This document shows, one piece after another, positions 1 to 49,208 of a stretch of DNA of 49,208 bases. Under the pieces are notes generated by a model that searched no databases, was not told the DNA's origin, and saw only the letters and a list, made by a program, of their open reading frames with translations. Position numbers and translations under genes: made by a program. The stretch's first letter is position 1. Every line of letters starts with the position of its first letter. Source of the stretch: Chrysophaeum taylorii (taxonomy: Eukaryota; Sar; Pelagophyceae; Pelagomonadales; Pelagomonadaceae). The stretch is taken from NCBI GenBank assembly GCA_029834535.1, contig JAQMWT010000497.1, positions 1 through 49,208 on the forward strand, read 5' to 3'.

Positions 1-117
1 CTAGAGGTACCCTTGCTTTTCACGATGCTCAGAGACGCGCAACAGACCATAATGTAACATCACTATAGTGACTGCACAAGCATGGCTGTTCAGGTCATCG
101 CCAGTCCAGGTCATCAT

Positions 118-722
118 CCTTCAGCACAGACCCTATCGTAAGTTTTGTGTGGACTGCACATTACATAAAAAACGTTTCCCCCATCCTCACCACTTAACGA
201 AACAACCTTCTTTCGAAAAAGTCTTTCAACCTGGTGAAGCCTGGGCATGCGATGGCGGCTATGTCTCCGTTCTCTCCGAATGGGGTTTATTCCGCCGCGT
301 CTGATTTTCAAGTGTCTTATCTCTAAATTTCTGTTAGTATACTTTTGTCGTACAACAACGCTAGTGAATTTTGTAACGCTCTTGAGTTTGTTCGTAACTT
401 CTGATCTACTTGCGTTCATGTGCAGTTAAAGCAAACCTACTGTGCGTTTTAAAACCCTATTTGCCCCAGCACATTACCACCCCCTATCATGTTGAGCATG
501 GCATTAACATGTCTGCTTTCCCTCCCTACTTACATGTGTTTAATCACGAAGGAGAAGCCGCGGTGGGACACATAGCAACCGCTGCGTCCACTCGACTCCG
601 GAATACGCTCAATGTGTCCTACAAAGGTCACCTATTAACGATCCGGCCCCACATTACCCGGGCTGTTATCGCTGTTCAGTCGTATAATCTCTCCCTAATG
701 TGCTCTCGAACGCATTTACAAT
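118..722 (+). pseudogene. Copia integrase remnant, element 1
   Basis: Translated pieces match the minus-strand element B integrase. A zinc-binding stretch (FCVDC, with later His residues) is followed by EAWACDGGYV, carrying the first catalytic Asp. After several stops, the frame at 410-722 resumes with HITTPYHVEHGINMSAFPPY and FNHEGEAAVGHIATAASTRL, where the catalytic Glu is expected. The frame changes at about 300 and 410, so no complete integrase can be made. Sequence from 723 to about 1256 holds a degenerate integrase C-terminus and Pro/Ser-rich linker with no continuous frame. Confidence 0.75.
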
Positions 723-1256
723 AAAGTGTTAAGTCCCAACAATTGGACCATTGTAATGTTCCCCCAGACACGCTAAAGCCAGCGGTTCTGTATGTTATCT
801 GCATTTGGAATCTAATGATTTCACAAATACGAACCCGTTGTCGTCACATTTACTTATGTGGCGCTAACGTTATTAACCCGCTGTTACACCCCATTAACCG
901 CTTAGCTGTTGTTCGCCAATCGGAGAACGGCCAAGTCCGTCTCATCTAAACTTGCGTTTCCTAACCCAACCTCTAAATCTCCTCCCGATTACGAACAACA
1001 TCCCCCACCTGCACCTTCTCCTGAGATACCCTTTTCTGTTCAAAGCACCCCCAGTGATGCGCTGCAGAGGGGGATTGCCGTACCGACACTGAACACGAGA
1101 GGGGAATACACAACTCCAGCTCCAGCTTCAGCTTCAGTCCCAGCGCTCCGCTGCTTCTGTCGCCACACGACATCTGAGTTACCGCCCGATGATTTCCCAT
1201 CCTCCATCATACCGGGCATTATTTTACACGACGCCCGTCGTCACCCGCGGTGCTAA

Positions 1257-1660
1257 TCAACCTCAGCCTCGCCGCAAGACTAATCTCAACGCCGCTCACC
1301 CGCATTGGCGCCGACAGTAGCCGCAATTAAAAGCCGGCGGTACATGGCTGACTTCAAGTATGACCTGCTCAAGCAGAACATCGCTCTGACCCCACCCTCC
1401 ACTCCCTTCGTGCTGCTAATGGCATCCACTGGATGGCTATGCCACCAGAAGGGAATTTACACAGAACCCTCATCACTGTTCATCAAGCTCATTGCAGTCC
1501 TCTTCTGGTATGTCAAAGCAGTCTTAACCATCTGTGGCTGCCACACCAGTTCATAACGACGCCAGCGGACTTCCACCTCCCTCGTGCTCTTGTTCATCTA
1601 ATCTGAACACGTCCAGGCTTTTCAAGTTCCTCCGCTCAATATGCTTACGCGCTAACCACC
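1257..1660 (+). pseudogene. Degenerate linker between integrase and RT, element 1
   Basis: This stretch aligns loosely with the element B linker (about 14458-15103, minus), which begins with a Met-Ala-rich segment and runs to the RT. A short frame, 1305-1556, contains phrases similar to B (for example ADFKYDLL against ADFRWDLQ), but stops interrupt it. Unlike B, no SLNY motif lies just before the VGPDEYK sequence that opens the RT part of both elements. I see no other gene here. Confidence 0.5.
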
Positions 1661-3013
1661 ATGCATATGGACCATAACGACGCCTCTTATGGCGCCTCAG
1701 AACCCCACCTCTCCGCCATCGAGGACTACATCGCCGTGCAGTCCCATTACATCGGCGCACACCTTGAAGCTGATACTCTACTTGTCATTCGACTAGTCGA
1801 AACTCCCGATCCCGCTCACATTAACGCTATTGCTGACTCTTGCACGATCATCCACCTAACGCACGCTCAAGATCCTAGCACCGTTGGCCCGGACGAATAC
1901 AAAATACAAGCCAAGGACATCAAGATTGATGAGTATGAGTTGACATGCCTAAAAGGTCCCTCCGACGCTGATCGCAAGGCCCACATATCCGCAATTTCCA
2001 AGGAGATTTTTAATATTGTTAAGTTCGGTTGCTTCAAGTTATCGCTGCCGACGGCCAATTCCAAGCCCATCGATACTCGGCTGGTAATGCGCATAAAGAC
2101 CAACGCCGCCGGCGAGTATATCAAGCACAAGGCGAGATTGGTACTGAGGGGATTTTTAGCTTCCCTTGGCACCGATTTCTTCAACACGTTCAGTCCGATG
2201 GCGCAGCTCACCGGTATTCGTTGTGTTCTAGCCCTCGCTGCACACCTCCGACTTCCCGTTTACCACATAGACGTGCCCAACGCATTCGTCCAAGCCCCCA
2301 TAGACTCTCATGTCTACGTTAAATTACCGCAAGGTATCCACCTACTGGATCCAGAAGATGCCAAGTATCAAGGACGACGCCTCCCCAAGCTCCTCAAGTC
2401 GCTTTGCGGATTTCGGCAGAGCCCTGCTCTCTGGAACCAGACTATCTACGGTTTCTTCGACGCGTTAGGATATCACCGCTTTCGAACAGATACTTGCATC
2501 TATGCTAAAGTCCAAGATGATGCCACGTTCTTACTGTGTACCTTATCAGTGGATGATATTGTCGTCATCTGTACATCTGAAAGCCTACGCCGCGAATTCC
2601 AACAGGCAATGAAAAAGGAGTACTCCGTCGAAGAGTTTGAAGAAGTTCACACTCTCCTAGGCATGCGAGTAACGCGCACCGCTGATGGTTCTATTTCACT
2701 CGATTGTCAAGCTAAAATTGATGCCATGTTTGAAGAGCATTCCATCTTAATGAAACTACGCCCAACCTCTACACCTATGTCTCCCTCAACCACTTATAAA
2801 ACTGGAGAGCCGTCTTCTGACACGGACGAGTTCATCCTCCATACCTTTTCAACTCTGCTTGGCAAGCTCACCTTTGTGCAATTAGCTTGTCGACCTGGCC
2901 TATCACAAAGCCTCAGTCGCTGTTCCCGTGGAATGCATAATCCAGAATATATGCACGTCCATGTATTAGCAGAAGTGCTTCGTCATTTGCGCATGCCAGA
3001 AAGTCGCAATCTT
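1661..3013 (+). pseudogene. Copia reverse transcriptase, element 1, interrupted at its 3' end
   Basis: This is a continuous frame from about 1661. The RT core is recognisable: FGCFKLSLP, LVMRIKTNAAGEYIKHKARL, YHIDVPNAFVQAPIDSHVYV (motif A Asp in HIDV) and LCGFRQSPALWN (the usual LYGLKQAPRxW block, altered). LSVDDIVVI supplies the two catalytic Asp of the YVDD box as SVDD, and LLGMRVTR follows. The frame ends in the stop NLNY* created by the Helitron insertion at 3011. Without the insert it continues as SRNL-RLW into RNase H. The family would copy the element RNA into cDNA in cytoplasmic particles. The upstream start is uncertain because RT is normally part of a larger polyprotein. Confidence 0.85.
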
Positions 3014-3955
3014 AACTACTAATCGACAGATGTTTGTCTGTTTGTTTGTTTGTTTGTCCCTCGATTTAGGGTAAGGATCAGGTAGGCGCGCGAGCCAGGC
3101 AGTGATCCTCCAAGCCGTCTACGGCGACCTCGCAGACTGTTTCCACGACCCGCGGCGGCTCTTTCAGCGCGCCATTCTCACGCCCCGTCGAAACGATGTT
3201 GTCGATGCTGACAACGCGCGCATGACCGCGGCCTTTTTTTCCCGAAGACGAGGCGTCGGAGTTCTTTTCGGCCGACTAGGTTGGGTCGGAAGCCGACGCC
3301 TCGCTCTTTACAGTCGAGTTTTGAACTCCCTGACAACCAACGGCATGCTGACTTTGATCGCGAGCTTAAAGTCTTCGCAACCTCGACCCGTCGCACGGCC
3401 ACTGCAACGGTACCAGATACATGATCGATCGTGTCGTTGTCACCGAGGCTCCTCCAACCAGTATCCAGTAAGGCCCGCCTACGCCAAACGATCAACAAGA
3501 GCCAGGGCCAGACGCCCCGCGAGGTCGGCGTCCTCTTTCCCAAGCCCGTCTTCTGCCACGTCCAGCTCTACGTGGCTCTCTGTCGATCGGCATCCCCGAG
3601 GATATACTCATCTGGGTCGACGACTCCACCCTACCCCACACGTGCTGCGCAATATCGATAAGCCCCCTCCCGGCGTCTACACGCGCACGGTAGATGAACT
3701 TACTGGGACCAGGTGAACTTACTGGGGTTTGAGATTGGGACTAGGTGAACTAAGTGACCAGGTGAACTTACTGGGACCAAGTGAACTTACAGGGGTTTTT
3801 AGAGTGAACGCAAAGGCTAGCGGCGTGTACGGATAAAAGCGGCTTAGATTGGCGGAGGTGAGAGCGACGAGCTCGAAGGAGTGTGGGGTGAATGGGTGTG
3901 AGCACGAGTGGGTTTACGCCCAACTTACTGGGGTTACTTACTGGCCTGCACTTGT
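3011..3955 (+). mobile_element. Helitron-derived element, copy 1, inserted in copia element 1
   Basis: The insert is 945 bp. Its left terminus is CTTAACTACTAATCGACAG followed by a TGTTTGTC-rich run, and its right terminus is GGCCTGCACTTGT. Both ends recur in other copies in this window. Removing it restores AAT CTT CGA TTA TGG in the host frame; CTT is present at both junctions, so a short duplication and simple ambiguity cannot be separated. Inside (3100-3660) is the C-terminus of a Helitron Pif1-like helicase. The last 240 bp are repeats of GTGAACTTACTGGGACCAG. The termini do not show the classical TC...CTRR ends, so assignment rests on the helicase remnant and the shared ends. Confidence 0.8.
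3100..3660 (+). pseudogene. Helitron helicase (Pif1-like) C-terminal fragment, copy 1
   Basis: Read across frames, the order matches the last roughly 190 residues of Helitron RepHel proteins: ILQAVYGDLADCFHDPRRLF, QRAILTPRRNDVVDADNARM, FFSAD, FEFLNSL-like, [29 protein letters not shown] (3488-3514) and [16 protein letters not shown]. The KSQGQT and QLYVALSR blocks are helicase motifs of the Pif1/RecD-like superfamily. At least two frame changes and an upstream truncation make it non-functional. The Rep (HUH) domain and helicase motifs I-III are absent from this copy and from the window. Confidence 0.85.
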
Positions 3956-4669
3956 CTTCGATTATGGTACTACTCTGGCTCCTCTGCCCGAATGGAACAT
4001 CTACGCTCTATCATTGGCAATCGCACTGACATGGCAACCATGTTGGACTACACTAAAGAACAAGTGGATTCCGGTAACTTTGATCCACTGGTCGCGTTCG
4101 TAGATGCTGATAACGCGCCCTCCTACGAGCATGATCGCAAATCCACAACTGGTTACGCTATTTTTTTGCTTGGTTCCCTTATCACCTGGAAGTCCAAACT
4201 ACAGCCTATAACGGCTACTTCCACGCATGAGAGTGAACTCATTGCGCTTAATACGTGTGCTGATGATGTGGTCTGGTTACGTAAACTGCTGACGGAAATG
4301 GCCTTTGCTATAAATCCGCAATACTATCTTCGCCAACCTCCAGGGAAAGATTTGTTATTAGACTACGATGCCCATGACAATCCTCTACCGTCAGACATGT
4401 CATTCATGCGCAACAGTCCCATACTTGGAGACTCTGCTTCTGCCATCCATTTATCGAATAATCCGGACAGTGCGACCAAAGCCAAAGCCATCAGCACGCG
4501 CTGGTTTCGCATTCGTGACTATGTTCAACTAAGACGCATTCGTTTGCACCATATCTCAGGCACCCAAAACATTGCCGACGGATTCACTAAGCCTTTCGGT
4601 GCTCCCCTCTTTTCTACGTTTCGTACGTTACTTGGTCTACAACAACCCATAGCTCAGCAAGACGATTAA
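3956..4669 (+). pseudogene. Copia RNase H, element 1
   Basis: Downstream of the Helitron insert the RT frame resumes at CTT CGA TTA TGG and runs to a stop at 4669. Copia RNase H landmarks are present: VAFVDADNAPSYEHDRKSTT (first Asp), THESELIALNTCADDVVWLR (Glu in ESELIAL), DSASAIHLSNN (Asp), and TRWFRIRDYVQL with HHISGTQNIADGFTKPFG near the end. It degrades the RNA strand during reverse transcription. The element B copy (12611-13419, minus) is clearly homologous. The domain itself is intact but separated from RT by 945 bp. Confidence 0.85.
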
Positions 4670-4689
4670 TCATTACCCTCATCTCTATG

Positions 4690-4710
4690 TCCGCAATGAC
4701 ATTAAACTAG
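4690..4710 (+). other. Conserved pol/ORF3 junction motif (element 1)
   Basis: The sequence TCCGCAATGACATTAAACTA, followed by G, sits about 20 bp after the pol stop and before ORF3. It matches the junctions of element B (12575-12596) and element A (19083-19103) and, apart from the TAG-CCCT ending, the in-frame SLNY motifs. Here it is out of frame or ends in TAG, so it is not translated as SLNY. Confidence 0.7.
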
Positions 4711-4791
4711 CCCTCGCAGCAACGGAATCATAAAGCTCTATAAGATGCGGCTCGCTGAAAACAATACCCCCCCCATGCATACAATATTTGT

Positions 4792-6797
4792 TTGCTGATG
4801 ATGAATCCAACGAAAAATAAAGACGATGCTCGACGACGACACTCAGTGCTTGCTCGCGGACGTGGCGGAATATCGGCACTGTCGCCTTTTAATCCATTAA
4901 ATCCTGCGCTTATGAACTCTGGATCTCCAAATACGCGCAAAAAACCTTCCTATCTGTCCATTGCAAAGGGAACGAAGACACCTGTCACTCCGACGGCGGA
5001 ATCAACCCGACAGGATGTTGTCACCCCTGCTAAGAGCGCAGAATATTCGTTGTTAAAACATTGCAAGTTTGACGTGATGGCAATGATATCAGGGAATATT
5101 CTTTCTCTTGGTAATCATCCACCCAATTTTCTCCTTCCTTCACCTAATGACATTCAATGTTGGTCACAGCCTATGCATCAGCTTCTCACCGATGCACAAA
5201 TGCCGGCAAAACTGATAACGTACGTTTTCTGGGTTCTCTCCTGTGCTTAAAGACGAAAAGGATAAAGAATGCACCAAACGTGCAGGCAAATGAAGGCATA
5301 CGCTTACACAAATTTCCTTCTATCAAAGGAGTTGTCAAAGTGCATGTACATTGTACAAAATGTATCAACAAAACGGACGCGCCTGGTACTCCTTTGGTTC
5401 TCGCAATCTGCACTGAGGACGAAGTAAAAACCGAAGCTATCGCTAAGCTTATAGAAGAGCACTTACTATCGGATACTCATGCTGAACATTGCTTTGATTT
5501 TCCGCGCCCCGTCTACCTCTGTATATGTGTCATGTGTAACCTATCACAGCATGGTATCGCTTTAATGAAAAGTCGTCTGGACAGATTTCTACTCTCATGT
5601 GATAATGACCCATCAGCTCACATTCGAGCTGCTATTCTGCGTTTTGGAAAGTCCATCCCAGTAAATAAACAGCTCAAGGACGCACTACTAAAGTACATGG
5701 CTGCGCATAATATCGATAGCTCTGACATTGTAGTCAACCCAGATGATGATAATTTCCCTCTTCTCCTACAACTACCTCGCATTTCGATCGTAAACATTGA
5801 AATACTTGTGACCTCTTGGTCATTGCTACAGTCCGTCGAAGATAAAGCCTGCGTCGTCACCAACCCTGATGAGCTCCTTGCAGTTCTCATCGAGTGCTTC
5901 ATTAACGATGTCTCGCGCCAGATTAACACATCCTCTCATGTGGTATTGCCGCCGTTGGTGGATTATTTGCTAAAGTTGGTCCCGGACCACCAGACTGCAT
6001 TCAAGAATGTGCTTATCCAAACTGGTTATCCTTCCGTAATATTTGACTCATTTGCTGGCCCTAAACTGTCTGAAGGCGAAGAAGAACATGCTAAGTTTAG
6101 CACCTCTTCTACAGTAGAGCCACCCGAGAATGTCCCGGAAACCATACGAGCTCTGAGAGACGAAGCAAAAACACTATCTTTACACGTCACCAAACGTGAT
6201 AATCAACTATCAGAACGTGATAATCAACTATCAGATGCGCTGGAGACCATTACTCAACTTAAAGACACAATTGATGTACTAACCGCGCAATTGACCGATA
6301 ATACCAAGCATGTATCACTCTTGGACGATTTGTTTTCTAACTACCAGATGCACCAGGATGCCACGTTGCAGGCTCTTGCTGTTTTAACTCACCTCATCTC
6401 GAAGTCACTCATCACTTCAGTTGGTCAGTCTCTTTCAAACACCATTGAAGAGGAGCGACGACTTGTAATTGAAAATGCAGCTGTTGGTTTACATACCGCT
6501 ATGTCTGATGCAAAGGAACATGTTATCCCTGCTTCCGAACTTCGTACCCTACCACCCGCCGCTGCTCTGTCGTACCTATCATCCGTTCTACCTCCACTTT
6601 CCGATCTCTGTGACGTGACGGTCTTGAACAACAATACTAATAACGATGATTCTGACCATGTCACTTCTACACCGGAATTAAAGAAACTCGACGAGACCAG
6701 TGACGATGAATTGGACCACACTTCAGCTAAGATGGATGAAGACTCGTTGCGTAATGTAACAACACGCCATACATCCTCTTCCTCATGTCAATCGTAA
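4792..6797 (+). CDS. ORF3: post-pol protein of the copia 1 family, Cys-pair region plus coiled coil; one probable frame break
   Basis: This ORF lies where an env-like gene would be, after RNase H and before the 3' end. Two frames overlap: 4792-5250 and 5157-6797, with the break near 5245. The N-terminal part is basic and Ser/Pro-rich. The middle has a Cys pair HVHCTKCINK, then YLCICVMCNL and HIRAAILRFG. The C-terminal third is a long coiled coil with a repeated RDNQLSERDNQLSD segment and an acidic tail. Elements B and A carry homologues (MSFRCLQCFDKDG, ILSSFCTQCLDN) in the same place. No signal peptide or membrane segment is visible, so an envelope role is not supported. Function is unknown; a gag-like or nucleic-acid-binding accessory role is an inference. 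Confidence 0.65.
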
Positions 6798-7228
6798 CTT
6801 TGTCGTTTATGTTGTTGTTTTTCGTTTAATTGTTCGACGCTTTCATGTATCGTACACAAGCTTCACACTCAAGAACGTCTGGAATGCATAAAGCATTTTC
6901 CACACGTTGAGGGGGTCCAGAGAGCTACACTATAATGTGTACGACGCTGGAGTTCCTCGCACCACTTCTCACACTCCTTCTACACGAGGGTTTTCTCTCC
7001 GCAATACGGCTTTCCCTCATACCCCCCCCTTCCTTACCCTTCCGCAATTATTTCTTTCAAGACTATGAAGATCCCAGTCTGAAGCTTTCTTCCAACAAGG
7101 AGAAGTCCTCCAGGTGCGTACCGTTAGGTACGGGGCTTTCTGCTTAATTAGCAGAAGCTTCGTTCCTCGTTGTCAGTGTAAAAGCTTCTATGGGACCTAA
7201 TGTCCTTAAGGAGTTAGGGCCTAAATCC
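6798..7228 (+). repeat. 3' non-coding/LTR-like tail of copia element 1
   Basis: There is no ORF of note. The segment shares short blocks with the non-coding tails of elements B (10130-10545) and A/B (17515-17945) when those are read on the minus strand. The clearest are CTTCCTTACCCTTC-like sequence and a GGTAC-containing stretch near the end. No second copy is in the window, so calling it an LTR is an inference from position. Element C starts at about 7229 in the opposite direction. Confidence 0.4.
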
Positions 7229-8063
7229 CTACCTTGTGTAGTAGCATGTGACAAGCGGAATGGTCTGTACACGCCTAAGACCGCACGCGGTCTCTACCAT
7301 GTACCCGGAGAGGGTCAATTCTCTCCAGTTCCACTCGCGAGCACTTAGGACAAACAGGTGTCGACCCTGCACTGGCTTGAGGAATAGGGCGTAGTCAAGC
7401 TTGACGTAGCCGATGCCTGGGTGAGCAGGTAGGGGAGATACGATATTTTCGTGATCATAATATGCGACACCTGCTGTTGTCCAGTGGCAGTTTGGACAAC
7501 TGGGGCACACTTAGGGTCTATGGGGACAATATGATTCGGTAGGGCGAAATCAAATGTGGTCATCAAAGAGATGGATGCACAGCTGTCCAGGTATAGGAAT
7601 TGGAAATGAAAGGGGGAGATTGTGGTCTCTCCGGTATTTGGTGAGAAACGCGTGTTCGCGAGGCACACTTGTGACACTGGTAGAGGGAATGCTGGCTGCG
7701 AACAAGCTGGTTTTAGTAAGTAGCTTTGAGGTGACCACAACTTGTGAAAAAGCAATAGGGACGACGGGCGCAGTATGTTCGCCGTTGTCCTTGCCGAGAC
7801 CGTTGTTAAGATCGAATGGTGAGAGGTCTTGTGGGTTACTCGATGATGTAGTATCGGCCGCTGCTTGATCGGAGCTCCTACGGCACATAGCTGCAGTGAC
7901 ATGTGACGAGAGCTCAGTCGGCCGCTCAGGTGACAATTTTGCTATAGCGCCCGCAGTAAAATTGGCTGATTCCGCGGGAACAGTGGCGGGTGATGAACTG
8001 TTGCCAATTGCGTTATATGGAGTGGAGGAGTTGGGTGCAGACACAGTAGGTTGGTCTGCCCCA

Positions 8064-8084
8064 TAGTTTAACGACGTTGCGGTC
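8064..8084 (-). other. SLNY motif, element C, linker before protease
   Basis: On the minus strand ACC GCA ACG TCG TTA AAC TAT encodes TATSLNY, followed by Gly. It lies about 480 bp upstream of the protease signature, in a low-complexity linker. Confidence 0.75.
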
Positions 8085-9031
8085 GAAAGCGGATGTATGT
8101 CATCGTTCCGAACGATATCTTCGGCATAGGAAAGTTGATCATTTAGGCGGAGCAAATCTGCATTGTCGTCTGGGTTAGACGTAGTGGCAATAATATCAGC
8201 AGATTGCAACAGCGTTTCAAATAGCTTTGTAATCTTATCTTGCAGCTGAGCCGTAGTGGCACTTTGGTCAGTATAATTTGAGAGTTCACGTAATTGATCT
8301 TTGAGTGCATGCATGGCATGCTTAGTACGATCTAACAATTTCATGTCCGATCGAGAAGGTCTGTCGAAGGAATGTGCATACACAGGTCGATCGTTAGATT
8401 GACCAGGACTGCGAGCTCTGGTGACATAGGAGTCACCGGACCGGTAGTAGCTAAGATCATTAGGAGATAAGGGCTGGTTGGCGTCTTTTTAGTTACGTAA
8501 GCGTCGTGCGTTAAACGCGGGTTTCGGCAGTTGTCCATTGGCTGAATTGGTAAGCGACGCAAATACATGTGCTGTGTGCGCCAGTTCATAGTCCGTAGAG
8601 TCCAACAGCTGGGTTAGCAGTATTTTGGGTTTTTTGATGTGTGGACAATCCTTCTACGTAAGGGATCCAAGAGACTGGCGGTTCAAGACGTCTTTTATCG
8701 CTTGTAGTATTGGACACTGAGTTGTAGAGGTCCAAAGCGAACTCAAGAATGGCTGAAGAGTCAGAAGGATGGCATAGCCTGTTAGCTTCAGGTTGTGCTC
8801 TGGTAGAAGAGCGTGTCTCGTAGATGACGCACCAGTTGACCCATCCTCTATCGTAGCGATTATTGCTGGTGTTGTCGGAGGATAGTTCATTTTAGCTGCA
8901 CCTGAGAAAGCTGGGCAAGGGCAGCTTCAGTAAAGTTTACCGACTCGGTAGTATGGCAGAAGGAAAGCCGGCCATTGGAATCAGCAGGAAGAATAACGAT
9001 GGGTCCAGACTCAGTAGAACGTTCTGGCCCA

Positions 9032-9052
9032 TAGTTTAACGACATTTCGGTC
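9032..9052 (-). other. SLNY motif, element C, after gag
   Basis: On the minus strand ACC GAA ATG TCG TTA AAC TAT encodes TEMSLNY followed by Gly, downstream of the gag-like block. The flanking linker is Ser/Thr-rich. Confidence 0.75.
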
Positions 9053-9701
9053 GGAAGCAGATGTGGGAGAGAGTTCCGCATGAGGTCAAGTTCAGATCCG
9101 TGGGTGTCCAACAGTTGAGTTAAAACAGGAGATGCTTGAAAGAATGCACACATTTAATGAACAACATGTACACACCAATTATGCACAACAGCGTTTAATT
9201 GTTGATTCAAATACGAGACATCATTCGGAGACACTGCTTCGTAAAAAAAGGTAAAGTATTTATTGGTAATGGCTGGCTAGGCCGAGAGCAAACGTTCGCG
9301 AATGGGTGAGGTTAAGGTTGCATTCACCATCCTCAAGGCGATCGTTAATTTCGGGCGGAAAAGCCCTGACCTCGTTAGCGTAGCAAACAGTAGCCAACTG
9401 TGCTACTTGATGGTCTGATATGAGTGGGGACGCCTCAGATATGAGGCACCTGGTATTCAAAGGCAAATCTTCAACATAACCAAGGTTAACACCGCCACTC
9501 TGGTGTTGGAATGGTTGTTCTCGCTGAGAAAATCAACGGGAACCTTTGGTAAAGGAATGTCAGCACCCACACTGCTTTGGGTGCGACCTTTACTGCTTGT
9601 TCTGCAAGAGAACGGTGACTGAACCTGTGGGTTGTCAGAGAGCAGACTTGACACCTTCTAGAACATTTTAAGGGGCTCTGTCTAGCGCTGTCTATGCACA
9701 C

Positions 9702-10129
9702 TCATCAGGTAGACAATGGAAAGCGACTATATGGCAAAGGTACAAACTGTGGCTCCTGCCAGTGTGAAAGGGCATGCACTGACAGGCAGTTGTTAGGGTG
9801 GTGCTCAGAGAGCGGGTAGGTTTGTACTATCGTGGAATGTCCTAGTGGACATACCCAAAATATCCCAAGCGCGCGTGGAATCAGTACAGGTTAGCCAGAC
9901 TACACGCACACCGACACTATCACGACAATACGATGACTATAAACAGCACACAGGGGGTACGCAGTCTTAACGTGTGCGGTGTAGCTATGTACAACCCATG
10001 TTAAAGCGTATACAAAAACTTGTGTTGCATGGCGAGGCTAGACCGGCGCGTTAACGGTCCAAAACCCAACATGGCACGTGCATGCAACACATGATCCCTC
10101 AGGACCCCGCTGGGCCCATAACCTGCAGA
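9702..10129 (-). other. Non-coding spacer between elements B and C
   Basis: I see no gene on either strand. By position this would be the 5' leader of element C. No clear primer-binding site or repeat was found. Confidence 0.4.
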
Positions 10130-10545
10130 GAATTCCGCTAGGCAGTGGTTAAGTCACTGAGAGACCATCCCGCCTTCCCGTGTGAGTCTGGCATGGTAGA
10201 TTTCAGGGAACAAAGGTTAGGTCCCCCTAGCCTCGGCACACGACAGACGATACATTGAAACACACCAGGTTAACATGTGATCCTACATACCTACGGGACG
10301 CGCTAGTTCATGGCGAGCTTGGATGCAAATCAAGGACTATAGATTTGGTGAAAAGGGAATAAGAAGGGTAAGGAAGAGATCGCGCTCTCGACGGATTGAC
10401 AAGGATAATAAGTTCGCAGATTCCTCTGCACCCCCTCGAGACGTCTTGATGCAGAGCAATATGACATCTCCTGAGAAGTGTGATAAGGACGAGATCAAGA
10501 TGAACAAGACGTGCACCTCCGATGTCACATAAAGTGGCACAACGC
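10130..10545 (-). repeat. LTR-like block between elements B and C
   Basis: This block aligns with 17515-17945. Shared stretches include GTAAGTCAC near the left end, GGGACGCGCTAG, GAAGGGTAAGGAAGAGATC and CCTCGAGA-GTCTT. It follows the ORF3 end of element B at 10570 and precedes the leader of element C, the position of an LTR. The two blocks differ by roughly a quarter of positions by eye, so if they are the LTR pair of B the insertion is old; alternatively they belong to different elements. TG...CA ends could not be fixed. Confidence 0.5.
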
Positions 10546-10569
10546 GTTCATCATTAGACTCGAAAGTTA

Positions 10570-12564
10570 TCAGGACTTGGATGACTTGGTCAAAGCAGTA
10601 ACACTTTGAATGATTTTACCTAGGGAAGCTTTGAGATAGGGTAGCGAGTGTGGGGTCGTTAACGGTAACGGTGAGGAGAAGGCTTGATCTTCAGGTATTT
10701 CACGTATGGCGGAAACGTCATCATCCTCAGGTTCAGAAGAAGGATTGATGCTCTTTGCAAAGCAATGTTGAGGAATGATGCGGTGAGTGAGCGCAAGTAG
10801 TTGATTTAAGATCTGCGGAATGAGGCTGCTCAATTGCAGTTCATCGAGATGATCTTCAATGGATTGCGGCGTAGTAAAGGAGTGTTGGAGTGACTCAGCC
10901 TGTTGTAAGGACGGGTGATGAGTCGTGCGAATTAACTCGTGGCGAAGCTGAAGGAGAGCGTCATCGGGCATGCCATATTTTAAGTCATGTTGGTCGTGGA
11001 GCGCAAGAGTAAGTCGGTTGAGTAGTTCACACACTTTGAATAAGGTCACCAGCAGAATATTGGTGTTGGAAGTGGCAGGGAATGGTCGATTCTCCATGTC
11101 ACTTATACTTGTGACAGCATTGCGCAAGTCCGACCGTAAATCGGCATTTTCCGTGGTTGAGGCATGAGAGCGCCGAGTGAGGTGGTTACGTGACATCCGG
11201 AGCGTCTTAACCTGCTGTGTAAGCCGAGTCACATGGGATGATAACATTTCAAGATCGGAGGGAGCAGCAGTAGCTGGTGCCGGGGCAGTAGATGCCGTTG
11301 GCGGATAGTTTAACGACGTTTCGGTCGCAGCGGTAAGTTCAGCATAAAGCTGAGGATACCTGGAAGACAAACGCTTTGTGAAGTCTTTACGTTCCGCCTC
11401 AGTGAACGTATTTGAAGATTGCATTTCTTCAAAGACGGACGGTGGCTTTTCTTCATCACCAAGTGAAGTATAATCGGCAATGTGTCGAATGAGGGAGCGA
11501 GAAATCGTTTGGACAAAAGGCTTGTAGGCACTAGCCTTGATGATCGACTGTTTCTTCGCATGTGTGCTCACAACCGTCGCGATAAACGACAAATGCTCCA
11601 AGTGCAATCTGGATATATACTTTAAGTTGAATGGGTAGGGAGATTGATGCGAATCCGTGGCAAGCATAGATGGTACAGTGATATCGGCGGGCAATATATG
11701 CTGTTTCGATATTTATTGCAGCAGAGCTTGGAGATCTGAAGGGAGAAAGTAAACGCGGAGAATGGTGGCCCTTAGGTGACCAGCTGGGGATGATTCACAC
11801 GGAAAGGCAGTAACACGCGCATTGCGTGGAAAGAAGAGGAAGCTAAGGATATTGTGGTCGGAGTTCAGACAGGCGCAACATAGAGGCATAGTAGAAACAG
11901 AAATAGGTATGAACGCATTCCCGATGTGTAGAGCACTAGCCAAATGCTCCAGGACGCTGGCGGGAATTTCATCCATCTTCCTCTTGTAAGCAGTAACACA
12001 GATTTGAATGGTTTTCCATCTTTATCGAAGCATTGCAAGCAACGGAAAGACATTTGTTGGGTTTCCTTTTTCAGGGCCACGATAGCAGATAGTGGTGTGA
12101 ATAGCGGGTGCAGAGGGTAACGGGAAGATGACCGGGGGGCGGAGCGAAACGAAGTTGGACAGCTCCATGAAGACTTGGTGATCCAAATGATCCTTTGACG
12201 CGTAAACCGAATCAATTGCGCCCTGTAAATCAGCACGCAAGAATGAGGAGAGCATGTTGGCAAAGGGAGGTCGATACTTTTTATAATGAACTGGTAGTCC
12301 TTGTTCAAGCTGATTGATGTTAAAGTTCACGGCGTCGGCAAGAGTAGTTGGTGAACTTGAGTCAGCATGCGTCGCAGAGGCGGAAGTAGAAAGAACCCGA
12401 GTGATGTCCTCGCGAGTCCGCTTCCTGCGGCTCGGGGAATGTTGACGGAAGACTCCGCGGGCGCAAGTGTGCGAGGCAGCTCGCGACGAGCGGGCGTGAC
12501 TCCTCGTGGAAAGCTTCGCCAGGGTCGCGGCTGCATCGGCGACGTACGAGTAAAGTAGTGGCAA
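10570..12564 (-). pseudogene. ORF3 of copia element B
   Basis: It is read on the minus strand in three pieces (12564-12022, 12308-11713 region and 11694-10570), so at least two frame changes separate them. Homology with the other ORF3 copies is clear: LSSFLRADLQGAIDSVYASK against element A LSSFMRVELITALYSVYES, ICYRGPE against GCYRGPK, and MSFRCLQCFDKDGK against the element 1 Cys pair. A second Cys cluster MPLCCACLNSD and HLRATILRV follow. The C-terminal 374-codon frame holds a SLNY motif, a coiled-coil stretch (LSSHVTRLTQQVKTLRMSRN) and an acidic segment. No membrane anchor is seen. Function is unknown. Confidence 0.65.
11306..11326 (-). other. SLNY motif, element B, within ORF3
   Basis: On the minus strand ACC GAA ACG TCG TTA AAC TAT encodes TETSLNY followed by Pro-Pro and an Ala/Pro/Thr linker. 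It separates the Cys-pair half of ORF3 from the coiled-coil half. Confidence 0.75.
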
Positions 12565-12574
12565 AAAATGAGGG

Positions 12575-12596
12575 CTAGTGTAACGACATTGCGATC
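12575..12596 (-). other. Conserved pol/ORF3 junction motif (element B)
   Basis: On the minus strand GATCGCAATGTCGTTACACT ends in TAG-CCCT, right after the RNase H stop at 12611. It matches the junctions of elements 1 and A. In the pol frame it lies after the stop codon, so it would be translated only by readthrough. Confidence 0.7.
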
Positions 12597-12610
12597 ACCA
12601 GGGTTAGTGA

Positions 12611-13419
12611 TTAGGTCTCATCATGGTCTGAATCAGTAGCATGATACATACCTAGAAGAGAGCGAAGTGTAGTAAAGTCGGCAGCAAGAGGCTTTGTAAA
12701 GCCATCGGCCACGTTTAATTTGCCCGGGACATGATGGACGCGAATCTTTTGCAATGCGACATACTCGTGAATTTTGAACCATCGTGTAGACAGGGGCAAG
12801 TGGCTTTGCTGCGAGAAGAGCCGTCGGGATTATTGGAAGTGTGGACGGCAGCCGGGTTGTCAAACAAAAGAGGTAGACATCTAATGAAGCGCACATCCTC
12901 GGCGATAGGATTGTTGTCTGCATCAAAATCGGATGGAGGATCAGCTTGCGTGTTGATGTAGAACGTTGGGTTAACCACAAACGAGAGCCCAAGAAGTAGT
13001 TTGCGGAGCCAGACTGCTTCGTCAGCGCAGATGCTTAGTGCGATGAGCTCAGCTTCGTGGGTAGAGCACGAGACGATAGGTTGTAATTTGCTTTTCCAAG
13101 CGACGAGGCAGTTGAACAGGTAGAAGACAAAGCCAGTAGTGGACTTCCTATCTTCCTGTTCCAGTGAAGGAGCATTGTCAGCATCTACCATAGCAACTAG
13201 GCGGCCGAACCTGCCAGTAGCTATATCTTTGTCCTGATAGTCGACTACGGTCGATAAGTCAATTCGGTTAGAGGAGATAACGCGCAAGTGATTCTCGATC
13301 GCGTTGCCTTTAAGGTGAAACCAGAGACGAAGAGCTCTATTGGCTGCCTTACTGAGGTACCGTAGGAGGTGGCAGAGCATCCGAATATGCATAATTAGGA
13401 GTGCATACCTCGGGAACAA
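12611..13419 (-). pseudogene. Copia RNase H, element B
   Basis: Frames 13419-12715 and 12799-12611 together give LRLWFHLKGNAIENHL, VAMVDADNAPSLEQEDRKST, THEAELIALSICADEAVWLR, DNPAAVHTSNN and STRWFKIHEYVAL, with VADGFTKP at the end. These are the same landmarks as element 1. One frame change near 12760 separates the TRWF block from the rest. The product would remove RNA from the RNA-DNA hybrid. Confidence 0.8.
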
Positions 13420-15103
13420 CGTCCTAGAGCCGGAGAGAAATCTGGGCGACAGGCGACTTGCATAAAGGCCAACTTGCCAAGTAACGTAGCGAAGTGGTTG
13501 TGTATATAAATTTCCACATCAGTGGAAGGAGAGCCTTCCTTGTAGGTGAAGGTTGGCGAAATAGGATACTCCAGCGGAGAGAGTGTCTTCAATATTGGAT
13601 GATCGTCGAACTGCGAATCTAGTTTGGCTTGGACGTCTCAAGATATGGATCCATCCGACGTTCTGCAGACGCGCATCCCCAGAAGCATGTGGACTGTCTC
13701 GAACTGTTCCATGGAGAAGCGTTTGTATAGTGCTTCTTGGAACTCAGTGCGCAGGGTATCGTCATTCGCAACTATGACGATATCATCCACAGATAGGCTG
13801 CATACGAGGAATCGAGCGTGGGTAGATGTGCGAACGTATAAACATGTGTCCGCATGGAGTCTCTTATACCCAAGACTCCGAAAGAAACTGTCGATCTCCT
13901 TGTTCCAGAGAGAGGGATATTGCCGGAGTCCGTAGAGAGACTTAAGCAACATGGGTAAGCGGCGACCACGATATTTCTCGTCTCGAGGATCGAGTAACTT
14001 GATGCCATCGGGAAGCTGGACGTAGACGTGTGCATCTATGTCGGACTGGACGAACGCGTTGGGCACGACTTCTTGTAAGCAGCAATGGCTAAGATGACGC
14101 GTATAGCAGTCATCGTTGCCATGGGACTGAACGTCCCAAAGAAATCGGCGCCAAGTGAAGCTAAGAAGCCACGCAAGACTAACCGAGCCTTGTGCGTGAT
14201 ATACTCCCCGGAGGCGTTGGTCTTGATCTTGAGTACCAGGCGACTGTCGATTGGACGAGTCGAAGCATCAGGTAGGGCTAGCTTGAAGCACCCGAAGCGC
14301 ACGATATCCTGCAGCTCCTTTGCAATCGCCTTGATGTAGGCTTGCCGGTCTTCAGGAGTAAGTCCTTGTAAGCACTTTAGCTTGTACTCATCGATAGATA
14401 CGTCGGCCTCTTGGACTTTGTATTCGTCCGGGCCTACGGTGGCTGGGGAGCCATAGTTTAACGACTTTTCGGTCGAAGCAGTGTAAAGGACTTCTGGATA
14501 AGCGTGAGTGGCACAAGTGGAAGGAGTGGAATTGTCAGGTTCCAACTCAACCACAAGGAGAGGTTCCTCATGAAGTACCTGGGTAATGTACTCGGTGGAG
14601 CAGAGGAGATATTCCTCCGGGTCAGATAGTGCAGCGGATGTAGCGCCAAACTCAGATGGTGAATGATCGATGAAGCTGGTAGGTGCCAGGTAAGAATAAG
14701 CATATTGCAATGGAGAAACACCGAAAGCCGAGGCGTGTTCCATGAACATGGCAATAAGTGGAGACGGAAGGTGACAGAAGGGTGTGTCATCCGTCGTGAG
14801 GTGTGTAGCCACTGGAATGCTGGATGCACATTTGGTTTGAGAGAAAACACCATCAACCAAAGGATATCGAGATGAAAGGTCGGTACGTAGTGGGAGGATG
14901 TGTTGCACCAGCATAGCCTGTTCCCCCTCTGGGCAGAGAGCCGTCCAGTGGATGCCACCAGAGGAGTTGAGGGCGGAGAGGGTGGGCGATTTGAAATCAA
15001 GAAAGCGATGCTGAAGATCCCATCGGAAGTCAGCGAGTTTGCCACCAGCGGTTTTGTAGGCACCAACAGTGGAGGCTTGAAGCCGAGCAGTCACAGAGGC
15101 CAT
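13395..15103 (-). pseudogene. Copia linker and reverse transcriptase, element B; catalytic Asp of motif A lost
   Basis: Frame 15103-14036 covers a linker, the SLNY motif, VGPDEYKVQ and the first RT half (RFGCFKLALP, LVLKIKTNASGEYITHKARL). Frame 14066-13638 continues from VPNAFVQSDIDAHVYV through LKSLYGLRQYPSLWN and LSVDDIVIV to LLGMRVCR. Element 1 has LPVYHIDVPNAF where B reads YKK directly before VPNAF. The residues that include the motif A Asp are therefore deleted and the frame shifts there (about 14060). The last part is in frame 13592-13395. The enzyme cannot be active. Confidence 0.8.
14454..14474 (-). other. SLNY motif, element B, between integrase and RT
   Basis: On the minus strand ACC GAA AAG TCG TTA AAC TAT encodes TEKSLNY followed by GSPATVGPDEYK. 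It stands just before the RT domain. Element 1 lacks it at this place although VGPDEYK is conserved. Confidence 0.75.
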
Positions 15104-16419
15104 AGAGGAGGCCTTGCGTTGGTTGGGGCGCTTGGGTCCCGGGACAAGTTGAAGGTTGTCTTGGGAAAACAGGTCCTTGTAAAAGGGAAGGACTGGCGGT
15201 GGCGAAAGAGTATTGTCGTCAGCAGGTTAAGCTGCTGGGGTAGAAGTAGGAGACTGGGGCGGAGAAGACGACGGGGGGGAGCGGGAGAAGAAGACGGAGC
15301 AGTAGGGTGCCCCCTCCGAGTATGAATCCCCCTCTGCAACGCATCATCGGGGTCGTCATCTCGATGAGGGGTGATGTCGAAAGACACAGGCGGAGCATCA
15401 GGTGGAGGAGCATGTTCAGGGTCAAGGGTTGAACGCTGGATCATGTATGTGAAGGTCAGCTTGGAGGTAACGCGAAGCTGGCCATTTTCAGGGTTGAGGA
15501 CGACATCAGCTTGATGGTCAACATGAGGAGAAACAAGCGGGTGTTGCGAATTGGCACAGCACAGGTAAAGATAGCGTCGGCGAGACGGTTCATATTTGTG
15601 ATGTTCGTGAGGTTCTAGGAGTAGGAAGCATTCACTGCCGAATATTTTAAGGAGATCATGTTGAGGAGTGTTCAGCTGATTATAAAGGAATTGTTGTGGA
15701 CTGATGATTGCGTGGTGAATGCGTTCGAGGGAGGCATTAGGTAAAGATGTTGTACGATTGAATTGTATGCACCACAGCCCACGGAAAGTGGACTGCAGGT
15801 TCCACGATTTTGGCGCCACGGTAGTGGGCATTGAGGAGGTTACGGAGGCGAGTTGAGGAGGCAGAGGCAATGAAACCTATGCTCTGTTCGACTTCGTGAT
15901 TAAAATGATGAAGGTAAGGCGGGAAAGCAACCAGGTTAATGCCTTTATCTACCCGACAGGGGGTAGTAATATGCTGACTGAAGTACGGAAGAAACGCATC
16001 GGAGTAGACCGTGCGTAGATGTACATTCAGTTGTGTTATGCAAAAGGCAAGCAAGTAGTCCAGGGCTTGAGTAAATTCGGTCGCGTTGGTAGCGCGCGTA
16101 AAATAAGCCAGTAAAAATTTTGACAGTAGTCCTTGAAGACAACGATGTGGGTGAAGCCACCCCATTCAGAGGGGATGGTGACGTAACCACCATCGCAAGC
16201 CCAGACTTCACCTGGCCGGTGAGTCTGTTCAAAATTGGGCTTGGTCTGGTTCTCGTGATCATGGGGATGACGTTTGTTGTGGCAAATACAGTCGATGCAG
16301 AGGTCTCGGTAGGGTATGTCCGATGCTGAGAAGCCAGGACGAGCAATGACGTCAGGGGCTTCGGCAGCTACGTTGCCAGGGCAATGATGTACCTTGTTAA
16401 AGCGGTTAGCCCTTTGCAT
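15091..16419 (-). pseudogene. Copia integrase, element B
   Basis: Minus-strand frames 16419-16036, 16165-15737 and 15870-15091 carry the integrase: CIDCICHNKRHPHDH (zinc-binding region), GEVWACDGGYVTIPSEWGGF (first Asp), HITTPCRVDKGINLVAFPPY, HFNHEVEQSIGFIASASSTR (Glu region), then YLYLCCANSQHPLVSP and VVLNPENGQLRV, followed by a Pro-rich linker. The family inserts the cDNA into the genome. Two frame changes are needed to read it through. It aligns well with the debris of element 1. Confidence 0.75.
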
Positions 16420-17512
16420 TCAGGTATTCAACTGTGCCATGAGCGAGTGATTTACGGGGAATCGACTTGACAGGGATATGTCGCTTCCTGCGAACGCTGA
16501 ACTTAAGTTCCGTGGACGCATCTAATGAGGGAGCGTTGGTGTCGTCGTTGGAGTCACCATCAGTGGCAGTTGTGGTTGTAGAAAGTGCTTCTTCAGGTGC
16601 AGTTCCTGAGGAGCGGTAGTTTAACGACATTTCGGTCCAGCTGCGGGTGGCGATGTAACTCATGAATGCATCAGCCTGAGAAATAATATATGAGCTGTGA
16701 CTGGAGAGAGACAGTTCAAGAGTGAAGAAGGTAGACACATAGGTCTTCTTCAAGGTAGCAATATCATGTTGAAAGGAAAGGTCCAACATGGGAGTCTTCA
16801 TATCGACAACTCTGCGGCAAATATGCGTATATAGTGTATGTTAAGTGCCAGCAGGCAAGGCATTGCTGAGAAGATCACAGTACAGGTCCTTCTTCAGTGA
16901 GAGTAAGAAGGTTACCTGAGGGCGAGTATGGTTGTTGGCTCTAATAAGCTCAGAGCGAGTTGGGTAGCGAAGTTTGCCATTGCGTGGATCCAGCAAGATC
17001 ATGTTGGCGTATCCACGTATGGTGGACAGAGGTGCAAGCATGGAATGAATTTTGGATCCGAGCTTGCGGTCGCTGCCGCGTAAGTAGCCAATGTACCGAC
17101 TGTGAGAAAGATGACGGTCTTCAAATGAGAAGTATTTGTCTTTGAAAGAGAGTCGGTCGCAAGATCGATCGTAAGTGACTCAGTTGGGCATGATAAGGGC
17201 GCACTGTTGGAGCAGATTACAAATGGCAGGGCGTGTGCCGTGAGCTGTGTCAATAGGAGGGTAGGCTTGCACGAGCCAGAGATAGCCTTGGAACGAATCA
17301 AGGTGAAGTGTTTTGTCGGTGTGACTATCGCAGGCAGTTGGCGTGTAGGTGGATCCAAATGCATAAATGGAAGCTTGGTAGTTGCAGGCCTTGTTTTCAA
17401 CTAGTAGGTTGCCTTCGGAATGGTGTCCACCAGCAAGAAGGTGGATATTGAATGTAGATGAGGAGTTTGTAAGAAATAACCTAGGTTCGGGTTGGTTAGT
17501 TTTGCAGAGCAT
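16406..17512 (-). pseudogene. Copia gag-like region, element B
   Basis: Frames 17512-17180, 17400-16999, 17041-16841 and 16801-16406 overlap on the minus strand, so the gene is broken. A short match to element C (VQAYPPID against VRAFPPEIN) and position between the LTR-like block and integrase suggest gag. No CCHC knuckle and no DSGA/DTGA protease were found, so either the protease is deleted or it is too diverged to recognise. The last frame contains the SLNY motif and leads into the integrase zinc region. Confidence 0.45.
16617..16637 (-). other. SLNY motif, element B, before integrase
   Basis: On the minus strand ACC GAA ATG TCG TTA AAC TAC encodes TEMSLNY followed by Arg-Ser-Ser. It lies in a Ser/Thr-rich linker about 200 bp upstream of the integrase zinc region. 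Confidence 0.75.
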
Positions 17513-17514
17513 TT

Positions 17515-17945
17515 AGCATGCAGTGGTAAGTCACCTGGGAAACCATCCCGTCTCATCATGAACGTCTGGAAGGTTAATTCGGGGAATGAAAGGTATGTTC
17601 CCTGTATCCGCAGAACACGGCAGGCGGCATCTAGAACTACACGAGAAAGGTTAAGTGTATAGTGCTACATACCTCGGGACGCGCTAGACCATGATGATGA
17701 GCTTGAGCACAAACCAGAGGACTAATTCACTGTGTAGAAAGGAAGAAGAAGGGTAAGGAAGAGATCACGTTCTCAACGGACGGATAAGGGTAAGAGGCAT
17801 CAGATTTCTCTGCACCTCCTCGAGATGTCTTAAGCGCAAGGTGCGACTATAGAACATCTCTTGAGAAACATGATGATGAAGGAAAGAAGAAAGGAGTATA
17901 CAGTCTTGATGGTCGCAGAGGTCACATACGAAGCATCAAGAGTAT
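17515..17945 (-). repeat. LTR-like block between elements A and B
   Basis: This block aligns with 10130-10545 (see there) and contains no ORF. It follows the ORF3 end of element A (17959) and precedes the gag-like region of B, so one block appears to serve as 3' end of A and 5' end of B. Confidence 0.5.
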
Positions 17946-18393
17946 AGAAGGAGCGTCTTTAAGGCTTAGGTTTGGTGTGGCCGAGAGTCGATTTGATGCA
18001 TTTGAACAGAACACTACGAAACACAGGTACAACAGACAGTGTGTTAGGATTATCTGAGGTGGTAGATATCGTTACCGGTTCGAGAGTGTTGGGATCATCG
18101 TCAGCTTCTGCTGTAAGGTGGTCAACACCAATAGCTGAATGATGTGGTGCCATGTGAAATGTGAGTGCAAGTAGAGCATTCAGTATGGATGGCAAAAGAG
18201 AATCTAGTTGTAAGGTGTCCAGTTGGTTTTCCAAGAAGTTGGACTCAGCGAACGGATCCGTGAAGATAGAATAGTTTCCTGGAGCTGTTCGACTTGTTGA
18301 CGCAAGGCGTCGAAATCAGCAAGCGAAGCAGAAGACGTAGGATGTGACGATGGCGATGATATCTCCAGAGTAGGGTCTGGCGTGGAGTGTAAG

Positions 18394-18414
18394 TAGTTTA
18401 GCGACGTTTCGGTG
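18394..18414 (-). other. SLNY motif, element A, within ORF3
   Basis: On the minus strand ACC GAA ACG TCG CTA AAC TAC encodes TETSLNY followed by Leu-His. It is at the same place in ORF3 as the element B copy at 11306. Confidence 0.75.
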
Positions 18415-19082
18415 AACACATGCTGTGTAAGTGAAGGGTATTTCGCGTTTAAAAAGCGCAGAAAGTCTTGATGTTCTGCCTGAGTATAAGTGGGGCCGAA
18501 CATCTCATCCAGGAGTGACGGCGGTTTTGTATCATCTGAAGATGATACGTAGTCGTCAAGATGTTGTACCCAAGATTATCGAGGCACTGCGTACAAAAGG
18601 ACGACAAAATGAAACGTTCGCGTTTGGGGCCTCTATAGCAGCCAATAGAAGCAATTGCAGGAGCAGCTCCAAGGGGTAGTAATGGGTACACACATGGATA
18701 TGAATGTAGCTAGTTCCACACATAATGAAGAGTCATTAGACTCATAAACGGAATAAAGCGCGGTAATGAGTTCCACTCGCATAAAAGAAGAGAGAAATGG
18801 GGTGACAGGGACACGGTAGTTCTCAAAGAGAGAGATTCCTCGCTCGTACGCAGCATAGTCAATGCTGAGGCAGTCCTGGAACGTCAGCGACGGAGGTGAG
18901 ACATGCACGGCTGGTGTCGGTGCAACCGCAGCAGCCTGGGGGAAGGTTCGGCCGTGGAGAGCGAGCGTGGGACTGTCCTTCGAACGACTGGGGAGAAGCC
19001 GCGGCCACGGGAGTGCCAAGAAAAGGACATAGGCGACACTCACACGCACAAAAAGTTATGGCAAAAGAAGGTAGGGCCAGGG

Positions 19083-19103
19083 CTAGTTTAACAACGTTGC
19101 GGT
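19083..19103 (-). other. Conserved pol/ORF3 junction motif (element A)
   Basis: On the minus strand GTGACCGCAACGTTGTTAAA is followed by CTAG-CCCT, as in elements 1 and B. It is the last part of element A left before the Helitron derivative that starts near 19155. Confidence 0.65.
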
Positions 19104-19154
19104 CACTGGGGTTAGGCATCTTCAATGCTGTAGAGGCTTGTCATCATAGAGATA

Positions 19155-20125
19155 GACAAGTGCAGGCCAGTAAGTTCACCTAGTCCCAATCTCCAACCCC
19201 AGTAAGTTCACCTGGTCCCAGTAAGTTCACCTGGTCCCAATCACTAACCCCAGCAAATTCGGCGTAAACCCAATCTCTAACCCCAGTAAGTTCGGCGTAA
19301 ACCCACACCCACTCTCCTTTGAGCTCGTCGCTCTCACCCCCGCCAATCTAAGCTGCTTTGATCCGCACACGCCGCTAAGCTTTGAGTTTACTCTAAAAGC
19401 CCCAGTAAGTTCACACTTGGTCTCAGTAAGTTCACGTGGTCACTAAGTTCACCTAGTCCCAATCTCCAACCCCAGTAAGTTCACCTGGTTCCAGTAAGTT
19501 CACGTGTGGGGTACGGTGGAGTCGTCGACCCAGATGATTATATCCTCGGGGTTGCCGATCGACAGAGAGCCACGTAGAGCTGGACGTGGCAGAAGACGGG
19601 CTTCGCCAAGAGGACGCCGACCTCGCGGGGCGTCTGGCCCTGGCTCTTGGTGATCGTTTGGCGTCGGCGGGCCTTAAGGGATACAGGTTGGAGGAGCCTC
19701 GGTGACAACGACACGATCGATCATGTATCTGGTACCGTTGCAGTGGCCGTGCGACGGGTCGAGGTTGCGAAGACTTTAAGCTCGCGATCAAAGTCAGCAT
19801 GCCGCTGGTTGTCAGGGAGTTCAAAACTCGACTATTGAGAGCGAGGCGTCGTCTTCCGACCCAACCTAGTCGGCCGAAAAGAACTCCGACGCCTCGTCTC
19901 CGGGAAAAAAAGGCCGCGGTCATGCGCGCGTTGTCATCATCAACAACATCGTTTCGACGGGGCGTGAGAATGGCGCGCCGAAAGAGCCGCCGCGGGTCGT
20001 GGAAACAGTCTGCGAGGTCGCCGTAGACGGCTTGGAGGATCAGTGCCTGCCTGGCTCGCGGGCCTACCTGATCCTTACCCTAAATCGGGGGACAAACAGA
20101 CAAACAGACAGACAAACAGACAAAC
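19155..20125 (-). mobile_element. Helitron-derived element, copy 2
   Basis: Plus-strand coordinates start with the inverted right terminus (ACAAGTGCAGGCCAGTAAG) and end in a CAAACAGACAGA-rich run. The helicase fragment (about 20040-19500, minus) carries the same blocks as copy 1, including a TITKSQGQT-like motif near 19640 and the SFEFLNSL region. AGTAAGTTCACCTGGTCCC repeats occupy 19155-19500. The CTACTAATCG end is missing because copy 3 begins at once. Confidence 0.8.
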
Positions 20126-21107
20126 ACAAATGCAGGCCAGTAAGTTCACCTAGTCCAAATCTCCAACCCCAGTAAGTTCACCTGGTCCCAGTAAGTTTCA
20201 TAAAAGTTCACCTGGTCAGTAAGTTCACCTAGCTCACACCCACTCCTTCGAGCTCGTCGCTCTCGCCTCCGCCAATCTAAGGCGCTTCGATCCGCACACG
20301 CCGCTAACCTTTGAGTTTACTCTAAAACCCCCAGTAAGTCACCTGGTCCCAGTAAGTTCACCTGGTCACTCAGTTCACCTAGTCCCAATCTCAAACCCCA
20401 GTAAGTTCACCTGGCCCAGTAAGCTCACCTACAGTGCGCGTGTAGACGCCGGGAGGGGGCTTATCGGTATTGCGCAGCACGTGTGGGGTAGGGTGGAGTC
20501 GTCGACTCAGAAGAGCATATCCTCGGGGTTGCCGATCGACAGAGAGCCACGTAGAGCTGGACGTGACAGAAGACGGGCTTGGGCAAGAGGACGCCGACCT
20601 CGCGGGGCGTCTGGCCCTGGCTCTTGTTGATCGTTTGGCGTCGGCGGGCCTTAAGGGATACAGGTTGGAGGAGCCTCGGTGACACGACACGATCAATCAT
20701 GTATCTGGTACCGTTGCAGTGGCCGTGCGACGGGTCGAGGTTGCGAAGACTTTAAGCTCGCGATCAAAGTCAGCATGCCGTTGGTTGTCAGGGAGTTGAA
20801 AACTCGACTGTAAAGAGCGAGGCGTCGGCTTCCGACCAAACCTAGTCGGCCGAAAAGAACTCCGACGCCTCGTCTCCGCGGTCATGCGCGCGTTGTCAGC
20901 ATCGACAACATCGTTTCGACGGGGCGTGAGAATGGCGCGCTGAAAGAGCCGCCGCGGGTCGTGGAAACAGTCTGCGAGGTCGCCGTAGACGGCTTGGAGG
21001 ATCAATGCGTGGCTCGCGGGCCTACATGATCCTTACCCTAAATCGGGGGACAAACAGACAAACAGACAGACAAACATCTGTCGATTAGTAGTAAGGATCT
21101 GCCGATT
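20126..21107 (-). mobile_element. Helitron-derived element, copy 3
   Basis: This copy is head to tail with copy 2. It begins with ATGCAGGCCAGTAAGTTCAC at 20128 and ends with ACATCTGTCGATTAGTAGTA at about 21091, followed by a second, slightly different CGATTAGTAGTAAGG (to about 21115). The helicase fragment (21005-20460, minus) has [20 protein letters not shown] and QLYVALCR in one frame. The frame also shows the [12 protein letters not shown] block after a frame change. It is closely similar to copies 1, 2 and 5. Confidence 0.85.
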
Positions 21108-21527
21108 AGTAGTAAGGAAAATTCCACTTAGGGTTAGGAACCCCCCCCCTTCCCCGTTAACCACCCCACCACTACACACTTAAAACCACTAAATCGCTGT
21201 GTCGTACACCGTGCTGCTCTTTGTGTCGTTAGAGGACAGGACGAAAGGCAGCACTACCACTGCCATCATTCTCCACCAGAGGCACAGTGATTCTTACTGT
21301 TCTCTAGGTAAGGACCCAGTCCGGTACTGGTAGAGAAACGTCCTCCGAAAGACATCGATCTCGATCGACGTCTCGGACAAAGAAACAGGATTTCCAGAAA
21401 AGAGCAATCTCCTGAAGTTCCTGAAAGTTTTAAGACCGTAGTCAAGTCTCATCGCTTGCTACTGGTGAAAAAGTGTGGAAAAGTGTGAAAGACAACCAAC
21501 AACGCGCAAAACGCAACCCCGAAAACG

Positions 21528-22340
21528 ATGGCGACTCAAGACCCACAAGTCCCGAGTCTGGAAGTAGCGACGCAATTCGCTACACGGCAAGCTCTCATTC
21601 AACAGCTCCAAGCCGATTTCTTTGCTCAGTTCGCCGCTGATTGCCAACGGCGCAAAGCTAATTTCTTGGATCAACTCGCCGCTGATCAAGCTATTCTCAA
21701 AGCCAGAATCGCCGCTGATTACGCTGATCTCAGAGCCAAAATCACTGTAATCGAAGCTCAAGATGAGCAGCTCGATCAAGAAGTGCAACTCGATCAAGAC
21801 GAGCAACTTGAACAAGCCCCAAACCAGCTGTTCATACGGCAACTCCCCTCAAGCAAAAGCCAACTTCTCACGAAGTCGCGACCCAAGACCCGATAATCTC
21901 GCTGGTCACCCCCCGTCATGCCGACAACCCCACCGGATATCAAACACCCCACGGCAAAGTCTCAGACCCAACTGCCTTCTCTCCGGACCCAGGCGTAGCC
22001 AAGGTTACTCCACAACCTGGCACACCCCACATTCACGAGGACACTCCAACTTGTTCAAATATCGCACCAGCAATGTTGAACACACCACCACCAATAAACA
22101 CTACTCCTTTCACTCCGCCCACCCCACCGGAGCCTCCACCTCCTTCATTGGAGCCTAACTCCCCACTATCGGCGACTCCCGCTACACCACATATACATGT
22201 TCCCCAACATCCTCGTCAACCCTCTCGCCGCACCACTCACCTCCTTGATGATCATGCCATATACGGCCATGACGGCCCCGGCACCTTCATCCCTGACCAA
22301 GCCCCCACCGCGGCTCAAGCTCATGCCGCCCCACTGTAGG
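21528..22340 (+). pseudogene. Left-arm copy of the coiled-coil/Pro-rich gene (truncated)
   Basis: Frame 21528-21896 starts with MATQDPQVPSLEVATQFAT and is a heptad-like, Ala/Gln/Asp-rich coiled coil ending in a DQDEQLEQ run. After one frame change the Pro-rich segment continues (LNTPPPINTTPFTPPTPPEP) to about 22335. It is the inverted partner of the right-arm gene and is cut at the end of the arm. Function is unknown. Confidence 0.55.
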
Positions 22341-25300
22341 ATTCCCCTGTCCGGTCAGTGCAAAAAGGGGTGTGGCTCGCGGCTGACCTGTCTGCAAGGT
22401 AGGGCAGATGGGCGCGAGAGCTGAGATCCCGTGGTGGAGAGTATCCGGCCTGGAGTGCTTGGGGTCCAGTGCGGGAATTCGAAAAGAGGGATCGCCGAAG
22501 GAGAGTGCAGGAGAGCCAAGGGCGATGTAAGGGTCAGTCCTGCTGGGTGCATCCTCAATAGCGGAGATGCTGGGACCAGAGCAGTGAGTGCCGTAGTGAC
22601 CAGGGTTGCCCTCCGGCGTGTAGAGCATTCGAAGGTGCGGGCATGTGACATGCGTCCTCAAATGAGGAGTGACGTGCTGAGCGATAAGACGCTTTTGAGG
22701 GAGGCAACGTACATGACTTGGGTGCATGTTTGTGGTGGAGCCGGCAGCTGGCGTGGAACGTTTTTCGTGCATTCCAGTGGTGCGAAAATGCTTACAGAAG
22801 TGGTGCAGTTAGAGCGAGTCTGTGCATAGTGCACGGAGAATGTTTCCTGAGAGCGCAACGTCGATTTTCCGGAGGCAGCGCAAGCGTGTGGCGTCCAGAA
22901 GAGAGCTATGCAAGGGGACATAAAGGACCGAAGTGGTCGCAATAGAAGCGTGCATAGTTTGCGGCTGATCGGGTCGTTCAGAACTCTCAAAATCTGTGTT
23001 AGTTACTGCAGCCATGGGGAAAGCTTACCAGAAGCTTGGTCGCGGTGAGACGTAAGGATCGGCAGCCGAAAGGATTGCGTCCTCTGACTGGAAGTAGGGG
23101 AGCGGATGATCATGTGCTGCGACTGGTGCTCGTGCGAAGACATCCATCGAATCGTTACATGGTGGTCGCAGATGGGTCCATGCAACCTGCTGAGCAGCGT
23201 CATCCAGTGCATCCGACCGAGAAGGTGGATGGTGGGTGCAGCAGCAAGCGCCGGTGAGCGGCAGTGCGCGCCTGTCTTCGGGGAGAGAAGGCGGCGAGGT
23301 GGAACCAGCTTCGAAGTGATCGGGAGCTGCTGATCGAGAGATAACGATTAAAGCGGGAATGCCTTGTGAATATGAGCTGATACCTGCAGGTGCGGTGAGT
23401 GCCTGCGAGTATGTTGACCGTGGGGCCGTTGACAGCGTGTCTTGTCCTTGTGGATACGGCGTTGCGGGGGCATTGATGGTGCTTGGATCAGGCGGCTGAT
23501 CTGGAATGGTCGAGGAGACCATCTTCGAGACAAGTGAAGTGGGTCTTGCTTCTTCGCTGTATGCATCATACCAGGGGGCTGAATCCGAGGGGGTGTTGTC
23601 AGTGGCCTGCGGCTCTTGTGCCTGGGGCATAGAATACGGCGGAGCCTTAGGTTCTTGGGTGTGGTTGCCATAGTCGATGCAGGCACAATACTCGGGAACA
23701 TCTCGAGGTGTCTTGTTCTTTGACTTGTCGAAAGTGGGAGCGAGGTGGCTTGGTGTTCCTTCGACGAGACTGCTTCCTGAGCCGTTGTGCCCGAAGAGAG
23801 AAGAAGCCCTTGTGCATGTTTTGGCAGCATGATGGTGAGCATGACCATCAGGGAAAAGAGCTGTCTTTTGATAATTCGGAACTTGTCGACTCTTGATGTT
23901 GGTGGTCTTGTTTCTTGGTGGGACTTTCCACATGGTGATCGTCGCTGGTGGTAGGGGTACGGTCGCCGGTGTTGGATGTACGCCCTCGCAACTCGGACGC
24001 GGGGATGTGGTCGAGTTGGGATGAACCAGGTGGCTGAGAAGGCGAGCGGGTGCAAAGGGGTTCAGGGGGTGCCAGAGAGGCGAAGAGTGATTTGGCAGAG
24101 GAGGAGGGGCCAGAGATGGCGGGGGGTTGAGAACTGAGAGACGGAGTGGCTGGTGAACCAGGAGAACCAGGTCCAGGGCATCCGTGGAGGTGGTGATGAT
24201 ACTTGGGGAGAGTCGGGTGAGAGGCATTGGAGGTTGTTTCGGAAGGGGATGAAGGTTGGTTGTGGACGGGGAAAGGAGGTGAAAGATGCGATGCAGCATC
24301 GTTGGTGGGGTGGGTGGCATCTAATGAGGTGAGAGAATGGTGTGGAGGGCGGCGTTGGTTTAAAAGTGGGAGTTGCAGATATCAGCGTGGGCAGTTTCGA
24401 GTGCCTTGAACTGTGTGTGGGTGAGATGGAGTTCCGCGTGGGTGGAGACCAGTTCGTCGGCTTGGATGGCGAGCTGGGCAGTGGCGAAATCCAGGGCGGC
24501 GTCGGCGATGGTGAGTGTGGCGGCTGCGGAGGACAAAGCGTCATCCTTGCGAATGAGCGTGGCCTTGGTTGCGGCCAATTCAGTGGTTTGGTAGCGTAAT
24601 GCAGCCTTAGTGGTGGCCAACTCGCGTTGGAGCTCAGACGGAGGTGCATTGGAACTTTGAGAAAGGAGGTGGAGTGTTGCTTGGGTGGAGACGGGGGAAT
24701 GGTCGTAGTCGTGGAGTGCGTAGTCACGCGGGTGAAGATGCAAATGGGGGGGAACAGCGACTTTCGAAAGGTGATGAAGGTCTGTCAGGAGGGTCCGATG
24801 GTTGGGCGGCAGTAGCTTGAGCCGCGGAAGGAGCTGTGGTAGAAATGGAAGTGCCGGGGCCGTCGTGGCCGTAGGTGGCATGGTCTTGTGGATGGAGAGG
24901 AAAGTCCTGAGGAGAGTGACTTGCGGAAGATGATGGATATCGGACAAGGGAATCCGACAGTGGGGCGGCATGAGCTTGAGCCGCGGTGGGGGCTTGGTCA
25001 GGGATGAAGGTGCCGGGGCCGTCATGGCCGTATATGGCATGATCATCAAGGAGATGAGTGGTGCGGCGAGGGGGTTGACGAGGATGTTGGGGAACTTGGA
25101 TAGGTGGTGTAGCGGGAGTCGCCGATAGTGGGGAGTTAGGCTCCAGTGAAGGAGGTGGAGGCTCCGGTGGGGTTGGCGGAGTGAAGGGAGTAGTGTTTAG
25201 TGGTGGTGGAGTGTTCAACATTGCTGGTGCGATATTCGAACAAGGTGGAGTGTCCTCGTGAATGTGGGGTGTGCCAGGTTGTGGAGTAACCTTGGCTATG

Positions 25301-25801
25301 CCTGGGTCCGGAGGGAAGGCAGTGGGGTCTGAGACTTTGCCGTGGGGTGTTTGACATCCGGTGGGGTTGTCGGCAGGAGGTGGGTTCTGTTCATGTTCGA
25401 GAACGTTTTGAACAGTAGGAGGGGGGATGACCTTGGGTCGCGACTTCGCGAGAAGTTTGCTTTTGCTTGAGGAGAGTTGCCGTAAGAGCAGCTGGTTGGG
25501 GATCTTGTTCAAGTCGCTCGTCTTGATCGAGTTGCGCGTCTTGATCGAGTTGCTCGTCTTGAGCTTCGATTGCGGCAGTGATTTTGGCTCTGAGATCAGC
25601 GTAATCAGCGGCGTAATCAGCGGCGATTTTGGCTGTTAAGGCAGCGTTATCGGCGGCGAGTTGATCTAAGTTGGCTTTGAGCTGTTGCATGAGAGCTTGT
25701 TGTGTAGCGAATTGCGCCGCTACTTCCAGACTCGGGGCTTGTGGGTCGCGAGTCGCTATTGTTTTCGGGTTGCGTTTTGCGCGTTGTTGGTTGCCTTTCA
25801 C
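22287..25801 (-). pseudogene. Coiled-coil and Pro-rich gene of the inverted-repeat element
   Basis: Minus-strand frames run 25801-25391, 25512-24724, 25049-24360, 24320-23025 and 22772-22287. The first has an N-terminal coiled coil (LAADNAALTAKIAADYAADY) and DQDERLEQD. Next comes a Pro-rich stretch, then a second coiled coil (about 24650-24360, LAATKATLIRKDDALSSAAA), then a long Pro/Ser/His-rich part. The layout (coiled coil then disordered tail) is gag-like, but no zinc knuckle, protease or polymerase follows. I do not recognise the family. Frame changes indicate decay or unannotated introns. Confidence 0.45.
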
Positions 25802-26152
25802 ACTTTTTCACACTTTTTCACACTTGTTCACCAGTAGCAAGCGATGAGACTTGACTACGGTCTTAAAACTTTCAGGAATTTCAGGAGATTGCTCTTGCCT
25901 GGAAATCCCGAGTCTTCGTCCGAGACGTCGATCGAGATCGATGTCTTTCGGAGGACGTTTCTCTACCAGTACCGGACTGGGTCCAAACCTAGAGAACAGT
26001 AAAAATCACTGTGCCCCTGGTAGAGAATGGTGGCAGTGGTAGTGCCACTCTTATTGCCCTGTCTCTAACGACACAAAGAGCAGCACGGTGTTCGACACAG
26101 CGATTTTGGGTTGTTTAGTGTGAGTGTGAGGTTAAGGGGGGGGGTCCTAACC

Positions 26153-26530
26153 CTAAATGGAATTTTCTATCTCTATCGGTCGTCCTCCCTTCTTAACGCG
26201 CTTGTACATGGCAACATGGTACGGCTCGGGGTCGCGATTGCAGATCACGCGGCCCCCGTGAGCATCTTCATCGTGGGTGGAGCAAAAGTATCCGCAGTCC
26301 TCACACGTTAGCCGGCACCAGGCAGTGGGATCTCGTTCGATTCGCAAAACTTCGTGTCCCTGCGTCTTGCCCGGGGGCTTCTTGTCCTTTTGAGCTGAGG
26401 CCATTGCTCGAGCTCCCCGCCCACGGGGCGGTTTATTTGGTTTCGAGTTCGATGGTGACCGCGTTCCGTGGTCGTTCTCTTCTTCCATCGCCCTCCGATA
26501 ATCGTTGTCTAGTCGCGTAATAAGTGCCAT
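26153..26530 (-). pseudogene. C-terminal part of a gag-like gene, separated by the MULE insertion
   Basis: This is a 125-codon minus-strand frame: ALITRLDNDYRRAMEEEND, a basic Ser/Pro/Arg linker (PRGRGARAMASAQ), then a Cys/His cluster CRLTCEDCGYFCSTHDEDAH with a further Cys and His (CNRDPEPYH). The cluster could bind zinc but is not the CCHC knuckle. When the MULE and one target duplication are removed, the N-terminal gag-like gene (31502-32794) runs into this frame with a 1-nt offset. The 3' end is cut by the inverted-repeat element at 26165. It may alternatively be a small unrelated zinc protein. Confidence 0.5.
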
Positions 26531-26542
26531 CGTCGACGTAAA

Positions 26543-26551
26543 TTCTTATAA
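26543..26551. repeat. Target-site duplication, left, TTCTTATAA
   Basis: Nine bases identical to 31493-31501 flank the MULE. A 9-bp duplication is typical of Mutator-like elements. Confidence 0.85.
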
Positions 26552-26580
26552 GGGGAAAGTCAAGTTTCCAACCACCATGT

Positions 26581-26655
26581 ATGTTTGGTCACCGTAAATG
26601 CCCAACAAGTTTGGTCACTTAAGTTTAGTCAATCCGTATCTTGGCTGACTAAACT
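26581..26655. repeat. Left iteron cluster of MULE1 (AAGTTTGGTCA)
   Basis: Four copies lie at about 26581, 26607, 26621 and 26646. Three read AAGTTTGGTCA-like and one reads in the opposite orientation (TGACTAAACTT). They are inverted relative to most right-end copies and are likely transposase binding sites. Confidence 0.7.
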
Positions 26656-27517
26656 TATGCTTGAGGAAAGCAAGGATATGGCTCGCTGACAAAACAAGGC
26701 CCGCTGTGATCAAGCATTTGGAGGTTCTGCATGTCGCGTCGTGACTCCGGAGCGTCCTTCGACTTCGACACGGATGACGAGGAGGTCGATATCGACGAGG
26801 GCTTCGCTCAGGTCGAGCGGGACCGTGCTGGTATCACGCTGACGTCGGGCGACGACGACACCAAGAACGGCAAGCGTGGCCTGACGAAGGTTAACGACTG
26901 TTACAGATCGCCGCGTACGCTGTCGCAGCTCAGAATGTTCAAGCACCACGATTCGCTGCTTTCACGCTACCCGACGAAATCCGAATTTAGTTTGTGCGTT
27001 CGGGAAGAGGCCGAGTTGCAGCAGAAGATGGTCGACACGGGGGGGAAGCAACAGCGTGCATAACATGATCAATACCGCGACGGCGTTGTCGTTCAAGTGT
27101 AAAGTAGAGGGCTGCGGCTTCTTTAAGCGCGCTGCTCGTCGTGATGGGCTTATAGACTTCGTCGTCACGCATGATGAACCTCACACAGGAGTTTTTACAC
27201 CGACGAAAACCCAGCCCAAGTCGAACTACCGCGCAGAGCACTTCTTAGAGGCCGTGACGACCATCATCAAGAAGGGCTCTATGGAGAGCAAGTCAGGAGG
27301 CACTACTCGGAAAGGCGTCTGGTAGATGTCCACAACAACGTCATCAAGGAAAGGCTCAATGAGATGACGAACCGTGAGCATACACTCTCATCCGTCGAGA
27401 ACATCTAGCTCAAGTCCATCCTAGCGCTCTTGGGAAACGAGGAGAGGAACGCGGTATCAGCGGTGTCTTGCGCAGGTCTTGTTTGTGGCTGTTGTCCTGC
27501 GAGGAGGTGCATGTGTG

Positions 27518-27716
27518 TGATCAAACTTGTAATGTTCTGACCAAACTTTGTGACAAAACTTGTGACTGTATGACCAAACGTGTGACTTTATGACCAAACT
27601 TTTGACTTGGTGACCAAACTTGTGACTTAATGATCAAACTTACGTTCGTGTGATCAAACTTTGTGATTAAACTTGTAGCTTTCTGATCAAACTCTTTTGG
27701 TTTCGTGACCGCACTT
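27518..27716 (+). repeat. Internal iteron array of MULE1, 20-bp period
   Basis: Eleven copies of TGAYCAAACTT start at 27518, 27538, 27551, 27571, 27591, 27611, 27631, 27651, 27664, 27684 and 27706. Spacing is 20 bp, with three steps of 13, 13 and 22. The dominant unit is TGACCAAACTTGTGACTTTA. The array lies between the zinc-finger exon and the catalytic exon, where a GT...TTAG intron (about 27451 to 27799) could be removed. Confidence 0.85.
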
Positions 27717-28914
27717 GAAAATCGTAGCTTAGTGTGTTAGTATACTTCGCCACATCTACATTCACGTGTGTGCATCAAAGTCACACTTGTCATTCTCTTA
27801 GGCGGAGTTGCACGCTTGCCAGCGCGCGTTGCGAGCCCGCGGTCATGCGGTTAAGTTGTATGGCGCGAAACAAGGAGATCTCCTGAAGGTATTCATGAAG
27901 AGGCTCAAGTCTGAGCACAAGTCGGAACAAGAGTTCAGGCATGGCTCCGACAGGAGCCGGTACAAGAGCTTAGACCTCAACGACTACAAGATCCCTGAAA
28001 CGCTGCAGTCACCTGCCTTGGCTGATAGGAAGTTCTTCTTAGGTTATGTCGTCGTGTCGAAACCCGCCATACGCATGATGAATGCGGGCCTCCTGCGCCG
28101 GCAGGCGTTTATTGACGGCGCTCACTGCCTCGACAACCAGGTGATGATTTCTGTGACCGGCCGTGATGCCAACGACCACCTCGTGATGATATCCACTTCG
28201 CGGTGGAACATGACCGAGTCAGCGGAATCGATCGGCAAGGTCATTAAACTGACCGTCGAGAACATCCCGCACAGAAACTGTCAGGGATTCGTCATAGTAC
28301 AGGACTGCCAAAAGGGAGGCCTCATAGCGCACGTCACCGTGAGTGACCTCGCTAGCACCATTTGATTCCTCGTCTAATTCCGATTCCTGCGCAGCATACG
28401 CCCGAGGCCGACGCCTTCTCGTGCAGTAAGTCTTTGATGAACTGTTTACTCTTCGTGAATACGTCCTATTCACAGTGAACCACGGCAGCGAGAACATCGC
28501 AAAGATCGCGGAATCCGGGGACGCCGCTATCTTTCGTCGCTTTGTTGAGGCGCCTACGAAGGCGGCCAGCGACGCTTTTCATGCCGAACTTTCTCCCAAG
28601 GCCCAGCGTTGGGTGAGTCATAATCTCCTCGTGGCATTGAGTTTTCTGGCACTACAGGTTGCCAGTCGGCGCGAATATGCGCGAAAGCATCTGAACGATC
28701 AGGAAGCAGACACCGTCACAGTGTTAGACGGGCCCAGGGCACTCTTTGGCACGAGTACGAACAACCCGGCGGAGGCTTTCAACAAGAAGCACATCAACGC
28801 GAGGTTATGCAACGGACCCAAGTCCCTCCAGACCTTGTTCGCTGAGCAGGCAACGACCTACGCGGATACGAGCGCAGCGGCCATCCGGTGCGCAAAAACC
28901 GGCGAGAGGCTCAC

Positions 28915-29127
28915 GTGAGTGTTCCTCGTGTTCGGATGCAAATTGTTGCGTCATTAGTTTCGTCTTGTCTTCGATCAAAATGGCGTGTTTTCGGCCAATA
29001 ATCTCAAGGGTCTCAACCATCTCAAATACGTACGGGCCTACGGGCCTTTGTCTTTTCAGATCAAACTCCCGTTGTTATGTTCACACTTGTCGGGTTGTTC
29101 TATGTGATATCTAAGCGTGAACCGTAG
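28915..29127 (+). other. Probable GT-AG intron in the MULE1 transposase gene
   Basis: The donor is AC/GTGAGT and the acceptor CCGTAG/GCCC. The intron is in phase 2, and joining AC with G restores a Thr codon and the open frame TPNYNND on the far side. Length is 213 bp. A second GTGAGT at 28337 suggests another intron before 28475, but its phase does not match any acceptor I can find. Confidence 0.6.
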
Positions 29128-29789
29128 GCCCAACTACAATAATGATGCCCAAGTCAAGGTTGCAAAAAGCAAGACCCGGATAACAAGAGTTCAGCCTTAC
29201 GGCGGCGGCGCTGGGGCCAATAAGGGGACGTTCTTGGTGTATGTCAAAGGTGACAACAATCAGCAACTTACGTCCGTCGTTGTTATCGGGCAGAAGGGAT
29301 ACGTGAATTTTGAAGATTCGGAGCAACTCGACGTACTTTCCTGTAGCTGTGGCAACTACGCGTTCTCTCGCTTGCCGTGCGTTTGCATGATTGGAGCTCA
29401 GATAGCTCGCGGTGAGCATGCTGAGGATCTCTATCCACTTTGGACCACGACGCAGTGTTGGGAAAATCAATATCGGGTCGGGGGGGTGTTTCCGATTCTC
29501 AACGCAACGGAAATTGAATCGGCGCAAGGAGAAATTGAAGCCGAATGCAAAGAAGCTGGTGAGGAGTTTGAGCCTTGGCTGCCATCCGCGATCGGGCCCC
29601 GACGGACAGGCAGGCCAAAGACCGACCAACGCCAAGAATCCTCGCTGCGGAAGAATACGGGGTCGGGGTCAAAGAAGGACCGGAAGCGAGCACGAAAAGA
29701 AATGGCCAAGACGTTCGCCGGGTTGGACCCAGAAGGAACTGCAGCCCGGGTCGCCAGTAAAAAGCGGAGGAAAGGAGGCCGCAAAGCAA

Positions 29790-30025
29790 CCGAGCCTCCC
29801 GAGCCTACCGAGCCTCCCGCGTCTACCGAGCCTACCGTGTCTACCGAGCCTACCGAGCCTCCCGCGTCTCCCGCGTATACCGAGCCTACCGAGCCTCCCG
29901 CGTCGACCGAGCCTCCCGCGTATACCGAGCCTCCCGCGTCGACCGAGCCTCCCGCGTATACCGAGCCTCCCGCGTATACCGAGCCTCCCGCGTCTACCGA
30001 GCCTCCCGCGTCGACCGAGCCCCCA
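29790..30025 (+). repeat. Coding tandem repeat (Glu-Pro-Pro-Ala-Ser/Tyr-Thr)
   Basis: Units of 15-18 bp around ACCGAGCCTCCCGCGTMT are repeated about 14 times within the transposase gene. They encode TEPPAST/TEPPAYT repeats. The unit is repeated at DNA level, so the length probably varies. Confidence 0.85.
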
Positions 30026-30448
30026 AACAAGCAGCAGAAAGAGTCGTCTACAAGCTCGTTTCCTCCCTGGTGGCCAACAGACAAAGAAGCGTGGGACCGT
30101 GCGCGCGCCGAGCTCACCACCACCCTCAATATGCTTACGGCGCGCGGAAGGAGTGTCAAATCAGTCCGGGTGATGGCTTCGGATGTGCCATATCCCGCTG
30201 CGCAGCCTAAACACTACGTTCCTGGAACAGTCACCTACACCAGAAACAAGTTCGCCGTCACGTACGACAACGGGGACGATACGGAGCGATATGATGCGAA
30301 CGACGAAGACAAGGGAATCCTTGCCGAGCTGAGTATGGGGTACTTCTTACCTTTCGAGAACGATTCGGTGCGATATTTGAAGCCGAGTTCAATGATGTGT
30401 GTTTTTATGGGAGTGTCCAAGAATGTTTGTAGCAGCGAGCTCGTGTGA

Positions 30449-31150
30449 CCCCACGGTCCTATCGGGCATGTACACCCAACGCACTCGACACGGAAACAAC
30501 AGGCTTCGTGCAGGAATCCAATCAATCAGGACGGCCCACGCGTGCTCCACCGGCCGGAAAGCCTCGCTCCAAGAAAAGGACCCAGTGCGCCATGTTCTCC
30601 GCTCGTTCAACAAGGCTCACAGGTGACTTGTTTATTTCCAAGCTCCCGCGTCGACTTCAAATCCATGGTTCATTAACGCCCGGGGGGCACTTCGACATAG
30701 CCGTGTGGTTGCCTCGACAAGACCGCCAACGACAACCTCCACAACACTATCAAGAGGCACCCTCCTTAGAACCTCTGATGCGCGCTCTCGACCCTGAATC
30801 GATTCGCAAAGACGCTCTCCCTCTCGGATTTTGGGATCCAGAATGGGGTGATCCGTGTCACGCTGACCATTTACCTTTGTCTTTTGGCGTCTGCCTCTTG
30901 CCGAAGAATGGCGGACGACCAACAGCACCATGGTGAGTCGCGGTATGGGATGCTCCTACGATGGAAGGTGCGAGAATGGGCCCAGCTTAACCGCGTCAAG
31001 CCGTGGGAAACTGCTGGCGATGCCGCGCGTCGCAGCCCTCAATATGCGAAGCTCCTTGCGTATCGCCGCGCTGCCTTAGGATCTCCTTCTAAGACGGTCA
31101 TGGGGGGGTGTCCATGCCGCGCGTGTAACGCCACGGTAGATTCTGCGTAG
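30449..31150 (+). CDS. Hypothetical coding stretch downstream of the MULE1 transposase
   Basis: Plus-strand frames 30445-30936 and 30848-31150 overlap. The first holds a basic segment (PPAGKPRSKKRTQC), SKLPRRLQIHGS and ALPLGFWDPEWGDP; the second holds MLLRWKVREWAQLNRVKPWE and a Cys-rich end GGCPCRACNATV. This may be a further exon of the transposase gene, since GT and AG sites near 30400 and 30511 could join it, or a second MULE gene. No family is recognised. The sequence from 31151 to 31224 shows no gene. Confidence 0.35.
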
Positions 31151-31224
31151 CTGCAGCACCTAGCTTTCGTTTTAAAAGCATTTTCGCACCAATAGCGCTC
31201 ACGCGCCCCCTTAAAAAGCCTCCT

Positions 31225-31482
31225 TAAGTTTGATTTAAAAAGCCGAAGTTTGGTCAATACTGTGGAAGTTTGAGGAGTAGTGATCAAACTTGTTGACCAA
31301 ACTTACAAGGAAATTAATCAAACTTGAAGGGTTGATTGATCAAACTTAATGCAACTTCGGAGTGACCAAACTTAACTGACCTAACTTCTATGGAAAGTGA
31401 CCACACATGTGAGTTTTTCCTTAATCATACATCAAAATCGAGCAAACATGAAAGAAATTCACCAAACTTTTTGACCAAACTT
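31225..31482. repeat. Right iteron cluster of MULE1 (TGACCAAACTT)
   Basis: About eleven copies or near-copies lie between 31225 and 31482. The first three read AAGTTTG and the rest TGAYCAAACTT (31281, 31294, 31337, 31363 and 31472 are the best). Spacing is irregular, unlike the internal array. Confidence 0.75.
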
Positions 31483-31492
31483 GACGGATCCC

Positions 31493-31501
31493 TTCTTATA
31501 A
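31493..31501. repeat. Target-site duplication, right, TTCTTATAA
   Basis: Identical to 26543-26551; marks the right edge of MULE1. Confidence 0.85.
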
Positions 31502-32794
31502 TTATCCGGATGGCCGTTACGCATAGTCCGCACTCGAACCCGCAAATAGCTCGACTCCAGTGCGCGAATGAGGTGATCGACGATGTCGACGTCATCCATC
31601 GTGCGGCAGGATGCGGTACAAAAAGCAAGTGTTTCGTTTTGAAATTTGTTGCAGTACGTTTGCACGTGTCGTTCCCCAGCTTTGTTCGGGACCGATTCCT
31701 GCGTGACTTTTCTCAGCTTCTTCAAGAGTTTTCCCTGCGAGCGCGACGGCCGGCAGGTCGAGCGGAAGTAGTCCAACACGCGGTTGCAATATTGCTTGTT
31801 AAGACGTCGGAGTTGACGGACCTCTGACCCGTGGTCCTTGTCGTCCGCGTCGAATCGCAAATAAAATGACGGCTGGTGTGCAAAACTAGCGCACCGCGCT
31901 TTGTGCTCCTTTAAGTGTTCCTCAAAAATCGGAGCGACCGTATCACGGAGGTGCACGGGTAGTAAATACCGTAGCTTTTCGACGGAATAATGCTATTCCG
32001 ATAACGTATTCATCACCGCGGCCGAGTCGAGGTCGAACAGCCGCTGGTCGCGGCCATCGATCACCAATTTAAAGGTGTCGGCTTTTAGTCCAGAATTTTG
32101 GCGTCGGCGGCTATTTCGGTCGACTTTTTCGAAAGCGGTCGCGAAGGATTCGGTAGGATGAACTTGGCCCCATCGTCTTCGGGCTCCGTCCTCTCGTAGC
32201 TTTTCGCCCCCGCTCGGGAACTCGACGCGTCTCGCGTAGTTTCCGTTTCATGTTCTGGTTCGGTCCGCTCCGCCGTGATCGGGCCTCCCGCTCCGTACTT
32301 CTTGATCGTCTCGCGGTCCGTTCCGTGCTCATTCGTCGAGCGGCACGCTCTGCTCGTTGTTCCGCTTCCCACGCCTCCTGCTGTCGTTGAAATTGCTGGA
32401 CCTTGTCGTGGAGGGCTTGGGAATTTTCCCGTCCCCGACGGAGCTCCTCCCGTTCCCGGCGGAGTTCCTCGTATAGCTCTTGCAGCACTCGTTGGCGTCG
32501 TTGTTCTTGCCGTTCTTCCGCTTCTGCCACTTGTCGTTCGGATTCGGCGGCTATGCGTTCGTTCTCGCGCTTGGTCTCTTCGAGTTGCGCTTGGACACGT
32601 CTTCTGGCGTCCGTCACGTCCTCGCTCAGAACACGTTCACCGCGGGCGGCAGTCTCTGCACTCATCGGTGGTTCTGGAACGGGCACTTCATCTTCATCAT
32701 ATTCGTTTTCGCGTCCTTCTCTGCGACTCTCTTCTTCGTCTACAGGATGCGCAGGAGCGTGTTCTTCATGCTCGTCAGCAGCTTCATCCTCCAT
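31502..32794 (-). pseudogene. Gag-like retroelement gene, N-terminal and capsid part
   Basis: Minus-strand frame 32794-32111 starts MEDEAADEHEEHAPAHP and is an acidic region followed by a long Glu/Arg coiled coil (VLQELYEELRREREELRRGR). After frame changes near 32111 and a stop near 31990, frame 31956-31459 has LRRLNKQYCNRVLDYF and YCNKFQNETLAFCTASCRTM with LIRALESSYLRVRVRTM. This order matches the retrotransposon gag domain (helical, with an Arg-rich end) of gypsy-type elements. MULE1 interrupts it at 31501; the rest lies at 26153-26530. No pol is in the window. Confidence 0.6.
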
Positions 32795-33890
32795 ACCTGA
32801 TCTCTCTACCCGGCCGAGATCAGTTCTCTCCCAGTGCGGTAGGTTCGCCGTTTTGCCTCGGCGACCTCGGACTCAAACGTCCACGACACGCTCCTTTGAC
32901 TGACGTGCGCCTTCTGCTGCCCAATCCGAATTTGGGTTCAGCAGGCGCGGAACTCTAGTCCGCTCGGTACTTCCATGATACCGTGTGGGTAGCTAGTCCA
33001 CGCGCTCGACAGCGTCAGCCGTCCTCGCGACTTCCCGGGTGGCGCGTCGCTCTTCCGAATCGCGCGTTCGTCGTCCTCGCGGGCGTACGAACCAAAAACA
33101 ACTTTACGCGGATCTTTCCTGCGTAGGACGGCCGTGTCCAACTCGGCACACTTGATCAGGGCGTACACGCGGGTTCAGGTCGTGTAGTGCAGCAACGGGC
33201 ACTCGTTCGTCGGCGATCGATATAGTCGCACGAATCTCGTTATCCTCCACCACTTGTGGCGGCTAAAAACGCTCCCGACCCTCGGACACTGGGGGTAACT
33301 CACCAACTCGCCGGGAACCTCTGAACTCGAGGTCGGCGCGGGCTTGGGGGCCGGTAGCGCGTTGCCACAAAACTTGATCTTACACGCCAAGCCTCTCAAC
33401 TTGAGGCTGTTAGTTTGCTTTATGATCAAAGATGTTCTTGACAAAGAAAAACGGGGTGGCGTATTGTCACATAAAAAAAGGATGACATCACTTGACATCA
33501 TAAGGAAAACAAGAAAAGGCAACCCGTCAAAGGGAGGGGAAGCCCCAAGAAGTAGGGTAAACCCTAGGAAGCAGGAGTTGCCGCCACAGAGACCATCGAG
33601 GAGGAGGAGGAGGAGGAGGAGGAGGAGGAGGGGGAGGGGGAGGGGGAGGGGGGGGGGGGGAGGGGGGTGAGGGGGAGGGAGACAACGACATCGCGCTCCC
33701 CGGTCCGACCGACGACGTATCGACCTGCGAGCTCCAAGCTGCAGCCGTAAACAATCGATCGCACCGCGACGGCGTCTCGGAAGAGCTGAAAAGCGACGGC
33801 GACGGCGACGACACTCACGCTGCGCCGTCGACGGCAGCTGCCGACGAGCGTCTCCGGCCACGAGAGCGCGCTCTGGCCGTGCGGATCGGG
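32795..33890. other. Region without a recognised gene; purine-rich tract
   Basis: Short frames on both strands overlap and none matches a family I know. A (GGA)n tract followed by long G runs lies at 33597-33667; on the minus strand it encodes poly-Ser/Pro. AAAAA-rich sequence at 33440-33520 contains GATGACATCACTTGACATCA, an interrupted palindrome. Confidence 0.5.
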
Positions 33891-34075
33891 TTCGACGACC
33901 TCGGCGCTGTCGAGCGCGCCGCCACTCTGTTGGTCGAACACGTTCCTCGACGACGGAATGTCGATGTTGCCGTCTACAAGTTCATCGAGCACGTCCAAAT
34001 TGAAGCTCAACTTTTCTGCGGGGTCGGGCGACTTCGAGTGTTTGCGAGGGACCAGGTCGAAGTGAGCGCCGCGTG
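33891..34075 (-). CDS. Hypothetical exon-like frame
   Basis: A minus-strand frame reads PAEKLSFNLDVLDELVDGNI, IPSSRNVFDQQSGGALDSAE and VVEPDPHGQSALSWPETLVG before running into the low-complexity region. Codon third positions are GC-rich like centrin. There is no ATG in this stretch, so it would be an internal exon or fragment. The product is not recognised. Confidence 0.3.
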
Positions 34076-34136
34076 AACTTCGCGGGGTTTGAAATTTGGG
34101 ATCAAGTGAACGTACTGGCTTGCACTTGTCTAACTC
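34076..34136 (+). mobile_element. Helitron right-terminus fragment
   Basis: Contains GTGAACTTCGCGGGGTTTGA and GTGAACGTACTGGCTTGCAC followed by TTGT, matching the tail and terminus of copy 1 with a few changes. No helicase sequence is attached. Confidence 0.65.
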
Positions 34137-34229
34137 TCAAAGCCACATGTGCTACGAGCTTCGTTGTCTGTGTCCAACGCGCCTCGTTTTTTTTCGGATT
34201 TGCTTTCGGCCGCAGCAGCGTCGCTCGCA

Positions 34230-34720
34230 AAGCGAGGGTTTTCAGGTACGGGTACGTGGGAATTCAGGACTGTTTCCGGTCCGGGGTACTTCCTGAGTCC
34301 GGGTACGTCCCGGGTCCGGGAAATACCCGCCCCGAATCGCCGGGTATCGCACCCACACCCAGAAATTCGTCGGGTATACCCGAATGGCCGGGCACCCGTA
34401 TAAACGAGAAGCCGGGTACCGGGTACGGAGGGTATCGGGCACACCCGATGGTCAAAAGAGTCCGGAAACGCACTAAAACGCACTAAAACGACCTCTTTCC
34501 AAGTGGGTTTCCCCGCCGACCGTACCCACTCTCGAGCGCACCTGCCTCCTCGACGTACCCGCGCCCACGATGTACCCGAGCCCTCCACGCACCCAGACCC
34601 ATCATGTACCCGCACCCTCCGTGTACCCGCACCCTCCGTATCCCCGCACCCATCAAGTATCAAGTATGAGTGCGTTTTCTGGGTGTACCCGGACCCGTAC
34701 TCGTCAAACCCGCTCCATGC
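34230..34720. repeat. Degenerate GGGTACC/GTACCC-rich segment
   Basis: GGGTAC or GTACCC and near variants (GGGTAT, GGGTCC) occur about twenty times with 5-20 bp spacing. The left half has mostly the GGGTAC orientation and the right half (34495-34720) mostly GTACCC, so the segment is roughly inverted about 34480. The ORFs across it are Pro/Arg/Thr-rich by-products of the repeat. Confidence 0.7.
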
Positions 34721-34777
34721 GGGTCTCCCTACCCGGTTTTTCGGGAAATCCCTACACCCGTATGGGACACTTGCCTG

Positions 34778-35088
34778 GTCAGGTCAGGTCAGATCAGGTC
34801 AGGTCAGGTCAGGTCAGGTCAGGTCAGGTCAGGTCAGGAGGTCAGGTCAGGTCAGGTCAGGTCGTCAGGTCAGGTCAGGTCAGGAGGTCAGGTCAGGTCA
34901 GGTCAGGAGGCCAGGTCAGGTCAGGAGGTCCAGGTCAGGTCAGGTCAGGTCAGGAGGCCAGGTCAGGTCAGGTCAGGTCAGGTCAGGAGGTCAGGTCAGG
35001 TCAGGTCAGGAGGTCAGGTCAGGTCAGGTCAGGTCAGGAGGCGAGGTCAGGTCAGGTCAGGAGGCCAGGTTAGGTCAGGTCAGGTCAG
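34778..35088 (+). repeat. AGGTC pentanucleotide minisatellite
   Basis: Tandem AGGTC units (about 310 bp) are interrupted by GG insertions (AGGAGGTC or AGGAGGCC) at intervals of 15-35 bp. Open frames in all phases (VRSGQ repeats) are artefacts. Confidence 0.95.
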
Positions 35089-35127
35089 TCCTCTCCTCTC
35101 CTCTCCTCTCCTCTCCTCTCCTCTCCT
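35089..35127 (+). repeat. TCCTC pentanucleotide microsatellite
   Basis: About seven units follow the AGGTC array directly. It ends 17 bp from the centrin stop codon, so it would be in the centrin 3' UTR or at its edge. Confidence 0.9.
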
Positions 35128-35143
35128 TCTCTTTTAAGGACGC

Positions 35144-35709
<566 letters not shown>

Positions 35710-35749
35710 TTAAAGTTTAGGGTAACTATGAATGCACTTCTTGATTAAC

Positions 35750-36186
35750 GGAAAAGAATGCAACAGGACAGGCGGGTTGACACTAAAAATCACCCGACAC
35801 TAAGGCCCGTCCTCTACAGGATCAAAGTTGCAAAATTTGCCACCCCTTTTTTGCAACTTTCGCGATCCCGTTCTCTACAGTGGAGGGCAAAGTTAAAAGC
35901 GAAACGGTCATATCTGCTAAGTACATCCAGCGCGCAAGTGGTGACGGCGAGCGGAAGAGGTGGCTGGAGCGGAAAAGGATGCTCGAGGCCGTCTCACGAG
36001 TCGTGAAACGTCATCGCCTCATTGCGCTCGTGGATTGGGACGAGCGGGGCGCCGCGGCACGCGCCGCGGGCCCGCGCCGCTGCCTGTTGTCCACCTAAAC
36101 CCTGTGTATCCGCCTAAACGTGCGACCGCATAGCTTAAGATACACATTTTTTTGGTCGGGAACGGGAGTTCAGAGGGGCGTAGGGG
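35750..36186. other. Unassigned sequence upstream of centrin with a hairpin and a direct repeat
   Basis: CCGTCCTCTACAG (about 35808) and CCGTTCTCTACAG (about 35868) are direct repeats. Between them GATCAAAGTTGCAAAA and TTTTGCAACTTTCGCGATC can pair as a hairpin. Such ends resemble those of small non-autonomous elements, but no second copy is seen. The short plus-strand frame 35880-36098 is Arg-rich and unrecognised. The centrin promoter should lie here, but no motif is clear. Confidence 0.45.
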
Positions 36187-37164
36187 TCAAGCGGGCGCAT
36201 ATGGGCGCGCAGGTTGGCAAACTTTTTCTTGATCGTGGTGGCGCTGGCGACATGGCATGGCTAGGAACGGGGTGAGATCGGTGAGATCCTCGGGGTTGCC
36301 GTCCTTTCTAAGGAAGAGGTTCGTGTCGAGCTCGGCGTCGTCGGGCGTGTTGAATGTAGCGGCCGCCTTTTCCCAGAACCAGTTGGTGTCCTCAGCGTCC
36401 GGCTCAGTCCGCGTCGCCGTTTGGTCCCGCAAGAGAAAGTCGGTCCCCAGCTTGACAAAGTCGTTGACCATCCGCGGGTGGCTGTGCTGGCGGGTCCAGT
36501 GCTGAGTCGCAGGAGGTGGCGACTAATTCGGGCTGATCTGAGAGTGCGACGGCTGCGTCCGTACCGCGGCGCGGCAGGAACACCGAGTGCAGCTGGTCCC
36601 CGTATGACCGTGTACGCGGTGTCGGCGCCGGCTTCGTTCCAGTCGTCGTCCTCGTCGTTCGGTGATTCATGCCTCGCCAGTCAGTCAACCAATGCCTGCC
36701 AGTTCCTATTCGAGGCGCGCGGCGCTTCCTTTCCGATAATTTTAGCCCGAAGCGCTATCTCCGTCTTCAAGGAAGTGCTGTCGGGGCGAGTACCACGCGG
36801 ATACCAGGCCTCCTTGGTCATAGGGGTCCACCCGGGCGCGATCGAATGCAACGCCGACCGCTTCTGCTCTTCCGACACCCCTCGAGCCATCAACTTGGCT
36901 TATTCGAGGATACCCCACGATGGTCCAGGAAAATTTACCGCCCCCCCGCCCGCAGCCCCGGGCCCAGCCTGTGAGAGGGTCGAACGAGGCGTCGAACGGA
37001 GCATCAAGCCACCCGGGGGGGGGCGCATTTGCGATTTCTAGCTGCTGTGGCCATATCATGAAATCTGGTTTCGACATAAAAATCGTCCAAGCTGCTGAGG
37101 CTTGGACCTCCGATCGGGAGCCCCCGACCGAGGGTTCATTGTGCTGAAGAGGAGAGCGTGCCAA
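36187..37164 (-). pseudogene. Unrecognised decayed gene on the minus strand
   Basis: Minus-strand fragments are 37164-36742, 36893-36681, 36688-36404 and 36471-36187. They include WTPMTKEAWYPRGTRPDS, ASNRNWQALVD and MVNDFVKLGTDFLLRDQTAT with DTNWFWEKAAATFNTPDDAE. The Trp spacing is loosely like a Myb/SANT or MADF type DNA-binding domain, but this is weak. Frame changes and stops separate the parts. Plus-strand frames over the same DNA are longer in places (36421-37041) but low in complexity. Confidence 0.3.
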
Positions 37165-37269
37165 GTGCCGGCCTTTTTTTCCTGTAGTCCGCCAAAGTTA
37201 AATCGCGTTAATTACCAGCCTTTGGTTGAAAAACTAGCCCTCTCGAAGAGAAGGCGTTGTCGCCAGCTC

Positions 37270-37301
37270 AGTTATTCAGTATGTCCTAACTACTAATCGA
37301 C

Positions 37302-37387
<86 letters not shown>

Positions 37388-37408
37388 TGACAGACAGACA
37401 GACAGACA

Positions 37409-37440
<32 letters not shown>

Positions 37441-38135
37441 TTAAATGTCGACTGCTAAGTCTGTCTGTTTGTCTTTAAATGTCGACTGCTAAGTCTGTCT
37501 GTTTGTCTTTAAATGTCGACTGCCAAGTCTGTCTGTTTGTCTGTAAATGTCGACAGCTAAGAGGGGGGTGTGTGTGGGGAGTTTGTCCCCCGATTTAGGG
37601 TAAGGATCAGGTAGGCCCGCGAGCCAGGCATTGATCCTCCAAGCCGTCTACGGCGACCTCGCAGACTATTTCCACGACCCGCGGCGGCTCTTTCAGCGCG
37701 CCATTCTCACGCCTCGTCGAAACGATGTTGTCGATGCTGACAACGCGCGCATGACCGCGGCCTTTTTTTCCCGGAGACGAGGCGTCGGAGTTCTTTTCGG
37801 CCGACTAGGTTTGGTCGGAAGCCGACGCCTCGCTCTTTACAGTCGAGTTTTCAACTCCCTGACAACCAACGGCATGCTGACTTTGAGCGCGAGCTTAAGG
37901 TCTTCGCAACCTCGACCCGTCCCACGGCCACTGCAACGGTACCAGATACATGATCGATCGTGGCGTTGTCACCGAGGCCCCTCCAACCTGTATCCCTTAA
38001 GGCCCGCCTGGCGGGGGGTGACGGCGACGAGTTCAAAGGAGAGTGGGGTGAGTGGATGTGAGCACGAGAGGGTTTACTCCGAATTTACTGGGGTTAGAGA
38101 GTGGGACTAGGTGAGCTTACTGGCCTGCACTTGTT
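37270..38135 (+). mobile_element. Helitron-derived element, copy 4, with internal deletion
   Basis: The left end is CTAACTACTAATCGACGTCTG, followed by a long CTGT run, four TCTTTAAATGTCGACTGCTAAG-like units, and the helicase fragment from about 37630. The fragment keeps ILQAVYGDLADYFHDPRRLF and the [12 protein letters not shown] region but ends after GGCCCGCCTGG, so the KSQGQT block is deleted. The tail resumes at 38030 and ends with GGCCTGCACTTGT at 38133. Confidence 0.8.
37293..37560 (+). repeat. CTGT microsatellite with inverted segment and TTTAAATGTCGACTGC repeats
   Basis: A run of about 24 CTGT units (37293-37388) is followed by an inverted CAGA run (37389-37409) and another CTGT run. 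The pair can form a perfect hairpin. Four copies of TCTGTTTGTCTTTAAATGTC plus GACTGCTAAG follow, ending at about 37560. Confidence 0.9.
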
Positions 38136-38149
38136 GTCACTTATATGCC

Positions 38150-39105
38150 ACCTGGTCTCAGTAAGTTCACCTGCTCCCAATCTCCAACCCCAGCAAATTC
38201 GGCGTAAACCCAATCTCTAACCCCAGTAAGTTCGGCGTAAACCCACACCCACTCTCCTTTGAGCTCGTCGCTCTCACCCCCGCCAATCTAAGCTGCTTTG
38301 ATCCGCACACGCCGCTAAGCTTTGAGTTTACTCTAAAAGCCCCAGTAAGTTCACACTTGGTCTCAGTAAGTTCACCTGGTCACTAAGTTCACCTAGTCCC
38401 AATCTCTAACCCCAGTAAGTTCACCTGGTTCCAGTAAGCTCACCTGGTCCCAGTAAGTTAACCTATAGTGCGCGTGTAGACGCCGGGAGGGGTCTTATCG
38501 GTATTGCGCAGCACGTGTGGGGTAGGGTGGAGTCGTCGACCCAGAAGAGGATATCCTCGGGGTTGCCGATCGACAGAGAGCCACGTAGAGCTGGACGTGG
38601 CAGTAGACGGGCTTCGCCAAGAGGACGCCGACCTCGCGGGGCGTCTGGCCCTGGCTCTTGGTGATCGTTTGGCGTCGGCGGGCCTTAAGGGATACAGGTT
38701 GGAGGAGCCTCGGTGACAACGACACGATCGATCATGTATCTGGTACCGTTGCAGTGGCCGTGCGACGGGTCGAGGTTGCGAAGACTTTAAGCTCGCGATC
38801 AAAGTCAGCATGCCGCTGGTTGTCAGGGAGTTCAAAACTCGACTCTTGAGAGCGAGGCGTCGTCTTCCGACCCAACCTAGTCGGCCGAAAAGAACTCCGA
38901 CGCCTCGTCTCCGGGAAAAAAGGCCGCGGTCATGCGCGCGTTGTCAGCATCGACAACATCGTTTCGACGGGGCGTGAGAATGGCGCGCTGAAAGAGCCGC
39001 CGCGGGTCGTGGAAACAGTCTGCGAGGTCGCCGTATACGGCTTGGAGGATCAATGCCTGCCTGGCTCGCGGGCCTACCTGATCCTTACCCTAAATCGAGG
39101 GACAA
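38150..39105 (-). mobile_element. Helitron-derived element, copy 5
   Basis: Minus-strand copy with AGTAAGTTCACCTGGT-type repeats (38155-38460) and a helicase fragment from about 39050 to 38500. TITKSQGQT lies near 38660. It resembles copy 2 most (both share ITKSQGQT and the stretch GGCGTAAACCCAATCTCTAA near the tail). It lacks the GGCCTGCACTTGT terminus and the CTACTAATCG end, because 39107 starts another repeat. Confidence 0.8.
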
Positions 39106-39106
39106 A

Positions 39107-39616
39107 CTCCGCCCGTCAGGCACATCCCTCTAACTAACTAACTTCAGACCTCTCCCGAGCATGGGAGCCAGGCCGGACCGACAGGAGCAAGCCCGGAATC
39201 ACGGGCCTGTAGACGAGGAGCGCCGAAAGGTCGGTCGGCGGAGAGTGACCATCAAGCTTGTCGCCATGCGACGAGGAGACCGCGATGTGACTGACAACCA
39301 ACTCGTCGATAACCTTCCGTATTCGCCCCCCGGCCATACCCCGTCCCACTGCGAACGTTCCGGCTGCCAACCGGCCCGCCCGGGAGGCGAATAGGTGCCA
39401 ACCTACGCCGGGAGGGCGGATGCCCTCGCAAGGCTCAGGATTCATGAGGCACCGTCCTCCATCGCAACCGCAGTCGGCGATCAGGGTAAGGGTATTCCCT
39501 CATACCCCACAAACCCACCCACATCCTTCATGCTCCCCACACACACACCCCTCTTAGCAGTCGACATTTAAAGACAAACAGACAGACAACAGACAGACAA
39601 ACATCTGTCGATTAGT
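39107..39616 (-). mobile_element. Short non-autonomous repeat with CGCCCGTCAGGCACAT and CTACTAATCG ends
   Basis: It begins CGCCCGTCAGGCACATCC and ends ...AGCAGTCGACATTTAAAGAC, CAGACAGACAAACATCTG, TCGATTAGTAGTAAGG. The latter end is the same as in the Helitron derivatives, with a different interior. Partial copies are at 43324-43370, 48540-48634 and 48989-49140. The interior includes the dispersed repeat at 39128-39330. It may be a Helitron-type non-autonomous family. Confidence 0.6.
39128..39330. repeat. Dispersed repeat of about 200 bp, copy 1
   Basis: Nearly identical to 48703-48895: ACTAACTTCAGACCTCTCCC, GAGCATGGGAGCCAGGCCGG, then GTGACCATCAAGCTTGTCGC and CTCGTCGATAACCTTCCGT. Both strands have short open frames. 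I do not recognise a family; no tRNA-like promoter boxes are visible. Confidence 0.8.
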
Positions 39617-39629
39617 AGTAAGGATTGGT

Positions 39630-39870
39630 ATATGTAAACCGCTTAACCCTATATTGTTATAAGTGTCATTTATATACAGGCAATTGTTAAAAGTGTCACT
39701 ACTATAACGAAATTGGTATAGAGGCCGCCATTGTAAAAGTATTGTAATAAGTGTCACAGCCTTTTGTAAAATTGTTATAAGTGTCATTTTTTTCATATAA
39801 AATACTTTTTAGCGTCACACTCTTTTAAAAATTGTAATGAGTGTCACAAGTTTGAGTTGCTTCACATTGC
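39630..39870 (+). repeat. AT-rich iteron cluster, ATTGTWATAAGTGTCA
   Basis: Copies lie at about 39653, 39683, 39742, 39772 and 39831, plus a degenerate one near 39809, all in one orientation. An inverted partner at 48895-48985 includes AATTGTTATAAATGTCAC. The cluster is upstream of the MULE2 gene and is probably its left terminal/subterminal region. Confidence 0.65.
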
Positions 39871-40099
39871 TTTTCTTACCCCTGGCGGTTACCCCTTTCG
39901 GTATGAAGCTCGTGGGCCGTTCGAAGGTTGGACGACAGGAAGGAAGCACTCCTCAACCCGCTCGGCACCCTCGAGAAGTCAAGGGCACGGTCGAAGCAAG
40001 GTAAGAAGTTCGCGCGTATAATCATTTCCTGCCGCAAGCAGCGCGCTCCAGTCTCCGGAGTTGTTGCCAAGGTAGAGGAGAGCGTGCTGCAGACAGAAA

Positions 40100-42564
40100 G
40101 TGCGGCCGATGACATCAGTGCCGCCGACGATGGCTCCTGTGTCGCAGAACTTAGCAGCGGTGGCAATCGCGCTCGGCGAGTCGTCGTCGGAGGAGAGTTT
40201 TGGGGAGGAAGAGATTGAGCAGGAGGCCGCGGCGCTCGTGCGGCGCGCGGCTTTGACGGAGTCCGAGAAGAAGGCCAATAAGTCCAAGGCTGATAAGGAG
40301 CGCAAGGCACGGATCGCGGCGGAGGACGAGGAGCAGTCCTGGCGCGCTCCGCGCTCGCGGAGGGAGCTCAGTACGGTCGACTGGAATGGAACTGCGCGCC
40401 GAGGAGTTGTTACGCGCGCGCGCCGTGCTGAACTCGTACAACGGCGAGAAGGAAGAATCGGTGACGAGCTGGAAATCCCAAAAGGGGGCGCTGGTGACGG
40501 CGATGGAGTACTCCGAGGCCTCGGGTGCGTCGTTCCTTACGTTCCTCGACACGGCCCATCCGCGCTCCAAAGTCAAGCCCGTCAACAACCGTACGCAGCT
40601 GCGAACGGTATGTACGCAGCTGACGTACTCCCATTTATTCGACGCCCGCCGCCGCGAGGTCTCAAGCGTCGCATCCTTGCAGCTTGCAAACTTCAAGCGA
40701 CACGACCCGGATTGCGGGATGCTCTCGGTCGATGGGCGTCGTGATAGACAAGACGCCGACTCGCACCCGCACCGCGATCGCAGGACGGCTTACTCGGCGG
40801 AAGTCTTGGCTCAAGCCGCCGTGCAGTCCCAAAGGGGAAACCGCATGTCCGTGCCCCGCCCAGGTGTCAAGGCGGTACTCGCACCCATTTGTCTTGTGAC
40901 CCCTTCCGAAGACCTAGTAAAGCGTGTGACGTCGATGGCTGCCCTCCAGCTCCGTGGAAAGCCGAGCGACAACCCGAAGAAGATCAAGCCTTACATCCAA
41001 GCGCTACAGGACGCGGGCTGGCACGCCAAGTTGCTCACTGCCACCGCCGATCGAATGAACGCTATCGTCGTAGCACGGGCCAAGGCGGACCTCAAACACT
41101 TGAACAAGGGCCGGCCCCGTAAGAAGCAGGTCACCCTAGACGAGGCAACGTTGCCGCGGGCCGATCCGGACAAGGTCTATTACAGGGGCTGGGTCGTCGC
41201 TCTGCCCACGACATGGAGGATGCTCCAGGGCAACTTGATCAAGCCAGTGTTTGCGGCCGATTTCGCCAGGGCCAAGCATGTCGACGGCGGTAATTTCGGC
41301 GCCGTGACGAGCCACGACTCGAACTACCACATCACTCCTCTCGTCTTCATGTACACCAACGAGAACGAGTCCACAAAGAGCTGGTCCCGGCTGTCCCGCG
41401 AGGGTAAGTACTACGGCGAGGAAAATATCGACACTGCCACAATCGTGTTCATCGTCGACGGCGATAAGGGCGGTGCTGCCGCTATTCAGAATGAAATTCA
41501 TCGCGGACGCATGTTTCTGTACAATGAGCACAGAGGAACCTTGCTCGCCGGCAAATCCGGCACCAAGGGAGCCAAGGATCGGCACTTCAGCTTCGTATTC
41601 GTCCGAGTCTCGCAATGTCGCCTTTTGTCACTCTCAATGTTGTCAATCTCGTGTTAGCGACAGACGTTTCACAGGTGGAGGCGACGACTGAGCACGCACA
41701 GCAGGTTGCGTACGAGAAGCTCTCGCCGAAGGAAAAATCGTTCGTGGACAAGTTCCCACGAGATGTTCAGTGCGCGCTGCAGAACACGGGTCTCCTCCAC
41801 AAGAAGCTCAAACCAGGTCGAGTCGCTCTGGTCTCTGCTAAAGGAGGTCCGGGAAATCGAGGACCCGGCTGCTGCACTTCTTCGTTTCGTCGAGATGAGC
41901 GAGGAGAAGATTGACAAGTATGCGGCAGAGGCGAGCAGCATGTCGACATTTGCGACGACAAAAGCGATCGGCAAGCTCGCCGAGGTCGAAGTGGCCGCGA
42001 GGGATCAAGTGACGCGCGTTGCCTGGTCTGGCGCGGGGGGGGCAGGCGCGCGCCTTCTGCACTCGACGCGTCTTCCACGTGAATATCCACCATGACTGCC
42101 CAACCTGCGATTGTGGCGGACCCCAAGTCAACGAGTTTCCGTGCATTCACGTTGCCGCTGTTATCAATGAGTGCGCGGGCAAGACGCTGCAGGAGTGCGT
42201 CTCGCGCCTCGACACGACGGCCCTGATGAAGTCTCAGTACCTTGCCGCCGGCCTGTTGCCTGTGCCGGGCTTTGGCTCGGTGGTCCCGGCCGAGACGGCC
42301 CTTACCAAAACGCTCGCCGTCCCACGGCCTCGCGGAAGGCCCAAAATGAAGCGCGGCGCTGGCCGCAACGACGCCGTCAAGGCCGCTGCGAAGAGGATGA
42401 GAGCGGAGCGGAATCACCAACGGATGGACGACAGTGGCGACGACGAGGAGAGGAAGGAGAGCGAAGAGGAACCCCACCGTCATCTTCGCCAGACAGCCGC
42501 TCGGGCAGCCCATGCCAGCGCTGAGCCTTTTCGCCAGCTCCCGGGTAACAGCGCCGTTCTCTAA
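40100..42564 (+). pseudogene. MULE transposase gene, MULE2, decayed
   Basis: An acidic N-terminus (40100-40380) is followed by frame 40386-41657, with TAYSAEVLAQAAV (as in MULE1 NYRAEHFLEAV) and the catalytic residues VFAADFARAKHVDGGNFGAV (Asp) and FIVDGDKGGAAAIQ (Asp). The Glu is in NQVESLWSLLKEVREIEDPA (about 41813), in the next frame. A SWIM finger CPTCDCGGPQVNEFPCIH is at 42098-42151 (CxC...CxH, complete), followed by an AT-hook-like RPRGRPKMKRG and an acidic end. Frame breaks occur near 40385, 41600 (or an intron), 41805 and in a G8 run at 42037. The family moves DNA by cut and paste with about 9-bp duplications. Confidence 0.75.
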
Positions 42565-43098
42565 ACTGGCTCCACTCGCTCCCCACCATCACCGTCATTT
42601 CAATATCGGCAACTTGGACCTCGTCAGCGTCATCATCTTCTTAAGACGATTATCAACACCAAAGCAGCTCGGCTCCTCCTACCTCCCTACGTCCCTCCCT
42701 CCTGTGTCGCATCCGGCGACTCCAGACAAGTCCGCACAACAACACCATCGTCACCTGGATCTCAGACTGACGATTCTTCGCTCAACACAAACGATGTAAA
42801 GCGCAAAATTTAATAAGAGGCCGCGAGCTGCTTTGAATGCATGGCAGGTAGTGCTGGCAAAGCGACGCGCGAGAAAATAACCGAGCGGCGAACCGTGCCG
42901 TGTCGTGTCGTCCCGTCTTGTGACGTGATGTCGCCATCGCCGTTGGAGAGAAGAGGATAAGATGGAAGAGCGCGTGCCCGCGCGCCGCAGCAGGCACCAG
43001 CGCCGCCTGCTGCGGCGCGCTGCGTTGAGGTGCGTCACCTGCTACGACGCGCTGTGTTGAGTCATCTTATCACGTGACAATAGTGTAGCACTGATAGT
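42565..43098. other. Intergenic sequence with a strong hairpin
   Basis: No gene is recognised between the MULE2 stop and copia D. A perfect 15-bp inverted repeat, GCGCGCCGCAGCAGG (42980-42994) and CCTGCTGCGGCGCGC (43006-43020), has an 11-base spacer. Confidence 0.6.
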
Positions 43099-43190
43099 TT
43101 TACGACTGGAATGAGGCGTTAGACTAGCGATAAGAGAAAGACGTATGGATACTGGATACGTGATGCAGGGGTAAGTGTCATAGCTTCCTC
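43099..43190 (-). repeat. 3' LTR of copia D, about 90 bp left
   Basis: CGACTGGAATGAGGCGTTAG, ACTAGCGATAAGAGAAAGAC and GTATGGATACTGGATAC match 48395-48475 with very few differences. The inner ~25 bp diverge from the 5' LTR. Two copies of a ~55-bp unit (GGTGCTGGAAAAGAAAGAAA, ending AAAGGGGTAAGTGAG) follow at 43190-43300, so the 3' junction has been rearranged. Confidence 0.7.
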
Positions 43191-43411
43191 ACACAGGTGC
43201 TGGAAAAGAAAGAAAAGGAAAAAGGGGTAAGTGAGGTCCTCACACAGGTGCTGGAAAAGAAAGAAAAGGAAAAGGGGTAAGTGAGACGCTCACAGAGGAG
43301 AAGCTTTGAGGAAGACGTCCCCACACACACCCCCCTCTTAGCAGTCGACATTTAAAGACGTCAATAGAGGCATTGTGGCAAGAAAGAAAACAACAGAGAT
43401 CAGGGCGAAGA

Positions 43412-46400
43412 TCACGAAGTGAGGTAAAGAGCACGAAGCCGGAGGAAGGAAGGAGCTTCCGTACTGCGGGTGAAAATGTCGCTAAGATTGTGAAGGCGGG
43501 GTATGTGTTTGAGATCAATGATGTGGTTGCGATGATATTCGGCGGTACTGTAAAAGCGAATGTCAATATGGCGGGTGAGCCGTGTGAGACATTGGAGACG
43601 GACTTGGGTGACGGTGGTGCTATTATCGACATACATTGGGACCGTGTGACGAGGGAGATCAAAGTCATCAAAAAGTTTGAGAAGCCAAGAGAGCTCAGCA
43701 GTAGCAGCGTAAAGAGCGAGCAATTCAGCTTCAAAAGAAGAGCGAGCAAGTAAGTACTGCGAGCGGGAGCAGTAGGCTATCATAGAGCCAGCAATGAGAA
43801 AACAAAAACCAGTTGTAGAGTGGCGGTCATCAGGGTCCTCGGCCCAGCTGGAGTCGGAATAACCAGAGAGACGAAGGGTAGAATCGCGACCAAGAATAAG
43901 GGCAAGATCCTGAGAACCGTTGAGATAACGCAGAGTGTGGGATAAAGCGTGCCAGTGGGGTTTACCAGGATTGTGGGAAAAACGCGCACACTGATTGACG
44001 GACCAAGTGACATCAGGGCGAGTCATGATGGAGATGAAGAGGACACAGCCAACAATACGGCAAAAAGGGATGCGTGCCATGAAAATGTGATCTGGAGAAC
44101 CAGGGGTAGGACAATCAGCCGCAGAAAGATGAAGACCTTTGGGAGCGGGAGTGAGTTCGGGTTTACTGTTGATGAAGCGATGTTCGGTAAGGATTTCACG
44201 GATAGCATGGGATTGGTCAAGAGTGAGGGTTCTCCGAGGACGATCACGCGTAATGCGAAGACCAACGTAAGAGGTGAGGTCAAGTTCATTGACGTCAGTG
44301 AAAGCGCGGAAACGGAGGAAAAAGGCTTGGTAATGGCCAATGCAATGACGAGGGTGCGCCACAAGAAGATCATCAACGACCAGAACGAGACGTAGAACAA
44401 TGGTAGAATTGAGCACGAGCTTGTAGTGGCAAGTGTCACCAGATCCGCGGACGAAGCCACAATCATTGAGAAGGAAGCGTTCCAAATAAAGCCACCAATT
44501 GCGACAAGCTTGTTTGCAACCATACCAAGAGCGACGGAGCTTGTAAACGATTTTGGAACCATCGGTGGGTTGGCGAGGAGCATAGCCTTCGGGTGGCCAG
44601 ACATATATGTCTTCGTCAATGGGAGCTTGAATAAAAGCGGAGCTGACATCCAACTTGTGCAAATCCCAGTCATGAACAGCGACAAAGGCTAGAAAGAAAC
44701 GGATCGTGACGATGTTGGCAACCGGTGAGTAGGTGTCATGATAATCAATGCCGTGAACCTGGGTGTAACCGCGGACGACGAGGCGAGCCTTGTACGATTT
44801 GAAGCGGCCAGAATCATACTTCTTGCGGAGGATCCACTTGAGGGTACAAATGTTGCCAGAAAAAGTCGAAGGAAGGCGAACAACATCCCAGCAACCAAGC
44901 TGACCAAGGGAGCTATATTCTTTAGCGATGGCTTGCAACCAGCCAGGACGCTCAGGATTGGTCGGAGCTAAAGCTTCAGGTAAATGGGTGGAAGTAATAG
45001 TAGTTTCGTCAATGTCTGAATACTGAGAGGTTTCTTCGGAAGCAGAGTAATAAACGTGTGCATGGGGATCAACAAGGGTGTTAGCTAAACAAAGGGGAAG
45101 GAAGACATAATGAACTAACAAATGAAAGCTAACAGAAGAGACATACAAAGAGTTACAGGAGGAAACAGAAGCGACAGAGGAAACAGAATCGACATTGTGA
45201 CAGGATGAAACAGAAGCGCCCGTATAAAAGTTTGTTGGTTGTTGTAACGCGCGTTGGTCGACTTTGCGCGGTCGGCCCCGTCTGGCGCGACGTAATGGTG
45301 CACGTTTCGTATTGTCCGGTAACAGTGTAGTCAGTGACGGTTGAGTTGTTTCAGGGGTGATCAGTCCCGATAAGGCCGGCTCCGGAGCATCAAAAACAGA
45401 AGATAAGGGGGCCACGGCGGAAGATAAACGAGGGTCGTAATAAAATAAGTCAGGAAAACGAGAATCCACTAGAGACGGAGGAAGGGGTTGAGAGGACAGC
45501 GACTTACGCAGAGCGAAATTTTCGTCAAAAACAACATCAATCGAGGTGTGGATGACTGGACCTGTGGGGCGTTGAAGCAATATGCGATATCCAGGGCCTG
45601 CAGAGGGATACCCAATGAAGATGCCGGTTATAGCTTTGGTAGGCCATTTGTCGCCAGTAAGAATTGCAGCAGGACAGCCCCAAACACGAAAAAAATCAAC
45701 ACGTGGGAGAGTTTCATGGAGCATTTCATATGGCGTCATATATCCAGGATTAGAGGCATTTGGCATACGCTCAGAGATGAAGTCAGCCGTTTCCATGGCC
45801 CAACGCCAAAAATCAGGTGGACGGTGCGCATGTACCAAAAGAGTGCGAGTAATATCCGCAGTTGCTCGATGAGAGCGTTCCACAACACCGGAAAAAGCGT
45901 GCGCCTGTGAAGTTTTGGACTGAGCTGCAGGAGCACGTTTGAGAGCGATGTTGTTGGCCAGACAGAAGGTTTCGAATTGGCCCATAAGAGAGCGGTCACG
46001 ATCGGTGTAGATGAGGGCAATGCGATATCCGAATGGGCGAACCACGGTAGACAGAAAAAGTTCGAGTTGACGAGCGTTCGTAAGGGCATCGTGTCGTGGA
46101 GCAAAGTAACGCGTGCGGCGGCGCGTATGATCATCGACAAACGTGAGGATCGCGCGATCTTGATATATGAAGGATGGGACGCCTGCAAGCATGAGATCGG
46201 CGTGGATAATAAGGTAGGGCGCAACGGCACGTGGACGAGACAAAAGCTCGGAGGAAGGAGGCGAAGTGGAAGCGGAAGCATGAGCTTTACGTTGGCCAAC
46301 ATGCGCAGCGTGCATTTTACCGAGAGCACAAGCAGGACAAAAAGAAAGGGACGCGGAGCTCGGGAAAAACGGTGCGCCAACAGCGAGAGAAGACAAACGC

Positions 46401-48181
46401 CGAAGATAGGGAGGACTATAATGACCAAGACGAGCATGCCAAAGGTCGAAGGTAAGTTGAGTGCGCTGAGACACAGCGGGAAACGCACAAGGGTCATGGA
46501 CACGGGGGCAAGAAGAAAATGCCACAAAAGGTGAAACGAAGTCCGCGTAGGGCGCAGCGGTCGTATTGCCGATCCAACAGACGATCAAAAGAAGACCACA
46601 GCGACGAAGCAGGGGAATAACATGATGCGTTTGGCGGTGACGTAAAATACGTTGCGGATGAGCAGGGCCAACGGCCTGAATGGTGTGGCAATCGTAACCA
46701 ACTTGCTCAAGGGCATGATCCGAAAGAGTCCGTTTGTCACCAAGGCCAGGAGAGATGAGGGTATGCGGGAACGCGACATGGATACCATGAGGGGCGGAAA
46801 GAGTGGGTGCAGGAGAAGAAAGACCACGATTGTCAAGAGGACCAATTGAAGGAAACGTTAAGTGGGCAGTACCGGAACCGGAAACCAGGCCAGTGCCGAG
46901 TGCAGAAGTGATGGAGTGATGCTGAGTATTGTCAAGGTCAGTGAAACCAGAGGCAGAGTTAAAAAGATTGACGTTTGCGCCGGTATCATAGACAACGAGA
47001 CGAAGATTGGTGCCGTGGAGGTAGTCGCGCTCACGAGCGGTGAGCAGAGCGGTAAGGGCATTGGTGGAGGAAAGGACTTGGTGAATGGAGGGGAATATGG
47101 AGAGAATATGGAAATTGAAAGACGGGTAGGTGGGTGCAGAAAGGGATGCGTCAGGAAGGGTGACAGCGGTGGAAGGCGGGACAGAGGGTGTGGTGGAGGG
47201 TGGCAACGCAAGGAGCGGCGGAGAGGATTGAGATGGAGGCAAGAGTGGAATGGGGGCGGAAAGATAGTTTTGGTAGAAGGGTGGATGGGGCCTAGGTGGA
47301 TATTGGGGATTGGACCGAGGTGGGTATTGGGAATTTGACCGACGTGGGTATTGATATTGATGCCGAGGGCGGGCGGTGGCTTGTGAGAGCAAATAGCGCT
47401 GGCGCTTATGACAATCTTTCTGGTGATGGCCAGGAATACCACAAAAGTGACAAAGATCAGTATGGCGTGGGCGCTTGCGATGGAAACCACGTGAAGATGA
47501 AGGTCGGTTACGGAAAGATGATCGAAAAGTTGGGCGAGGGCTAGAACGCTGTTGAGAGCGCAAAGCATTGAAGCAATGAAGGTATTTATCAGAAGGATGG
47601 TTGGGACGACCGTCAAAGTTGGAACGTTCACGATGACGGGGACTTTCACGGAACGTAGCATGGACATGCGCAGACTTGGTCTGAAGATAATCAAAAACTT
47701 TACTGTGGAGGCGATCAACGAAACCATCATATGTGCGCAGTTTAGGATCAAGTGCAATGAGATCCTTAGACAAGAGCGAGTCGGGGATTTTCGTCTGAAG
47801 CAATTGCAATGCAAGTGTGTCAGGGAAATCTTGATGATGCCGAGCAATTTGAACACCAGTGATGAGCTTGTTAAGAAAAGACTCAAGTTCATCGATATTG
47901 TTGCACACCAAGGAATGCAGTGAAGCAATTGCAGACTGAGCGACACGATCTCCATGGCCCATGTAAACATCAGTAATGCGCTTGTAAAGCCGCGTGAAGT
48001 TCATATCGCGGTTTTCACGGATATCCGCACGATCAGTATCATGCATTGGTAGCGCCAGGAAGAGTGCACTGTACCAGCGTTGCTGCTTGAGACCAAATTC
48101 TTCTTCAGAGCAGCCAGAGGCGGAAATGCTAGTCCAAGTGTCAGTGGTCAAGATAATGCGATCACCGATGGAAATGATCAT
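43412..48181 (-). CDS. Copia D gag-pol polyprotein, uninterrupted
   Basis: One 1589-codon frame. In order: gag with a CCHC knuckle CHFCGIPGHHQKDC (about residue 250); protease YDTGANVNLF (about 400); pre-integrase zinc region WHARLGHYS...CPACALGK (about 580-620); integrase with HADLMLAG, IYTDRDRSL and GVVERSHRA (Asp, Asp, Glu); RT with LHKLDVSSAFIQAPIDEDIY and VLVVDDLLVA; RNase H with DSSWAEDPDDRHSTTG, SSFEAELLAL and IDIRFYSTAEYH near the end. The RT block reads SWYGCKQACRNWW, unusual at two Cys. The same frame is open upstream to about 48250 and reads KLDAFSGERHLFHQW, a gag N-terminus, so translation starts upstream of this Met by an intron or shift. No ORF3 and no SLNY motif are present. 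Confidence 0.9.
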   Translation of the reverse strand: MIISIGDRIILTTDTWTSISASGCSEEEFGLKQQRWYSALFLALPMHDTDRADIRENRDMNFTRLYKRITDVYMGHGDRVAQSAIASLHSLVCNNIDELESFLNKLITGVQIARHHQDFPDTLALQLLQTKIPDSLLSKDLIALDPKLRTYDGFVDRLHSKVFDYLQTKSAHVHATFRESPRHRERSNFDGRPNHPSDKYLHCFNALRSQQRSSPRPTFRSSFRNRPSSSRGFHRKRPRHTDLCHFCGIPGHHQKDCHKRQRYLLSQATARPRHQYQYPRRSNSQYPPRSNPQYPPRPHPPFYQNYLSAPIPLLPPSQSSPPLLALPPSTTPSVPPSTAVTLPDASLSAPTYPSFNFHILSIFPSIHQVLSSTNALTALLTARERDYLHGTNLRLVVYDTGANVNLFNSASGFTDLDNTQHHSITSALGTGLVSGSGTAHLTFPSIGPLDNRGLSSPAPTLSAPHGIHVAFPHTLISPGLGDKRTLSDHALEQVGYDCHTIQAVGPAHPQRILRHRQTHHVIPLLRRCGLLLIVCWIGNTTAAPYADFVSPFVAFSSCPRVHDPCAFPAVSQRTQLTFDLWHARLGHYSPPYLRRLSSLAVGAPFFPSSASLSFCPACALGKMHAAHVGQRKAHASASTSPPSSELLSRPRAVAPYLIIHADLMLAGVPSFIYQDRAILTFVDDHTRRRTRYFAPRHDALTNARQLELFLSTVVRPFGYRIALIYTDRDRSLMGQFETFCLANNIALKRAPAAQSKTSQAHAFSGVVERSHRATADITRTLLVHAHRPPDFWRWAMETADFISERMPNASNPGYMTPYEMLHETLPRVDFFRVWGCPAAILTGDKWPTKAITGIFIGYPSAGPGYRILLQRPTGPVIHTSIDVVFDENFALRKSLSSQPLPPSLVDSRFPDLFYYDPRLSSAVAPLSSVFDAPEPALSGLITPETTQPSLTTLLPDNTKRAPLRRARRGRPRKVDQRALQQPTNFYTGASVSSCHNVDSVSSVASVSSCNSLYVSSVSFHLLVHYVFLPLCLANTLVDPHAHVYYSASEETSQYSDIDETTITSTHLPEALAPTNPERPGWLQAIAKEYSSLGQLGCWDVVRLPSTFSGNICTLKWILRKKYDSGRFKSYKARLVVRGYTQVHGIDYHDTYSPVANIVTIRFFLAFVAVHDWDLHKLDVSSAFIQAPIDEDIYVWPPEGYAPRQPTDGSKIVYKLRRSWYGCKQACRNWWLYLERFLLNDCGFVRGSGDTCHYKLVLNSTIVLRLVLVVDDLLVAHPRHCIGHYQAFFLRFRAFTDVNELDLTSYVGLRITRDRPRRTLTLDQSHAIREILTEHRFINSKPELTPAPKGLHLSAADCPTPGSPDHIFMARIPFCRIVGCVLFISIMTRPDVTWSVNQCARFSHNPGKPHWHALSHTLRYLNGSQDLALILGRDSTLRLSGYSDSSWAEDPDDRHSTTGFCFLIAGSMIAYCSRSQYLLARSSFEAELLALYAATAELSWLLKLFDDFDLPRHTVPMYVDNSTTVTQVRLQCLTRLTRHIDIRFYSTAEYHRNHIIDLKHIPRLHNLSDIFTRSTEAPSFLRLRALYLTS

Positions 48182-48390
48182 GTTTTCCAGGCGCCGGGTC
48201 CATTGGTGAAAAAGATGTCGCTCACCACTGAAGGCATCGAGTTTTGCGAAAGCCTGCTATCTTTAATTTCGATCGAGGACATGATAAACGATAACGAACC
48301 GAACACGTAGCAATGAACTGAAGCCGAGGAGGAGTCGCCGTTATCCGTGAAGTCAAGCAGTCGTTCGACCGAAACGAACGCTTGGTACCA

Positions 48391-48502
48391 TGTTGCGACT
48401 GGAATGAGGCGTTAGACTAGCGATAAGAGAAAGACGTATGGATACTGGATACGAGGTGCAGGGGTAAGTGTCGTAGCTTCCTCACAGATAGCAATTATTA
48501 CA
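48391..48502 (-). repeat. 5' LTR of copia D, 112 bp
   Basis: Minus-strand ends are TGTAAT and GCAACA, i.e. TG...CA. It is very short for a copia LTR. The adjacent TGGTACCAAGCG can pair with a tRNA 3' end ending in GGUACCA. Confidence 0.7.
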
Positions 48503-48539
48503 CGAAGCACGACACTTACACGAGTTACTTGTACTTATC

Positions 48540-48634
48540 TCCGCCCGTCAGGCACATTCCTCCTACCCCACACACCCACCCACATCCTTCATGCTCCCCA
48601 CACACACCCCTCTTAGCAGTCGACATTTAAAGAC
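48540..48634 (-). mobile_element. Partial copy of the CGCCCGTCAGGCACAT repeat
   Basis: CGCCCGTCAGGCACATTCCT, CCACCCACATCCTTCATGCT and TCTTAGCAGTCGACATTTAA match 39107-39580. The sequence GACACTTACACGA flanks both sides (48510 and 48632), which may be a duplication. Confidence 0.65.
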
Positions 48635-48639
48635 ACTTA

Positions 48640-48985
48640 CACGAAGAGCGTCAAAAAAAAAGTGACACTGGTAAGAGTTTACAAGTAAGTTGCGACAATA
48701 ACTAACTAACTTCAGACCTCTCCCGAGCATGGGAGCCAGGCCGGACCGACAGGAGCCAGTCCGGAACCACGGGCCTGTAGACGAGGAGCGCCGAAAGGTC
48801 GGTCGGCGGAGAGTGACCATCAAGCTTGTCGCCATGCGACGAGGAGACCGCGATGTGACTGACAACCAACTCGTCGATAACCTTCCGTCTTCGCCAATAC
48901 TTAAATTTTAATGCAAGAGTTGTGACATTTATAACAATTAACTCTAAAAGAGTGACATATAAAAATAATACAAAAACAAGGACGT
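48640..48985. repeat. AT-rich GTGTCAC region (putative right end of MULE2), split by the 200-bp repeat
   Basis: 48640-48700 and 48896-48985 read, on the minus strand, as AT-rich DNA with GTCAC-TCTTTTAGAG and AATTGTTATAAATGTCAC. They match 39800-39850 in inverted orientation. The 200-bp repeat (48703-48895) sits between the halves. The iteron family is the same as at 39630. Confidence 0.55.
48703..48895. repeat. Dispersed repeat of about 200 bp, copy 2
   Basis: Near-identical to 39128-39330. Here it is flanked by AT-rich iteron DNA, which shows where the repeat begins (ACTAACTAACTTCAG) and ends (CCTTCCGTCTTCGCC). Confidence 0.8.
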
Positions 48986-48988
48986 GAT

Positions 48989-49140
48989 ACTTCCTTACTA
49001 CTAATCGGCAAATGTTTGTCTGTTTGTCTGTCTGTTTGTCTTTAAAGGTCGACTGCTAAGAGGGGGGTGTGTGTGTGGTGCATGAAGGATGTGGGTGGTT
49101 TTGTGGGGCAGGAGGGATGTGCCTGACGGGCGGAGATAAG
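48989..49140 (+). mobile_element. Short CTACTAATCG...CGCCCGTCAGG repeat, complete small copy
   Basis: It starts CCTTACTACTAATCGGCAAA with a TGTTTGTCTG run, then TCTTTAAAGGTCGACTGCTA, GGGGGGTGTGTGTGTGG, ATGAAGGATGTGGGTGG and ends GATGTGCCTGACGGGCGGAG. About 150 bp, opposite in orientation to 39107-39616, and without the 200-bp interior. The last 68 bp of the window show no feature. Confidence 0.6.
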
Positions 49141-49208
49141 TATGCGGGACCTAGTCGGGGTCATCGCCGAGTCGTGGGGCAGGCGAAGAGAGGACGGGCC
49201 CCGCCCGG

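Follow-up and report, generated by a model that had tools for sequence, protein, structure and literature searches.

Several described systems place short recurrent sequences within viruses and transposable elements. The cleavage sites of retroviral and LTR-retrotransposon proteases, like the motif considered here, consist of a short peptide repeated at polyprotein borders; they are conserved loosely, as peptide, and SQNY of the HIV-1 MA/CA site resembles the SLNY encoded by the motif. To our knowledge, the way in which single-ORF copia elements produce an excess of Gag is not settled in general. The miR845 sites, which lie at the primer binding site of LTR retrotransposons, likewise comprise about 21 nt and are reportedly common to different LTR elements; there is reportedly one site per element, fixed by the tRNA primer. 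The VANC21 target YAGTATTAY of the VANDAL21 DNA transposons of Arabidopsis is described as a 9-bp sequence found mainly in tandem non-coding repeats and belonging to one family (PMC5735166). Lastly, the heptamer GUUAAAC is listed as a slippery site of equine arteritis virus (PMC3835772).

Occurrence of the motif in the window and the genome

The motif, GACCGMANNGTCRYTAAACTA, is a unit of 21 nt rather than the roughly 20 bp proposed in a first-pass annotation of the window (the whole 49,208-nt stretch of Chrysophaeum taylorii DNA that was analysed), and it has 1,383 copies in the 70.8-Mb genome, against 0 for the reversed control. The genome-wide search which that annotation had called for, using its own exact pattern, returned 804 copies and none for the reversed pattern, while a pattern defined at the amino-acid level returned 1,285 copies versus 2 in the control, 1,192 of these 1,285 also matching the strict nucleotide pattern. 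Base −1, the third base of the codon preceding the peptide, is G in 1,383 of 1,397 copies, although the residue encoded there varies.

Within the window, TAGTTTAACGACNTTTCGGT with up to three mismatches matches eight sites (8064, 9032, 11306, 12576, 14454, 16617, 18394, and 19084), where dinucleotide shuffles predict 0.01, and a ninth copy on the plus strand (4690-4709), with four differences, is recovered only under a looser setting (Table 1). With nine copies recovered and a genome-wide excess over the reversed control, the repetition first noticed along the window's elements is real; two of the positions originally given, 12575 and 19083, were each off by one (12576 and 19084). Elsewhere, 48 stretches of the genome_contigs collection contain a match, about as expected from a chance estimate of ~60 for 257 Gb, and 38 stretches of viral_contigs do so, above a very rough chance estimate of ~10; all but two of these 86 stretches hold a single match. 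A resemblance between the reverse complement of the motif and the tRNA D-arm was weighed by eye and discarded.

Table 1. Motif copies and surrounding regions in the window.
Feature	Position	Strand	Sequence or match
Motif, pol/ORF3 junction of element 1 (diverged copia family 1)	4689..4709	+	G TCCGCAATGACATTAAACTA, then G giving TAG
Motif, gag/protease border	8064..8084	-	S-TATSLNY-G
Motif inside gag, same element as 8064 copy	9032..9052	-	P-TEMSLNY-G
Motif, mid ORF3, family A	11306..11326	-	A-TETSLNY-P
Motif, pol/ORF3 junction, family A	12576..12596	-	ATCGCAATGTCGTTACACTA, then TAG; pol frame, behind TAA stop
Motif, integrase/RT border	14454..14474	-	S-TEKSLNY-G
Motif, protease/integrase border	16617..16637	-	W-TEMSLNY-R
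Motif, mid ORF3, family B copy	18394..18414	-	F-TETSLNY-L
Motif, pol/ORF3 junction, family B	19084..19104	-	ACCGCAACGTTGTTAAACTA, then TAG
Integrase region end and RT (RVT_2) start around integrase/RT motif, family A	14036..15226	-	PF07727, E 4.5e-9
Gag end and presumed protease region around gag/protease motif	7345..8488	-	LYLDSCASISL
ORF3 part, family A	10570..11712	-	Pfam: none above cut-off
RT and RNase H of element 1, without in-frame motif	1607..4669	+	Insert interrupts at about 3020-3945

Carrier elements

Most carriers considered here are copia elements, an assignment based for family A and element 1 on PF07727 (RVT_2 after integrase) and for families B, D, and 1 on alignment to A or B. 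Domain borders were set from RVT_2 and alignment, with protease and integrase ends placed by eye; LYLDSCASISL was taken as the protease active-site motif, and Pfam gave no protease match in that region (7345..8488). In families A, B, and D the motif lies at the gag/protease, protease/integrase, and integrase/RT borders, and in A and B additionally in ORF3; for the family A part of ORF3 in the window (10570..11712), the protein database yielded no relative at E 0.001. These copies lie unclustered at domain borders, about 1-3 kb apart, their placement is identical across the B loci read, and the number of sites per element family, all at protein borders, ranges from one to six. The gag-internal copy at 9032 recurs in L013 (family A) and in L004 and L005 (D-like in their gag/protease part) and was not found in the D copy L037 or in the B stretches L039 and L021. 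The copy at 18394 is preceded by C, where the other family B copies compared have G, and a copy with TAA in L008, the sole match of its pattern, is decayed.

In family 1 (eight loci, covered outside gag and the gag/protease border), only the junction copy was seen, and no second copy was seen in element 1, whose gag and protease part lies outside the window. By the first-pass annotation's own test on relatives, the lack of in-frame copies in the parts of family 1 seen counts against its reading. Because family 1 shows only the junction copy in those parts, this copy is possibly the older, and the in-frame copies may have been gained later in the A/B/D lineage. No analogous border word was found in family 1, represented by L029 outside its gag, or in the copia element at 43412-48181. 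The repeats present have only two or three copies; among them are tandem arrays, a 94-nt pair resembling an LTR, a duplication of 300 nt in L029, and short pairs (e.g., 16 nt at 44060 and 47136).

A gypsy-like element, E, also has two motif copies, and since it carries the motif too, the motif is not restricted to copia. The blastn likeness of E to copia bodies consists of the motif only, with 23-28 nt shared with copia loci at the motif; in L040, a copy of E2, the motif occurs twice at a distance of 87 nt, after a zinc-knuckle-like stretch (identified by eye). With only the start of its RT as query, Pfam gave no RT match, and the 14 PDB matches obtained with E up to 1 were all RTs or RT-bearing polyproteins (best E 0.0082).

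The sharing of one sequence by two kinds of LTR element, together with conservation at the nucleotide level that has a sharp 21-bp edge, would be accommodated if a host or element protein bound the 21-bp DNA at several points along the cDNA or the integrated element. The motif would then serve internally in regulation or against silencing, with the coding linkers simply being where it is tolerated, and VANC21 offers a precedent for TE-wide motifs bound by a TE protein (PMC5735166). We consider such binding possible but unlikely, as the copies in the loci read are all in sense orientation and in one of two open phases, the copia copies are dispersed (though E has its pair 87 nt apart), and the stretch read as LTR plus leader (window 10.1-10.5 kb) contains no motif core in either orientation. 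Across 23 stretches (L009-L029, L037, and window 5001-20500), the core was likewise absent outside the known sites and in antisense; an RNA partner within the element was rejected, there being no antisense core within two mismatches in the 23 stretches searched.

Reading frame and the pol/ORF3 junction

Six window copies (8064, 9032, 11306, 14454, 16617, and 18394) encode T[E/A]xSLNY in frame, as the first-pass annotation had proposed, and the in-frame copies of families A, B, and D always do so. The other three (4690, 12576, and 19084) lie at the pol/ORF3 junction and, as also proposed, end in TAG; the accompanying statement that they are not translated in the pol frame needs correcting, in that the A, B, and D junction copies with a traceable frame lie in the pol frame about 10-12 codons past a first stop codon. 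The copy of element 1 is out of the pol frame. In two B copies, L025 and L012, a sense codon stands in place of this first pol stop, and the pol ORF listed for L025 extends to SLN-stop. Of the family 1 junctions, many end in TAA; all four bases occur at motif position 12, and there are Ser/Thr swaps and ACN/TAR variation. The TAA of these junctions, and the TAY with which in-frame copies end, are grounds for rejecting the splice or trans-splice acceptor once suggested for the TAG.

The fixed phase and sense orientation would both be accounted for by ribosomal recoding, in which NTTAAAC read in phase (G UUA AAC) slips some ribosomes to −1 at each border, the early stop then yielding more Gag than downstream products. 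Indeed, TTA AAC stands in the slippery phase in 23/23 representative copies (one chosen per site and family, intact ones preferred), N is G in 19/23, and the first −1 stop follows within 0-43 codons in all but two in-frame rows, although chance gives the same. Recoding is nevertheless improbable. The ORF3 ATG is in the −1 frame relative to the junction in 3/15 anchored B rows (with one copy entered twice), in the sole anchored A row, and in 3/4 anchored family 1 rows, where the frame closes after 10 codons; a pol-ORF3 frameshift fusion was rejected, since the junction frame relative to ORF3 is not kept. Downstream folding (mean z −0.85, n=22) shows no clear excess over 150 control windows (−0.48, p=0.11), one B site (integrase/RT) often has CTA AAC, and the conserved bases upstream of the heptamer are left unaccounted for.

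Conservation beyond the encoded peptide

Comparison of third codon positions with neighboring codons, a check proposed beforehand, gave agreement between families A and B at 28/28 motif third bases versus 116/292 in the 40-codon flanks (p=4e-11), a count resting on four orthologous sites with one chosen copy each; because these sites share history and number only four, the 28 positions are not independent events. For the B ORF3 site L009 was chosen over L011, and for the A junction L013 was preferred to the window copy. Using the ORF3 copy of L011 instead gives an agreement of 27/28 (p=1e-9), and with no choice of intact copies, window A against all B rows, it is 347/357. The third base of the Tyr codon agrees at 1/4 sites. 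Four-fold sites are saturated between A and B (agreement 35/102, 11/39, 5/19, and 13/40), and in the A and B segments counted TTA makes up 4-23% of Leu codons and TCG makes up 12-20% of Ser codons. Although residue x is free and varies, its codon ends in G in about 99% of copies; the 13 exceptions across the genome include two that appear to be unrelated. Because third bases are kept despite the A/B saturation and x ends in G, the bases of the motif are themselves under selection, beyond the needs of the protein.

This selection bears on the most familiar explanation, that T[E/A]xSLNY is solely a cleavage site of the element protease, cut between N and Y at domain borders, its equal codons reflecting history. 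The in-frame copies are read in the same phase at likely domain borders or in mid ORF3 and gag, the L040 pair follows its zinc-knuckle-like stretch, and the variation at family 1 junctions looks protein-like. A cleavage site would, however, leave synonymous bases free, whereas third bases survive between synonymously saturated families (28/28, or 347/357 over all B rows), those of the free residue and of the preceding codon are fixed, and two unrelated kinds of element have identical bases; a cleavage site on its own is accordingly improbable.

Within family B, the motif has fewer shared variants (2/84 columns) than its flanks (18/189), though the difference is marginal (p=0.043), and singletons are not clearly rarer (13/1071 versus 45/2418, p=0.20). 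Some synonymous changes are tolerated, with CTA for TTA at the integrase/RT site of many B copies and TCA for TCG in 3/10 B ORF3 copies. Conservation is evident between lineages that replicate but not clearly so in dead copies; after insertion, motif copies decay normally.

The equal bases and equal phase of the borders could also reflect module exchange, the identical 21-mers allowing template switches from border to border and from family to family during reverse transcription. This is very improbable: among 119 copies, of which 18 had flanks too weak for classification and some are counted twice where a few loci overlap, 101/101 classifiable copies have both flanks from the same site, and no chimeric site was found. 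These matching flanks, with singletons not significantly rarer than in the flanks, also speak against the earlier suggestion of a mobile or converted sequence acting in place.

A candidate signal on element RNA

A 21-nt unit of fixed phase and orientation in the loci read is placed between domains and is present in copia and gypsy-like elements. This unit is not accounted for by a splice acceptor, by a frameshift into ORF3, by the shuffling of modules, or by protease cleavage on its own. The reading we tentatively favor, with a probability of roughly 40%, is that full-length RNA from several families of LTR retrotransposon carries the motif, in sense, as a cis-acting signal for a trans-acting partner. 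This putative partner, either a 21-nt guide RNA or an RNA-binding factor of the host, would read the motif as RNA, while the same bases would double as code for T[E/A]xSLNY, a short linker joining domains of the polyprotein and a possible target of the element protease. We infer both the action as RNA instead of DNA and the binding by the candidate partner; RNA accessibility of the motif showed no gain over shuffled flanks (mean z 0.16, n=22, p=0.44).

As a sub-case of this RNA signal, a 21-nt small RNA (5' UAGUUUARYGACNNUKCGGUC) could target the motif and control or cut the RNA for element or host; the length fits, and the guide would be invariant at positions 1-7 and free at 13-14, but the element has no evident reason to retain a silencing site and the fixed phase is left unaccounted for, making this quite improbable. 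The RNA signal could be extended, speculatively and with the odds well against it, to an RNA boundary code shared by unrelated LTR retrotransposons of one host, in which one phase-read 21-nt word marks the polyprotein borders and the pol/ORF3 junction and sets protein amounts via a host factor, guide RNA, or ribosome. If true, this would add a new layer to retroelement gene expression besides splicing, frameshifting, and proteolysis.

Comparison with known systems

A border motif kept at the nucleotide level points to an undescribed RNA or DNA signal, and no published description of such a motif was found in the open-access literature searched. A border word common to copia and gypsy-like elements would mean that expression involves a new signal or else that several elements exploit a host factor. 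Unlike known protease sites, the motif keeps its third codon bases and is shared by unrelated elements. Unlike miR845 sites, it occurs at one to six sites per element family and at protein borders. It has the GUUAAAC of the equine arteritis virus −1 site in the right phase, with the junction copy directly before a stop, but differs from that site in having no conserved downstream frame or clear structure and in conservation that reaches upstream of the heptamer (PMC3835772). Finally, the motif is like the VANC21 target in being short, TE-specific, and present in many same-orientation copies (PMC5735166); it lacks the clustered non-coding copies typical of VANC targets, and is instead 21 nt long, dispersed, located in coding linkers, and carried by two kinds of LTR retroelement (PMC5735166).

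Occurrence and extent of the motif

In copia elements and one gypsy-like element the motif stands out as a real and strong nucleotide signal, and certainty about its mechanism is low. Its presence in the window was as the first-pass annotation had described, with the sites right and two coordinates one base off; the copy at 4690 carries four mismatches. A genome-wide search (70.8 Mb, 697 contigs, including the window) for the exact pattern proposed there returned 804 matches and none for its reversal. With other codons permitted, ACNGMRNNNWSNYTNAAYTAY, encoding roughly T-[E/A]-x-[S/T/C]-[L/F]-N-Y, gave 1,285 matches against two reversed controls. When each site of each family is represented by a single chosen copy (17 of them coding, 6 at the junction), near-full conservation begins one base ahead of ACC and ends at the second Tyr codon base, with positions 5, 7, 8 and 12 variable (in family 1 also 1 and 10) and little conservation beyond the edges. 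The 21-nt unit, GACCGMANNGTCRYTAAACTA, has 1,383 genomic copies and no controls, its leading G being present in 1,383 of 1,397 copies. Exact matches are about as many in prokaryote contigs as chance is estimated to give; viral contigs hold somewhat more than a chance figure that is itself very rough, and nearly all matches are single.

Families and placement

In-frame copies lie at the gag/protease (PR), PR/integrase (IN) and IN/RT borders of families A, B and D; A and B have another in ORF3, a part of D outside the sequence read. An additional gag copy occurs in A and the D-like loci L004/L005, with none seen in L037 or in the B stretches searched. Family 1 has a junction (pol/ORF3) copy in six of eight loci read and an in-frame copy in none, although gag and gag/PR lie outside the stretches covered. 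The further copia element of the window has no motif at up to three mismatches.

Retrotransposon families and other features (L numbers, genomic loci)
Feature	Location	Remark
Family A	window minus-strand elements around 8-17 kb; also L013	
Family B	window 18-19 kb; most of L009-L028	
Family D	L037	close to A
Family F	L008	old, decayed
Family 1	window element 1; L029-L036	
Family E	L038, L040, L041-L042	
Family E element with methyltransferase-like stretch	L041-L042, G000:C30:104700-110900	PF00145
Further copia	window 43412-48181 (-)	single intact 1589-aa ORF
GGTTATGGGCCCAG	window about 10110-10123 (-)	past likely LTR end; resembles a primer site of copia type, matching half tRNA-iMet
Two similar-looking inserts in which TGAACTTACTGGGG units recur	window about 3020-3945 (+) and 19160-20080 (-)	by eye; both within or beside copia elements

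Conservation of the nucleotides

Third codon bases are conserved, as had been claimed, and more so than in neighbouring codons: between A and B (four orthologous sites, one chosen copy each) 28/28 agree in the motif vs 116/292 in 40-codon flanks (Fisher p=4e-11), or 27/28 with L011's own ORF3 copy (p=1e-9), p-values that are indicative because the sites share one origin. Window A agrees with all B rows at 347/357 third bases. The following third base (Tyr) agrees at 1/4 of the chosen sites (16/51 rows in the all-B-row count, all at IN/RT). The two families are 73% identical across the IN-RT part, where agreement at four-fold sites is at saturation (35/102); elsewhere it is 11/39 (ORF3), 5/19 (PR/IN) and 13/40 (gag/PR). 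Residue x was K, M, T, A, S or E in copies seen, its codon ending in G; the pattern search found 13 copies with another third base, two apparently unrelated. TTA makes up 4-23% of Leu codons in A and B segments.

At in-frame sites of B loci picked by junction only, singletons are not clearly rarer in the motif (13/1071 vs 45/2418 in flanks, p=0.20) and shared variants are fewer (2/84 vs 18/189 columns, p=0.043), which fits selection acting in replicating lineages, not on dead copies. The A IN-RT fragment retrieved nine distant RT relatives, SLNY being absent from the four read; ORF3 had no relative at E 0.001.

The pol/ORF3 junction

The junction copy terminates in a stop codon. Genome-wide, the base after the 20-mer is R (TAR) in 205 copies and Y in 1,192, and TAR copies are not all junctions, L008 being a decayed gag/PR site. 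The B frame reads pol-TGA-12 codons-SLN-TAG; L025 and L012 have a sense codon in place of the first stop, and the listed pol ORF of L025 terminates at SLN-stop. In the B copies L015, L020, L023 and L027 (L018 similar), the junction motif is immediately followed by 8 nt, CAAACTAG or CAAACTAA, that partly repeat its end.

The family 1 junction reads MS(E/A)MTLN-stop (TAA or TAG), with Thr codons ACT, ACG, ACA and once ACC in listed copies, and looks like a putative short translated peptide, out of the pol frame in L031 and the window element 1 type. In L029 and L031-L035 the frame ATG TCC GMA ATG ACN TTA AAC TAR, upstream-peptide-like, lies ahead of ORF3.

Phase and mechanism

By hand inspection, the motif can be read through in two of the three sense phases, and all in-frame sites read use one and the same phase, with a chance of 1/32 if gag, gag/PR, PR/IN, IN/RT, ORF3 and E were six gains; this hints at a role as a peptide or in translation and goes no further. 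A splice acceptor at the motif end, proposed earlier, is contradicted by TAA junction copies, and frameshifting into ORF3 by the wrong frame (-1 match in 3/15 B rows). Frameshifting to a stop at in-frame sites is a less probable candidate: GUUAAAC is the slippery site listed for equine arteritis virus (PMC3835772). Folding gave no clear downstream structure (p=0.11) and no accessibility signal at the motif (p=0.44). Module exchange via the motif is disfavoured by non-chimeric flanks in 101/101 classified copies (18 more unclassed). DNA binding at the motif is possible, but the stretch read as LTR and leader holds no copy. An RNA-level reading is preferred on account of the sense orientation of the copies and their position at borders, within reading frames or immediately after them.

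The gypsy-like carrier

Family E bears a motif pair 87 nt apart inside its presumed gag, which has no relative at E 0.001; in L040 the pair lies directly downstream of a zinc-knuckle-like stretch (by eye). By blastn against other loci and the window, E shares 23-28 nt with copia loci, at the motif; the remaining matches are to the E copies L038 and L040, plus three short matches to L039, sequence lying upstream of a B copy. PDB matches to the E RT start are weak, every one an RT. Upstream of it lies a stretch resembling C5 cytosine methyltransferases (E 4.2e-5, narrowly above cut-off); in Klebsormidium, a Gypsy-Dnmt3 element has been reported (PMC5890265).
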